Of a stretch of DNA of 64,000 nucleotides, positions 1 to 64,000 are shown piece by piece. The stretch spans positions 124,001 through 188,000 of the forward strand of contig NZ_JANZKX010000005.1 in assembly GCF_027257975.1 (NCBI RefSeq). The letters are read 5' to 3'. The DNA is from Pelomonas sp. BJYL3. Its GTDB lineage: Bacteria; Pseudomonadota; Gammaproteobacteria; Burkholderiales; Burkholderiaceae_C. The first letter of the stretch is position 1; every line of letters starts with the position of its first letter. The translations under genes were made by a program, and so were the position numbers. The notes beneath the pieces are model-generated. The model did no database searches, had not been told where the DNA came from, and was given only the letters and a program-made list of their open reading frames with translations.

Positions 1-3000
1 TCAGCGCATTGACCTGGGCCGTGGTCATGGCGGCGAACTGGTCGGAACCGAGCGTGCCCAGCACATCCGTGCTGATGGCGCGCAGGGCGGCCGTGCTGAT
101 GGCACGCAGATCGTCCGACTGCATCTTGGCCAGCTGATCACTGCTGAAGCCCACGATCTGGCTGCTGGTGAGGGCCGCGGCCTGGGCCGTGGTCAGTGCC
201 ACGACTTCATCCGTGGTCAGCGCGGCGATCTGGGCCGAGCTCAGGCTGCGCAGGGCGGCCGTGTTGAGCGCCGCGAAGTCCTCGGTCTGCAGGGCACGCA
301 GCTGGTCGGTGCCCAGGGCAGAGACCTGCGCCGAGGTGAGCACGGCGAACTGGTCGGTGCCCAGCGCGTTCAGGTCGTCGCTGACCATGCCCTTGATCTG
401 CGCGCTGGTGAGCGCGGCCACCTGGGCGGTGGTCAGGGCGCCGATCTGGTCAGAGCCGAGGGCACCGATCTGCTCGGTGCCGAGGGCCCGGATGGCCGCG
501 GTGCTGATCGCACGGAGGTCGTCGGTTTCCAGCGCAGCGATCTGGTCGGTGCTCAGGCCCTTGACCTGCGCACTGGTGAGCGCCGCGGCCTGGGCCGTGG
601 TCAGTGCCTTGATCTCGTCGGTCGAGAAGCCGCCGAACTGGTTGCCCGGGCTGGTGGCCAGCGAGGCGATCTGGGCCGAGGTGAGGGCCACGATCTGGTC
701 GGAGGTCAGCGCGGCGATCTGGTCGCTGCTCAGCGCCTTGATCGTGGCGGTGCTGAGGGCGCGCAGGTCGTCGGTCTCGATCTTGGCGATCTGGTCGCTG
801 GTGAGGCCGGTGACCTGGCTGCTGGTGAGGGCCGCGGCCTGGGCGGTGCTCAGGGCCACGATCTCATCGGTGGTCAGGGCACCGATCTGGACGGAGCTCA
901 TGCCACGCAGGGCCGCCGTGTTGATGGCGGCGAGGTCCTCGGTCTGCAGGGTCTTGATCTGGTCGCTCGTCAGGGCGGCCACCTGGCTGGAGCTCAAGGC
1001 CTTGAACTGGTCGGTGCCCAGCGCGTTGAGGTCGTCGCTGGCGAGGCTCTTGAGCTGGCTGCTGGTCAGCGCCTGGACCTGGCTCGTGGTCAGCGCGCCC
1101 AGCTGGTCCGAGGTCAGCTGTGCCAGCTGGTCGGTGCCCAGCGCCTTGATCACCGAGGTGCTCAGGGCACGCAGGTCCTGGGTCTCGAGCTTGATCAGCT
1201 GGTCGCTGGTCAGGCCGCCGATCTGTGCCGAGGTCAGGGACGCCGCCTGGTCGGTGGACAGCCCGATGATCTGGTCGCTGGTCAGCGCGCTCAGCTGCGC
1301 CGAGGTCAGGCCCTTCAGGGCGGCCGTGCTGATGTTGCCGAAGTCGTCGGTGGTCATGGTGCGGATCTGGTCCGTACCGATGGCCGCGATCTGGGCCGAG
1401 CTCAGCACCTTGATCTGGTCGGACACCAGGGCATTGAGGTCGTCGCTGCCCAGGCCCTTGATCTGGGCGGTGGTCAGGGCCGAGACCTGGGCGGTCGTCA
1501 GTGCGCCGATCTGGTCGGAGCCCAGGGCCGCGATCTGCTCGGTGCTGAGGGCCTTGATGGCGGCGGTGCTGATGGCGCGCAGGTCATCGGTCTCGAAGGC
1601 GGCCACCTGGTCGGTGCTCAGACCCTTGACCTGGCTGCTCGTCAGCGCAGCGGCCTGGGCGGTGGTCAGGGCGCGGATGTCGTCCGTGGCGAAGCCGCCG
1701 AACTGGTTGCCCGGTGCGGTCGCCAGGGCCGCGATCTGGGCCGAGGTCAGGGCCACGATCTGGTCAGACGTCAGGGCGGCGATCTGCTCGCTGCCCAGGG
1801 CCTTCAGCGTCCCGGTGTTGAGGGCGCGCAGGTCGTCGGTCTCGAGCTTGGCGATCTGGTCGCTGGTCAGGCCGGCGACCTGGCTGCTGGTCAGCGCGGC
1901 GGCCTGGGCCGTGGTCAGGGCCACGACCTCGTCCGTGGTCAGCGCGCCGAGCTGGACCGAGCTCATGCCACGCAGGGCCGCGGTGTTGATGGAGGCGAAG
2001 TCCTCGGTCTGCAGGGTCTTGATCTGGTCCGAGGTGAGGGCGCCGGCCTGGGCGCTGGTCAGCACCTTGAACTGATCGGTGCCCAGGGCATTCAGGTCGT
2101 CACTGGACAGCGCGCGCAGCTGGGCCGTGGTCAGGGCCGTGACCTGGGCCGTCGTCAGCGTCGCCAGCTGGTCGGAGCTCAGCGCGGCGAGCTGGTCGGA
2201 GCTCAGGGCCTTGATGGTGGCGGTGCTGATGGCGCGCAGGTCATCGGTCTCCAGCTTGACCAACTGGTCGCTGGTGAGGCCGCCGACCTGGTTGCTGGTC
2301 AGTGCCGCGGCCTGGGCCGTGTTCAGGGCCACGATCTCGTCCGTGGTCAGGGCGGCCAGTTGGGCCGAGTTCATGCCGCGCAGGGCCGCGGTGTTGATGG
2401 AGGCGAGGTCCTCGGTCTGCAGGGCCTTGATCTGCTCGGAGGTCATGGCGCCGACCTGGGCGCTGGTGAGCACCTTGAACTGGTCGGTGCCCAGGGCATT
2501 CAGGTCGTCCGTGCCCATGCCCTTGATCTGGGCCGTGGTGAGCGAAGCCACCTGGGCCGTGGTCAGTGCGCCGATCTGGTCGGAGCCCAGGGCCGCGATC
2601 TGCTCGGTGCTGAGGGCCTTGATGGCGGCCGTGCTGAGGGCGCGCAGGTCATCGGTCTCGAAGGCGGCCACCTGGTCGGTGCTCAGACCCTTGACCTGGC
2701 TGCTCGTCAGCGCGGCGGCCTGGGCGGTGGTCAGGGCGCGGATGTCGTCCGTGGCGAAGCCGCCGAACTGGTTGCCCGGTGCGGTCGCCAGGGCCGCGAT
2801 CTGGGCCGAGGTCAGGGCCACGATCTGGTCAGACGTCAGGGCGGCGATCTGCTCGCTGCCCAGGGCCTTCAGCGTCCCGGTGTTGAGGGCGCGCAGGTCA
2901 TCGGTCTCGATCTTGGCGATCTGGTCGCTGGTGAGGCCGGCCACCTGGCTGCTGGTCAGGGCGGCGGCCTGGGCCGTGTTCATGGCCACGATCTCATCCG

Positions 3001-6000
3001 TGGTCAGCGCGCCGAGCTGGACCGAGCTCATGCCACGCAGGGCGGCGGTGTTGATGGAGGCGAAGTCCTCGGTCTGCAGGGTCTTGATCTGGTCCGAGGT
3101 GAGGGCGCCGACCTGGGCGCTGGTCAGCACCTTGAACTGATCGGTGCCCAGGGCGTTGAGGTCGTCACTGGACAGCGCGCGCAGCTGGGCCGTGGTCAGG
3201 GCCGTGACCTGGGCCGTCGTCAGCGTCGCCAGCTGGTCGGAGCTCAGCGCGGCGAGCTGGTCGGAGCTCAGGGCCTTGATGGTGGCGGTGCTGATGGCGC
3301 GCAGGTCATCGGTCTCCAGCTTGACCAACTGGTCGCTGGTGAGGCCGCCGACCTGGTTGCTGGTCAGGGCCGCGGCCTGGGCCGTGTTCAGGGCCACGAT
3401 CTCGTCCGTGGTCAGAGAAGCGAGCTGGGCCGAGTTCATGCCGCGCAGGGCCGCGGTGTTGATGGAGGCGAGGTCCTCGGTCTGCAGGGCCTTGATCTGC
3501 TCGGAGGTCATGGCGCCGACCTGGGCGCTGGTCAGGACCTTGAACTGGTCGGTGCCCAGGGCATTCAGGTCGTCCGTGCCCATGCCCTTGATCTGGGCGG
3601 TGGTCAGGGCGGCCACTTGTGCCGTGGTCAGCGCGCCGATCTGGTCGGAACCCAGGGCCGCGATCTGCTCGGTGCCCAGGGCCTTGATGGCGGCGGTGCT
3701 GATGGCGCGCAGGTCATCCGTCTCGAAGGCGGCCACCTGGTCAGTGCTCAGGCCCTTGAGCTGGCTGCTCGTCAGCGCGGCGGCCTGGGCCGTGGTCAGC
3801 GCCTTGATCTCGTCGGTCGAGAAGCCGCCGAACTGGTTGGCCGGCGCCGTGGACAGGGCCGCGATCTGGGCGGTGGTCAGGGCGACGATCTGGTCAGACG
3901 TCAGCGCGGCGATCTGGTCGCTGCCCAGGGCCTTCAGCGTCCCGGTGTTGATCGCCCGCAGGTCGTCGGTCTCGATCTTGACGATCTGGTCGCTGGTCAG
4001 GCCGGCGACCTGGCCGCTGGTCAGGGCGGCGGCCTGGGCCGTGTTCATGGCCACGATCTCGTCGGTGGTCAGGGCCGCCAGCTGGGCCGAGTTCATGCCG
4101 CGCAGGGCTGCGGTGTTGATGGAGGCGAAGTCCTCGGTCTGCAGCGCCTTGACCTGCTCGGAGGTCATGGCGCCGACCTGGGCGCTGGTCAGCACCTTGA
4201 ACTGGTCGGTGCCCAGCGCGTTGAGGTCGTCCGTGCTCATGCCGCGGATCTGGGCCGTGGTCAGGGCGGCCACTTGTGCCGTGGTCAGCGCGCCGATCTG
4301 GTCGGAGCCCAGAGCACCGATCTGCTCGGTGCTGAGCGCCCGGATCGCAGCGGTGCTGATGGCGCGCAGGTCATCCGTCTCGAAGGCGGCCACCTGGTCG
4401 GTGCTCAGGCCCTTGACCTGGCTGCTCGTCAGCGCAGCGGCCTGGGCGGTGGTCAGGGCGCGGATGTCATCCGTGGCGAAGCCGCCGAACTGGTTGCCCG
4501 GTGCGGTCGCCAGGGCGGCGATCTGGGCCGAGGTCAGGGCCACGATCTGGTCAGACGTCAGGGCGGCGATCTGGTCGCTGCTGAGCGCCTTGAGCGTGCC
4601 CGTGCTGAGGGCGCGCAGGTCGTCGGTCTCGATCTTGGCGATCTGGTCGCTGGTCAGGCCCGCGACCTGGCTGCTGGTCAGGGCTGCGGCCTGGGCTGTG
4701 GTCAGCGCGACCACCTCGTCGGTCGTCAGGGCACCCACCTGCACGGAGCTCAGACCACGCAGGGCCGCGGTGTTGATGGAGGCGAAGTCCTCGGTCTGCA
4801 GGGTCTTGATCTGCTCCGAGGTGAGGGCGCCTACCTGGGCACTGGTCAGCACCTTGAACTGGTCGGTGCCCAGGGCATTCAGGTCGTCACTGGCCAGGGC
4901 ACGCAGCTGCGAGGTGGTCAGGGCCGCGACCTGGGCGGTGGTCAGCGTCGCCAGCTGGTCGCTGCTCAGGGCGGCGAGCTGGTCGGAACTGAGGGCCTTG
5001 ATGGTGGCGGTGCTGATGGCGCGCAGGTCATCGGTCTCCAGCTTGATCAACTGGTCGCTGGTGAGGCCGCCGACCTGGTTGCTGGTGAGGGCCGCGGCCT
5101 GGGCCGTGGTCAGTGCCACGACCTCATCCGTGGTCAGCGCAGCCAGCTGGGCCGAGTTCATGCCGCGCAGGGCGGCGGTGTTGATGGAGGCGAAGTCCTC
5201 GGTCTGCAGGGCCTTGACCTGCTCGGAGGTCAGGGCGCCGACCTGGGCGCTGGTCAGGACCTTGAACTGGTCGGTGCCCAGGGCGTTGAGGTCGTCACTG
5301 GCGAGGCCACGGACCTGGGCCGTGGTCAGCGAGGCCACCTGTGCGGTGGTCAGGGCGCCGATCTGGTCGGAGCCCAGGGCGCCGAGCTGTTCGGTGCTGA
5401 AGGCCTTGATGGCGGCGGTGCTGATGGCGCGCAGGTCATCCGTCTCGAAGGCGGCCACCTGGTCGGTGCTCAGGCCCTTGAGCTGGCTGCTCGTCAGCGC
5501 GGCGGCCTGGGCGGTGGTCAGGGCCTTGATCTCGTCGGTCGAGAAGCCACCGAACTGGTTGCCCGGCGTGGTCGCCAGGGCCGCGATCTGGGCCGTGGTC
5601 ATGGCCACGATCTGGTCGGACGAGAGCGCGGCGATCTGGTCGCTGCTCAGGGCCTTGATGGTGCCGGTGCTGATGGCACGCAGGTCATCAGTCTCGATCT
5701 TGGCGATCTGGTCGCTGGTGAGACCGGCGACCTGGCTGCTGGTCAGCGCCGCGGCCTGGGCCGTGCCCATGGCCACGATCTCGTCCGTGGTCAGGGCGGC
5801 CAGCTGGGCCGAGTTCATGCCACGCAGCGCGGCGGTGTTGATGGAGGCGAAGTCCTCGGTCTGCAGCGCCTTGATCTGCTCGGAGGTCATGGCGCCAACC
5901 TGGGCGCTGGTCAGGACCTTGAACTGGTCGGTGCCCAGGGCGTTCAGGTCGTCCGTGCCCATGCCGCGGATCTGCGCGGTGGTCAGGGCGGCCACCTGGG

Positions 6001-9000
6001 CCGTGGTCAGCGCGCCGATCTGGTCGGAGCCCAGGGCCGCGATCTGCTCGGTGCTGAGGGCCTTGATGGCGGCGGTGCTGATGGCGCGCAGGTCATCGGT
6101 CTCGAAGGCGGCCACCTGGTCGGTGCTCAGACCCTTGAGCTGGCTGCTGGTCAGCGCAGCGGCCTGGGCGGTGGTCAGGGCCTTGATCTCGTCGGTGGAG
6201 AAGCCACCGAACTGGTTGCCCGGCGTGGTCGCCAGGGCGGCGACCTGGGCCGTGGTCAGGGCCACGATCTGGTCAGACGTCAGGGCGGCGATCTGCTCGC
6301 TGCCCAGGGCCTTGATCGTGGCGGTGTTGATCGCCCGCAGGTCGTCGGTCTCGAGCTTGGCGATCTGGTCGCTGGTGAGACCGGCCACCTGGCTGCTGGT
6401 CAGCGCCGCGGCCTGGGCCGTGGTCAGGGCTACGATCTCGTTCGTGCCCAGGGCACCGATCTGGGCCGAGTTCATGCCGCGCAGGGCGGCGGTGTTGATG
6501 GACGCGAAGTCCTCGGTCTGCAGGGCCTTGATCTGGTCCGAGGTGAGGGCGCCGACCTGGGCGCTGGTCAGCACCTTGAACTGGTCGGTGCCCAGGGCAT
6601 TCAGGTCGTCGCTGGACAGCGCACGCAGCTGCGAGGTGGTCAGGGCCGCGACCTGGGCGGTGGTCAGGGTCGCCAGCTGATCGGAGCTGAGGGCGGCGAG
6701 CTGGTCGGAGCTCAGGGCCTTGATGGTGGCGGTGCTGATGGCCCGCAGGTCATCGGTCTCCAGCTTGACCAGCTGGTCGCTGGTCAGGCCGCCCACCTGG
6801 CCGGTGGTCAGGGCCGCGGCCTGGGCGGTGCTCAGGGCTACGATCTCATCCGTGGTGAGGGCCGCCAGCTGGGCCGAGTTCATGCCGCGCAGGGCGGCGG
6901 TGTTGATGGAGGCGAGGTCCTCGGTCTGCAGGGCCTTGATCTGCTCGGAGGTCATGGCGCCGACCTGGGCGCTGGTGAGCACCTTGAACTGGTCGGTGCC
7001 CAGGGCATTCAGGTCGTCCGTGCCCATGCCCTTGATCTGGGCCGTGGTGAGCGAAGCGACCTGGGCCGTGGTCAGTGCGCCGATCTGGTCAGAGCCCAGG
7101 GCGGCGATCTGGTCCGTGCCCATGGCCCGCAGCGTGGCGGTGTTCAGCGCACGCAGGTCATCGGTCTCCAGGGCGGCGATCTGGTCGCTGCTGAAGCCGC
7201 GGATCTGGCTGCTGGTGAGGGCCGCGGCCTGGGCCGTGGTCAAGGCCTTGATTTCATCGGTGCTCAGGCCGCCGAACTGGTTGGCCGGCGTGGTGGCCAG
7301 GGCGGCGATCTGGGCCGAGGTCATGGCCACGATCTGGTCGCTGCTCAGGGCGGCGATCTGATCGCTGGACAGCGCCCGGATGGCACCCGTGCTCATGGCG
7401 CGGAGGTCGTCGGTCTCGAGCTTGGCGATCTGGTCGCTGGTCAGGCCGGCCACCTGGGCGCTGGTCAGGGCGGCGGCCTGGGCGGTGCTCAGGGCCACGA
7501 TCTCGTCCGTGGTCAGTGCGCCGACCTGGGCCGAGTTCATGCCGCGCAGCGCGGCCGTGTTGATGGAGGCGAGGTCCTCGGTCTGCAGCGCCTTGATCTG
7601 CTCGGAGGTCATGGCGCCGACCTGGGCGCTGGTGAGGACCTTGAACTGGTCGGTGCCCAGGGCATTCAGGTCGTCCGTGCCCATGCCCTTGATCTGGGCC
7701 GTGGTGAGCGAAGCGACCTGGGCCGTCGTCAGGGCGCCGATCTGGTCGGAGCCCAGGGCCGCGATCTGCTCGGTGCCCAGGGCCTTGATGGCGGCGGTGC
7801 TGATGGCACGCAGGTCATCGGTCTCCAGCGCGGCGATCTGATCAGTACTCAGGCCCTTGACCTGTGCACTGGTCAGCGCGGCGGCCTGGGCGGTGGTCAG
7901 GGCCTTGATCTCGTCGGTCGAGAAGCCGCCGAACTGGTTGCCCGGCGTGGTCGCCAGGGCGGCGACCTGGGCCGTGGTCAGGGCGACGATCTGGTCAGAG
8001 CTCAGGGCGGCGATCTGGTCGCTGCTGAGGGCCTTGATGGTGGCGGTGTTGATCGCCCGCAGGTCGTCGGTCTCGAGCTTGGCGATCTGGTCGCTGGTCA
8101 GACCGGCGACCTGGCTGCTGGTCAGCGCCGCGGCCTGGGCCGTGGTCAGGGCCACGATCTCGTTCGTGCCCAGGGCACCGATCTGGGCCGAGCTCATGCC
8201 GCGCAGGGCGGCGGTGTTGATGGAGGCGAAGTCCTCGGTCTGCAGGGCCTTGATCTGGTCCGAGGTGAGGGCGCCGACCTGGGTGCTGGTCAGCACCTTG
8301 AACTGGTCGGTGCCCAGGGCGTTGAGGTCGTCGCTGGACAGGGCGCGCAGCTGCGAAGTGGTCAGGGCCGTGACCTGGGCGGTGGTCAGGGTTGCCAGCT
8401 GATCGGAGCTCAGCGCGGCGAGCTGGTCGGAGCTCAGGGCCTTGATGGTGGCGGTGCTGAGGGCGCGCAGGTCGTCGGTCTCCAGCTTCACCAGCTGGTC
8501 GCTGCTGAGGCCGGCCACCTGCGTGCTGGTCAGGGCCGCGGCCTGGGCGGTGCTCAGGGCCACGATCTCGTCCGTGGTCAGGGCCGCCAGCTGGGCCGAG
8601 TTCATGCCGCGCAGGGCGGCGGTGTTGATGGAGGCCAGATCCTCGGTCTGCAGGGCCTTGATCTGTTCCGAGGTCATGGCGCCGACCTGGGCGCTGGTCA
8701 GGACCTTGAACTGGTCGGTGCCCAGGGCGTTCAGGTCGTCCGTGCCCATGCCCTTGATCTGGGCGGTGGTGAGCGAAGCGACCTGGGCCGTGGTCAGCGC
8801 GCCGATCTGGTCAGAGCCCAGGGCCGCGATCTGCTCGGTGCCCAGGGCCTTGATGGCGGCGGTGCTGATGGCGCGCAGGTCATCGGTCTCCAGCACGGCC
8901 ATCTGGTCGGAGCTCAGGCCCTTGATCTGGCTGCTGGTCAGGGCGGCGGCCTGGGCCGTCGTCAGGGCGACGACGTCTTCGGTGTTGAGGGCGCCCAGCT

Positions 9001-9970
9001 GGCTGCTGGTCAGGGCGGCGGCCTGGGCCGTGGTCAGCTGGGACACCTGGTCGGAGCTGAGGCTGCGGATCTGGTCGCTGCTGAAATTGCGCAGGGCGCT
9101 GGTGCTCAGCGCCCTCAGATCGTCCGATTCCAGCTTGGCCAGCTGGTCACTGCTGAAGCCGGTGACCTGGCTGCTGGTCAAGGCGGCCGCCTGGGCCGTG
9201 GTCAGCGCGACCACCTCGTCGCTGGTCAGTGCGCCGATCTGGGCCGAGCTCATGCCGCGCAGGGCGGCGGTGTTGATCGAGGCCAGGTCTTCGGTCTGCA
9301 GCGTCTTGATCTGGTCGGTGCCGATGGCGGCGACCTGCGCCGAGGTCAGCACCTTGAACTGGTCGGTGCCCAGGGCGTTCAGGTCCTCGCTGCCCATGCC
9401 CCGGATCTGCGAGGTGGTCAGGTTGGCGACCTGGCTGGTGGTCAGTGCGCCGATCTGGTCGGAGCCCAGGGCCGCGATCTGGTCGGAGCTCAGGGCCTTC
9501 AGGGCGGCCGTCGAAATCTGGCGCAGGTCTTCCGTCTGGATCAGCGGGATCTGGTCGGAGGTAAGGACGCCGACCTGCGTCGAGGTCAGGGCCTTGTACT
9601 GGTCCGTGGTCAGCGCCTGGAGGTCGTCGCTGCCCAGGCCCTTGATCTGGCTGGTGGTCAGGGCGGCGACCTGCGTGGTGGTCAGCGCGCCGATCTGGTC
9701 GGACCCCAGCGCACCCAGCTTGGCGTCCGACATCGCGCGCAGGGCGGCGGTGTTGAGGGCCCGCAGGTCCTGCGTCTCGAAGCGCGCGATCTGGTCGCTG
9801 GCCAGGGAGTTGATGGCGAAAGTTCCGAGCGAGGCCACCTGCTGGGTGGTCAGCGCGATGATCTGGTCGCTGCTGAAGGCGGCCCAGTCTTCCGTCGTGA
9901 GCTTGGCCAGCGTTTGGGTCGACAGGGCAGCGATCTGGTCGGTCGACAGGGTGAGAATCAATGACGCCAT
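1..9970 (-). CDS. Giant octapeptide-repeat protein, C-terminus beyond the left edge
   Basis: The minus strand is open without a stop from an ATG at 9970 to the window edge (at least 3,323 codons). Translation begins MASLILTLSTDQIAAL and continues as 8-residue units of consensus L-[TSG]-[TS]-[DAS]-Q-[IV]-x-A, roughly 410 units in the window. The same frame still reads GTLGSDQFAAMTTAQVNAL near position 58, so no net frameshift exists. Every so often a unit is replaced by variants containing TEDL or TDDL, and long modules carry an 11-residue unit with PGNQFGGF. No N-terminal signal peptide is visible, which would fit a type I-secreted or intracellular protein; the C-terminus that would decide this is not in the window. 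I do not recognise a named family. Ice-nucleation proteins share an octad hierarchy, but not this sequence. Upstream of the ATG the ribosome binding site is weak. Confidence 0.9.
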   Translation of the reverse strand, partial: MASLILTLSTDQIAALSTQTLAKLTTEDWAAFSSDQIIALTTQQVASLGTFAINSLASDQIARFETQDLRALNTAALRAMSDAKLGALGSDQIGALTTTQVAALTTSQIKGLGSDDLQALTTDQYKALTSTQVGVLTSDQIPLIQTEDLRQISTAALKALSSDQIAALGSDQIGALTTSQVANLTTSQIRGMGSEDLNALGTDQFKVLTSAQVAAIGTDQIKTLQTEDLASINTAALRGMSSAQIGALTSDEVVALTTAQAAALTSSQVTGFSSDQLAKLESDDLRALSTSALRNFSSDQIRSLSSDQVSQLTTAQAAALTSSQLGALNTEDVVALTTAQAAALTSSQIKGLSSDQMAVLETDDLRAISTAAIKALGTEQIAALGSDQIGALTTAQVASLTTAQIKGMGTDDLNALGTDQFKVLTSAQVGAMTSEQIKALQTEDLASINTAALRGMNSAQLAALTTDEIVALSTAQAAALTSTQVAGLSSDQLVKLETDDLRALSTATIKALSSDQLAALSSDQLATLTTAQVTALTTSQLRALSSDDLNALGTDQFKVLTSTQVGALTSDQIKALQTEDFASINTAALRGMSSAQIGALGTNEIVALTTAQAAALTSSQVAGLTSDQIAKLETDDLRAINTATIKALSSDQIAALSSDQIVALTTAQVAALATTPGNQFGGFSTDEIKALTTAQAAALTSAQVKGLSTDQIAALETDDLRAISTAAIKALGTEQIAALGSDQIGALTTAQVASLTTAQIKGMGTDDLNALGTDQFKVLTSAQVGAMTSEQIKALQTEDLASINTAALRGMNSAQVGALTTDEIVALSTAQAAALTSAQVAGLTSDQIAKLETDDLRAMSTGAIRALSSDQIAALSSDQIVAMTSAQIAALATTPANQFGGLSTDEIKALTTAQAAALTSSQIRGFSSDQIAALETDDLRALNTATLRAMGTDQIAALGSDQIGALTTAQVASLTTAQIKGMGTDDLNALGTDQFKVLTSAQVGAMTSEQIKALQTEDLASINTAALRGMNSAQLAALTTDEIVALSTAQAAALTTGQVGGLTSDQLVKLETDDLRAISTATIKALSSDQLAALSSDQLATLTTAQVAALTTSQLRALSSDDLNALGTDQFKVLTSAQVGALTSDQIKALQTEDFASINTAALRGMNSAQIGALGTNEIVALTTAQAAALTSSQVAGLTSDQIAKLETDDLRAINTATIKALGSEQIAALTSDQIVALTTAQVAALATTPGNQFGGFSTDEIKALTTAQAAALTSSQLKGLSTDQVAAFETDDLRAISTAAIKALSTEQIAALGSDQIGALTTAQVAALTTAQIRGMGTDDLNALGTDQFKVLTSAQVGAMTSEQIKALQTEDFASINTAALRGMNSAQLAALTTDEIVAMGTAQAAALTSSQVAGLTSDQIAKIETDDLRAISTGTIKALSSDQIAALSSDQIVAMTTAQIAALATTPGNQFGGFSTDEIKALTTAQAAALTSSQLKGLSTDQVAAFETDDLRAISTAAIKAFSTEQLGALGSDQIGALTTAQVASLTTAQVRGLASDDLNALGTDQFKVLTSAQVGALTSEQVKALQTEDFASINTAALRGMNSAQLAALTTDEVVALTTAQAAALTSNQVGGLTSDQLIKLETDDLRAISTATIKALSSDQLAALSSDQLATLTTAQVAALTTSQLRALASDDLNALGTDQFKVLTSAQVGALTSEQIKTLQTEDFASINTAALRGLSSVQVGALTTDEVVALTTAQAAALTSSQVAGLTSDQIAKIETDDLRALSTGTLKALSSDQIAALTSDQIVALTSAQIAALATAPGNQFGGFATDDIRALTTAQAAALTSSQVKGLSTDQVAAFETDDLRAISTAAIRALSTEQIGALGSDQIGALTTAQVAALTTAQIRGMSTDDLNALGTDQFKVLTSAQVGAMTSEQVKALQTEDFASINTAALRGMNSAQLAALTTDEIVAMNTAQAAALTSGQVAGLTSDQIVKIETDDLRAINTGTLKALGSDQIAALTSDQIVALTTAQIAALSTAPANQFGGFSTDEIKALTTAQAAALTSSQLKGLSTDQVAAFETDDLRAISTAAIKALGTEQIAALGSDQIGALTTAQVAALTTAQIKGMGTDDLNALGTDQFKVLTSAQVGAMTSEQIKALQTEDLASINTAALRGMNSAQLASLTTDEIVALNTAQAAALTSNQVGGLTSDQLVKLETDDLRAISTATIKALSSDQLAALSSDQLATLTTAQVTALTTAQLRALSSDDLNALGTDQFKVLTSAQVGALTSDQIKTLQTEDFASINTAALRGMSSVQLGALTTDEIVAMNTAQAAALTSSQVAGLTSDQIAKIETDDLRALNTGTLKALGSEQIAALTSDQIVALTSAQIAALATAPGNQFGGFATDDIRALTTAQAAALTSSQVKGLSTDQVAAFETDDLRALSTAAIKALSTEQIAALGSDQIGALTTAQVASLTTAQIKGMGTDDLNALGTDQFKVLTSAQVGAMTSEQIKALQTEDLASINTAALRGMNSAQLAALTTDEIVALNTAQAAALTSNQVGGLTSDQLVKLETDDLRAISTATIKALSSDQLAALSSDQLATLTTAQVTALTTAQLRALSSDDLNALGTDQFKVLTSAQAGALTSDQIKTLQTEDFASINTAALRGMSSVQLGALTTDEVVALTTAQAAALTSSQVAGLTSDQIAKLETDDLRALNTGTLKALGSEQIAALTSDQIVALTSAQIAALATAPGNQFGGFATDDIRALTTAQAAALTSSQVKGLSTDQVAAFETDDLRAISTAAIKALSTEQIAALGSDQIGALTTAQVSALTTAQIKGLGSDDLNALVSDQIKVLSSAQIAAIGTDQIRTMTTDDFGNISTAALKGLTSAQLSALTSDQIIGLSTDQAASLTSAQIGGLTSDQLIKLETQDLRALSTSVIKALGTDQLAQLTSDQLGALTTSQVQALTSSQLKSLASDDLNALGTDQFKALSSSQVAALTSDQIKTLQTEDLAAINTAALRGMSSVQIGALTTDEIVALSTAQAAALTSSQVTGLTSDQIAKIETDDLRALSTATIKALSSDQIAALTSDQIVALTSAQIASLATSPGNQFGGFSTDEIKALTTAQAAALTSAQVKGLSTDQIAALETDDLRAISTAAIRALGTEQIGALGSDQIGALTTAQVAALTSAQIKGMVSDDLNALGTDQFAVLTSAQVSALGTDQLRALQTEDFAALNTAALRSLSSAQIAALTTDEVVALTTAQAAALTSSQIVGFSSDQLAKMQSDDLRAISTAALRAISTDVLGTLGSDQFAAMTTAQVNAL
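261..9272 (-). repeat. Modular 24-bp repeat array with 408/657-bp higher-order units
   Basis: A recurring marker (plus strand gtgttgatg or close variant, encoding the end of a QTEDLxSINT-type unit) lies at 261, 918, 1326, 1983, 2391, 3048, 3456, 4113, 4770, 5178, 5835, 6492, 6900, 7557, 8214, 8622 and 9270. The spacings are only 657, 408 or, once, 648 bp. 408 is 17 octads of 24 bp, 648 is 27 octads, and 657 is 27 octads plus 9 bp. The series 657-657-408 (1,722 bp) occurs three times in tandem between 3456 and 8622. Copies are very similar at DNA level, so copy number may vary by recombination. Confidence 0.92.
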
Positions 9971-10420
9971 GGTGTGCTCACTTGGTTATTGCTGGACGCC
10001 CGGCCTGAAAGCTCGGGAGCTGGGGAAGTGCGGCTCCAGGCGCCCCGGCTGGGGCCTGTACACCACTTCCTGACCATCAATGTCAATCAATGCGTTGCGC
10101 GGGACTTTTCCCGCTTCAGTCGGATTTCGACCCGCCCAGCGCAAACTTGAGCGCAGGCGCGCCCCCGACACCGGGGACGAGGCTGGAGGGGCGAAAGGGC
10201 GGAGGTTTTTCACGAATTTCAGCCTTGGCCGTCCGGCAGGGGCCCGGACGCAGCCTGGGAATAGCTCGCCCGGCGATGCTAGGGGCGGGCGGACGCTGGC
10301 AAAGCCGGCAAAAGCTGTTGCAATACTTGCCTGTTCCCGCCATGGGCGTGGCTGCATCCGGCTCCAATGACGTCGACGATGGGGCCCGGCATGCGCCCGG
10401 ACCGATCCATTGATGCCTCT
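9971..10420. other. 450-bp divergent intergenic region
   Basis: This stretch separates the giant repeat gene from the glycosyltransferase gene. I see no convincing gene in it; short open frames are present in several phases, as expected at this GC content. It holds a 6-bp-arm hairpin at 10099-10114 (GCGGGA, TCCCGC) and a candidate minus-strand promoter. No clear plus-strand promoter for the glycosyltransferase was found. Confidence 0.6.
10057..10086 (-). promoter_or_regulatory. Candidate sigma-70 promoter for the giant repeat gene
   Basis: On the minus strand a perfect TTGACA (10086-10081) is followed after 18 bp by TGTACA (10062-10057), a poor -10 match. The start codon at 9970 would then have a leader of about 80 nt. 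The -35 is convincing, the -10 is not. Confidence 0.3.
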
Positions 10421-11380
10421 ATGCAGATCACCACACTCATCCCGGCCTACAAGACCAAATACCTCGCGGAGCTGCTGACGGGCCTGCTGACCCAGACGCG
10501 CCCCGCCGAGCGGGTGATCGTGTCGGATGACAGCCCGGACGGCAGCTTCGGCGCCTTGCTGAGGGAAGGGCCGCTGGCCAGGTTCGCGTCCCGGCTGCCC
10601 CTGGAGATCCATCCGGGGCCGCGCGCGGGTGCCTATGAGAACTTCAAGCACCTGGTGAAGCTCTGGGGAGGCCAGTCCGAACTCTTCCATATCCACCTGG
10701 ACGACGACGTCATCTACCCCGACTTCTATGCCCAGCACCGCATGGTCCATGCTGCGGGAGACGCGATCTCCTGCAGCGTCAGCGCGCGCTGGACGGCAAA
10801 CGAAAAGGGGCAACCCATCGAGGGCATGCCCATCCCGGATGGAATCTTCCATGCTCAGGCCCGCATGATGTCGGTCGGCCCCATGGCCCTGATCTCCAGT
10901 ACCGTGCCTTATTGCCAGAATTGGCTGGGAGAATTTTCGAACTGCGTCATCCGGGCCGAGCATGCCGGCTTGCTGGCGGACACCCAGTTTGGCGGCGTCT
11001 CTTACGCCGGCCTGTGGGACCTGGGCTTCTTCATTGCGGCCAGCCTGCGCCAACCCATCGCCTACATCCAGGACCGCCTGGGCTACTTTCGCGCCGGCGG
11101 CGAGGGCCACTCGGCCCAGGTCAACGGCAAGCACATGAAGGCGGCCCACCTGGGCTATGCGGCACTGGGCGTCGGTCTGCAGCGCCTGGGGCGCATGAAT
11201 GAGGCGCAGGCCAGGCTCTGCTACGAAGGCATCGCGCAGGCCCTGATGGCACGCTATGGCGGCCAGGAGGACATGCTGCCGTTCGCCGCCCTGCTGATGC
11301 GCATGGCGCAGCAGGATGCGCAGGCGGGCGAGGACTTCGTGAACGCCTGGCAGGCCTTCCTGACCCAACACGGCTTCTGA
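10421..11380 (+). CDS. Family 2 (GT-A) glycosyltransferase
   Basis: The 319-residue product starts MQITTLIPAYKTKYLAELL, the first beta strand of the GT-A nucleotide-sugar fold, and continues with VSDDSPDGSF and, near residue 95, HLDDDVIYPDF, a DxD-type metal/nucleotide site. I chose the ATG at 10421 because an upstream in-frame ATG at 10367 adds only a Pro/Arg-rich stretch with no family similarity. The stop is one base before the next gene's ATG, so it is co-transcribed with the acyltransferase. No membrane segment or signal peptide is visible, so it should act in the cytoplasm. Acceptor and sugar cannot be read from the sequence. The position next to the Thr/Ser-rich giant protein makes protein or surface-glycan decoration possible. 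Confidence 0.8.
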   Translation: MQITTLIPAYKTKYLAELLTGLLTQTRPAERVIVSDDSPDGSFGALLREGPLARFASRLPLEIHPGPRAGAYENFKHLVKLWGGQSELFHIHLDDDVIYPDFYAQHRMVHAAGDAISCSVSARWTANEKGQPIEGMPIPDGIFHAQARMMSVGPMALISSTVPYCQNWLGEFSNCVIRAEHAGLLADTQFGGVSYAGLWDLGFFIAASLRQPIAYIQDRLGYFRAGGEGHSAQVNGKHMKAAHLGYAALGVGLQRLGRMNEAQARLCYEGIAQALMARYGGQEDMLPFAALLMRMAQQDAQAGEDFVNAWQAFLTQHGF

Positions 11381-11381
11381 G

Positions 11382-12026
11382 ATGAATCTGATGCAACGCC
11401 TGGAGCGCTGGCGCGGCCTGATCAGCCGCCTGCCGGCGCTGGAACTGGAGGGCGCCGTGCGGGCCCTCCTTGTGCACTTCTTCTTCCACACGTCCGACAA
11501 GCAGCGGGTGGAGCTGGTGGGTGAGGGCCCGCGCACGGTCAACGTCCTGACGCCCACGGTATTCAAGGGTGCCGGGGCCTTCAGGCTCAGCAATCGGGCC
11601 GTCTTCGGCGTGCCGCGCTCGCCGGGCAGCCTGTCCTGCAGCTACTTCGAGTCCCGCACGCCGGAGTCGCTGATCGACATCGGCCCGGGCACGGTCTTCA
11701 ACAACCGCTGCGTGCTGATCTCGGAGGGCGCCTTCATCCGCTTCGGGGCGGACTGCCTCGTGGGCCAGGAGCTGCAGGTCTTTGACAGCCATCTGCACGA
11801 CCTGCGCCTGGCGCACCGCCGCTCGCCGGACCCGACGCCGCGTGGGGTGGAGATCGGCAATCAGGTCTTCATCGGCGCGCGGGTGACGATCCTCAAGGGC
11901 GTGAAGATCGGCGACGGCTGCATCATCGCCGCCGGCGCCGTGGTGACGCCGGGCTTCGAGGCGCCGCCCATGACCCTGGTGGGCGGCAACCCGGCGAGGG
12001 TGCTGGGGCCGGTGCCGCAGGACTGA
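11382..12026 (+). CDS. Hexapeptide-repeat (LbH) acyltransferase
   Basis: The 214-residue protein has a C-terminal left-handed beta-helix signature: repeated [IV]-G-x-x-x units (IDIGPGTVFNN, RFGADCLVGQ, VEIGNQVFIGARVTILKGV, KIGDGCIIAAGAVVT) and the typical ending GGNPARVLG. This is the WbbJ/maltose O-acetyltransferase type that moves acetyl groups from acetyl-CoA to sugars. A candidate catalytic His lies in FDSHLHDL. The start follows the glycosyltransferase stop by one base, which implies translational coupling. The pair probably builds and acetylates the same glycan. The exact substrate is unknown. Confidence 0.8.
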   Translation: MNLMQRLERWRGLISRLPALELEGAVRALLVHFFFHTSDKQRVELVGEGPRTVNVLTPTVFKGAGAFRLSNRAVFGVPRSPGSLSCSYFESRTPESLIDIGPGTVFNNRCVLISEGAFIRFGADCLVGQELQVFDSHLHDLRLAHRRSPDPTPRGVEIGNQVFIGARVTILKGVKIGDGCIIAAGAVVTPGFEAPPMTLVGGNPARVLGPVPQD

Positions 12027-12051
12027 GCGGTCGTCGGGTCCGCATGAAAAG

Positions 12052-12077
12052 GAAAAGGGCGCTTCGTGCGCCCTTTG
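12052..12077. terminator. Bidirectional terminator
   Basis: A hairpin with 9-bp arms (AAAGGGCGC, loop TTCGT, GCGCCCTTT; 12054-12076) lies between the convergent acyltransferase and methyltransferase genes, with A residues before and T residues after the stem. It can serve both strands. Confidence 0.75.
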
Positions 12078-12094
12078 TCATGGCTTGATGCGCG

Positions 12095-13057
12095 TCAAGA
12101 CTCGTCGTTGAGGCGCAGCAGGTAGGTGTCCTGCGCCCGGGTGGCGCGCACGACGCGGCGGCCGTGCTCGTTGACGGCCAGGTAGAGGTCGATCGAGCCC
12201 TTCTGCGCGACCTGGGCCTGCAGGGCCTCGGGCACGTCGTAGCCGATGGTGGACACGGGCTGCTCGGCGCCGTGCTTCTGGGGCGACAGGCCGGTGTACT
12301 CCCAGGATCCCAGCATGGAGCGGCGGGCCCAGCTGTCATCGGCGGGCAGGGCGGTGCCGCGGTCCACGGCGCGGCAGACGATGGAGATGAAGCCGCACTC
12401 CTTGCCCGGCACATAGAGGGCGGCATCGGAGGGGTGGCGGCTGTAGAGGCAGTCGATGGGCGCGAAGTTGAAGTAGCGCAGCATGTACTCCAGCAGCGGG
12501 ATCGAGGGGTACCAGAAGGTGTTGGGCTCGGTCTGCAGCTTGCCGGCGGTGTTGAAGTGCATCACGTCGGACTGCTCGTTGACGACGTTGGTCGAGAGCA
12601 TGAAGAGCCCGTTCTTCTTCACCAGCGGCCGGGCGCAGGCCAGCGTGTGCATGGGCGAGAACACGTGGTAGAGCACGCCGGAGAGGTTGACGTAGTCGAA
12701 GGTGCCTTCGTCGGCCAGCTTCTGGTGCAGGTCGTACATCAGGCCGACCTCTCGGAAGTCCCAGTCGGCCTTGTAGACCTTCTTGAGCCAGTCCATCTTC
12801 TGGGCGCAATGGGGCACGGCGTCGGTGGCGAGCACGCGGCGGGCGCCCTTGCGGTTCATCAGCACGGGGATCACGCCTTCCATGCTGCCGAGGTCCAGGC
12901 AGTCCTGGCCCTGGAGATGGGCCTGGCGCATCAGCATGCGGGGCATGTAGGGGAAGTCGGGCGGATAGGTGCCCTGGGCGACGAGGCCGGGGGAGAGCTC
13001 GACGGTGTAGTACCACCATTCCTTGGCGGCCTGGGCCAGTTCTTCGTTGCTGAGCAT
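12095..13057 (-). CDS. Class I SAM-dependent methyltransferase
   Basis: The 320-residue product starts MLSNEELAQAAKEWWYY. An AGGAG eight bases before this ATG (13057) supports it over an upstream ATG at 13114 that adds 19 Pro/Arg-rich residues. Motif I of the Rossmann fold reads CLDLGSMEGVIPVLM (about residues 55-70), followed by VLATDAVP (motif II) and FDYVNLSGVLYHVFSPMHTL (motif IV). The overall look is that of the CmoB-like DUF1698 group, but the N-terminal half is not enough to call tRNA modification. It may instead methylate a sugar or lipid, given the neighbouring glycosyltransferase. It is convergent with the acyltransferase. Confidence 0.7.
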   Translation of the reverse strand: MLSNEELAQAAKEWWYYTVELSPGLVAQGTYPPDFPYMPRMLMRQAHLQGQDCLDLGSMEGVIPVLMNRKGARRVLATDAVPHCAQKMDWLKKVYKADWDFREVGLMYDLHQKLADEGTFDYVNLSGVLYHVFSPMHTLACARPLVKKNGLFMLSTNVVNEQSDVMHFNTAGKLQTEPNTFWYPSIPLLEYMLRYFNFAPIDCLYSRHPSDAALYVPGKECGFISIVCRAVDRGTALPADDSWARRSMLGSWEYTGLSPQKHGAEQPVSTIGYDVPEALQAQVAQKGSIDLYLAVNEHGRRVVRATRAQDTYLLRLNDES

Positions 13058-13396
13058 GGGAGGGGCTCCTGTCCGTGGACGACGTGGCAGCGGCGCCTGC
13101 GGGCGGGGCTGCATACCGGGAGTCTGCCTGGGGTGGCCGGGGCTGATCCATCCTGGATGGGGCGGGGGAGGGGGTAATTCCGGCGTTTGGGATGGTGCTG
13201 GGCTTCATGCGTCGGGTGGAGCATCGCCGGGATGCGGGGGCACGGGATTGCTCCGTGTCCTCCGGACCGCGTTGCGGTCCTCCCCCTTTTACCTGCGCAA
13301 TCCCATGCCCCCGCATCCCGGCTCGTGCGCAGTGAAGTTGTGCGGAGAGCTTGCTACGCGAAATGCTTGAAAGGGAGCTTGGGTTGGGCGTATGAG
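13058..13396. other. 339-bp intergenic region with a large stem-loop
   Basis: This region lies between two minus-strand genes. I find no gene in it. Its main content is the inverted-repeat element at 13226-13322, described separately. The remainder is GC-rich spacer that must contain the promoter of the methyltransferase gene; no clear -35/-10 pair was seen. Confidence 0.6.
13226..13322. repeat. Large inverted repeat, 26-bp arms with inner hairpin
   Basis: Arms at 13226-13251 and 13297-13322 are reverse complements with one mismatch. The 45-bp centre holds a second perfect hairpin, GGACCGC-GTT-GCGGTCC (13264-13280). The element of about 97 bp sits wholly in non-coding DNA. The layout fits a REPIN-like or small non-autonomous element, or a strong RNA stem-loop. 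There is no T-tract to make it a simple terminator. Confidence 0.75.
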
Positions 13397-14047
13397 TCAG
13401 GCCGCCTGCGGCGCCGCCGCATTCAGCCCATTCTCGAAATGCAGCCTCATGCGCTGAGCCACCTGCTCCGGCCGGCGTTCGATGAGGGCCTGCATCAGGT
13501 CCCGGTGCTCCTGCAGGGATTCGGCCAGACGGCCCTGCTTGAAGAGCGAGTGGTGGCGGTTGAGCTTCATCACGCGGCGCAGGTCGGTGACGATCTGCTG
13601 CCGCCAGCGGTTGCCCTCCAGCTCCAGCAGGCGCAGGTGGAAGGCCTCGTTGAGGGCGAAGAAGCGCTCGCGCTCACCAATGGCGGCCTCCAGCTGCGCG
13701 TGCAGGGTCTGCAGCTCCGCCAGCTCTTCGCCCGTGGCCCGCTCGGCCACGCGCGCGGCGGCGTCGCTCTCCAGCAGGGCCAGCAGCTGGTAGGCCTCGC
13801 GCACGTCGCGCTCGGACATCTCGGTCACGTAGGCGCCACGGCGGGGTCGCATGGTGACCAGGCCCTCGACGGCCAGCACCTTCAGCGCCTCGCGCATGGG
13901 CGTGCGGCTGATGCCCAGCTCGCCGCAGAGCTTGAGCTCGTCGATCCAGCTGCCGGGCTCCAGCAGGCGGCCGAAGATGCGCTGGCGCAGCTGCTCGGCC
14001 ACTTCCTCATAGAGCGGACGCTGGGCAAACGGGGAGGTGGCCGGCAT
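13397..14047 (-). CDS. GntR-family regulator, FCD (FadR) subgroup
   Basis: The 216-residue protein has a winged helix-turn-helix at residues 10-75 ([33 protein letters not shown], then RGAYVTEM for the wing) and an all-helical FCD effector domain with the expected metal-site residues ([19 protein letters not shown]). FCD regulators bind acyl-CoAs or organic acids. It is divergent from methylmalonyl-CoA mutase, with only 143 bp between the starts, so it most likely controls the propionate module, possibly sensing a propionyl- or methylmalonyl-derived ligand. That role is inferred from position. Confidence 0.85.
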
Positions 14048-14135
14048 GGTGGGCTGCAGTGTTGGACGTCGGATGGGCCCGCAGCACGCAAGCTGCTGCG
14101 CAAGGCCGATGCTGTCAGAGTGTAGTCAAATTTGC

Positions 14136-14151
14136 ATTCATAATTATGAAT
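14136..14151. promoter_or_regulatory. Palindromic operator candidate for the GntR regulator
   Basis: ATTCATAATTATGAAT is a perfect 16-bp palindrome and a conspicuous AT-rich island in the 143-bp divergent spacer between the GntR gene and methylmalonyl-CoA mutase. It ends 39 bp before the mutase start, where a repressor would block transcription. A TATGAT hexamer at 14163-14168 could be the mutase -10, but no matching -35 at normal spacing is present. Confidence 0.6.
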
Positions 14152-14190
14152 AACGAAGGCGCTATGATGCGTGGCCTTCAGGAGTTGTCA

Positions 14191-16373
<2,183 letters not shown>

Positions 16374-16374
<1 letters not shown>

Positions 16375-16835
16375 TGGCGCTGCGCCTGGTCCCGGTCGTG
16401 GCCGAGGACTTCGAGGAGCTGCTGGCCCTGCGCATCGCCGCCATGCAGGACAGCCTGGAGCGCGCCGGCATCTTCGACCCGGAGCGGGCCCGACAGCGAT
16501 TCCTGGGCCAGTTCGACCCTGCCAGCACCTGGCACATCGAGCGCCTCACGGCGGCAGGGCCGGTGCGCGCCGGACTGCTGACCCTGAAGGTGCAGGACGG
16601 TTTCCTGCGCCTGGAGCACCTCTACATCCATCCCCGCCACCAGAACCAGGGCGTGGGCACCTGGGCGCTGGCGCAAGCGAAGTCGAGGGCGCGCGAGGAG
16701 GGGCTGGATCTCTCGCTGGCCGCGCTCAGGATCAGCGACGCCAACCGCTTCTACCAGCGTCACGGCTTGCGTGCGGTGAGCTCCACCGAGCTGGACACCG
16801 AGTACCGCTGGTCTCCTGAAGGAGACCGCGCATGA
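16374..16835 (+). CDS. GNAT-family N-acetyltransferase
   Basis: The 153-residue protein carries the GNAT core: [20 protein letters not shown] (acetyl-CoA pyrophosphate loop of Q/R-x-x-G-x-G/A type, about residues 80-100) and the late beta strand plus helix [13 protein letters not shown]. The start codon shares its A with the mutase stop (TGATG) and the 3' end overlaps meaB by four bases, so it is translationally coupled in the middle of the mutase/chaperone operon. The substrate is unknown. Protein or small-molecule acetylation linked to acyl-CoA metabolism is only suggested by the position. Confidence 0.85.
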
Positions 16836-17926
16836 GCCTCGCGCACGCCATCCTGGCCGGGCCCGGCCCGGCCCAGCGCCGCGCCATGGCCAAGTCCATC
16901 ACGCTGCTGGAGTCCACCCGGGCCGACCACCGCGCCCAGGCCGACACCCTGCTGGGCGAGCTGCTGCCGCACACGGGCCGGTCGCTGCGCCTTGGAATCT
17001 CGGGCGTGCCAGGCGTGGGCAAGAGCACCTTCATCGAGGCCCTGGGCCTGTTCCTGATCGAGCGCGGCCATCGTGTGGCCGTGCTGGCCGTGGACCCGTC
17101 GAGCACGGTGTCGGGTGGCTCCATCCTGGGGGACAAGACCCGCATGGAGCGCCTGTCCATGGACGAGCGCGCCTACATCCGCCCCAGCCCCAGCAGCGGC
17201 ACTCTGGGCGGCGTGGCCGAGAAGACGCGCGAGGCCATGCTGGTCTGCGAGGCCGCGGGCTTCGACGTGGTCATCGTCGAGACCGTGGGCGTGGGCCAGA
17301 GCGAGACCGCCGTGGCCGGCATGACGGACATGTACGTGCTGCTGCAGCTGCCCAATGCCGGCGACGAGCTCCAGGCCATCAAGAAGGGCGTGATGGAGCT
17401 GGCGGACCTGGTGGTGATCAACAAGGCCGATGTGGACCCCGCCGCGGCGACGCGGGCGCAGGCCCAGATCATGTCCTCGTTGCGCCTGCTCGGGATGCAC
17501 GGCCGGCCCGAGCACGCGGCGCATGACGAGACGCTGTGGCACCCCAAGGCCCTGCAGCTCAGTGCGCTCAAGTTCCAGGGCCTCAGCGAGTTCTGGGCTG
17601 CTGTCGAGCAGTTCCGGCAGCTGCAGACCGCCGGCGGCCGTTGGGCCGAGAAGCGCCAGCAGCAGGCCCTGGCCTGGATGTGGGAACGCATCCAGAGCGG
17701 GCTCAAGGCGGCCTTCATGGCAGACGCTTCGGTACGCGCCCAACTGCCCGACACCACGGCCCGCGTGCTCGCCGGCCAGCTGGCGCCCTCGACCGCCGCA
17801 CGCGCGCTTCTCACCGCTTTCCATGGCCAGGCGGCCGCGGCCGGGCCGGTTTCCCCGACATCCGACTCCTCCAGTTCCCAGGTGCCAGGTCTTGCCCCCG
17901 CGGCGACGCCCGGCACTGCCCCGTGA
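16832..17926 (+). CDS. meaB: MeaB/ArgK-type GTPase, methylmalonyl-CoA mutase chaperone
   Basis: The 364-residue G3E-family GTPase has the P-loop GVPGVGKST (about residue 58), the LAVDPSS strand, the Walker B/switch region [12 protein letters not shown] and the guanine-specificity motif NKAD. MeaB proteins load and protect the adenosylcobalamin cofactor of methylmalonyl-CoA mutase. It overlaps the GNAT gene (ATGA) and ends 10 bp before pccB. The last 40 or so residues are a low-complexity Ala/Ser/Pro-rich tail that is not part of the usual fold. Confidence 0.95.
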
Positions 17927-17936
17927 AAGGACCGTT

Positions 17937-19469
<1,533 letters not shown>

Positions 19470-19501
19470 CCCGTCCGGCGCGAGCACGACTTCCGTCCAT
19501 C

Positions 19502-20113
19502 ATGCCCAAGTCCATCCTGCTGTCGCTGTTGCTGGCTGTCCTGGGCTCGGCTCACGGCGCTCCTCGACCGCTGACGGCCGAGGCCGTGGCGCCCTGCGTG
19601 GCGTTGCGTGCCTTGCCGGCCCTGAGCCTGGACTACCTGGACGCACGCCACACCGAGCAGGGCATGGCCATGCTCCTGCTGCTGGAGCAAGGCAGCGAGC
19701 TCGCCGCCGAGGACCAGGCCTGGTGGCGCGAGCAGCTGGCGCAGCCGGGCGAGATCGACGACGCGCGTCTGCGGCACTGGGCCGAGCAGGGCTTCGAGCG
19801 CTGCACGGCCCGCCTGGTGCCGGACAGCAGCCCCGGACAGCGCGCGGCCTGCGGTGCGGACCTCGACACCCTGCCGGTGATCCTGCTGTACCGCGCCGAC
19901 GGCCTGCCGCTCAAGGAAGCGCGTCGTGACCTGCGCGAGGCGCTGGCGCAGGGCGTCGACGGCCTGGAGGCCGGCCGGGCCGAGGCCATGCTGCGCTTCG
20001 GCTACGAAGGCACGGGCCCCCGCAAGGGCGACATGAGCGCCTGGCTGCGCGAGCGCCAGGAGCGCTGGGTCGCGCGCTGCCTGCAGGCGCGCACCGCGAA
20101 GTCGCAGCCATGA
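19502..20113 (+). CDS. Small exported protein of unknown function
   Basis: The 203-residue product starts MPKSILLSLLLAVLGSAHGA, a clean Sec signal peptide with cleavage expected after AHG or AHGA. The mature part is charged, alpha-helical in character and contains three Cys (APCVAL, FERCTA, RAACGAD) plus one near the C-terminus (ARCLQA), so two disulfides are possible in the periplasm. I do not recognise a family. It lies between the two propionyl-CoA carboxylase subunit genes, 32 bp after pccB, in the same direction. A functional link to the carboxylase is not evident, since that enzyme is cytoplasmic. Confidence 0.7.
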   Translation: MPKSILLSLLLAVLGSAHGAPRPLTAEAVAPCVALRALPALSLDYLDARHTEQGMAMLLLLEQGSELAAEDQAWWREQLAQPGEIDDARLRHWAEQGFERCTARLVPDSSPGQRAACGADLDTLPVILLYRADGLPLKEARRDLREALAQGVDGLEAGRAEAMLRFGYEGTGPRKGDMSAWLRERQERWVARCLQARTAKSQP

Positions 20114-20167
20114 ACCACTGTCTGAAATTCGAATCGAAGGCTGGCGTGCTGCCAGCTTGGAGGCACT

Positions 20168-22243
<2,076 letters not shown>

Positions 22244-22267
22244 ACCACCCCCTACCGGCTGCGTCGG

Positions 22268-22322
22268 CCCCCTCGAGGGGGGGGCGCACCCGCAGGACCG
22301 GCGGAGCCGGATCCTCGGGTGC
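22268..22322. repeat. Intergenic palindrome pair
   Basis: A perfect palindrome CCCCCTCGAGGGGG (22268-22281) is followed by a second inverted repeat with arms GCACCCG (22286-22292) and CGGGTGC (22316-22322) that encloses CCGGC-GGA-GCCGG. Both lie in the 133-bp gap between pccA and the epimerase gene. The pattern looks like a dispersed intergenic hairpin element; an attenuating terminator is an alternative, though no T-tract follows. Confidence 0.55.
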
Positions 22323-22376
22323 CGCTGAGTCCCCAAGGCCTCGGTGCCCCGGTGTTGTCGGCCCTGGAGAACTTCA

Positions 22377-22841
22377 GTGACACACAAGCCCTATCGAATC
22401 CTCGGCATCCAGCAGATCGCCATCGGCGGTCCGGACAAACAGGCCCTGCGCAAGCTGTGGGTCGACGTGCTGGGCCTCACCGTGACCGGCAACTTCGTCT
22501 CCGAGCGCGAGAACGTGGACGAGGACATCTGCGCCATCGGCAGCGGCGCGCACAAGGTCGAGGTCGACCTCATGCAGCCCCTGGACCCCGAGAAGAAGCC
22601 CGCCGTGCACGTCACGCCGCTCAACCACGTGGGCCTCTGGGTGGATGACCTGCCCAAGGCCGTCGAGTGGATGAGCGCCAACGGTGTACGCTTCGCGCCC
22701 GGCGGCATCCGCAAGGGCGCTGCGGGCTTCGACATCTGCTTCATCCATCCCAAGAGCAACGAGGAGTTTCCGATCGGCGGGGAAGGGGTGCTGATCGAGC
22801 TGGTGCAGGCCCCGCCTGAGGTGGTGGCAGCGCTGGGCTGA
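22377..22841 (+). CDS. mce: Methylmalonyl-CoA epimerase-like VOC-family protein
   Basis: The 154-residue protein has two beta-alpha-beta-beta-beta VOC modules. It should racemise methylmalonyl-CoA between carboxylase and mutase. I place the start at GTG 22377, seven bases after GGAG, because the reading before it is non-homologous. Metal ligands can be followed: [16 protein letters not shown] (His) and VLIELVQ (Glu) match the family, but the first ligand His of the usual HVAIAV strand is replaced by Gln in IQQIAIGG. Function is supported by the pccA/pccB/mutase context. The missing His leaves another VOC activity possible. Confidence 0.75.
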
Positions 22842-22973
22842 CCCGAGAGACCGGCCTTCGTCCGCGGACCGGGGCGCCCGTCGCGGAACCAGGGGGCTGG
22901 TCGCATGCCTGTCGACCCGGCAGGTCCGTCCCGCTCATGCTGGAGGCCTGTTGATTCCCCGAGGGAGACTTGC

Positions 22974-23654
22974 ATGGATTGGAAAGTACTGTTTGCCGCG
23001 CCTGCTGCGGTGCTCCTGATGGCTGCCGCCAGCTCAGGTTTCGAGAACGCCAAGGGCTGGGGTTCATCCAGCACGGGCCCGGGACCCACGGCCTACCGCA
23101 TCGGCCTGGACCCGCAGAGCGCCTACCTGGACGCCCCGACCCTCTCGGTGCAAAGCACGGCGGCGCTTGACGAGTTCACCCATGGCTCGGCCACGACCTG
23201 GGCCACGGGCTATGCCGGCAAGCGCGTGCGCCTGAGCGGCTTCTACCGCACCGAGGGCGTCAAGCATTGGGCCGGCGTCTACATGGAGGCTCGCGAGCGC
23301 CCCGACAGCGCCAGCTTCGTCGGACCGCGCCGCGTGCTGAAGAGCAGCGAACTGCCTCTGGTCGTCGGCACGAACGGTGATCCCGCCCAGCCGCGAGACA
23401 GCGCCGGCTGGCAGCCTTTCGCCATCACCCTCGATGTGCCGCAAGGCAATGGCGGCGTGGTGATGATGGGCCCGCTGGTCCGTGGCGAGGGCAAGGTCTG
23501 GGTCGCCCGCATGCGCTTCGAGGAGGTGGGCCAGTCCGTGCCCCTCAGCGTGGACCGCCTGCCGCTGCGCCTGGAGGCCTTCAACGCCGGGCTGCAGCAG
23601 GTGCCGCAGTACTCGGCCAGGCCTCAGCCTCCGGGCAATCTGGACCTGATGTGA
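22974..23654 (+). CDS. Exported beta-sandwich protein of unknown function
   Basis: The 226-residue product has a short hydrophobic N-terminus (LFAAPAAVLLMAAASSG) acting as signal or anchor. The rest resembles a carbohydrate-binding-like sandwich that recurs in bacterial sensors: IGLDPQSAYLD, YAGKRVRLSGFYRTEG, HWAGVYMEARE, GWQPFAITLDVPQG and GEGKVWVARMRFEEVG. A GAGGGAG ribosome binding site precedes ATG 22974. Its stop overlaps the GTG of the sensor kinase by four bases. A role as extracytoplasmic input for that two-component system is an inference from coupling. Confidence 0.7.
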   Translation: MDWKVLFAAPAAVLLMAAASSGFENAKGWGSSSTGPGPTAYRIGLDPQSAYLDAPTLSVQSTAALDEFTHGSATTWATGYAGKRVRLSGFYRTEGVKHWAGVYMEARERPDSASFVGPRRVLKSSELPLVVGTNGDPAQPRDSAGWQPFAITLDVPQGNGGVVMMGPLVRGEGKVWVARMRFEEVGQSVPLSVDRLPLRLEAFNAGLQQVPQYSARPQPPGNLDLM

Positions 23655-24802
23655 GCCTCGCCCCGTCCGCAGACCGGCAGGCCTGGCCCGAGCTGCTGGC
23701 TCCGTATGTTCTGAACCGTGGCCAGCTGCTGCCGACGGCGCTGTACGTCGCCGCCCTGGTCGGGGCCCGGGCCTGGGGCGCGTCGCCCTGGGTGCTGCAG
23801 CACCTCCTGTCCCTGTGGGTGGCCTACACCGCCGTCGGGCTGTGGTTGACGGGCTGCCGATGGGCCTGCGGGCGCACGCGGGTGGGCCCCTGGGCCGCCC
23901 GTCACGCGCGCTGGAGTGCCGTGGCGGTAGTGCTGGGCGCGCCGCTGCCCGCAGCGGGCGCCGCCCTGCTCGCGACGCAGCTCGGCACCCGGCTGTATGG
24001 CTGGCCCCTGAAGGAGATTCCGTGGCACCAGCTCCCGGCGCCATTGACCTTCGCCCTGGCCCTGCACGGTCTTCCCCTGCTCGGGCGCTGGCGCCAGTGG
24101 CGGCAGCAGCAGGGCCAGCGGGCACGCCAGGCCCAGCAGGCCGTGCTTTCGGACCTTGCCCGCCAGGTGACGCAGTCCGAGCTCAAGGCCCTGCAGGCCC
24201 AGATGGAGCCGCACTTTCTCTACAACACCCTGGCCGGCATCCAGTACCTGGTCCGTCACAACCCGGCGCTGGCCGACGAGATGCTGGGGCGCCTGCACCG
24301 CTACCTGCGCCTGGCGCTGCCTTCCATGCGGGCGCCCATGTCCACCCTGGCCCATGAGCTGGAGCTGGCCTCGCACTACCTGGCACTGGCGCAGATGCGC
24401 CTGGGCGAGCGCCTGCGTGTCGACATGCCTGCCGTGGCCGACGACCTGGGCGCACAGCCCCTGGCGCCGCTGATGCTGGGAACGCTGGTCGAGAATGCCC
24501 TCCAGCACGGCATCGAGCCCAGCGCCCGTGGCGGAACCATCCGCGTGCTGCTGCAGCGCGAGGCGGAAGGCAGCGAAGACGCGGCCTGGCTCCTGGCAGT
24601 GGAGGACGACGGCGTGGGCCTGTCCACCGGCCCGGCCGCCAGCGCCGGCTCGGGCCTGGGCCTGCACAATCTGCGCGAACGCCTGGCCCTGCTGCACGGA
24701 CCGCGGGCCCGGCTGTCGGTCACGAGCCGGCCGGGCGGCGGGGTGCGGGCGAGCCTGCACCTGCCCTGGCAGGCGTCCGATGCCGCTGCGGGCCGTCCCT
24801 GA
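23651..24802 (+). CDS. LytS/AlgZ-type sensor histidine kinase
   Basis: The 383-residue protein begins at a GTG that overlaps the previous stop. The N-terminal 150 residues hold about four hydrophobic segments (for example ALYVAALVGA, WVAYTAVGLWL, AVAVVLGAPLPAAG). A short coiled linker leads to the His_kinase signature QMEPHFLYNTL (phospho-His near residue 188), then the ATPase domain with LVENALQHGIEP (N box) and GSGLGLHNLRERL (G box). This kinase class signals to LytTR regulators, and one follows 46 bp downstream. There is no obvious periplasmic sensor domain, so the membrane bundle or the exported protein upstream may supply the signal. Confidence 0.92.
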   Translation: MSLAPSADRQAWPELLAPYVLNRGQLLPTALYVAALVGARAWGASPWVLQHLLSLWVAYTAVGLWLTGCRWACGRTRVGPWAARHARWSAVAVVLGAPLPAAGAALLATQLGTRLYGWPLKEIPWHQLPAPLTFALALHGLPLLGRWRQWRQQQGQRARQAQQAVLSDLARQVTQSELKALQAQMEPHFLYNTLAGIQYLVRHNPALADEMLGRLHRYLRLALPSMRAPMSTLAHELELASHYLALAQMRLGERLRVDMPAVADDLGAQPLAPLMLGTLVENALQHGIEPSARGGTIRVLLQREAEGSEDAAWLLAVEDDGVGLSTGPAASAGSGLGLHNLRERLALLHGPRARLSVTSRPGGGVRASLHLPWQASDAAAGRP

Positions 24803-24848
24803 AGCGGGCTGCGCCCGCCTTTTCCGTCAAGTGCTCTCCTGCCTGCCC

Positions 24849-25586
24849 ATGCCCCGTGCCCTGCTGATCGAAGACGAAGCCCTCCCGCGTGCCGCCCTGC
24901 GCGAGCAGCTGGCCCTGCTGTGGCCCGAGCTGGTGCTGGACGAGGCGCCCGACGGCCAGCAGGGCCTGGCGCTGTTCGAACAGCATCGACCCGAGCTCGT
25001 CTTCCTGGACATCCGCCTGCCTGTGCTGGATGGCCTGGCCCTGGCTCGACTGCTCTCGGGCCGGGCCCATCTCGTCTTCGTGACCGCCTACGAGCAGCAT
25101 GCGCTGCAGGCCTTCGAGCATGGCGCAGTCGACTACCTGCTCAAGCCCTTGCAGGTGGAGCGCCTGGCCCAGACCGTGCAGCGCCTGCGCGAGCGCCTGC
25201 GCCAGGCGCCACCAGACCTGGGCGCCGTGCTGGACCGCCTCGCCAGACCGCCGGCTGCACAGCCCCTGCGCTGGCTGCAGGTGGGGGAGGGCGAGGCCCT
25301 GCGCCTGCTGACGGTGGCCGAGGTCCTCTATTTCCAGTCCGACAGCAAGTACACCCAGGTCGTGGCGCAGGGCGGCGAGGCCTGGATACGCACCAGCCTC
25401 AAGGACCTGCTGGCCCAGCTGGATCCGCAGCAGTTCTGGCAGGTGCACCGCGGCAGCGTGGTCAACCTCAGCCATGTCGACTGGGTGGAGCGCCACGGCC
25501 TGGGGCAGATGCGCATCCACCTGCGTGACCACCCGCGCACCCTGGCGGTGAGCCAGAGCTTCCAGGGCAAGTTTCGCCAGATGTGA
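24849..25586 (+). CDS. LytTR-family response regulator
   Basis: The 245-residue regulator starts MPRALLIEDEALPRAALREQ; the ATG at 24849 gives a receiver domain of normal length, while an earlier in-frame ATG at 24780 adds a non-homologous leader. Phosphorylation Asp lies in LVFLDIRLPVLDG (about residue 56), with the switch Thr in VFVTAYEQHA and the Lys in DYLLKPLQ. The C-terminal LytTR DNA-binding domain reads YFQSDSKYTQV, SLKDLLAQLDP and FWQVHRGSVVNL. It pairs with the kinase upstream. Targets are unknown. Confidence 0.93.
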   Translation: MPRALLIEDEALPRAALREQLALLWPELVLDEAPDGQQGLALFEQHRPELVFLDIRLPVLDGLALARLLSGRAHLVFVTAYEQHALQAFEHGAVDYLLKPLQVERLAQTVQRLRERLRQAPPDLGAVLDRLARPPAAQPLRWLQVGEGEALRLLTVAEVLYFQSDSKYTQVVAQGGEAWIRTSLKDLLAQLDPQQFWQVHRGSVVNLSHVDWVERHGLGQMRIHLRDHPRTLAVSQSFQGKFRQM

Positions 25587-25641
25587 GGGGGCGTCGGCCT
25601 TCGTCGCCACCGGCTTGGGTCCGGCGCGGGATTGCTGTATT

Positions 25642-25703
25642 CTTCGCTTTGCGCGAAGGCTTGTTTGGGTGATTGGGTAGTAACAAAGTCTTCCGCGAAG
25701 ACT
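25642..25703. promoter_or_regulatory. Twin inverted repeats upstream of the LysR gene
   Basis: CTTCGC-TTTGC-GCGAAG (25642-25658) and AGTCTTC-CGC-GAAGACT (25687-25703) share the half-sites CTTC and GAAG. Their centres are 45 bp apart, about four helical turns. The second ends 23 bp before the LysR start. They are good candidates for an autoregulatory site. Confidence 0.5.
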
Positions 25704-25726
25704 AAATTACTGCCAAGGCCACTCAC

Positions 25727-26662
25727 ATGCGACTCGACCTCACCACCCTCAACCTCGTGCTGGCGATCGAACAGACCCGTTCGATCACCCGCGGCGCGGA
25801 GCGCGAGCACCTCGCACTGGCCGCGGCCTCCAAGCGGATTTCCGATCTGGAGACGCGCCTGGGTGTGCAACTGTTCGAGCGCCGCGCCCGTGGCGTGGAG
25901 CCCACCGAGGCCTGCCGCGCGCTGGTGCGCCACATCCGCTCCCTGCATGCCTCGCTGCATGCGCTGGAGAGCGAGGTGATGGAGTTCGCCCGCGGCATCA
26001 AGGGCCATCTGCGCATCGTGGCCAACAGCGGCGCCATTGCCGAGGCCCTGCCGCCGGACTTGGTGGCCTTCTCGCAGGCCCACCCGCAGATCCGCATCAG
26101 CCTGGAAGACCTGACCAGCGCCGAGGTGCAGGCCGCCGTGGCGGAAGGGCGCGCCGATGTCGGCGTGTTCACCGCGCCGCTGCTGGACAGCCGCATGCAG
26201 ACCTTCAACTACCGCTCTGGCCGCCTGGCCGTGCTGGTGCCCGAAGGCCATGCGCTGGCGGACCGCGCCTCGATCAGCTTTGACGAGCTCCTGGACTACG
26301 ACCTCGTCGGCCTTCATGCCGGCGCCGCCGCCCAGGAGCTGATGCGCGAGCAGGCCCTGGCCCGCGGCCGCACGCTCAACGCGCGCCTGCAGGTGCGCGG
26401 CTTCGATGCCATCGCCCAGCTCGTGGAATCGGGCCTGGGTGTCGCCGTGCTGCCCCAGGCGCCGGCCGAACGTTTTGCCCAGGTCTTCAAGGTCCGCCAG
26501 CTGCGGCTGGAGGAAGACTGGGCCCGGCGCGACTACGTGCTGGGCGTGCTGCGCCAAGAGCGCCTGCCCACCGTGGTCCAGCGATTCGTGGACGCCCTGT
26601 GCCCGCCCGAGACCCGGACCGAGACCACGGCCACCACCCAACCCCTGCGCGGCACGGCCTGA
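25727..26662 (+). CDS. LysR-type transcriptional regulator
   Basis: The 311-residue protein has an N-terminal helix-turn-helix (LNLVLAIEQTRSITRGAERE, ALAAASKRISDLETRLGVQL, FERRARGVEPTEAC) and a periplasmic-binding-protein-like effector domain (LRIVANSGAIAEALPPDL, GRADVGVF, LVESGLGVAVLPQ). It is codirectional with leuC and 33 bp upstream of it. Regulators of this subgroup often stand next to leuCD in Burkholderiales. Control of leucine biosynthesis or response to a branched organic acid is plausible but not shown by the sequence. Confidence 0.9.
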   Translation: MRLDLTTLNLVLAIEQTRSITRGAEREHLALAAASKRISDLETRLGVQLFERRARGVEPTEACRALVRHIRSLHASLHALESEVMEFARGIKGHLRIVANSGAIAEALPPDLVAFSQAHPQIRISLEDLTSAEVQAAVAEGRADVGVFTAPLLDSRMQTFNYRSGRLAVLVPEGHALADRASISFDELLDYDLVGLHAGAAAQELMREQALARGRTLNARLQVRGFDAIAQLVESGLGVAVLPQAPAERFAQVFKVRQLRLEEDWARRDYVLGVLRQERLPTVVQRFVDALCPPETRTETTATTQPLRGTA

Positions 26663-26695
26663 CCCGCTGGCCGCATCACAGCCTGAGAGACCCAC

Positions 26696-28108
26696 ATGAG
26701 CGCACGCACCCTCTACGACAAGCTCTGGGACGAGCACGTCGTGCACACCGAGGAAGACGGCACGGCCGTGCTCTACATCGACCGCCATCTCGTCCATGAG
26801 GTGACCAGCCCGCAGGCCTTCGAGGGTCTGGACATGGCGGGCCGCAAGGTCTGGCGCCTGTCAGCCAACCTGGCGGTGAGCGACCACAATGTGCCCACCA
26901 CCGACCGCAGCGCCGGCATCGCCGATCCCATTTCGCGCCTGCAGGTCGACACTCTGGATGCCAACTGCGACCGCCATGGCATCACCCAGTTCAAGATGAG
27001 CGACCGCCGCCAGGGCATCGTCCACGTGATCGGCCCGGAGCAGGGCGCCACGCTGCCCGGCATGACGGTGGTCTGCGGCGACAGCCACACCTCCACCCAC
27101 GGTGCCTTCGGTGCGCTGGCCCACGGCATCGGCACCTCCGAGGTCGAGCATGTGCTGGCCACGCAGACGCTGCTCGCCAAGAAGGCGAAGAACATGCTGG
27201 TGAAGGTCGAGGGTCAGGTCTTGCCTGGCGTCGGCGCCAAGGACATCGTGCTGGCCATCATCGGCAGGATCGGCACGGCCGGCGGCACGGGCTACACCAT
27301 CGAGTTCGCCGGGTCGGCCATCCGTGCGCTGAGCATGGAAGGCCGCATGACGGTCTGCAACATGGCCATCGAGGCCGGTGCCCGCGCCGGACTGGTCGCG
27401 GTGGACGAGGTCACCCTCAGCTACGTCAAGGGCCGTCCCTTCTCGCCGCAGGGCGTGGAATGGGAGCAGGCGATGAAGTACTGGCGCACCCTGCACTCGG
27501 ATGCCGGCGCGCACTTCGACGCCGTGGTCGAGCTGGACGCCGCACAGATCCGCCCCCAGGTCACCTGGGGCACCTCGCCCGAGATGGTGCTGTCCATCGA
27601 GGACCGCGTGCCTGACCCTGACAAGGAAAAGGACGCCGTCAAGCGCGGCGCCATCGAGCGCGCGCTGACCTACATGGCCCTGGAGCCCAACAAGGCCATC
27701 AGCGACATCCGCATCGACAAGGTCTTCATCGGCTCCTGCACCAACAGTCGCATCGAGGACATGCGCGAAGCCGCCGCCGTGGTGAAGCGCCTCGGTGGCC
27801 GCATCGCCAGCAATGTGCGCCTGGCCCTCGTGGTGCCGGGCTCGGGTCTGGTGAAGGCGCAGGCCGAGGCTGAAGGCCTGGACCGCATCTTCACCGCCGC
27901 GGGTTTCGAGTGGCGCGAGCCGGGCTGCTCCATGTGCCTGGCCATGAATGCCGACCGCCTGGAGCCGGGCGAGCGCTGCGCTTCCACCAGCAACCGCAAC
28001 TTCGAAGGCCGCCAGGGCGCGGGTGGCCGCACCCATCTGGTGAGCCCGGCCATGGCGGCCGCGGCCGCGATGCAGGGCCATTTCGTCGACGTGCGCAAGA
28101 TCGCCTGA
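26696..28108 (+). CDS. leuC: 3-isopropylmalate dehydratase large subunit
   Basis: The 470-residue aconitase-family subunit isomerises 2- to 3-isopropylmalate with LeuD. The three Fe-S cluster Cys are visible in GSCTNSR and [11 protein letters not shown]. Further landmarks are [20 protein letters not shown] and RNFEGRQG. Length is normal for LeuC. It follows the LysR gene by 33 bp and precedes leuD by 10 bp, so it forms a leuCD-x-B operon. Confidence 0.97.
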
Positions 28109-28118
28109 GGACCCCGTC

Positions 28119-28763
28119 ATGGAAAAGTTCACCATCCACAAGGGCCTCGTGGCGCCCATGGACCGCGACAACGTCGACACCGACGCCATCATCCCCAAGC
28201 AGTTCCTGAAGTCCATCAAGCGCACCGGCTTCGGCCCCAACCTGTTTGACGAATGGCGCTACCTGGACAAGGGCGAGCCCGGCCAAGATCCCGCCTCGCG
28301 CAAGCCCAATCCGGACTTCGTGCTGAACCAGCCGCGCTACGCGGGCGCTTCCATCCTGATCGCCCGCAGCAACTTCGGCTGCGGCTCCAGCCGCGAGCAC
28401 GCGCCCTGGGCCCTGGAGCAGTACGGCTTCCGCGCGCTGATCGCGCCCAGCTTCGCCGACATCTTCTTCAACAACTGCTTCAAGAACGGCGTGCTGCCCA
28501 TCGTGCTGCCGGAGAGCCAGGTGGCCCGCCTGTTCGACGAGGTCCACGCCTTCCCCGGCTACCAGCTGACGGTGGACCTGGAGCGCCAGGTCGTGATCAA
28601 GGCGGACGGCACCGAGCTGCCCTTCGAGGTGCAGCCCTTCCGCAAGTACTGCCTGCTCAACGGCTTCGACGACATCGGCCTGACCCTGCGCCATGCCGAG
28701 AAGATCAAGGCCTTCGAGGCCGAGCGCCTGCTGGTCAAGCCCTGGCTGGGCCGGCGCATCTGA
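28119..28763 (+). CDS. leuD: 3-isopropylmalate dehydratase small subunit
   Basis: The 214-residue subunit shows the swivel-domain motifs [34 protein letters not shown] and the KNGVLPIVL strand. It completes the LeuCD enzyme, placing substrate specificity at the SREH loop. The length is typical for the long proteobacterial LeuD. It lies 10 bp behind leuC. Confidence 0.97.
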
Positions 28764-28785
28764 GGCGGGCGAGGGCGCTGCCGTG

Positions 28786-29070
28786 ATGGCCCCGAGAGCC
28801 TGGTTCCGCCGTGTGGTGCTGGCCAGGCCCGGGCTCGCCTTCATCGTGATGGTGCTGAGCTTCTTTGCCTTCGGCATCGGCACGCTCAACCTCTTTCACC
28901 TGCTCTCTGCCAACGGGCGCTTCCTGCTGGACCACGGCTGGGACGCCGTGCTGGAAGGCGGCTTGCGCCAGCTGCTGGAGCTGCTGCTCAACGGATTCCT
29001 GGCCATGATGGCCTATGTGGTGTTCAAGGCCTGCGAGCACCGCCTGAGCCACTGGCTGTCGGACGACTGA
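28786..29070 (+). CDS. Small membrane protein between leuD and leuB
   Basis: The 94-residue protein has two hydrophobic stretches, LAFIVMVLSFFAFGIGTLNL (about residues 17-36) and LLNGFLAMMAYVVFKA (about 67-82), with a charged C-terminus (HRLSHWLSDD). A GTG directly before the ATG is an alternative start. It lies 22 bp after leuD and 25 bp before leuB in the same direction and is presumably co-transcribed. I do not recognise a family. A role in leucine synthesis is not implied by the sequence. Confidence 0.75.
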   Translation: MAPRAWFRRVVLARPGLAFIVMVLSFFAFGIGTLNLFHLLSANGRFLLDHGWDAVLEGGLRQLLELLLNGFLAMMAYVVFKACEHRLSHWLSDD

Positions 29071-29095
29071 CCCCCATTTTCGAGACTGACCCACC

Positions 29096-30199
29096 ATGAA
29101 GATTGCAATCCTGCCGGGTGACGGCATCGGCACCGAGATCGTCGCTGAAGCCGTCAAGGTGCTGAAGGTCCTGGACCTGCCCTTCGAGATGGAGACCGCG
29201 CCCGTGGGCGGCGCGGCCTACGAGGCCGCCGGCCACCCGCTGCCCGAGAGCACCCTGGCCCTGGCCAAGGCGGCGGACGCCGTGCTCTTCGGCGCCGTGG
29301 GCGACTGGAAGTACGACACCCTGGAGCGCCGCCTGCGCCCCGAGCAGGCCATCCTGGGCCTGCGCAGGGAGCTGGGGCTCTTCGCCAACTTCCGCCCGGC
29401 CATCTGCTATCCCGAGCTGACGCACGCCTCCAGCCTCAAGCCCGAACTCGTGGCCGGCCTGGACATCCTCATCATCCGCGAGCTGACCGGCGACATCTAC
29501 TTCGGTCAGCCCCGCGGCCGTCGCACCGCGGTGGACGGTCATTTCCCCGGCGCCGAGGAAGCCTTCGACACCATGCGCTACTCGCGCCCCGAGATCGAGC
29601 GCATCGCCCACGTCGCCTTCCAGGCCGCCCGCAAGCGCAACAGGAAGGTCACCAGCGTCGACAAGGCCAATGTGCTGGAGACCTTCCAGTTCTGGAAGGA
29701 CGTGGTCACCGAGGTCCATGCCCAGTACCCCGATGTGGAGCTGGAGCACATGTACGTGGACAACGCCGCGATGCAGCTTGTGAAGGCGCCCAAGAAGTTC
29801 GATGTGGTCGTAACTGGCAATATGTTCGGTGATATCCTGTCCGACGAAGCGGCCATGCTGACGGGTTCCATCGGCATGCTGCCTTCGGCCTCGCTGAATG
29901 CGGCCAACCAGGGCTTGTACGAGCCCAGCCACGGCAGCGCGCCTGACATCGCCGGCAAGGGGATCGCGAATCCCCTGGCCACCATCCTCTCCGCTGCCAT
30001 GATGCTCAAGTTCTCCCTGAATCAGCCGGAAGCCGCCGCCCGTATCGAGGCCGCGGTGCAGTCCGTGCTGTCGCAGGGCCTGCGCACCGCCGACATCCAT
30101 TCGGAAGGCACGCGCAAGGTGAGCACCCGCGAGATGGGTGATGCCGTGGTGGCTGCCGTCACGGCAGGTGTCACCATGACCAAAACCATTAAGGGCTGA
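29096..30199 (+). CDS. leuB: 3-isopropylmalate dehydrogenase
   Basis: The 367-residue enzyme starts [20 protein letters not shown], the NAD-binding start of the family. It oxidatively decarboxylates 3-isopropylmalate. Substrate and metal residues lie in [29 protein letters not shown] (Lys) and [14 protein letters not shown] (Asp metal ligands). NAD specificity residues follow in [14 protein letters not shown]. It is the last gene of the leu cluster and precedes asd after 93 bp of structured spacer. Confidence 0.97.
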
Positions 30200-30204
30200 T
30201 CCAG

Positions 30205-30269
30205 CTCCGGTTCGTCTCGCCTCCACAAACCCGGCGAACGAGCCGGAGAAGGACCAGAAGGGTTTGTGG
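30205..30269 (+). promoter_or_regulatory. Interleaved stem-loops in the leuB-asd spacer
   Basis: Stem A pairs 30205-30215 with 30238-30248 (11 bp with one G-U). Stem B pairs CCACAAACCC (30223-30232) with GGGTTTGTGG (30260-30269), 10 bp perfect. The arms alternate A-B-A-B, so in RNA the two stems form an H-type pseudoknot or exclude one another. The asd ribosome binding region (AAAGGAAG) begins 12 bases later. Attenuation or RNA-level control of asd is possible. Confidence 0.5.
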
Positions 30270-30292
30270 TGTGAGATGACAAAGGAAGCAAG

Positions 30293-31423
30293 ATGACGAC
30301 TCTCGTAGGTTTGGTGGGCTGGCGTGGCATGGTCGGCTCTGTGCTCATGGACCGCATGACGGCCGAGCGCGATTTCGACCTGATCGAACCGCTGTTCTTC
30401 AGCACCTCCAATGCCGGCGGCAAGGCCCCGGCCCAGGCGAAGAACGAAACCACGCTGCAGGACGCCTTCGATATCGAGCAGCTCAAGCGCTGCGAGATCA
30501 TCATCACCGCCCAGGGCGGCGACTACACCAGCGAGGTCTTCCCCAAGCTGCGCGCTGCAGGCTGGAACGGCCACTGGATCGACGCCGCCTCCACCCTGCG
30601 CATGAAGGATGACGCCGTCATCATCCTGGATCCGGTCAATCTGCCCGTGATCAAGGACGCCCTGGCCAAGGGCGGTCGCAACTGGGTGGGCGGCAACTGC
30701 ACCGTCTCCTGCATGCTGATGGGCGTGGGCGCGCTCTACAAGGCCGGCCTGGTCGAGTGGATGAGCACCCAGACCTACCAGGCGGCCTCCGGCGGCGGCG
30801 CCCAGCACATGCGCGAGCTGCTGACGCAGTTCGGCACCCTGAACGCCGAGGTGCGTGAACTGCTGGCCGACCCTAAGAGCGCCATCCTCGAGATCGACCG
30901 CAAGATCATCGCCAAGCAGCGCAGCCTGAGCGCCAGCGAGACGGCCAATTTCGGCGTGCCCCTGGGCGGATCGCTGATCCCCTGGATCGACAAGGACCTG
31001 GGCAACGGCACCTCCCGCGAAGAGTGGAAGGGCATGGCCGAGACCAACAAGATCCTGGGTCAGGGCGAGGGCTTCGGTTCGCCGGCCGTGCCGGTGGATG
31101 GCTTCTGCGTGCGCGTGGGCGCCATGCGCTGCCACAGCCAGGCCCTGACCTTCAAGCTCAAGAAGGACGTGCCCCTGGCCGACATCGAGGCCATGATCGC
31201 CGCCGACAACGAATGGGTGAAAGTCGTCCCCAATACCCGGGAAGCCACCATCCAGGACCTGACGCCCGTGGCCGTCACCGGCACCCTGGGCATCCCGGTG
31301 GGCCGCCTGCGCAAGATGGCCATGGGCCCCGAGTACCTGGGCGCCTTCACCATCGGCGACCAGCTGCTGTGGGGTGCTGCGGAACCGCTGCGCCGCATGC
31401 TGCGCATTCTGCTGAGTCAGTAA
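30293..31423 (+). CDS. asd: Aspartate-semialdehyde dehydrogenase
   Basis: The 376-residue enzyme reduces aspartyl phosphate in the lysine/threonine/methionine pathway. The N-terminus [18 protein letters not shown] is the NADP-binding Rossmann loop. The catalytic Cys is in [12 protein letters not shown]. Substrate-binding Arg/His appear in [11 protein letters not shown]. The length fits the Gram-negative group (E. coli-like). The start follows AAAGGAAG. Confidence 0.97.
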
Positions 31424-31443
31424 AATCCCTCGGCCAGCCTTCG

Positions 31444-31481
31444 CTACCCGTTGCCCACATGCGACAGCTGGTAACGGGTAG
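31444..31481. repeat. Inverted repeat between asd and fimV
   Basis: CTACCCGTT (31444-31452) and AACGGGTAG (31473-31481) are perfect 9-bp arms around a 20-base centre, starting 21 bp after the asd stop. No T-tract follows, so it is at best a weak rho-independent terminator or an mRNA 3'-end stem. The remainder of the 251-bp asd-fimV gap shows no gene. Confidence 0.5.
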
Positions 31482-31674
31482 TGAACCAGACGCTTGTCAA
31501 GGGTGAAATTCAGCCTTTGCATGAGTTGTCTGGCGTATATGCTTGACGCTGTTGTGATTTCTGCAGCGCTGAAGCCGTGTACGACAGCATCTCGAGGGCT
31601 GTGATCCACATAACAAACATCGTCGAAACAGGCGGACACCTTGGGGTGCCCGCTTTGTTGCTTTGGGGGACGCC

Positions 31675-34248
31675 TTGAACAAGTACTCTCGCGCTTTCGG
31701 GCGCTTTGCCTTGACCCGCGTTGCGGTGGCCGCCTTGTCTCTGGCCAGCTTGCAGGCCTGGGGCCTCGGGCTGGGTAGCTCAAAAGTCCAGTCTTCGCTG
31801 GGCGAGACGCTCAAGGCCGAGATCGATGTGAGCAGCATGACGGCCGAAGAGGCCGGCTCGCTGAAGGTCCGCATCGCCACGCCGGACGTCTACCGCGCCA
31901 GCGGCGTCGAATTCAATTCGGTGCTGACTTCCACCCAGGTCCAGCTGCTGCGTCGACCCGACGGTCGCCCCTACCTGCGCATCACCAGTGATCGCGCCGT
32001 GCAGGAGCCCTTCGTCGACCTGATCCTGGAACTGAACTGGTCCACCGGCCGGCTGACGCGTGAGTACACGCTGCTGTTCGATCCGCCCACGCTGGCCCGC
32101 CCGACCGCGCCCAGCGAAGTCACCACGGCGCCGGTCATCGCCGCGGCACCGGTGGATTCCAAGGCCGTCGCCAGCCAGCCCGCCCAGCGTCCCGCTGCGC
32201 AGCGCCCGGCCGTGACCCCGCCGGCGCCTCGTGCCGAGCCCAAGCCGGCGCCCGCGCCTGCTCCCGTGAACCCCACGGCCGCCAGCGACTACGCGGTGAA
32301 GCCGGGTGACACCCTGTCGCGCATCGCAGGCAAGACGCAGGTCGATGGCATCTCGCTGGACCAGATGCTGGTGGGCCTCTACCGCGCGAACCCGGACGCC
32401 TTCGTCGACAACAACATGAACCGGCTGAGGGCTGGCGTCGTGCTGAAGGTGCCTGGCAGCGAGAAGCTGGGCGAACTGAGCCCGGCCGAAGCCCGCCAGG
32501 TGATCCAGGCCCAGAGCGCCGACTTCAACAGCTACCGCCAGCGCCTGGCCTCTGGCGCTCCCCTGATCCACCAGGACGAGAGCGACAAGTCCGCCAAGGG
32601 TCGGGTGCAGGCCGAGGCGGCGGACAAGAAGCCCGCTGCCGCCGCGCCCGACAAGCTGACCCTCAGCAAGCCCAGCGCCTCGACCGGCACCGAGGTCAAG
32701 GCCTCCAAGGACACGGAGAAGAAGGACTCCGCGGCGCGTGTTGCTGAGCTGACCCGCAACGTGGAAGAGCTCAAGAAGCTGTCCAGCCAGACCAAGCCGA
32801 CGGCTGCGCCCGCGCCAGCTCCGAGTCCGGCGCCGACTCCCGCGCCGGCCCCGGCTCCGGCGCCCGCCGTGACCCTGCCGGCAGCGCTGCCCACGCCTGC
32901 CAGCGTGCCGAGCCCGGCGGCGTCCGTTGCTGCCCCGGCTGTCGCTGCCTCGCAGGCCGCTTCGGAGGCTGCCCCGGCGGCGAGCCGTCCCAAGCCGGCA
33001 CCGCGCAAGCCTGCTCCTGCGCCTGCACCTGAGCCCAGCTTCATCGACTCGCTGACCGACGGCCCCATCCTGCCGATCCTGGCCGGCGTGCTGGTGGTCG
33101 CTCTGGGTGGCCTGGGTCTGATGCGTCTGCGCAATCGCCGTCCTGAGTTCAAGGCCGAGACCGCCTTCACCGAAAGCCGCCTGCAGCCCGATTCCTTCTT
33201 CGGTGCCAGCGGTGGCCAGCGCATCGACACCCGGGAGTCCGGCAATTCCAGCCAGAGCTCGATGAGCTACTCGCTGAGCCAGCTGGATGCCATCGGTGAC
33301 GTGGATCCGGTGGCGGAAGCCGATGTCTATCTGGCCTATGGCCGCGACCTGCAGGCCGAGGAAATCCTGAAGGAAGCCCTGCGCGCGAACCCGGAGCGCC
33401 TGGCCATCCGCCTGAAGCTGCTGGAGGTCTACGCCAAGCGCCGCGACACCAAGGCCTACGAGCAACTGGCCTCTCAGCTGTACGCCGAGACGCAAGGCCA
33501 GGGCGAGGACTGGCCCAAGGTGCAGGAGCTGGGTCGTCAGATCGATCCCGAGCATCCCCTGTACCAGCCGGGTGGCATGCCTGCCGCCCTGGCTGCTGGC
33601 GACGCCGAGCAGCGCCCCGAGCCCATGAACGCGACCACCCTGCCTGCGACCGCCGGCATGATGGGCACGCCTGCGACCGATCCTGGTCCGGCCAGCAGCC
33701 TGGACCTCGACCTGGACCTCGATCTCGGGGGCTCCAGCTCCTCGATGGAGGCGACGCAGGCGCTGCCGGTGTCCGCAGCCCAGGCGCCCCTGCGCATGGA
33801 TGTGGACCTGGGCGCGCCCAAGCTGCCGGAATCGGCGCAGGCCGCCGCGGCTGATCTGCAGTTCGACCTCAACGAGCTCGGCGACTTTGATGCAGCCACC
33901 GCCGCAGCCCCGCTGCCGCCGGATGCCCACAGCCTGGACTTCGACCTGTCCTCGATCGACCTCGACCTGCCGGCGACGGACGCCCCGTCGCCCACGGCCA
34001 CGGCCACGGTCGCGGACCCGCTCGGTCTGGAGACCTCGGGCCGCAGCGCCGCTGACCAGCTGGCCGATGCCATCGACGCCCTGGCCGACGACGAAGGCGA
34101 TCCTCTGCAGCGTCAACTGGAGCTGGCTGAGGAATTCCGTCAGATCGGTGATGTGGAAGGGGCCCGCGACGTCCTGCAGGAACTGGTGATGAAGGCCGAG
34201 GGCAACCTCCGCGCCAAGGCCCAGGCCATGCTGGACGAGCTCCGCTGA
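31675..34248 (+). CDS. fimV: FimV-like peptidoglycan-binding pilus/polarity protein
   Basis: The protein of about 857 residues has a signal-like N-terminus (ALTRVAVAALSLASLQAWGLG), the FimV N-terminal domain (GSSKVQSSLGETLKAEIDVS), a LysM module at about 204-255 (YAVKPGDTLSRIAG), a long Pro/Ala-rich linker, one membrane segment at about 463-483 (PILPILAGVLVVALGGLGLM) and an acidic cytoplasmic part ending in a TPR-like helix pair (DPLQRQLELAEEFRQIGDVE). I prefer the TTG at 31675, five bases behind GGGGGA, over the TTG at 31663, which has no ribosome binding site. FimV organises the cell pole and type IV pili in relatives. Confidence 0.9.
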   Translation: MNKYSRAFGRFALTRVAVAALSLASLQAWGLGLGSSKVQSSLGETLKAEIDVSSMTAEEAGSLKVRIATPDVYRASGVEFNSVLTSTQVQLLRRPDGRPYLRITSDRAVQEPFVDLILELNWSTGRLTREYTLLFDPPTLARPTAPSEVTTAPVIAAAPVDSKAVASQPAQRPAAQRPAVTPPAPRAEPKPAPAPAPVNPTAASDYAVKPGDTLSRIAGKTQVDGISLDQMLVGLYRANPDAFVDNNMNRLRAGVVLKVPGSEKLGELSPAEARQVIQAQSADFNSYRQRLASGAPLIHQDESDKSAKGRVQAEAADKKPAAAAPDKLTLSKPSASTGTEVKASKDTEKKDSAARVAELTRNVEELKKLSSQTKPTAAPAPAPSPAPTPAPAPAPAPAVTLPAALPTPASVPSPAASVAAPAVAASQAASEAAPAASRPKPAPRKPAPAPAPEPSFIDSLTDGPILPILAGVLVVALGGLGLMRLRNRRPEFKAETAFTESRLQPDSFFGASGGQRIDTRESGNSSQSSMSYSLSQLDAIGDVDPVAEADVYLAYGRDLQAEEILKEALRANPERLAIRLKLLEVYAKRRDTKAYEQLASQLYAETQGQGEDWPKVQELGRQIDPEHPLYQPGGMPAALAAGDAEQRPEPMNATTLPATAGMMGTPATDPGPASSLDLDLDLDLGGSSSSMEATQALPVSAAQAPLRMDVDLGAPKLPESAQAAAADLQFDLNELGDFDAATAAAPLPPDAHSLDFDLSSIDLDLPATDAPSPTATATVADPLGLETSGRSAADQLADAIDALADDEGDPLQRQLELAEEFRQIGDVEGARDVLQELVMKAEGNLRAKAQAMLDELR

Positions 34249-34290
34249 GCGGCCTGCTCACGAGCGCGGCGCAATGTCCGCGACAATGAC

Positions 34291-34319
34291 AAGGCGCCCG
34301 AGCTTCGGGCGCCTTTTTT
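34291..34319 (+). terminator. Rho-independent terminator after fimV
   Basis: An 11-bp perfect stem (34291-34301 with 34305-34315, loop GCT) is followed by further T residues (TTTTTT across 34314-34319). It lies 43 bp after the fimV stop and separates fimV from the truA-trp group. Confidence 0.9.
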
Positions 34320-34416
34320 CTTGGCCGCAAGACCTGACCCCGTTGCCGGGGCGGCGGCGGCTTGTGACCGGCGAGGGCAGGGCGGCAGGCCCGGCATTTC
34401 CTGTGAGGATGATTCG

Positions 34417-35205
34417 ATGACGCAGCGCGTGGCCCTGGGGGTCAGTTACCGCGGAGATGGCTACCTGGGCTGGCAGTCCCAGCCCAATGGCCGCACCGTG
34501 CAGGATGCCCTGGAGAAAGCGCTGTCCCAGTTTGCCGATGCGCCCATCCGCACGATCTGCGCCGGCCGCACGGACACCGGCGTGCACGGGCTCAACCAGG
34601 TCGTGCATTTCGATACCGAGGCCTTGCGCGAGCCTTTTTCCTGGGTGCGCGGGACCAACCGCTACCTGCCTCCGGACATCGCCATCCAGTGGTGCGCCTT
34701 CCCGGGGGCGGACTTCCATGCCCGCAACCACGCGCGTGGGCGGCGCTATGCCTACCTGCTGCTGGAGTCTGCCGTGCGGCCGGCCATCGAGAGTGGCGCC
34801 TGTGGCTGGGTGTTTCGCCCGCTCGATGGGGAGGCCATGCGTTCCGCGGTTCAGCACCTGCTGGGCGAGCACGACTTCTCCTCCTTCCGCTCCGCCGAAT
34901 GCCAGGCCAAGTCGCCGGTGAAGGTGCTGCGCGCCATCGACATCCACCGCCGCGGCGCCTACTGGCGCTTCGAGTTCGATGCCTCGGCCTTCCTGCACCA
35001 CATGGTGCGCAACATCATGGGCTGCCTGATCACGGTGGGCAGCGGGCTGAAGCCGCCCGAGTGGATGGCCGAGGTGGTGGCCGCACGCAGCCGACAGGCG
35101 GCAGCGCCGACCTTCTCGCCGGCAGGGCTGTACTTCCTCGGCCCGTACTACGATGCCCCTCTGGGCTTGCCGGAGCGTACGGCGGCCATGGATTGGCTGC
35201 CGTGA
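34417..35205 (+). CDS. truA: tRNA pseudouridine(38-40) synthase
   Basis: The 262-residue enzyme modifies uridines 38-40 of the anticodon arm. The catalytic Asp is in AGRTDTGVHG (about residue 54). Other landmarks are RYAYLLLES, HDFSSFRSAEC and FLHHMVRNIMG. The ATG at 34417 follows GAGGA and gives the normal length; the in-frame extension upstream has no homology. truA directly before trpF is a common arrangement in this group, 34 bp apart here. Confidence 0.96.
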   Translation: MTQRVALGVSYRGDGYLGWQSQPNGRTVQDALEKALSQFADAPIRTICAGRTDTGVHGLNQVVHFDTEALREPFSWVRGTNRYLPPDIAIQWCAFPGADFHARNHARGRRYAYLLLESAVRPAIESGACGWVFRPLDGEAMRSAVQHLLGEHDFSSFRSAECQAKSPVKVLRAIDIHRRGAYWRFEFDASAFLHHMVRNIMGCLITVGSGLKPPEWMAEVVAARSRQAAAPTFSPAGLYFLGPYYDAPLGLPERTAAMDWLP

Positions 35206-35239
35206 GGCCCTTGCCGCGGTCCAGCCTGGGAGAGCAGCG

Positions 35240-35881
35240 ATGACCCGAACACGCATCAAGATCTGCGGCCTGACCCGCGAGCAGGACCTGGACTTCGCCG
35301 TCCAGGCCGGGGCCGATGCCATCGGCTTCGTCTTCTATGAAAAGAGCCCGCGCCATGTGAGCCCGCTGCGCGCCGCCGAGCTGGCGCGGCGCCTGCCGCC
35401 CTTCGTCACGCCTGTGGGCCTCTTCGTCAATGCCAGCGATGAACTGCTGGCCGAGGCCATGGCGGCGCTGCCGAACCTGCTGCTGCAGTTCCATGGCGAC
35501 GAGACGCCGCAGCAGTGCGAGCGCATGGCGCGGCCCTATATCCGTGCGGCACGCATGAGCCCCGGCTTTGATTTGCTAGACTTCGCCCAACAGTTCTCTA
35601 GCGCCCAGGCCATGCTCGTCGACGCCCATGTCGAGGGCTATGGTGGTGGTGGAAAGGTCTTCGATTGGTCACTGCTTCCTCGAAACGTGCCCTCTCCAGT
35701 CGTTTTGTCTGGTGGGTTGCATGCCGGAAATGTGATCGAAGGGATTCTTCGCGTCCGGCCCTGGGCCGTTGACGTCAGCTCCGGGGTGGAGGAGGCCAAG
35801 GGCCTCAAGAATCCCCTGCTGATGCGTCAGTTCTGCGAGGCTGTCCGTGAAGCGGATGCCCGCCTTGAAGATGCCGGCTGA
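35240..35881 (+). CDS. trpF: Phosphoribosylanthranilate isomerase
   Basis: The 213-residue TIM barrel starts [15 protein letters not shown], with the catalytic Cys in KICGLT; the general acid Asp lies in MLVDAHVEG. The C-terminal phosphate-binding loops read [10 protein letters not shown] and [14 protein letters not shown]. It performs the Amadori step of tryptophan synthesis. The gene lies at the head of trpFBA, 44 bp before trpB. Confidence 0.96.
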
Positions 35882-35925
35882 GCCCGCCCGGGATGGGTGG
35901 CTCGGCCCCTGAAGAGAGAACCATC

Positions 35926-37220
<1,295 letters not shown>

Positions 37221-37224
<4 letters not shown>

Positions 37225-38030
37225 GCCGCATCCAGTCCACCTTTGCCCGCCTGGCCGAGCAGGGTCGCAAGGCCCTCATCCCCTACGTTACCGCTGGCGA
37301 TCCCTTCCCGGACTGCACGGTCGAGCTGATGCTGGCCATGGCGCGTGCCGGTGCCGACGTCATCGAGCTGGGCGTGCCCTTCTCCGATCCCATGGCCGAT
37401 GGTCCCGTGATCCAGAAGGCCGCCGAACGCGCGCTGACCCATGGCATCGGCCTGAAGCAGGTGCTGGCCTATGTGCGAGCCTTCCGTGAGCAGGATGGCG
37501 AGACGCCCGTGGTGCTGATGGGCTACGCCAATCCCGTGGAGCGCTATGGCCAGGCCGCTTTCGTGGCCGATGCCAAGGCGGCGGGCGTGGACGGCGTGCT
37601 GATCGTCGACTACCCGCCCGAGGAATGCGAGGCCTTCGCCGGCCTGATGAAATCCGCCGGGCTGGACCCCATCTTCCTGCTGGCGCCCACGTCCACGGAC
37701 GAGCGGATGGCCAGCGTCGGCAAGGTGGCCAGTGGCTATGTCTACTACGTCTCGCTGAAGGGCGTGACCGGGGCGGGGCACCTGGACACCGAGGCTGTGG
37801 CCCGCATGGTGCCGCGCATCCGGGCCCGGGTTTCGGTGCCGGTGGGGGTGGGATTCGGCATCCGCGATGCGGCCACCGCCCAGGCCGTGGCCCGCGTTTC
37901 CGATGCCGTGGTGATCGGTTCCCGCCTGGTTCAGCTGCTGGAGGTCGAAGCACGCGATAATGTGGCTTCCACCGGGGCGGCCTTCATCCGCGAGATCCGC
38001 GAGGCGCTGGACGCCTTGCCTCGCAGCTGA
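37221..38030 (+). CDS. trpA: Tryptophan synthase alpha chain
   Basis: The 269-residue TIM barrel cleaves indole-3-glycerol phosphate. The catalytic Glu and Asp lie in [19 protein letters not shown] and LIVDYPPEE. Phosphate loops are GVGFGIRDA and [10 protein letters not shown]. It starts at the ATGA overlap with trpB (ribosome binding site GGGAGG), which couples production of the two subunits. Confidence 0.97.
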
Positions 38031-38056
38031 AGAGGGCTGACGCCCCTGCTGACCCC

Positions 38057-38089
38057 GGCGACCCATCACCCAAGAGGCGGTGGGTCGCC
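38057..38089. repeat. Hairpin in the trpA-accD spacer
   Basis: GGCGACCCA (38057-38065) and TGGGTCGCC (38081-38089) are perfect 9-bp arms around 15 bases. No T-tract follows, so it is more likely an mRNA leader or processing structure upstream of accD than a terminator. Confidence 0.45.
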
Positions 38090-38122
38090 CGAAAACGAGA
38101 CCTGAGACGAAGGAGTCTGCCC

Positions 38123-38995
38123 ATGAGTTGGCTTGAGAAACTTCTGCCGCCCAAGATGCAGCAAAGCGAGGCCGCCGAGCGTCGCACCGTGCCTGAAGGG
38201 CTGTGGATCAAGTGCCCGTCCTGCGAGACGGTGCTCTACAAGACCGACCTGGAGCAGAACATCAATGTCTGCCCCAAGTGCAGCCATCACCACCGCATCG
38301 GTGCCCGTGCACGCCTGAACGCCTTCCTGGACGGGGAAGGGCGCTATGAGATCGGCCAGGAAGTGATCCCGGTCGATGCCCTGAAGTTCAAGGACAGCAA
38401 GAAGTACCCGGACCGCCTCAAGGAAGCCCTCGAGACCACCGGCGAGACCGACGCCCTCGTGGTGATCGGCGGCGCCGTGATGAGCGTGCCCGTGGTGGCC
38501 GCCTGCTTCGAGTTCGACTTCATGGGCGGCTCCATGGGCTCCGTGGTCGGTGAGCGCTTTGCCCGGGGGGTCGAGACGGCCCTCGAGCAGAAGACGCCCT
38601 TCATCTGCTTCACTGCCACCGGCGGCGCCCGCATGCAGGAAGGCCTGCTGTCCCTGATGCAGATGGCCAAGACCAATGCCGCGCTGACCCGCCTGGCCAA
38701 GGCCAAGCTCCCCTACATCAGCGTGCTGACCGACCCGACCATGGGCGGTGTCTCGGCCTCCTTTGCCTTTGTGGGTGACATCGTCATCGCCGAGCCCAAG
38801 GCCCTGATCGGCTTTGCAGGCCCCCGCGTGATCGAGAACACCGTGCGCGAAAAGCTGCCGCCGGGCTTCCAGCGCGCTGAATTCCTGATGGAAAAGGGCG
38901 CCGTGGACATGATCGTGGACCGCCGTCAGCTCCGCGAGACCATCGCCCGCCAGCTGGCCATGCTGCAGCGCCAGAGCTCTGACGCCGTCGCCTGA
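38123..38995 (+). CDS. accD: Acetyl-CoA carboxylase carboxyltransferase beta subunit
   Basis: The 290-residue protein makes malonyl-CoA with AccA. The N-terminal zinc ribbon is visible as CPSC and CPKC at about residues 31-53. The carboxyltransferase core has [20 protein letters not shown] and [12 protein letters not shown]. The zinc ribbon separates it from the PccB at 17937. It has an AAGGAG ribosome binding site and ends before a strong hairpin. Confidence 0.97.
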
Positions 38996-39017
38996 TCCGG
39001 TTCCATCGCCCCCTCGC

Positions 39018-39043
39018 GGCCAGGCCCCCAGCCTGGCCGTTTT
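39018..39043 (+). terminator. Terminator-like hairpin after accD
   Basis: GGCCAGGC-CCCCA-GCCTGGCC (39018-39038) is followed by GTTTT. It lies 23 bp after accD and 22 bp before folC, so it may act as a partial terminator between them. Confidence 0.65.
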
Positions 39044-39064
39044 GCATTCCGGACACTCCCGCCC

Positions 39065-40426
39065 ATGACCACCGCCCCGATTGCCCACCAGAGCGCCCCC
39101 GCCAGTGCCGCCCAGCAACGCCTGGACGACTGGCTGGCCCACTGCGAGCGCCTGCACCCCAAGGAAATCGACATGACCCTGGCCCGGGTCAACACCCTGC
39201 GGGACCGCCTGGGCCTGCGCTTCCAGGCGCCGGTGGTGATGGTGGCGGGCACCAATGGCAAGGGCTCGACCTGCGCGATGCTGGAGTCCATCGCCCTGCA
39301 GGCCGGCTACCGGGTGGGCCTGTACATCAAGCCGCACCTGGTGCATTTCCAGGAGCGCTGCCGTGTGGGCGGGGCGCCTGTCGATGCCGACAGCCTGCTG
39401 CCGCACTTCGAGGTTGTCGAAGCGGCGCGCGGCGAGGTGGCCCTGACCTATTTCGAGTTCACGACGCTGGCCATCCTGAGCCGCCTGGCGGCGGAGCCGC
39501 TGGACCTGGTCATCCTGGAGGTGGGGCTGGGCGGGCGGCTGGATGCCGTCAACACCATCGACGCCGATTGCGCGGTGATCACCAGCATCGACCTCGACCA
39601 CGTGGAGTACCTCGGCCCGGACCGCGAGTCCGTGGGGCGGGAGAAGGCCCACATCATGCGCCCGGGCAAGCCGGTGGTCGTCAGCGACCCCATGCCGCCG
39701 GCCAGCCTGGCGGCGCATGCTGCGGCCGTCGGCGCCGATCTGCGCCAGCTGGGCAAGGACTTCAGCTATGGCGGCGACCGCCAGCAATGGCAGTGGGCAG
39801 GGCGCCAGCGCAAGTTCAGCGGTCTGGCCTTTCCGGCGCTGCGCGGCGTCAACCAGCTGCTGAATGCCTCGGGCGTGCTGGCCGTGTTCGAGGCCTTGTA
39901 TGAGCAGTTGCCGATCAGCGCCCAGGCGGTCCGCACCGGTCTGGCCCTGGTGGAGCTGCCGGGGCGATTCCAGGTGGTGCCGGGTCAGCCGGCCCTGGTG
40001 CTGGATGTGGCCCACAACCCCCATGCCATCGCGGCCCTGGCCCAGAACCTGGACCAGATGGGCTTCTTCCCGCGTACCCATGCCGTTTTCGGTGCCATGG
40101 CGGACAAGGACCTGGCGGAGATCCTCGCGCGCATCGCGCCCCTGGTCGACCGCTGGCATTTTTGTGATCTGCCGCTGCCCCGGGCCGCGACCGCCACCGC
40201 CCTGGCGGAGCGCTTTGCCGCGCTGCAGGCGCAGGGAGGGCTGAAGACGCCCAAGGAGGTCAGCATCGCCCAGCACGCAGACCCGCAGTCCGCCCTGGCC
40301 GCCGCCGCGGCCGAGGCGGACCCCGCTGATAGAATTCTGGTCTTCGGTTCCTTCTACACCGTGGGCGGTGTGCTGAAGGACGGTGTGCCCAGGCTGACGG
40401 CCGGTGCAGCGGCTGCCAAGCCCTGA
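39065..40426 (+). CDS. folC: Dihydrofolate synthase/folylpolyglutamate synthase
   Basis: The 453-residue Mur-ligase family enzyme has the P-loop VVMVAGTNGKGSTCAML (about residue 60), the metal/ATP motif YFEFTTLAIL, LVILEVGLGGRLDAVN and ITSIDLDHVEYLG. The C-terminal domain contains LVLDVAHNPHA. It adds glutamate to dihydropteroate and folates. accD-folC-dedD is the usual order in beta- and gammaproteobacteria. Confidence 0.96.
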   Translation: MTTAPIAHQSAPASAAQQRLDDWLAHCERLHPKEIDMTLARVNTLRDRLGLRFQAPVVMVAGTNGKGSTCAMLESIALQAGYRVGLYIKPHLVHFQERCRVGGAPVDADSLLPHFEVVEAARGEVALTYFEFTTLAILSRLAAEPLDLVILEVGLGGRLDAVNTIDADCAVITSIDLDHVEYLGPDRESVGREKAHIMRPGKPVVVSDPMPPASLAAHAAAVGADLRQLGKDFSYGGDRQQWQWAGRQRKFSGLAFPALRGVNQLLNASGVLAVFEALYEQLPISAQAVRTGLALVELPGRFQVVPGQPALVLDVAHNPHAIAALAQNLDQMGFFPRTHAVFGAMADKDLAEILARIAPLVDRWHFCDLPLPRAATATALAERFAALQAQGGLKTPKEVSIAQHADPQSALAAAAAEADPADRILVFGSFYTVGGVLKDGVPRLTAGAAAAKP

Positions 40427-40525
40427 GCCTGCTCCCGCTCGCCACCGGCCTGACCGAGTCCCAACGCCTGTCTCACGCGGCCCTGGCGCCGTCCATCTCC
40501 GGCTCTCCAAGGTGCCGCATCACAC

Positions 40526-41419
40526 ATGGGTTTGCTGTCATTCTTCAAGCGTGCCGAGGACAACAAGACGGCGGCCAAGCCGGTGGCCGAGGGGCTGGAT
40601 GCCGTGCAGCAGCTGCGCCTGCGCGCCAGGCGGCGCCTGATCGGCGCAGCGGTGCTGGTGGCGGCCGGCGTGATCGCCTTCCCGCTGGTCTTCGAGACCC
40701 AGCCGCGACCCGTGCCGGTGGACCTGCCCATCGAGATCCCCAAGAAGGACGGCCTGCCGCCCCTGAGCGTGCCCGTGGCCACTGCGCCGGTCGCCAGCGC
40801 TGAACGCCATGCGGCAGCGCCTGCGGAGCAGGGCACTGGCATCGTGAACGAAGTGCCCGCGCCTGTGGCGGAGCCGGTGAAACCCACCGAGGCGCCCAGG
40901 CAGGACACGCATCCCGAGGCCCGCAAGGAGGCCGCCAGCAAGCCCGAACCCAAGGTGGAGCCCAGGCCGGAGCCGCGCAAGCCCGCTGACAAGGCGCCGG
41001 AAAAACCGCAGGACAAGGCCGCGGCCAAGCCCGCTGAGAAGCCCGCTGAGAAAGCCACCGAGAAGCCACAGGACAAGGCGCATGCCCGCCCTCAGTCCGA
41101 GCGTGAAGCCGATGCCGCCCGCGCCCAGGCCCTGCTGGAAGGGCGTGAGCCGCCCAAGCCTGCCGACAAGAAACCCGATGCCGTGGCTGGAGCCCGCTTC
41201 ATCGTGCAGGTGGGCGCCTTTGCCGAGGCCAAGGCGGCGCAGGACGTGCGGGGCAAAGTCGAGAAGCTGGGCTTGAAGACCTACACGCAGGCGATCGAAA
41301 CGCCGGACGGCAAGCGCATTCGCGTGCGCGTGGGCCCCTTTGCCAGCCGTGAGGAAGCCGATCGAGCGGCTGCCAAGCTGCGTGGCGGCGGCCTGTCCGG
41401 CACGGTGCTGACGCTCTGA
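40526..41419 (+). CDS. dedD: SPOR-domain cell-division protein (DedD-like)
   Basis: The 297-residue protein has a short cytoplasmic N-terminus, one membrane helix at about 37-55 (LIGAAVLVAAGVIAFPLVF), a long Lys/Pro/Glu/Ala-rich periplasmic linker with repeated KPAEKPA-type units, and a C-terminal SPOR domain (ARFIVQVGAFAEAKAAQDV, RIRVRVGPFASREEADRAA) that binds denuded septal peptidoglycan. It lies between folC and cvpA as expected. The low-complexity linker is the only variable part. Confidence 0.92.
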   Translation: MGLLSFFKRAEDNKTAAKPVAEGLDAVQQLRLRARRRLIGAAVLVAAGVIAFPLVFETQPRPVPVDLPIEIPKKDGLPPLSVPVATAPVASAERHAAAPAEQGTGIVNEVPAPVAEPVKPTEAPRQDTHPEARKEAASKPEPKVEPRPEPRKPADKAPEKPQDKAAAKPAEKPAEKATEKPQDKAHARPQSEREADAARAQALLEGREPPKPADKKPDAVAGARFIVQVGAFAEAKAAQDVRGKVEKLGLKTYTQAIETPDGKRIRVRVGPFASREEADRAAAKLRGGGLSGTVLTL

Positions 41420-41423
41420 TCCG

Positions 41424-41912
41424 ATGGGCTGGGTCGACCTGTCCCTGTTGATCGTCCTGGGCCTGTCCGTCGCCGTCGGGCTGTGGCGGGGCCTCGTGTA
41501 TGAGGTGCTCGCGCTCGCCGGCTGGCTTGTCGCCTACCTGCTGTCACCCTGGCTGGCGCCTGTGGTGCAGGGCCTGCTGCCCGAGGGGCGCCTGGGCCCG
41601 ACCCTGAGCCATGCGGCCGGGCTGGTGCTCGCCTTCATCGCCATCCTGGTGGTCTGGAGCCTGGTGGCCAAGCTGGTCCGCGCGCTGATCCAGGCCTCGC
41701 CGCTGTCCTGGCTGGACCGCCTGGGCGGTGGCGGCTTCGGCGCCTTGCGCGGGCTGTTCATCGGCCTGCTCGTGGCCCTGCTGGTGGGCATGACGCCGCT
41801 GGTGCAGTCTGAGCCGTGGCAGGGCTCCGCGCTGGCGCCATGGTTGCAGTCGGGGCTGCGGGTGCTGCATCCCCTGCTGCCGGAGTCGGTCAACAAATTC
41901 ATCCCGGCCTGA
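41424..41912 (+). CDS. cvpA: CvpA-family membrane protein
   Basis: The 162-residue protein has four hydrophobic helices: [56 protein letters not shown] and [20 protein letters not shown]. It carries the family pattern [13 protein letters not shown]. CvpA proteins are inner-membrane proteins of uncertain role (colicin V production, envelope stress), usually directly upstream of purF, as here. Confidence 0.94.
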
Positions 41913-41989
41913 GCGCCACAAGCGCCCGGGCCCTGTGTATCGTAGCGAGTGCTTCCAGCCCAGGAAGCCGACAAGTCGAGGAAGAGAAC

Positions 41990-43500
<1,511 letters not shown>

Positions 43501-43504
<4 letters not shown>

Positions 43505-44742
43505 GCCAGAACGAGGAAGCGCGCCGCCTGGCGCGCGCCCAGCTGCCTGAGGGGCTGCGCCCCGAGACCCTGGCCGTGCGCACGGCCCTGGCTCCCAGCC
43601 AGCATGGCGAGAATTCCGAAGCCCTGTTCCTGACCAGCGCCTATGTGCAGCCGGATGCCGCGACGTCGGCCCAGCGCTTCTCGCAGTCGGAAGACTTCAC
43701 GTACTCGCGCACCAGCAATCCCACCGTGCGCAGCCTGGAAGCCCGGCTGGCGGCCATGGAGGGCACGGAAGCAGCTATCTGCACCTCCAGTGGCATGAGT
43801 GCCATCCTGCTGCTGTGCATGGGGCTGCTGAAGGCGGGCGACCACGTCATCTGCTCGCGCTCGGTCTTTGGCTCCACCATCAATCTCTTCGCCAAGGAGT
43901 TCGGCAAGTTTGGTGTCGAGACCAGTTTCGTCTCGCAGACTGATCTGCAGGAGTGGCGGGATGCGATCCGACCCACCACGCGCCTGCTCTTCGCCGAGAC
44001 GCCCACGAACCCGCTGACCGAAGTCTGCGACATCCAGGCGCTGGCCGACATCGCCCATGCAGCGGGCGCCTTGCTGGTGGTGGACAACACCTACTCGTCG
44101 CCCGCGCTCCAGCAGCCCGCGAAGATGGGCGCTGACGTGATCATGCATTCGGCCACCAAGTACATGGACGGGCAGGGCCGCGTGATGGCCGGTGCCCTGT
44201 GTGGCCCGAACAAGCTGATCAAGGACGTCTTCGGCCCGGTGGTTCGCACGGCCGGCATGGTGCTGTCGCCCTTCAATGCCTGGGTGGTGCTCAAGGGCCT
44301 CGAGACCCTGGGGCTGCGCATGAAGGCGCAGAGCGAGCAGGCCCTGGCCGTGGCGCGCTGGCTGGAGACCCGCCCTGAAGTGGCGCGTGTCTACTACCCC
44401 TCTTTGCCCTCGCATCCACAGCACGCGCTGGCCATGCGCCAGCAGTCGGGGCAGGGCGGGGCAGTGCTGTCCTTCGAGCTGAAGGGCGATACGCCCGAGG
44501 CCGCCCGCGCCGCCGCCTTCCACGTGATCGACAGCACCCGCGTGCTGAGCATCGCCACCAACCTGGGTGACACCAAATCCATCATCACCCACCCTGCCAC
44601 CACCTCGCATGGCCGGCTGAGCGAAGCCCAGCGCCAGGCGGCCGGCATCGGCCAGGGGCTGATCCGGCTGTCGGTCGGACTTGAGCACGTCGACGACATC
44701 ACCGATGACCTGCTGCGCGGACTTTCCACCTTGAATCACTGA
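43501..44742 (+). CDS. metZ: O-succinylhomoserine sulfhydrylase
   Basis: The 413-residue PLP enzyme of the Cys/Met metabolism family has the PLP Lys in [12 protein letters not shown], with [28 protein letters not shown] and [10 protein letters not shown] upstream. It makes homocysteine directly from O-succinylhomoserine and sulfide. The purF-metZ overlap (ATGA) is common in this order. Confidence 0.94.
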
Positions 44743-46148
44743 TGAGCACCTCTGCATCCACCCCTGTGCGCACCCGCATTGCGCCGTCCCCGACCGGCTT
44801 CCTGCACCTGGGCACCGCCCGCACGGCGCTGTTTTCCTGGGCTTTCGCTCGTCACCACGGCGGCGAGTTCGTGCTGCGTATCGAAGACACCGATGTCGCG
44901 CGCTCGACCCAGGACTCGGTCGACCAGATCCTCGCCTCCATGCACTGGCTCGGCCTGGAATATGACGAAGGCCCCGTCTACCAGATGCAGCGCCTGGACC
45001 GCTACCAGGCGGTCGTGGACCAGCTGATCGCCGAAGGCAAGGCCTACCGCTGCTACACCACGCCTGAACAGCTGGAGGCCATGAAGGCTGCCCAGGAGGC
45101 ACGAGGCGAGAAGCGCCGCTATGACGGCACCTGGCGTCCGGCCGCTGGCAAGACCTTGCCGGCCATCCCCGAGGGCGTGCAGCCGGTGATCCGCTTTGCG
45201 AATCCGGTGGACGGTGCGGTCACCTGGGACGATCTGGTCAAGGGCCCGATCACCATCGGCAACAAGGAAATCGACGACCTCATCATCATGCGCGCCGACG
45301 GCGTGCCCACCTACAACTTCGCAGTGGTGGTGGATGACTGGGACATGCGCATCAGCCATGTCTTCCGTGGCGACGAGCACGTCAACAACACGCCCTGGCA
45401 GATCAACATCTTCCAGGCCTTGGGTGCGCCGCTGCCCAAGTTTGGCCATGTGCCGGTGATCCTGGGCGATGACGGGCAGAAACTGTCCAAGCGCCGTGGC
45501 GCTGTCAGCGTCACTGCCTACGAAGAAAACGGCTACCTGCCCGAGGCCATGCTCAACTACCTGGCCCGCCTGGGCTGGAGTCATGGCGACGACGAGCTGT
45601 TCAGCCGCGAGCAGCTGGTGGCCTGGTTTGATGGCAGCCACCTGTCCAAGAGTCCGGCGCAGTGGGATGCCGCCAAGCTGGAGTGGGTCAACGGTCAGTA
45701 CATCAAGCAGGCCGACGATGCCCGCCTGGCTGAGCTGGTGGCCCAGCAGTTCGGCAAGCGGGGTCAGGTCGTGCCTGAAGCGGCCCGTCTGGCCCGGATG
45801 TGCGCGCTGTTCAAGGACCGCTGCAGCACCACGGTCGCCCTGGCGGACTGGCTGTCGATGTATGTGACGGATGTTCAGGCCAGCGATGAAGAGCGGGCCC
45901 AGCATCTGACGGATGCCCTCCGTCCGGCGCTGCACGCCCTGGCTGACAAGTTCGGCAGTCTGGAATGGACGAAGGCGGCCATCCAGGGGGCGATCAAGGA
46001 AGTGATCACCGCCCATGGCCTGAAGATGCCGCAGCTGGCCATTCCGGTGCGCGTGCTGGTGTGCGGCCGCGCCCAGACGCCCTCCGTCGACGCAGTGCTC
46101 GAACTCTTCGACAAAGAAATTGTTGTGAACCGCTTGCGCTCCTTCTAA
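44742..46148 (+). CDS. gltX: Glutamyl-tRNA synthetase
   Basis: The 468-residue class I synthetase has the HIGH-type motif in [16 protein letters not shown], the KMSKS-type motif as KLSKRRG, and [11 protein letters not shown]. The anticodon-binding C-terminal domain is complete. Its start shares one base with the metZ stop. The following tRNA cluster includes two tRNA-Glu genes, the substrate of this enzyme. Confidence 0.97.
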
Positions 46149-46164
46149 AAAGCGTTCTATAATC
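46134..46164 (+). promoter_or_regulatory. Promoter of the first tRNA triad
   Basis: A perfect TATAAT (46159-46164) lies just after the gltX stop, with TTGCGC (46134-46139) 19 bp upstream as a weak -35. It would start transcription about 110 bp before the first tRNA-Ala. Confidence 0.55.
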
Positions 46165-46283
46165 TTTTTCTCGCTTGAACGGCGCAACAAACAAAGCGCA
46201 GCGCGATGGCCTCGCAGGGTTAGCCAAGGTTGACCAGAGTGGCAGAAGCGTTGAGCAGTGTTTGCCCAAAGAAGAGATTCGAT

Positions 46284-46359
<76 letters not shown>

Positions 46360-46403
46360 AATTCAAATGAATGGGTGGCGCGCAGTTCAAGGAAGAAGGT
46401 TTA

Positions 46404-46479
46404 GTCCCCTTCGTCTAGAGGCCTAGGACACGACCCTTTCACGGTTGTAACAGGGGTTCGAATCCCCTAGGGGACGCCA
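46404..46479 (+). tRNA. tRNA-Glu (anticodon TTC), copy 1
   Basis: 76 nt with encoded CCA. The acceptor stem GTCCCCT pairs with AGGGGAC. The anticodon stem CGACC/GGTTG encloses CTTTCAC, anticodon TTC. Confidence 0.96.
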
Positions 46480-46515
46480 AGTTTGACAAGGCTTGGCAGT
46501 TTGTTGAAAAACAGA

Positions 46516-46546
46516 TTGCAAACTTGTTAAATATTGTGGTTATAAT
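46516..46546 (+). promoter_or_regulatory. Promoter upstream of tRNA-Asp copy 1
   Basis: A perfect TATAAT (46541-46546) lies 14 bp before the tRNA-Asp gene, with TTGCAA (46516-46521) 19 bp upstream, in an AT-rich stretch. Copy 2 of tRNA-Asp lacks this element. Confidence 0.6.
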
Positions 46547-46560
46547 ACGCTGCGATATTT

Positions 46561-46637
46561 GGAGTGGTAGTTCAGTTGGTTAGAATACCGGCCTGTCACG
46601 CCGGGGGTCGCGGGTTCGAGCCCCGTCCACTCCGCCA
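46561..46637 (+). tRNA. tRNA-Asp (anticodon GTC), copy 1
   Basis: 77 nt with encoded CCA. The acceptor stem GGAGTGG pairs with CCACTCC. The anticodon stem CCGGC/GCCGG encloses CTGTCAC, anticodon GTC. Confidence 0.96.
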
Positions 46638-46642
46638 ACAAT

Positions 46643-46673
46643 TTGTATGCAGTAAATAAATACTGTGTATAAT
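46643..46673 (+). promoter_or_regulatory. Promoter of the second tRNA triad
   Basis: TATAAT (46668-46673) with TTGTAT (46643-46648) 19 bp upstream lies in a very AT-rich segment between tRNA-Asp copy 1 and tRNA-Ala copy 2. It mirrors the promoter before the first triad; both are followed by GCTTGAACGGCGC. Confidence 0.55.
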
Positions 46674-46716
46674 ATATAAAGCTTGAACGGCGCGCCGTTA
46701 TTGAGTAAAGCTCAAT

Positions 46717-46792
<76 letters not shown>

Positions 46793-46837
46793 ATATTCTT
46801 ATGAATAGGTGGCGCGCAGTTCAGGGTAGAAGGTTTA

Positions 46838-46913
46838 GTCCCCTTCGTCTAGAGGCCTAGGACACGACCCTTTCACGGTTGTAACAGGGGTTCGAATCCC
46901 CTAGGGGACGCCA
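46838..46913 (+). tRNA. tRNA-Glu (anticodon TTC), copy 2
   Basis: The 76-nt gene is identical to copy 1 (46404-46479), including the CCA end. Confidence 0.96.
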
Positions 46914-46980
46914 AGTTTGACAAGGCTTGAGAGCATCGCTCTGAAACTTGTCCTGTGCTGGCTCGCAAGAGGCAGCATCA

Positions 46981-47057
46981 GGAGTGGTAGTTCAGTTGGT
47001 TAGAATACCGGCCTGTCACGCCGGGGGTCGCGGGTTCGAGCCCCGTCCACTCCGCCA
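46981..47057 (+). tRNA. tRNA-Asp (anticodon GTC), copy 2
   Basis: The 77-nt gene is identical to copy 1 (46561-46637). It is followed within 8 bp by a strong terminator. Confidence 0.96.
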
Positions 47058-47064
47058 AATTTGA

Positions 47065-47100
47065 AGCCCTGGTTGCAATGCAGCCGGGGCTTTTTCTTTT
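47065..47100 (+). terminator. Terminator of the tRNA cluster
   Basis: An 11-bp stem (47065-47075 with 47081-47091, two G-U pairs, 5-nt loop) is followed by TTTTCTTTT. It ends the tRNA transcript. Confidence 0.92.
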
Positions 47101-47631
47101 CCCTCTCTGAATGCTGTGTTTGCCAGCGGGGAGGTGCTCCGCAGCGCTTCGGCGCGCCTCTGCAGGCGCTTCCGGGGCGGCATGGCAATTGCCAGCATCT
47201 CCAGCTGGAGGCCGAGGCGGCATTTTTGCTGCAATTTATGACTGTAGAGGTATGGCCGGGGGTATCACTTGCCCACGCCAATATCGTGCGCTGCACATGG
47301 CATGGGAAGAGTTTCTTCTGTTTCATGTTGTGCGGGAGGCGGCAGCCCTTCATCGCCAAGGGCTCGTCAATAATCCTTCACAGTTCACATCTAAGCTTGC
47401 ATACGATTTCAATGTGAAATTTTTCATATTCGTTGATGTGGTGAAACAAAAGGTATCAGTGCGCCTTTGTGAACTACCGCACCAACTCAGGGGGCGCCCC
47501 TCCAAACAGGGGGCTTTCATCGAAGAGGCCTGGAGGCATGATGCACCGCACTGCAAGTCCGGCGGAGTCCTGATGGCGCAGCAAGCCATGGGGGCAGCCC
47601 GATCGATCGGGAAGCGTGTTTGGGGATTGGC
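47101..47631. other. 531-bp non-coding region before the EPS locus
   Basis: I see no supportable gene. The region is less GC-rich toward its right half and contains a small inverted repeat TTTCA-ATG-TGAAA (47407-47419). A weak -24/-12 like string lies at 47178-47193 but would leave a leader of over 400 nt. It must contain the promoter of the sugar-transferase gene. Confidence 0.55.
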
Positions 47632-49014
47632 ATGATCAGAATTTTTAACCACTACCTTCATCGGCGCACGCTGATGCAAGTTGCGCTCGACCTGGGCCTG
47701 ATCTTCCTGGCAACGATGCTTGTCGTGATGGCAAAAGGAGATTCGGCCGATGCGCTGATTCCTTTCGCCGCTTCGCAGGGGCTCTCCCTGGCGGGCTTCA
47801 TGTTTGTCATCAATTCCGCTTCCGGTCTGTATCAGCACACGCATAACCGTTCGCTGACGCAGTCCTGCGCCCGAGCCTTGCTGGCAACCCTGGTGGCTCT
47901 GCCGCTGGCCTATGGCTTCTCGAGGCTGGTGCCGGCATCCATTCCCCATCGCGACCTGCTGGTCCTGGCAGCCATGGCTGCCATTGCTGCGGTGATGGTG
48001 CATCGTGTCTATGCCGCGCATTCGTCGGTCCATACCCGCTCGCGCACCAAGATCCTGATTTTTGGTGCTGGCCCTGTGGCCAAGTCGGTGGGTGCGACGC
48101 TGAATTCTGCAGATCCGCATGCGGAGATCGTGGGTTATTTCGCCGGCCCCAACGAGACTGAAACGGCTGTCGGGCAGGCAGACATCATTCATCCGCAAGG
48201 CACCCTCACCGAGACTGCGCTGCGCCTGGGCGTCGACGAAATCGTCGTGGCCCTGAGCGAACGCCGGGGCGGCAGCATGCCATTGCGCGAGCTGCTGGAC
48301 TGCAAGATCTACGGCGTGCGAGTCGTGGACATCGCCACTCACTTCGAGAAGACACTGGCCCAGATCAAGATCAGCCATGTGAATGCCGGCTGGCTGATTT
48401 TTGGCGACGGCTTCAACCAGGGCATGTTCCGGACCTTCGTGAAGCGCAGCTTCGACCTGCTGTTCTCGGGTCTGCTGCTGGTGCTCAGCAGCCCCATCAT
48501 GCTGCTGGCAGCGCTGGCTGTCCGCCTGGAGTCGCGCGGCCCTGTCTTCTACAAGCAGGAGCGTGTGGGCCTGAATGGCACGACCTTCGACGTGGTGAAG
48601 TTCCGCAGCATGCGCACCGACGCCGAGAAGGATGGCAAGCCGCGTTTCGCCAGCAAGAACGACGACCGCGTGACGCGCGTTGGTCGCTTCATCCGCCGGG
48701 TCCGGATTGATGAACTGCCGCAGCTGTTCAATGTGCTGCGGGGCGAAATGAGTCTGGTGGGCCCGCGTCCCGAGCGTCCCTTCTTCGTCGATGACTTGAC
48801 CACCAAGGTGCCTTATTACGCAGTGCGCCACAGCGTCAAGCCGGGCGTGACCGGCTGGGCCCAGGTGCGCTACGAGTACGGGTCTACGCTGGAAGACTCC
48901 GTCGAGAAGCTGCAATACGATCTGTACTACGTCAAGAACCATACGCTGTTCCTGGATCTGCTGATCCTGCTGGAAACTGTTGCGGTGGTCCTGACTGGCA
49001 AGGGCGCTCGCTGA
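47632..49014 (+). CDS. PEP-CTERM-locus undecaprenyl-phosphate sugar transferase (EpsB type)
   Basis: The 460-residue polyprenyl-phosphate sugar-1-phosphate transferase starts exopolysaccharide units. The N-terminal half has four or five membrane helices and a CoA/NAD-binding-like domain (KILIFGAGPVAKSVGA). The C-terminal catalytic part shows KRSFDLLFSGLLLVLSSPIM, YKQERVGLNG, VKFRSMRTDAE, RIDELPQLFNVLRGEMSLVG and GPRPERP. I chose ATG 47632 behind GGGGA; a TTG 12 bases earlier is possible. This subtype is usually found with XrtA loci, as here. Confidence 0.92.
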   Translation: MIRIFNHYLHRRTLMQVALDLGLIFLATMLVVMAKGDSADALIPFAASQGLSLAGFMFVINSASGLYQHTHNRSLTQSCARALLATLVALPLAYGFSRLVPASIPHRDLLVLAAMAAIAAVMVHRVYAAHSSVHTRSRTKILIFGAGPVAKSVGATLNSADPHAEIVGYFAGPNETETAVGQADIIHPQGTLTETALRLGVDEIVVALSERRGGSMPLRELLDCKIYGVRVVDIATHFEKTLAQIKISHVNAGWLIFGDGFNQGMFRTFVKRSFDLLFSGLLLVLSSPIMLLAALAVRLESRGPVFYKQERVGLNGTTFDVVKFRSMRTDAEKDGKPRFASKNDDRVTRVGRFIRRVRIDELPQLFNVLRGEMSLVGPRPERPFFVDDLTTKVPYYAVRHSVKPGVTGWAQVRYEYGSTLEDSVEKLQYDLYYVKNHTLFLDLLILLETVAVVLTGKGAR

Positions 49015-49082
49015 GCAGCGTCCAGGCACATGGGTGGCGCGGCCCCGCCGCGGCGCTGTTCATACATTGATGCACATCGCTG

Positions 49083-51200
49083 ATGTCATTTGATCTGGGC
49101 GTGGCCGGCTTTCTGCTGGCCTTGCTTTTTTATGGGGCATTTGCGGCAGCCTACGGCCTGCAGCTGAGGCGTCTGCAGGGGGAGCAGCGTCGTGGCGCGT
49201 GGTTCTTCTGGGCGGGCCTGCTATGCAGCGCTGCCTGGGCGGCCACAGGGCTGGTCCAGGAGCTGCAGACCCACGATGGCATCCTGCAGGCGCTACCGCC
49301 CCTGTTTGATGCAGCGCGCTACCTCGCCTGGCTGGGCTTCATGCGCTGCTTGCTGCAGGAGGGCCGTAGCTCTGGCGACGATCGCCTGATCCATCGCAGT
49401 GCGCAGTGGCTCGCCCTGGCGCTGCTGCTGGGCAAGGCCGTGCTGGAGGGACTGTCTGAGCTGCTCCCCGCCCCGCGAGCCGTGCTGAACCATTGGGCCG
49501 CTTTTGACTGCCTGGCGCTGGCAGTGCTCGGCCTGGTGCTGGTCGAGCAGCTGCATCACAACGTCCAGGCCAGTGCGCGCTGGAACGCCAAGCCGGTCTG
49601 CATCGCGCTGGGCGTCATCTTCGCCTTCGATCTGTACCTGTATTCGCAGATGGCCCTGTTCAGGGAGTCCGACCTGGATGCCGTGAGCATCCGTGCGGGC
49701 GTGCATGCCATTGCCGTTCCTCTGCTTTTCGTCGCTGCCAGAAGGCACAAGGACTGGATCGCCAAGCTGCATGTGTCGCGCGCGGCCGTCTTCCATTCAG
49801 CGACGCTGATCCTCAGCGGCCTGTACCTCCTGTCGGTTTCTGCCGTGGGTTACTACCTGCGCTACACCGGTGGCGGATGGGGCCGTGCTTTGCAGATCGG
49901 CTTGCTGGTCCTGTCCCTGGTCGGACTGCTGCTCCTGTTCTTTTCAGGGGCCTTGCGCGCCAAGCTGCGTGTCTACATCAGCAAGAACTTCTTCAGCTAC
50001 CGATATGACTATCGGGAGGAGTGGCTGCGCTTCACGGCCATGCTGTCCTCGCAGAATTCACCGGAGGCGCTGGGGCAGTCCATCATCGAAGGCTTGGCCA
50101 ACCTGGTCGAGAGTCTGGGTGGGTCACTGTGGTTGCCCTCTCAGACCCAGGGCGGCTTTGTGCAGGCGGTGCGGCACAACGCGGTCCGCAGCCCGCTGGT
50201 GGTCCTTGAGCAAGACGAGTTCGCCCAGTTCCTGTCCAGCAGCGGCTGGATTCTGGACCTGGACCAGCTGCGTGCCGGCGGCGCCGAGGTGGGCAAGCAA
50301 TGGGTCCGCGTGCCGCAGGCCCTGCTCGATGAGCCGCGGCACTGGCTGATCGTGCCCTTGCTCGCTGGCCCGCGCCTGATCGCCTTTGTGGTGCTCGAGC
50401 GCTCGCGCGCAAGCCTGGATGTGAACTGGGAAGTCCGCGACCTGCTCAAGACGGCCAGTGCCCAGGCCGCCGGCTTCCTCGCGCAGGTGCAGGCGACCGA
50501 GGCCCTGCTCGAGGCGCGCAAGTTTGACGCCTTCCACAAGATGTCGGCCTTTGTGGTCCATGACCTCAAGAACATCGTCACCCAGCTGTCGCTGATGATG
50601 AAGAACGCTCAGAAGCATCGCGACAACCCCGAATTCCAGGACGACATGCTGGCCACGGTCGAGAACTCGCTGGAGAAGATGCGCCAGCTGTTGATGCAGC
50701 TCCGCGATGGCCAACGCCCCTTGGGAGCTCAGGGCGGCGTTGAGCTGCAGGCCCTGCTTCGGCGTTTGCAGGCTCAGGCGGCAAAGAAGGGGCGTTCGCT
50801 GGAGCTCGGCGAGCTGGAGGCCATCCAGTGCCGGGGCCAGGAGGACCGCGTCGAACGCGTGTTAGGCCATGCCGTGCAGAATGCGCTGGACGCGACGCCG
50901 CCGGAGGGCAGGGTGTCGGCGAGCCTGCATCGGCACGGCAGCAATGCCGTGGTCACCGTCACCGACACCGGCGTGGGCATGAGCGAGGACTTCATTCAGA
51001 CCAAGCTCTTCCGGCCATTCCAGACGACCAAGGAAACGGGCATGGGCATCGGTGCCTTCGAAAGTTTCCAGTATGTCCAGGAATTGGGGGGCAAGATTGA
51101 GGTGGCGAGCGTCGTGGGGGAGGGCACACGCCTCACAATCAGCCTGCCGCTGCTTTTGACACAGGAAGGCCAAGGCTTGGGGATGGTGGATGCTGCATGA
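49083..51200 (+). CDS. prsK: PEP-CTERM-system sensor histidine kinase PrsK
   Basis: The 705-residue kinase has about eight N-terminal membrane helices (residues 1-280, from GVAGFLLALLFYGAFAAAYG to LLVLSLVGLLLLFFSG), a GAF-like cytoplasmic segment, the dimerisation/phospho-His helix FVVHDLKNIVTQLSLMMKNA (His near residue 492) and a HATPase domain (VQNALDATPPEGR, VTDTGVGMSEDFI, GMGIGAFESFQYV). It overlaps prsR by four bases and should phosphorylate it. The signal is unknown. Confidence 0.95.
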   Translation: MSFDLGVAGFLLALLFYGAFAAAYGLQLRRLQGEQRRGAWFFWAGLLCSAAWAATGLVQELQTHDGILQALPPLFDAARYLAWLGFMRCLLQEGRSSGDDRLIHRSAQWLALALLLGKAVLEGLSELLPAPRAVLNHWAAFDCLALAVLGLVLVEQLHHNVQASARWNAKPVCIALGVIFAFDLYLYSQMALFRESDLDAVSIRAGVHAIAVPLLFVAARRHKDWIAKLHVSRAAVFHSATLILSGLYLLSVSAVGYYLRYTGGGWGRALQIGLLVLSLVGLLLLFFSGALRAKLRVYISKNFFSYRYDYREEWLRFTAMLSSQNSPEALGQSIIEGLANLVESLGGSLWLPSQTQGGFVQAVRHNAVRSPLVVLEQDEFAQFLSSSGWILDLDQLRAGGAEVGKQWVRVPQALLDEPRHWLIVPLLAGPRLIAFVVLERSRASLDVNWEVRDLLKTASAQAAGFLAQVQATEALLEARKFDAFHKMSAFVVHDLKNIVTQLSLMMKNAQKHRDNPEFQDDMLATVENSLEKMRQLLMQLRDGQRPLGAQGGVELQALLRRLQAQAAKKGRSLELGELEAIQCRGQEDRVERVLGHAVQNALDATPPEGRVSASLHRHGSNAVVTVTDTGVGMSEDFIQTKLFRPFQTTKETGMGIGAFESFQYVQELGGKIEVASVVGEGTRLTISLPLLLTQEGQGLGMVDAA

Positions 51201-52564
51201 GTAACGAGAACACACGTCAGCTGCTGATCGTCGAGGACGATCTGGCCCTGCAGAAACAGCTCAAATGGTCACTGGACGGCTTTGAGGCCGTGCTCGCCAG
51301 CGATGGTGCCAGCGCAGTGCAGCAGTTCCGCCGGCATCAACCGACCGTGGTCACGATGGACCTCGGCCTTCCCCCTGACCAGGACTCGGTCAGCGAAGGA
51401 TTCAAGCTGCTGGAGCGCCTCCTGGAGCTGGATCCCGCTGCCAAGGTGATCGTGCTGACGGGGCAGAACGACCATGCCAATGCGTTGCGCGCCATCCGCC
51501 TGGGCGCCTACGACTTCCTGTCCAAGCCGGTGGATCCGGATGTGCTGTCCCTGACAGTCGAGCGTGCCTTCCGCCTGCGTGAGCTGCAGGATGAGAACCG
51601 TCGCCTGCAGCGCGAACAGCAGCATGATGCCCTGGGCGGCCTGCTGACCCGCGATCCCCAGATGGTGAAGGTCTGCCGCATGGTCGAGCGGGTGGCTCCC
51701 AGCGATGCCACCGTTCTGATCCTGGGTGAAAGCGGCACCGGCAAGGAAGTGCTGGCCCAGGGACTGCATGCCGCCTCGCGCCGCAGTGGCAAGTTCGTCG
51801 CCATCAATTGCGCGGCCATCCCCGAGGCACTGCTTGAGAGCGAGCTGTTCGGCTATGAGAAGGGCGCCTTCACGGGGGCGACCAAGACCACCGTCGGCAA
51901 GATCGAAACCGCCAACGGCGGCACCTTGATGCTTGACGAAATCGGCGATCTGCCCATGGCGCTTCAGGCCAAGCTTCTGAGATTCCTCCAGGAGCGCAGC
52001 ATTGAACGCCTGGGTGGGCGGGGCGAGATCCCGGTGGATGTGCGCGTGGTCGGTGCCACGCACCAGGACCTGCAGGCCCTGATCGCCGAGGGCCGGTTCC
52101 GCGAGGATCTGTATTACCGCCTGGCTGAGATCGTGGTCGAGGTGCCGCCGTTGCGTGAGCGCCTGGGCGACGCCGTGCTGCTCGCGCATGCTTTCGTGAA
52201 GCGCTTTGCTGCGGAGCTCCGGCGCCCCGGCTTGAGCCTGGGCGAGGACGCGCAGTCCGTCATCGAGCGATGGAAGTGGCCCGGCAATGTCCGAGAGCTG
52301 CAGAACGTGATCAAGCGTGCGGTGATCATGGCCGAGCATGAGCGCATCTCGGCTGCAGACCTGTCCATCCGCGGGGCGGTGGATGACGGTGCACAGCCTG
52401 TCAACGCAGAGTTGGATCTGCGCCAGGTGCGCGAGCGAGCGGAGCGAGAGGCTGTGGTCAAGGCGCTGGCGCGGACTGACGGCAACATCGTCCGTGCCGC
52501 CGAGTTGCTGGGCGTCAGCCGCCCCACGCTCTACGATTTGATGAACCGCTTGCAATTGAAGTGA
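51197..52564 (+). CDS. prsR: PEP-CTERM-system sigma-54 response regulator PrsR
   Basis: The 455-residue NtrC-type activator has a receiver (LLIVEDDLALQK; Asp in VTMDLGLPPD; Lys in FLSKPVDPD), an AAA+ domain with Walker A GESGTGKE (about residue 178), the sigma-54 contact loop GAFTGA (about 224) and Walker B GGTLMLDEIGDL, and a Fis-type HTH at the end (GNIVRAAELLGVSRPTLYDL). It should open RpoN promoters; three -24/-12 elements are found downstream in this locus. Confidence 0.96.
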   Translation: MSNENTRQLLIVEDDLALQKQLKWSLDGFEAVLASDGASAVQQFRRHQPTVVTMDLGLPPDQDSVSEGFKLLERLLELDPAAKVIVLTGQNDHANALRAIRLGAYDFLSKPVDPDVLSLTVERAFRLRELQDENRRLQREQQHDALGGLLTRDPQMVKVCRMVERVAPSDATVLILGESGTGKEVLAQGLHAASRRSGKFVAINCAAIPEALLESELFGYEKGAFTGATKTTVGKIETANGGTLMLDEIGDLPMALQAKLLRFLQERSIERLGGRGEIPVDVRVVGATHQDLQALIAEGRFREDLYYRLAEIVVEVPPLRERLGDAVLLAHAFVKRFAAELRRPGLSLGEDAQSVIERWKWPGNVRELQNVIKRAVIMAEHERISAADLSIRGAVDDGAQPVNAELDLRQVRERAEREAVVKALARTDGNIVRAAELLGVSRPTLYDLMNRLQLK

Positions 52565-52595
52565 GCGGCCAGAGACCGCGCTAAAGGAGGCAGCT

Positions 52596-55370
52596 TTGCT
52601 GGCAATTTCCAGAACGATTCTTGCCGCAGGCTTGGCGGCAGCCCTGCTTGGCGGCTGCGGCAGCAAGACGCCCGAGCAACACTTGACCGCCGCCAAGGCC
52701 ATGCTTGCCAAGAACGACGGCAAGAGTGCCGCGATTGAGCTGAAGAGCGCCCTGCAGGGCGACCCCTCCATGGCAGAAGCGCGGTTCCTGCTGGGGACCA
52801 CCTTGCTGGCGCAGGGGGACCCCATCAGCGCCCGGATCGAGCTGGAGAAGGCGCGTGAGCTTGGCTATCCCGCGGACCAGCTGGTGCCGCCGCTGGCCCG
52901 GGTCCTTTTCATTTACGGCGAGTATGAGAAGGTCATCAGCGAATTCTCCCGGACTCAGCTGGATGTGCCGGCCGCCCAGGCCGACCTGATGACCACCCTG
53001 GCCGAGTCGGCCTTGCTGCTGCGGCGCAAGGAATATGCCGAGCGCTTCATCCAGTCAGCGTTGAGCCTGGACGCCAAGCAACCGCGGACCCTGCTCGTGG
53101 CGGCCAATGTGGCCGGCTACAGCGGTGACTACGAGACGGCGCTGCAGCGCGTGTCCCAGGTGCTGGCCGACGAGCCCAAGAATGCCAAGGCCTGGCTGGC
53201 CAAGGCGGAGTTCCTGCGCTTCGGCTTGGGGCGTGACTCGGAATCCGTGGCGGCCTACGACCAGGCGCTTTCCCTGGACCCCAAGTCCGTCGGCGCGAAT
53301 GTGGGCCTGGCCACCTTCCGGCTCACCAAGGGTGAACTGGACGCTGCGCGCAAGCAGGTTGAGCTGATGCGCAAGGCCTTGCCAAACCATCCCCAGACCC
53401 GGTTTGTTGCTGCACTGGTGGCCCTGGAAGGCGGCGATCTGAAGCAAGCCAACGAGGAATCCCAGGCCATGCTGAAGCTCGGCCCGGAGGATGCCCGCTT
53501 CCTGCATCTGGCCGGTGCCATCGCTGCGCAGTCCGGTGCGCTGCTGGTCGCCGAGAAGTACCTCAGCCAGTCATTGAACCAATCTGCCGACAACCCTTCG
53601 GCACGCTTGCTGCTGGCTCACACCTTGCTCAAGGCGGGTGAGGCCGGCAAGGCCCTCAGTGCGCTGCAGCCCCTGATGGAGCAGCAGGGGCGCAGCCATG
53701 CGGCCATGGCGCTGGCGGGGCAGGCCCACCTCATGCAAGGGGAGACGGCCAAGGCTGTGGAGGCCTTCCGCAAGGCTGTCGAGCTGGACCCCAAGGATGT
53801 CCGCAGCAAGACGGCCCTGGCCGTGGTGGACTTGGAGAAAGGGCGCATCGATGAGGGGCTGGGCGCGCTGAAAGGCCTCGCCAGCAGTGATGCCACGGGC
53901 TATACCGCCGACCTCGCCCTGATCAGCGCGTTGCTGAGCCGAGGCGACTCCGCAGGTGCCCTGCAGGCGATTGCCCAACTGCAGCAGAAGCAGCCCAAGC
54001 TGGCTGACGCGCCTTATCTGCGGGGAAGCATCCAACTGAGGGCCAAGCAACTGGCTGAAGCGCGGGCTTCGTTTGAGCAGGCGTTGCAGCTGGCACCGGG
54101 GCATTTCCAGGCTGCCGTCGCCCTGGGACTGCTGGACGTCGATTCCGGACACATCACCGATGCCATCAAGCGCTTCGATGCGATGGTGGAAAAGGATCCC
54201 CGCAATATCCGCGCCCGCATGGCCGCCATCGAGCTGCGCGTCCGTGCTGGCGCCAGTGCCGCAGAGTACGAGCAGCAGCTGCAGGGGGCCATCAAGGCCT
54301 CGCCGGATGCGGCGGAGCCCAGGCTTGCTTTGATCCGTCACCGCATGGCGCAGGGCGATGTCAAACAAGGGTTGCAAGCTGCTCAGGAAGGGCTCAGTGC
54401 CATTCCCGACAGCGCCGAGATGCTGCTGGCCCTGGGGCAGGTGCAGGCACTCAGCGGGGACGTCAACCAGGCGGTCAGCACGCTGAACAAGCTGGTAGCC
54501 AAGATGCCGAATTCGCCGGACCCTTACCTGCGCATGGCTGAAGTGCATGCGCAGGTCAAGGATCTGCCTTCGGCAGCGCAGGACCTGCGACGGGCCATGG
54601 TGCTGGCGCCCCGCAATGTGGAGGTCGTGGGCAAGCTGGTCGCGGTGCAGGTGGCATTGGGCAAGTTTGCCGATGCCCGGGCTGCCTTGAAGGACATGGA
54701 AGTGGCGGGCACTGCAAAGCCGGTCGTCCTTGCGGCCTACGGCGACCTCGCTTACGCCCAGAAGGCCTGGCCCGAAGCGGCACGTCAGTACCGGGCTGCC
54801 CTGGATCTGCAGCGGGACGACGTGATGCTGGCCATCAAGCTGCACAGCGTGCTGCTCAAGGCAGGTCAGTCCGCTGAGGCGGCACGCCTGGCTTCCGCCT
54901 GGACCGGTTCGCACGCTCAGGATGCCCACTTCCTCAGTCACCTGGCTACGCAGGCATTGCAGGCGGGCAAGATGGCCGAGGCTGAATCCCTGTACAGACA
55001 GGTGCTTGCGATCGAGCCACGTCATTCGGCGGCGCTGAACAACCTGGCCTGGCTCCTGATGAAGACGGGCAAGTCCGGCGCCCTGGAGTTCGCCCAACGT
55101 GCGGTGCAGGTTCGTGATGATGTAGACGACTACTGGGACACCCTAGCCATGGTCTACCTGGCGGGCAAGGAGCCTGCCCGTGCTCTGGAGGCTGTTCGCA
55201 AGGCCGTCCAGCTGAATCCCTCGGGGCTCGCATCTCGGCTGCACCTGGCTCAGGCCATGCTGGAAACGGGCGACAAGAGCGGTGCCAAGGCGGAGCTGCT
55301 CAAGCTGGACGCGGCGCCCTTGACTGGCGAGCTCAAGCGCCTCAAGGACGAACTGCAGCGTCAACTCTGA
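52596..55370 (+). CDS. prsT: PEP-CTERM-system TPR lipoprotein PrsT
   Basis: The 924-residue protein starts at TTG, five bases behind AGGAGG. A lipoprotein signal ends in LLGGCGS, with the acylated Cys near residue 22. The rest is tandem tetratricopeptide repeats (for example AFRKAVELDPKDVRSKTALA, SLYRQVLAIEPRHSAALNNL, WLLMKTG). Proteins of this kind are restricted to XrtA loci and follow prsKR, here after 31 bp. It probably scaffolds export or sorting at the membrane. That role is inferred. Confidence 0.94.
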   Translation: MLAISRTILAAGLAAALLGGCGSKTPEQHLTAAKAMLAKNDGKSAAIELKSALQGDPSMAEARFLLGTTLLAQGDPISARIELEKARELGYPADQLVPPLARVLFIYGEYEKVISEFSRTQLDVPAAQADLMTTLAESALLLRRKEYAERFIQSALSLDAKQPRTLLVAANVAGYSGDYETALQRVSQVLADEPKNAKAWLAKAEFLRFGLGRDSESVAAYDQALSLDPKSVGANVGLATFRLTKGELDAARKQVELMRKALPNHPQTRFVAALVALEGGDLKQANEESQAMLKLGPEDARFLHLAGAIAAQSGALLVAEKYLSQSLNQSADNPSARLLLAHTLLKAGEAGKALSALQPLMEQQGRSHAAMALAGQAHLMQGETAKAVEAFRKAVELDPKDVRSKTALAVVDLEKGRIDEGLGALKGLASSDATGYTADLALISALLSRGDSAGALQAIAQLQQKQPKLADAPYLRGSIQLRAKQLAEARASFEQALQLAPGHFQAAVALGLLDVDSGHITDAIKRFDAMVEKDPRNIRARMAAIELRVRAGASAAEYEQQLQGAIKASPDAAEPRLALIRHRMAQGDVKQGLQAAQEGLSAIPDSAEMLLALGQVQALSGDVNQAVSTLNKLVAKMPNSPDPYLRMAEVHAQVKDLPSAAQDLRRAMVLAPRNVEVVGKLVAVQVALGKFADARAALKDMEVAGTAKPVVLAAYGDLAYAQKAWPEAARQYRAALDLQRDDVMLAIKLHSVLLKAGQSAEAARLASAWTGSHAQDAHFLSHLATQALQAGKMAEAESLYRQVLAIEPRHSAALNNLAWLLMKTGKSGALEFAQRAVQVRDDVDDYWDTLAMVYLAGKEPARALEAVRKAVQLNPSGLASRLHLAQAMLETGDKSGAKAELLKLDAAPLTGELKRLKDELQRQL

Positions 55371-55406
55371 ATCAGCGAAGCGGAGGGCAAGACTTGACCG
55401 CGCTCG

Positions 55407-55422
55407 TGGCGGCCTTCTTGCA
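55407..55422 (+). promoter_or_regulatory. Sigma-54 (-24/-12) promoter candidate for the acyltransferase
   Basis: TGGCGGCCTTCTTGCA has TGGC at -24 and a perfect TTGCA at -12, with GG and GC separated by exactly 10 bp (55408-55409 and 55420-55421). The ATG at 55475 would have a leader of about 40 nt containing AGGGAGGA. Three inner -24 positions deviate from consensus. Confidence 0.5.
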
Positions 55423-55474
55423 GTAAGCTGCATCAGGCTCAGGCCTCGACGAGGCTTGGCAGGGAGGAACGTTC

Positions 55475-56764
55475 ATGGCCGCAATCAAGCGATCAAGTCT
55501 GCGCAAACGTCTGCACACGGGCCTGCGTGCCTTGTTCGGTGGACTGCCCAGGGACTGGCGATTTGCGGTCTATCGCCGCATGGTGGATTGCGACCCGCAG
55601 CCAGACTCCCGGCTGCAGCTGAAGATCGCTGAAACCCAGGAAGAGTTGGAAGCCTGCTTCCGCATTCTTCATGACGCCTATGTGGCTGCCGGCTTCATGA
55701 AGCCGGATCCCTCCGGCATGCGCATCACGATCTACCACGCGCTGCCGACCACCACCACCATATGCGCCAAGTGGGATGGCAGGGTGGTGGGGACGATCTC
55801 CATGATCCGGGAAGGCGTCTTCGGATTCCCGCTCCAAAGCGTGTTCGATCTTGCCGGGGTGCGCCGCAAGCGCGGCAACATCGCCGAGATCTCTGCGCTC
55901 GCCGTGCATCCGGATTTCCGCAAGACGGGCGGGGCCGTGCTCTTCCCCCTCATGAAATTCATGCACCAGTACTGCACGGAGTATTTTGATACCCGGCATC
56001 TGGTCATCGCGGTCAATCCCGACAAGATCGAACTGTACGAAGCCCTGTTGTTCTTTGAGCGTCTGCAGGCGCGCACGGTCGATGCCTATGACTTTGCGAA
56101 CGGTGCACCCGCGGTGGGGGCCACCCTGGATCTCAGCCAGGCAGAGGCGCTGTTCCGGGCGGTGTACCAGTTCCGGCCCCTGCGCAAGAACCTTCACCAC
56201 TTCTTCTATCGCCAGTCGCTGGACAACATCATCTTGCCCAGCCGTCGCTATTTCACGACCAATGATCCGGTGCTGACCCCTGCATTGCTGGACCACTTCT
56301 TCAACCAGCGAAGTCCGGTCCTGCAAGGCCTCGATGATCGCAAGAAGGCTCTGCTCTGGTCCATCTACAACACCCCCGAGTACCGCCAGGTGCTCCCCAT
56401 GCTGGCTGGTCAGGCGCTGGAGCATCATCCGCTCCGGCAGCATCAGCGGTATTCGATTCGGTGCCCCGCGGAAATGCGACTGGTGTCGGCTACTGGCGAG
56501 CGCGTCTGTGTGCTGGACATCATCGAGATTTCCGCGGCCGGCTTCCAGGCCCGTTGCGGGAATGACTTGGCGCTGGAAGTCACTGGTGATGTGGTGGTCG
56601 ATCTCGGCGAGCATGAGCGCGCCAGGTTGCGAGCTCAGGTCGTGCGCAAGCGCGAAAGCGAGCAAGGTCGCTTCTTCGGCTTCAAACTGGTGGAAGAGCC
56701 TGATGCGCCCTGGCGCAATTGCGTTGCTGCCTTCGAAACCGGGCAGACGCATCGAGATTTGTGA
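55475..56764 (+). CDS. FeeM-like N-acyl amino acid synthase fused to a PilZ-like domain
   Basis: The 429-residue protein has an N-terminal GNAT-fold acyltransferase of the PEP-CTERM-associated type (residues 45-200): ETQEELEACFRILHDAYVAA, GRVVGTISMIREG, AEISALAVHPDFRKTGGAVL. Such enzymes join long acyl chains from acyl carrier protein to amino acids, and have been reported with PEP-CTERM systems. The last 105 residues look like PilZ: RYSIR (RxxxR, about 326-330) then DIIEISAAGFQAR (x-x-S-x-x-G), which would bind cyclic di-GMP. The fusion predicts c-di-GMP control of lipid synthesis. It lies 104 bp after prsT behind its own promoter candidate. Confidence 0.85.
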   Translation: MAAIKRSSLRKRLHTGLRALFGGLPRDWRFAVYRRMVDCDPQPDSRLQLKIAETQEELEACFRILHDAYVAAGFMKPDPSGMRITIYHALPTTTTICAKWDGRVVGTISMIREGVFGFPLQSVFDLAGVRRKRGNIAEISALAVHPDFRKTGGAVLFPLMKFMHQYCTEYFDTRHLVIAVNPDKIELYEALLFFERLQARTVDAYDFANGAPAVGATLDLSQAEALFRAVYQFRPLRKNLHHFFYRQSLDNIILPSRRYFTTNDPVLTPALLDHFFNQRSPVLQGLDDRKKALLWSIYNTPEYRQVLPMLAGQALEHHPLRQHQRYSIRCPAEMRLVSATGERVCVLDIIEISAAGFQARCGNDLALEVTGDVVVDLGEHERARLRAQVVRKRESEQGRFFGFKLVEEPDAPWRNCVAAFETGQTHRDL

Positions 56765-57010
56765 AGCGCCTTAAACCGTGGCCTCCGACCAAACGGGATG
56801 GCGCATGCTCGCGGCGAGGTTCTGCGTAGCCCAACTGGGCGCTGTGGTGGGACCTTGTTTGGTCGCCATATGCCGGCTGGATGGGGCCGGCGGCCGGCCT
56901 AGCAGTCACGCACCAGGGCCAGCCGATGTCTGCGGATGCGATGTCTGCGGTGCTGGACCCACGAAAAAGGGGTGCCATCGGCACCCCTTCGTCTTGGTCA
57001 GCGAAGCTGA
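56765..57010. other. 246-bp gap between convergent genes
   Basis: It contains the minus-strand terminator at 56964-56988 and otherwise GC-rich spacer. No gene is supported. Confidence 0.6.
56964..56988 (-). terminator. Terminator of the PEP-CTERM gene
   Basis: On the minus strand AGGGGTGCC-GAT-GGCACCCCT (56988-56968) runs into TTTTT. It lies 22 bp after the PEP-CTERM stop codon. Confidence 0.92.
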
Positions 57011-57826
57011 TTACTTCTTGGCGCTGCGGCGACGGGCCACGCCCAGACCCAGCAGAGCGACGCCAGCCAGGGCGATGCTTGCGGGTTCGGGGATGTCACG
57101 CACCAGGTAGGCGTCGCCACCGGACGTTGCCGTTGCCGTGATGCAAGTGGCCGATGCATCGAAGGAGCACTTGGCCGGGCCGGTCGTCGACGAAATGAAG
57201 TTATTGGTGACGGTCTGGAACAAAACCTTGCCCGAAGCCATGTCCGAAGCCAGGCTATTGCCCAGGCTGTCCTTGATGGAGAAGCCGGGGTTCAGGATGT
57301 TCAGCACCATGGCCAGCAGGGTGGAATCGCCATTCACGCCGCCGATCACTGTCGTCGACGAAGCGTTGCCGCCCAGGCCGATGATCGAACCGGACGCGTA
57401 GGTCGGGCCACCGTCTTGACCGATCGAGAACATGCCCGAGGTGAAGGTGTAGTGGAAGCCGCCACCCGGGTTCAGAGAGGTCACCTTGCCAGCGACGTTG
57501 CTGAAGCTGATGATCAGATCATCACCCAGGGACTTCGGAGAACCCGTGTCACCTGCACCAACAGTGTTTTCCTTGGTATAGGTCACGCTGTAGATGGTGC
57601 CGGTCTCAGTGAAGCGGGCGCCAACGAAGGCTTGACCCAGACCGTTGACTTCTTGCTGAACCTGGGCGTCTCCGCTGGCCAAGTTGAGGCGACCAATTTG
57701 GGACTTGCTGGTCGAGGGCGTGGTCAGCTGCCAGCCATCCAGCACCACGTAGCCTGCGGAAGCCGAAGCGCTTGCTGCGACCAGGGCTGCTGCGGCAGCG
57801 GTGCGCACGATGTGCTTGAAGTTCAT
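57011..57826 (-). CDS. PEP-CTERM sorting-domain protein
   Basis: The 271-residue exported protein has a signal peptide (MNFKHIVRTAAAAALVAASA, cleavage near ASAS-AG), a Ser/Thr/Gly-rich beta-type mature region with one Cys pair (KCSFDASATC) and the sorting tail DIPEPASIALAGVALLGLGV followed by ARRRSAKK: the PEP motif, a membrane helix and a basic end, the substrate of exosortase XrtA. I chose ATG 57826 behind GGAGAG; an upstream ATG at 57934 would put the signal peptide internally. The gene has its own sigma-54 promoter and terminator. The exosortase gene itself is not in this window. Confidence 0.94.
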   Translation of the reverse strand: MNFKHIVRTAAAAALVAASASASAGYVVLDGWQLTTPSTSKSQIGRLNLASGDAQVQQEVNGLGQAFVGARFTETGTIYSVTYTKENTVGAGDTGSPKSLGDDLIISFSNVAGKVTSLNPGGGFHYTFTSGMFSIGQDGGPTYASGSIIGLGGNASSTTVIGGVNGDSTLLAMVLNILNPGFSIKDSLGNSLASDMASGKVLFQTVTNNFISSTTGPAKCSFDASATCITATATSGGDAYLVRDIPEPASIALAGVALLGLGVARRRSAKK

Positions 57827-57893
57827 GTTTCTCTCCATTCCTTGTTTCAGGTTGGTCAGCTGTGTGATTCGCTGAGCCGCCTGCGGTTCTATG

Positions 57894-57909
57894 AGCAAGC
57901 CCTGTGCCA
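57894..57909 (-). promoter_or_regulatory. Sigma-54 (-24/-12) promoter of the PEP-CTERM gene
   Basis: On the minus strand TGGCACAGGGCTTGCT matches TGGCAC-N5-TTGCT completely, with GG-N10-GC spacing. Transcription would begin about 12 bp downstream, leaving a leader of about 55 nt to the ATG at 57826 with GGAGAG. This is the strongest promoter match in the locus. Confidence 0.85.
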
Positions 57910-57945
57910 GAGATGGGAATTTCATAAAAATCAATAGCTTGCGTC

Positions 57946-57970
57946 GTTCAATTTTTGCTGAACTGGTTCA
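57946..57970 (-). promoter_or_regulatory. Candidate activator site upstream of the sigma-54 promoter
   Basis: The half-site TGAAC/GTTCA occurs three times: GTTCA (57946-57950), TGAAC (57959-57963), GTTCA (57966-57970). The last two form the palindrome TGAAC-TG-GTTCA. The cluster is 37-61 bp upstream of the -24 element, a normal distance for an NtrC-type activator such as PrsR. Confidence 0.4.
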
Positions 57971-58014
57971 AGGGGCGGGAGTTGTAAAGCGCGCCGACAT
58001 GCCTGTCGCGAGCT

Positions 58015-59085
58015 TCAGACCTGCAATGACGACAAAGGGCGCCGAATCGAGCGAGCTTTCGCAGCCGGGCCATGTCCCACTCGCCCCATGAAGATGGCCC
58101 GTTCGGCCAGATCAGTGCCCAGCAGGCGCTCCATCCGGCCGCGGATGTCGTGAGCCATTGGCATGGCGTGTGCAGACCGGGAGAAATGGCGGCTCTCGCG
58201 CGAATACCTGCTAAATACCAGCGGAGTGACCTCGGGTTGCAGCTGTAAGCTCAGCGCGCTGGCCTGGAGCCAGAAGCGTTGAATGGCGCGCCCCGCCTCC
58301 ACATAGTCCTGTGGATCGCGTGCTGGCCTGGAGGCGTGGATCACGAAATGTGCGGCGCAGCAAATGGACGGCACGAAATCCAGTTCGATGCGCGGTGCCC
58401 AGGTGCCCGCCAGAAAGGTGTTGAAAAACTTGACACGCTGCCAGCTCTTCATCACCTGGCGCATCAGCAGCACGGTGCCGGGGCTGGCGCCCAGTGCCTG
58501 GTCGGGGACTTTGTCGGTGCTGAATTGCGCATGCCACTCAATGATGTCCCGATGGACCTCATAGGCTTCCTCGATGGTCAAGCGCAATTTGGCGGAGTGA
58601 AACAGCAGCTTGGCTGTCTTCAGGCGCTCAAAGCGCTGGTCGAGCCAATGCACGGCCATACCCTCGGGAAGACAGGACTGGAGCGCAGATTTCTCCTGCG
58701 CGGTGAGGGGCGTGCGGTGCAGGGGGCGTCGTTGCACGCTGCGCTTCTCGATCTGGGCGGCCAATTCCTGCTGGCTGGGGGCGTCTGCAGGATGGATGCT
58801 GATGTCAAAGCGCGGCCTGGGCTCATCGCTGAAGTCCAGCTGGTCGATGTTCATGCGCCAGCCCTTGCTGGCAGCAGCAATTGAGAATGTCTCCAGCCAG
58901 GTGCCGAAACTGATCTGGCTAGGGTGGCCGTCCAGGTCATAGACGCAATGATCTCGCGTATCGAAACCATGGACGCGCAGCTGCCGATCGCCCAGCTTCT
59001 CGAAGCGCCAAGGCTGGGTGTTGTCCCCACTCGGGGCCCATCGGGCCATGTCCAGCAATCGGTCCAGCATATCGGGCTCAGTCAT
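58015..59085 (-). CDS. Nitroreductase-like flavoprotein
   Basis: The 356-residue protein has the FMN-binding start of the family, LLDMARWAPSGDNTQPWRF (residues 10-28), and a late FMN loop region (RAIFMGRVGHGPAAKARSIR). The middle is longer than in small NfsB-type enzymes. No signal peptide or membrane segment is seen. It is read divergently from the ThiF-like gene with 155 bp between them (ribosome binding site GGGAGA). Substrate is unknown. Beside an adenylyltransferase and an N-acyl amino acid synthase, a reductive or oxidative step on a lipidic or peptide product is a reasonable inference. Confidence 0.85.
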   Translation of the reverse strand: MTEPDMLDRLLDMARWAPSGDNTQPWRFEKLGDRQLRVHGFDTRDHCVYDLDGHPSQISFGTWLETFSIAAASKGWRMNIDQLDFSDEPRPRFDISIHPADAPSQQELAAQIEKRSVQRRPLHRTPLTAQEKSALQSCLPEGMAVHWLDQRFERLKTAKLLFHSAKLRLTIEEAYEVHRDIIEWHAQFSTDKVPDQALGASPGTVLLMRQVMKSWQRVKFFNTFLAGTWAPRIELDFVPSICCAAHFVIHASRPARDPQDYVEAGRAIQRFWLQASALSLQLQPEVTPLVFSRYSRESRHFSRSAHAMPMAHDIRGRMERLLGTDLAERAIFMGRVGHGPAAKARSIRRPLSSLQV

Positions 59086-59240
59086 TCAAGTCTCCCTGTT
59101 GGCGAATTGCCGGGTCTTCTGGAATCTTGACATAGCTTCCGAAGATTGGCGCAAACTGGCGGGCGGTGGTGGTTGGTCCAAAGCTTGGCTCAGAATGCAG
59201 CGAGGCACGCGCCCCGTGCGGGGTGATCAGGGAAGAACAT

Positions 59241-60116
59241 ATGCAAGAACAGTCCGGATTCGATTACGGCAAGGCTTTTTCCCGAAATATCGGGTGGGTG
59301 ACTGAAGTCGAGCAGCAGAAGTTGAGGCGATCCACCGTGGCGATTGCCGGGCAGGGCGGGGTAGGGGGGGCGCACGCCCTGACGCTCGCGCGCCTGGGAA
59401 TCGGCGGCTTCCGCCTGGCCGACTTCGATGAATTCGAGGTGCACAACTTCAATCGGCAGGTCGGTTCTTCCATGGAAACGATCGGCAGGCCAAAGGTTGA
59501 TGTCATGGGTGAGATGGTGCGAAGCATCAACCCGGAGGCGGACGTTCGCTGCTTTGAGCAAGGTGTCAACGAGGACAACGTCGCGGCTTTCCTGGACGGG
59601 GTGGATGTCTATGTCGATGGCATCGACTTCTTCGCCGTCGATGCCCGTCGCCTGCTTTTTGCTGAATGCGCACGCCGTGGCATTCCTGCGCTCACGGCTG
59701 CCCCGCTGGGCATGGGAGTGGCGCTGCTGTATTTCAAGCCTGGCGCCATGAGTTTCGAAGAATATTTCAAGGTCGATGGCCAGCCTCGCCAGGAGCAATA
59801 TGCCCGTTTCATCGCCGGGCTTTCACCAGCCATGCTGCAGCGGCCTTATCTGGTGGAGCCGCTGGCTGTCAACTTTGCCGAGCGCAAGGGGCCGTCGACC
59901 ATGATGGCCTGCGATCTTTGCGCTGGCGTGATGGGAACTTCCGTGCTGAAGGTGCTGCTGGGCCGGGGTGAGCTGCGCCCGGCACCCTGGGCCATGCAGT
60001 TTGATGCCTACCGCCAGAAACTCAGCTATACCTGGCGCCCAGGAGGGAATGGCAACCCCTTGCAGAAACTCCTGATGATGTTCATTCGGCCCGTACTGCG
60101 CGGCACAAACTCGTAA
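59241..60116 (+). CDS. ThiF/MoeB/E1-like adenylyltransferase
   Basis: The 291-residue protein contains the E1 nucleotide-binding fold: VAIAGQGGVGGAHALTLARL (about residues 33-52), LADFDEFEVHNFNRQ with the Asp, Asn and Arg that contact ATP (about 60-74), and DGIDFFAVDARR. A single CDLC pair near residue 222 replaces the usual two zinc CxxC motifs. Such enzymes adenylate a C-terminal or free carboxylate. No ubiquitin-like or ThiS-like partner is encoded nearby, so it is unlikely to be a thiamin or molybdopterin enzyme. The upstream extension to 59166 is non-homologous. Confidence 0.88.
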   Translation: MQEQSGFDYGKAFSRNIGWVTEVEQQKLRRSTVAIAGQGGVGGAHALTLARLGIGGFRLADFDEFEVHNFNRQVGSSMETIGRPKVDVMGEMVRSINPEADVRCFEQGVNEDNVAAFLDGVDVYVDGIDFFAVDARRLLFAECARRGIPALTAAPLGMGVALLYFKPGAMSFEEYFKVDGQPRQEQYARFIAGLSPAMLQRPYLVEPLAVNFAERKGPSTMMACDLCAGVMGTSVLKVLLGRGELRPAPWAMQFDAYRQKLSYTWRPGGNGNPLQKLLMMFIRPVLRGTNS

Positions 60117-60306
60117 GCACTTGTGAGTGCCAGGCGTGCCGCACTCATACGAGGGATGGGCATGGCGCGGCGACTGGTGTGCAATCTCCGCCTGGGAAAA
60201 TGGCCCTTGACGGATGCTGGCGGTCGCCGGTGCCGATGAGGCTTGCGGGAATGCTTGCGGGCTGTCGGCGCCCCTATGGCATGATGACTTGCCGGGTACG
60301 TTGGCT

Positions 60307-60322
60307 TGGCACGCGGTGCGCT
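60307..60322 (+). promoter_or_regulatory. Sigma-54 (-24/-12) promoter candidate for the export operon
   Basis: TGGCACGCGGTGCGCT has a perfect TGGCACG at -24 and GCGCT in place of TTGCT at -12, with correct GG-N10-GC spacing. The ATG at 60364 would have a leader of about 30 nt. The -12 deviation lowers confidence. Confidence 0.5.
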
Positions 60323-60363
60323 CAGTCATCCCTTTCTGAAGATCAGCGAAGAAGGACAGCTCT

Positions 60364-60990
60364 ATGTTCAAAGCCCTTGCCCTGCGTGGGTTCGTCGTTG
60401 TCGCGCTCGGCGCGGTTCTGAGCCTGCTCGGTGCCTGTGCCACGTCCGGCAAGTATCCGCAGGCCCCTGCCAAGGTGGGTGAAGGCAATTACAGCTACAT
60501 CATCGGTGCCGGGGACAACCTGAACATCATCGTGTGGCGCAACCCCGAGCTGTCCATGACGGTGCCGGTCCGCCCTGATGGCAAGATCGCCACGCCGCTG
60601 ATCGACGAGCTGGTGGCTCAGGGCAAGAATCCCGTGGAAGTGGCACGGGACATCGAGAAGCAGCTCTCCAAGTATGTCCGTGATCCGGTGGTGACCGTGA
60701 TCGTGACCAGTTTTGTCGGCCCCTACAGCGAACAGATCCGCGTGGTGGGCGAAGCTGCCAAGCCTCAGTTCCTGCCCTACAAGCAGCAGATGACCTTGCT
60801 GGACGTGATGATTGCCGTGGGCGGGCTGACAGACTTCGCTGCGGGCAACGAGGCGACCATCCTGCGTTCGTCGGAAGGCAACAAGCAGTATTCGGTGCGC
60901 CTCAAGGACTTGATCAAGCGGGGCGACGTGTCCGCCAATGTCGAGATGCGGCCTGGCGACATCCTCATCATTCCCCAGAGCTTCTTCTGA
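60364..60990 (+). CDS. PEP-CTERM-locus polysaccharide export lipoprotein (Wza/EpsA type)
   Basis: The 208-residue outer-membrane polysaccharide export protein has a lipoprotein signal ending LLGACATS (Cys near residue 25), the poly-export domain (YIIGAGDNLNIIVWRNPELS, VRPDGKIATPLIDE) and a SLBB domain (IRVVGEAAKP, TLLDVMIAVGGL, MRPGDILIIPQ). The short length is typical of the XrtA-linked subtype. It opens a chain of export genes: chain-length protein 100 bp later, then kinase. Confidence 0.94.
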   Translation: MFKALALRGFVVVALGAVLSLLGACATSGKYPQAPAKVGEGNYSYIIGAGDNLNIIVWRNPELSMTVPVRPDGKIATPLIDELVAQGKNPVEVARDIEKQLSKYVRDPVVTVIVTSFVGPYSEQIRVVGEAAKPQFLPYKQQMTLLDVMIAVGGLTDFAAGNEATILRSSEGNKQYSVRLKDLIKRGDVSANVEMRPGDILIIPQSFF

Positions 60991-61090
60991 GCCCCATGAC
61001 CGGCTTGGTTCCTCCGAGGCCGGGCATGCAACTTGACGGCGGTGGTCGCGCAGGCGGTCACCGCTGATTGCTTCCGACAAGCGGACAACA

Positions 61091-62665
61091 ATGGAACAGT
61101 TATTCTCTCAGTTGCTGACGTTGGGTCGGCGCATGTGGAAGTACCGTTGGGCCGGTCTTCTCGCAGCCTGGCTGGTGGGGGCCCTGGGCGTTCTGGTGGC
61201 CTTGCTGCTGCCCAATCGCTATGAGGCCAGCGCCCGCATCTACGTGGACACCCAGTCCATCCTGAAGCCTTTGATGAGCGGCCTGGCTGTCCAGCCAAAT
61301 GTGGACACGCAGGTGCAGATGCTCAGCCGGACGCTGATCAGCCGTCCGAACATGGAAAAACTCGTCCGCATGGCGGATCTGGACCTGGGCAACCAGAGCA
61401 AGGCCCAGCAGGAAGCGCTGATCGAGATGCTGACGCGCGAGCTGTCCATCCGCAGCACGGCCAAGGACAACCTCTACACGCTGTCCTATCGCGACAAAGA
61501 CCCCGACACCGCCAAGCGGGTCGTGCAGTCGCTGGTGTCCATTTTCGTCGAGTCCAGCCTGGGTGCCAGCCGCAAGGAAACGGCGACGGCGACTACCTTC
61601 ATCAACGAGCAGATCAAGAACTACGAGGCCAAGCTGGAAGAGGCCGAGGCGCGACTGAAGGAATTCCGCCTGCGCAATCTCGAGCTCACCGCCAGCGAAG
61701 GCAAGGACGCGGCCTCGCGGCTGGGCGAGCTGAGCAACCAGCTGGACCGGGCACGCCTGGAGCTGCGCGAAGCCGAGAACGCGCGCAGTGCGGCCAAGCA
61801 GCAGCTGGCCGCCGAACGGGCCCGCTTGGACAGTGCGGCTCAGACGGCTCTGCAGGACCCTTCCGCCTTTGCCATGCCGGAGATGGATGCCCGCATCGAC
61901 GCCCAGAAGCGCAACCTGGACGTGCTGCTGCAACGTTTCACGGACCAGCACCCGGACGTCATCCAGACTCGCAAGCTGATCAAGGATCTGGAAGAGCAGA
62001 AGAAGCGCGAGCTGGCCGACATGCGCCGCAACAACAGCGGCTCTCTCGGCACCGGCAGCGCCAGCACGGGAACCCCCGTGCAACAGGACCTGTCCCGCAT
62101 GCTGGCCACCACCGAGGTGCAGGTGGCCCAGTTGCAGGCGCGGGTGGGCGAGTACTCGGCGCGTTATCAACAGGCCCTGTCCGCGCTCAAGACCGCACCG
62201 CAGTTGGAGGCCGAGGCGGCCCAGCTGAACCGTGACTACGCTGTCCACAAGAAGAATTACGAAGAGCTGGTGGCGCGTCGTGAATCGGCGGCCATTTCGG
62301 GCGAGCTGGACGTGGCGTCTGGCGTGGCCGACTTCCGGCTGATCGACCCGCCGCGCGCATCCAACCAGCCCGTGGCACCCAACCGCCTGGTTCTGTTGGC
62401 CGCGGCCTGGGGCCTGTCGGTGGCGGCTGGCCTGGGGACCTCCTTCATCGCCAGTCAGCTGCGCCCGGTGTTCCATGACACCCTCGAGCTGCGTGACATC
62501 ACCGAGCTGCCCGTTCTGGGCGTGGTCGGCCGCCTCAACACGCCGGCAGAGGTGTCTCGAGCGCGGCGCAGCATGCTGCGCTTCTGGTCGGCGGGCAGCC
62601 TGCTGTTCATCTGTTTTGCCATCGGGATCGCAGCGATGGCCGTCATTGCGAATCGGGGGGCTTGA
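61091..62665 (+). CDS. PEP-CTERM-locus chain-length determinant (Wzz/PCP-type)
   Basis: The 524-residue inner-membrane protein has a Wzz N-terminal domain with first membrane helix (WAGLLAAWLVGALGVLVALL), a long periplasmic coiled-coil (residues 170-390, for example YEAKLEEAEARLKEFRLRNL), the RLIDPPRAS motif before the second helix, and two C-terminal helices. Unlike Wzc, the kinase is encoded separately, in the next gene, whose start is three bases after this stop. Confidence 0.94.
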   Translation: MEQLFSQLLTLGRRMWKYRWAGLLAAWLVGALGVLVALLLPNRYEASARIYVDTQSILKPLMSGLAVQPNVDTQVQMLSRTLISRPNMEKLVRMADLDLGNQSKAQQEALIEMLTRELSIRSTAKDNLYTLSYRDKDPDTAKRVVQSLVSIFVESSLGASRKETATATTFINEQIKNYEAKLEEAEARLKEFRLRNLELTASEGKDAASRLGELSNQLDRARLELREAENARSAAKQQLAAERARLDSAAQTALQDPSAFAMPEMDARIDAQKRNLDVLLQRFTDQHPDVIQTRKLIKDLEEQKKRELADMRRNNSGSLGTGSASTGTPVQQDLSRMLATTEVQVAQLQARVGEYSARYQQALSALKTAPQLEAEAAQLNRDYAVHKKNYEELVARRESAAISGELDVASGVADFRLIDPPRASNQPVAPNRLVLLAAAWGLSVAAGLGTSFIASQLRPVFHDTLELRDITELPVLGVVGRLNTPAEVSRARRSMLRFWSAGSLLFICFAIGIAAMAVIANRGA

Positions 62666-62667
62666 TC

Positions 62668-63708
62668 ATGGCCGGCAGTCTGATTGAACAAGCGGCGCAG
62701 CGCCTCGAGCAGCTGCGGCAGGCCGGGGTGGACATCGACCAGCTGACGCCTCCCGCCGTCCCTCCGCCCATGGTCAGCGATGACCTGGCGTCGCCCCTTC
62801 CGGCGGCCCCGGTCACGGCAGCGCCGCGGGCTCCCGTGGCGTCGTCCGCGACGGCCTCGGGTGGCGCCGTGGCAGCGGCCCGCAGCGCGTCCGTGCCTGC
62901 GCCCGCCGTCTCCAAGCGTGTCGAGCTGGATCTCGAAGCCCTGGCGGCCATGGGTCTGGTGACGCCCAACGCCCCGCGGACGCCCATGGCGGATCAATAC
63001 CGCGTGATCAAGCGCCCGCTGATCCGCAATGCCACCGGACGTGGCGCTGAGATGCTCAACCATGGCAACCTGATCATGGTCACCAGCGCCCTGGCTGGCG
63101 AGGGCAAGAGCTTCACCTCTCTCAACCTGGCGATGAGCATCGCGGCCGAACTGGATCACACGGTGATGCTTGTTGACGCCGACGTGGCGCGCCCTTCCGT
63201 GCTGCGCATGCTGGGCCTGCCTCCGGGCCCGGGCCTGCTTGATGTCCTCGATGAATCCGTGGACCTGGCGGATGCACTGCTGCGCACCAGCATCGACAAG
63301 CTGACCGTCCTGCCCAGCGGGACACCTCATGCCCGCGCGACCGAGCTGCTGGCCAGCGATGCCATGCGCAAGCTGCTGGATGACATGGCCCGGCGCTATC
63401 CGGACCGCATCATCATCTTTGATTCGCCGCCCTTGCTGCTGACCACCGAGTCCGCCGTGCTGGCTTCCCAGATGGGTCAAATCGTGGTGGTGGTGCACGC
63501 CGAGAGCACGCCGCAGTCCGCGGTCCGCCGTGCCCTGAGCACCATCGAGTCCTGCCCCGTCCGCCTGATGCTGCTGAACCAGGCACGTGTCGATGCCGAT
63601 GGCAGCTATGGCTACGGCTATGGCTATGGTTACGGCTACGAGCACAGCGAGTCGCCGGACGCCTCTGCCAGCCTGCAGCCTGCCGAGGTGTCTGGACATG
63701 AGCATTAA
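62668..63708 (+). CDS. PEP-CTERM-locus tyrosine autokinase (BY-kinase)
   Basis: The 346-residue cytoplasmic kinase has a Pro/Ala-rich N-terminal third, Walker A SALAGEGKSFTSLNLA (about residue 137), Walker A' MLVDADVARPS and Walker B IIFDSPPLL. The tail is YGYGYGYGYGYGYE (about residues 314-327), the tyrosine cluster for autophosphorylation. It drives polymerisation and export with the chain-length protein. A TTG at 62662 is an alternative start. Its 3' end overlaps the next gene by 11 bp. Confidence 0.95.
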   Translation: MAGSLIEQAAQRLEQLRQAGVDIDQLTPPAVPPPMVSDDLASPLPAAPVTAAPRAPVASSATASGGAVAAARSASVPAPAVSKRVELDLEALAAMGLVTPNAPRTPMADQYRVIKRPLIRNATGRGAEMLNHGNLIMVTSALAGEGKSFTSLNLAMSIAAELDHTVMLVDADVARPSVLRMLGLPPGPGLLDVLDESVDLADALLRTSIDKLTVLPSGTPHARATELLASDAMRKLLDDMARRYPDRIIIFDSPPLLLTTESAVLASQMGQIVVVVHAESTPQSAVRRALSTIESCPVRLMLLNQARVDADGSYGYGYGYGYGYEHSESPDASASLQPAEVSGHEH

Positions 63709-64000
63709 GACGCGGGATCGCTCGTCGCCGCTGGTGCTGGGGGTCTGCATGGCAGCCGGGCTGCTGGGGCCGGCCAATGCACAGGAGGCCGCCGAAGGCA
63801 CCAGTGCTGCAAGCCGGCGCCAGATCACGCTGGAGCCGCGAGTTCTGGTCTCCCAGGGCTACACCAGCAACCTCAAGCTCTCGAGCAATGCGCCGGATGC
63901 CGCCCTGGTCACCACCCTGGCTCCGGGGCTGTCCTTGCGCGCGCGTGGCCTGGAGCTCAATGGCAATCTGGACTACTCGCTGAACGGGAACTACTACATG
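63698..64000 (+). CDS. PEP-CTERM-system outer-membrane beta-barrel protein, partial
   Basis: The reading frame starts at ATG 63698 inside the end of the kinase gene and runs off the window after 101 residues. A signal peptide is visible (LVLGVCMAAGLLGPANA), then EPRVLVSQGYTSNLKLSS and TLAPGLSLRARGLELNGNLD, alternating strands typical of outer-membrane barrels. XrtA loci carry such a protein directly after the tyrosine kinase, so this assignment rests mainly on position and signal peptide. Confidence 0.8.
   Translation, partial: MSIKTRDRSSPLVLGVCMAAGLLGPANAQEAAEGTSAASRRQITLEPRVLVSQGYTSNLKLSSNAPDAALVTTLAPGLSLRARGLELNGNLDYSLNGNYYM

Follow-up and report, generated by a model that had tools for sequence, protein, structure and literature searches.

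The analysed stretch (hereafter the window) comprises 64,000 nucleotides of contig C24 from the host genome, Pelomonas sp. BJYL3 (G000:C24:124001-188000). Its first 10 kb are occupied by a minus-strand open reading frame for a giant octapeptide-repeat protein (1..9970, residues 1-3323 of 4031), which was assigned by its match to the Pfam family PF20080 and by a coding-strand test. The sequence-only reading had reported this frame, open from position 9970 to the left edge over 3,323 aa, as incomplete there, and both observations hold: traced on the contig, the frame continues for 708 residues plus the stop codon to the left of the window (G000:C24:121875-124000, minus strand) and ends at C24:121875, giving a complete protein of 4,031 aa (G000:C24:121875-133970). 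The protein has a mass of 410 kDa and a pI of 4.2, contains 22.6% Ser+Thr, and lacks Cys. A repeat parser that leaves octad positions 2-4 unscored identified 432 octads covering 92% of residues 8-3770; the last ~250 residues are unlike the octads. The protein autocorrelation peaks at multiples of 8, with stronger peaks at 355 and 574 aa and high values also at 136 and 219, and Tandem Repeats Finder reports DNA periods of 24, 249, and 408 bp. Because of the peaks at 355/574 aa and the periods of 249/408 bp, the octads are grouped into longer units.

The plus strand opposite the octad gene is likewise open (2..9964), and plus-strand frames had been named as a possible alternative gene. This frame is accounted for by codon usage. 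The third-position GC content of the octad gene is 0.949 on the minus strand, and the three kinds of sense codons that read as antisense stops occur only once in its 4,032 codons, so that the plus-strand frame stays open. Most substitutions relative to the orthologue in genome G002 affect the third codon position (31/28/82 differences at positions 1/2/3 in the first 300 codons and 49/42/143 in 695 codons at the end), which, together with the codon statistics, rules out a plus-strand gene. The minus strand is the coding strand.

Next to the octad gene lies a divergent GT2-like glycosyltransferase gene (10367..11380, plus strand), whose match to PF00535 (E 0.0058, 17 bits) is below the cut-off of 23.3; its homologue in G015 scores 27.7 bits, above the cut-off. 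The idea that this adjacent glycosyltransferase is relevant gains some ground, since the gene is kept beside ALTTAQ genes (those encoding PF20080 repeats, see below) in G002, G015, G009, and G063. It is followed by a hexapeptide-repeat acyltransferase gene (11382..12026, plus strand; PF00132, 43.7 bits), homologues of which adjoin ALTTAQ genes in G002, G015, and G009, and by a methyltransferase gene (12095..13114, minus strand; PF08003, 45.1 bits), which has a homologue with 50% identity in the G009 cluster. A plus-strand frame overlapping the methyltransferase gene (12164-13177) gave no Pfam match.

Elsewhere in the window, a propionyl-CoA pathway cluster is located at 14059-22243 on the plus strand (methylmalonyl-CoA mutase, MeaB, carboxyl transferase, biotin carboxylase). 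Six tRNA genes (46284-47057, plus strand), immediately preceded by the gene for a class I tRNA synthetase of the Glu/Gln type (44742-46148), consist of the trio Ala(ggc)-Glu(ttc)-Asp(gtc) present twice, with identical Rfam scores in both copies; this array is a tandem duplication. The region 47620-62665 contains polysaccharide-type genes, namely those for a bacterial sugar transferase (47620), a histidine-kinase-like ATPase (49083), an N-acyl amino acid synthase of the FeeM-like kind that also carries PilZ (55475), a PEP-CTERM protein (57014-57934, minus strand), and a Wzz-like protein (61091), and is possibly an exosortase-linked matrix locus.

The sequence-only reading could name no family for the octads. 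A profile search assigns them to PF20080, the ALTTAQ repeat: two pieces in the window score 1193 and 945.5 bits and the last 508 aa of the protein score 206.1 bits, all far above the 26.4-bit cut-off. The Pfam entry describes the same repeat and gave only the name, and the secretion and glycosylation partners described below were found in the present analysis. Other Pfam matches of the octads (CAAP1, Sigma70_r4_2, Phage_TAC_7, SapC, and others) were regarded as chance matches to repeats, and NCBIfam matches, all far under cut-off, were likewise dismissed as repeat artefacts. A full-text literature search, covering neither subscription papers nor preprints, found no publication on ALTTAQ, and LTTAQ yielded unrelated matches only.

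The structure prediction that had been recommended for the octad modules was run on a segment of 272 residues (7526..8341, minus strand) and gave a confident helical solenoid (AlphaFold, pLDDT 92.7, pTM 0.81). The helix-capping box proposed for every repeat is borne out to the extent that each octad is modelled as one short helix starting after position 2. Position 3, the first residue of each predicted helix, is Ser/Thr in 427/432 octads of the window protein and in a fraction of 0.908 of the 18,660 octads from the named Burkholderiales loci. The fraction is lower elsewhere (0.730 in G478, 0.456 in family f82, 0.682 in family f85), with Ser/Thr enriched at position 4 instead; the hydroxyl residues of f82 and f85 octads are distributed across positions 2, 3, and 4. 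A fold search related the solenoid to mesothelin-like and importin-like folds, apparently by common arrangement only, and these were set aside. Octads of the same pattern occur in HeliScrew4 (PDB 9zem; phmmer E 8.8e-16), a short chain of 120 residues with Pro at the octad position that is Ser/Thr in 427/432 octads of the window protein, showing that Pro is tolerated at position 3. HeliScrew 9zem was absent among the 50 matches listed in the fold search with the octad model, and no publication on HeliScrew was found in the full-text search, whose scope excluded subscription papers and preprints.

Matches to PF20080 were found in 23 of 120 relatives, the host genome included (E<=0.001), and in 16 of 398 genomes across the phylum (E<=1e-8), as well as in the distant families f82 (25/199 genomes) and f53 (2/148). 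The control genome of Caulobacter vibrioides has a match above the cut-off at E<=0.001 and none at 1e-8. A phylum-level match in G309 was dropped, being 16 octads within a 4,173-aa frame of other sequence. The f85 genomes G184, G223, and G234 each contain several giant ALTTAQ-like frames of up to 5,692 aa, with no GT41 glycosyltransferase gene nearby in the fetched stretches. A second, shorter ALTTAQ gene with a different N-terminus follows directly downstream of the giant one in G009 (G009:C1:4028562-4032521) and G063 (G063:C4:702789-706556). For locus-level comparisons we used 80 named loci from GTDB genomes, the best 80 of 150 relatives; among these, 78/80 encode at least 10 octads.

The earlier remark that no export signal is visible at the N-terminus agrees with the complete sequence, in which the octads start at residue 8. 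The informative end for export is the C-terminus, which lies outside the window. It was modelled on a close homologue from Roseateles subflavus (L081, 87% identical over the query), and the model shows a beta domain, after which ~73 residues are predicted with low confidence. In a Foldseek search the domain matches 6sjw, the Ca2+-bound self-processing module (SPM) of FrpC (E 1.4e-16, 44% identity, target TM 0.79), and then 6sjx (E 2.9e-16, 45% identity). The C-terminal domain of the octad protein thus shares the SPM fold, with conserved Asp-rich motifs, and differs from FrpC in its location at the C-terminus and in the lack of RTX repeats. The FrpC module is described as cutting an Asp-Pro bond and as belonging to type I secreted proteins (mBio e00226-20). 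In ALTTAQ proteins the Asp before the key Pro is always replaced by a hydroxyl residue, a pattern that is not random (76 Thr, 22 Ser, no Asp in 98 motif matches from the 80 named loci L081-L160, the best 80 of 150 relatives); therefore, judging from this substitution, the Asp-Pro cleavage chemistry should be absent, and self-cutting of the FrpC kind should not occur. Another host protein, L069 (G000:C1:1059030-1065983), has an SPM-like domain that retains Asp-Pro and is encoded near an HlyB/HlyD pair.

An RTX signal had been suspected to the left of the window. No GGxGxD motif was found in the 4,031 aa of the octad protein, and what lies there instead is the domain of FrpC-SPM fold with a conserved acidic tail. 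Among complete C-termini of the best 80 of 150 relatives, 95/97 have at least two acidic residues just before the end, and 76/97 end in PL[ILV] (60 PLI, 14 PLL, 2 PLV). At the level of sequence, the conserved acidic tail and the linkage to type I secretion systems in relatives mark the protein as a candidate type I substrate.

This linkage is seen in G015, where the ALTTAQ gene is surrounded by a full type I system (ABC, HlyD, and outer-membrane protein) as well as by DegT aminotransferase, hexapeptide acetyltransferase, and GT2 genes. The host orthologues of these genes are located on contig C2 (ABC 71%, HlyD 68%, outer-membrane protein 62%, DegT 73%, and hexapeptide 74% identity), at a locus that also carries FdtA/WxcM-like, NeuB, cytidylyltransferase, and other sugar genes. 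In the host the GT41 gene and the type I system are on C2 and the ALTTAQ gene is on C24, and the GT2, the second hexapeptide gene, and the methyltransferase remain beside the latter in the window. The ABC protein belongs to TIGR03375, type_I_sec_LssB (778.9 bits, cut-off 693.1), and the HlyD protein to TIGR01843 (315.9 bits, cut-off 208.65), whereas the outer-membrane protein scores under the TIGR01844 cut-off (50.8 vs 225.15 bits). The host's other type I system, HlyB/HlyD on C1, was rejected as the exporter: its ABC protein is 31% identical to that of G015, vs 71% for the C2 protein, and a protein encoded close by carries an SPM-like domain of its own in which Asp-Pro is present. The products of the DegT and FdtA/hexapeptide genes are similar to QdtB and WxcM-like enzymes, a likeness that suggests a 3-acetamido-3,6-dideoxyhexose as the putative sugar product. 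In G009, two ALTTAQ genes, FdtA, DegT, GT2, and two hexapeptide genes are consecutive on one strand and face a GT41-ABC-HlyD-OEP-methyltransferase series, and in Paucibacter sp. PLA-PC-4 (L096) the ALTTAQ, hexapeptide, DegT, FdtA, outer-membrane protein, HlyD, ABC, and GT41 genes are all located within ~12 kb.

A close HlyD orthologue (E<1e-120) was found in 16/23 PF20080-positive relatives, being absent from the other 7, vs 1/97 PF20080-negative genomes, the lone carrier being the fragmented assembly G044; this threshold, like that of at least 61% identity for GT41 below, was set after the gaps in the lists had been seen, and the association becomes weaker when it is relaxed (HlyD at E<=1e-60 is present in 30 genomes, of which 18 are PF20080-positive). 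The Fisher test on co-occurrence of HlyD and GT41 with PF20080 treats genomes without correction for kinship. Both the ALTTAQ gene and HlyD could be placed in 13 of the 17 HlyD genomes (G044 has no PF20080 match): they share a contig and are separated by no more than roughly 31 kb in 9/13 (G009, G015, G023, G031, G037, G047, G057, G063, and G068) and lie on different contigs in G000, G001, G002, and G007. In the flanks of the 80 named loci (best 80 of 150), which extend up to 10 kb and in many cases stop at contig ends, we counted DegT in 22, the outer-membrane protein in 20, FdtA in 15, HlyD in 14, GT2 in 12, hexapeptide-1 in 11, ABC in 10, and GT41 in 8.

The gene adjoining the ABC gene on the host contig C2, as well as in G009 and G037, encodes a protein with TPR and Glyco_transf_41 domains, i.e., a member of the TPR-OGT class; orthologues are present in the G015, G023, G057, and G063 clusters. 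The nearest solved chains are human OGT (3.4e-78) and XcOGT (8.3e-76), and the alignment retains the active-site Lys and His of XcOGT, its catalytic residues. At the threshold of at least 61% identity, this GT41 is found in 14/23 PF20080-positive relatives, being absent from the other 9, and in 0/97 PF20080-negative genomes; with a looser threshold (E<=1e-60) it is found in 43/120 genomes. The spacing between HlyD and GT41 is 2.2-3.0 kb in all 14 genomes with a close GT41, and the ABC gene was found between them in 7 of the 14 and, partly, in G031.

Linkage recurs in distant families. In f82, 16/25 positive genomes carry a GT41 gene no more than 3 kb from the ALTTAQ gene (13 directly downstream on the same strand, with 23-326 bp between hit and ORF ends, and 3 divergent), and the remaining 9 have none near the examined locus; the second ALTTAQ loci of G652, G669, G647, and G460 also have no GT41. 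Both positive f53 genomes have a GT41 near the ALTTAQ gene. Among the eight f85 genomes examined, one (G160) has a GT41 nearby, together with a type I system, and three have clear HlyD/ABC homologues. On a GT41 tree of 51 sequences, built by a quick method without bootstrap, one clade (SH-aLRT 96) unites 25 ALTTAQ-linked enzymes of f1, f53, and f82, and a second (SH-aLRT 100) contains 7 more from other Burkholderiales. The 18 unlinked rows, defined by the lack of an ALTTAQ frame in the fetched 4-5 kb, fall outside both linked clades, and the linked G160 enzyme groups among these controls. With the original labels the tree requires 5 label changes, vs 16 in shuffles; G014 and G068, initially labelled as controls, were relabelled as linked post hoc when an ALTTAQ frame was found in the fetched stretch, and the host row was scored as linked although it is on a different contig from the ALTTAQ gene. 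Rows with an open frame below 380 aa (G057, Ideonella oryzae, Inhella) were left out. Overall, the gene linkage between GT41 and ALTTAQ is strong. The full-text search, without subscription papers and preprints, found no publication on GT41 or O-GlcNAc transferase with type I secretion; papers combining type I secretion and protein O-glycosylation were unrelated by title, and those on GT41 and adhesins dealt with HMW1C and others.

Taking the gene arrangements and predicted structures together, we consider that the octad protein is probably a surface rod that receives O-glycans from a dedicated GT41 while in the cytoplasm, is exported by a type I system, and is used in attachment or as a coat. 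The complete open reading frame, the family, the predicted fold, the C-terminal domain, and the gene linkage in relatives were established directly. From them we infer that GT41 modifies the octad protein, as well as the residues, the sugar, the export by a LapB/LssB-type system, the surface location, and the role. The giant, acidic, Cys-free rod, with each octad helix capped by Ser/Thr at its start, would be made in the cytoplasm, where the dedicated TPR-GT41 would O-glycosylate Ser/Thr at helix starts, position 3 of the octad being the first candidate site. The array of Ser/Thr at position 3 is consistent with glycosylated helix starts but could be structural. The DegT aminotransferase, the FdtA/WxcM-like protein, the hexapeptide acetyltransferases, GT2, and the methyltransferase may supply or extend the glycan. 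Export would proceed in one step through the dedicated LapB/LssB-type system reading the C-terminal end, the C-terminal domain would fold on Ca2+ outside the cell, and the finished glycoprotein would serve as a cell-surface or matrix rod for attachment or as a coat. The sequence-only reading had suggested a surface or matrix fibre from size, Thr/Ser richness, and the adjacent glycosyltransferase; we retain it as a probable location because of the linkage to type I secretion in relatives and the FrpC-type C-terminal domain.

The protein might instead be a giant adhesin or matrix protein of the ordinary type I secreted kind, free of glycans, with the linked GT41 and the sugar genes acting on some other product, for instance O-antigen or flagellin. 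Genes for amino sugars, GT2 enzymes, acetyltransferases, and methyltransferases are typical of O-antigen loci and fit this explanation; the TPR/GT-B transferase FlmG is described as glycosylating flagellin in Caulobacter, and the host GT41 is not adjacent to the ALTTAQ gene. Nonetheless, in two other families GT41 repeatedly lies directly next to ALTTAQ genes, and the linked GT41s separate from the unlinked ones on the tree, which makes an unglycosylated adhesin rather unlikely. Less probable still is an S-layer-like coat on lipopolysaccharide, for which the sugar genes would make the anchoring O-polysaccharide and GT41 would play a minor or chaperone part. Such a coat is known from Caulobacter, where the S-layer protein RsaA is held by O-polysaccharide; a very large, acidic, Cys-free protein with a Ca2+-binding C-terminal domain would suit it, as would the occurrence of the type I system and sugar genes in one G009 cluster, but GT41 linkage persists at f82 loci where the type I secretion and sugar genes searched for were not found nearby. 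We give very little credence to a cytoplasmic scaffold or structural protein that is neither exported nor glycosylated: the absence of a visible N-terminal signal would agree with it, but the C-terminal domain is of the type I secreted FrpC class, the C-terminal tail is conserved, and PF20080 co-occurs with type I systems.

The glycosylated, type I exported rod resembles several known systems in part. In the HMW1A/HMW1B/HMW1C system of Haemophilus influenzae, a large exported protein is described as receiving its glycans in the cytoplasm from an enzyme of the GT41 family that is encoded in linkage with it. The likeness lies in these two components, which in the ALTTAQ case are deduced from the genes. 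The systems differ in export (two-partner secretion for HMW1, type I secretion for ALTTAQ loci) and in the enzyme, HMW1C being described as having an AAD fold and attaching sugar to Asn, and the ALTTAQ-linked enzyme having TPR. N-glycosylation by an HMW1C-like enzyme is unlikely, because the 4,031 aa of the octad protein contain just 6 N-x-S/T sequons. FlmG of Caulobacter crescentus is described as a soluble protein with N-terminal TPR and C-terminal GT-B that acts on flagellins before export; it is likened to the ALTTAQ-linked GT41 by domain description, and its substrates are flagellins, whereas the gene partner of the latter is the ALTTAQ protein. With LapA-type giant adhesins the octad protein shares an LssB-subfamily exporter and its character as a giant acidic substrate, but LapA is built of beta domains and the octad protein is a predicted helical solenoid.

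Through the present analysis, a widespread family of giant repeat proteins on which little has been published gains a candidate function and a specified partner enzyme. If the proposed glycosylation and export are true, dedicated cytosolic glycosylation before export would be extended to type I secretion, and OGT-like enzymes, most of whose bacterial substrates are not known, would gain a natural one in which the acceptor sites are very regularly arrayed. Serine-rich-repeat adhesins of Gram-positive bacteria have disordered repeats and are served by the cytosolic O-glycosyltransferase GtfA/GtfB and an accessory Sec exporter. They resemble the proposed system in having a dedicated cytosolic O-glycosyltransferase and exporter for a Ser/Thr-rich repeat surface protein, and differ in their Gram-positive hosts, in the exporter and enzyme, and in having disordered rather than helical repeats. 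We tentatively suggest, as a possibility somewhat short of even, that the ALTTAQ loci encode a third kind of dedicated glycoprotein-export cassette, combining a type I system and an OGT-like GT41 with an octad-rod substrate whose Ser/Thr residues are in register; the rod may carry hundreds of glycans at eight-residue spacing and would then be mucin-like, with a rigid core.
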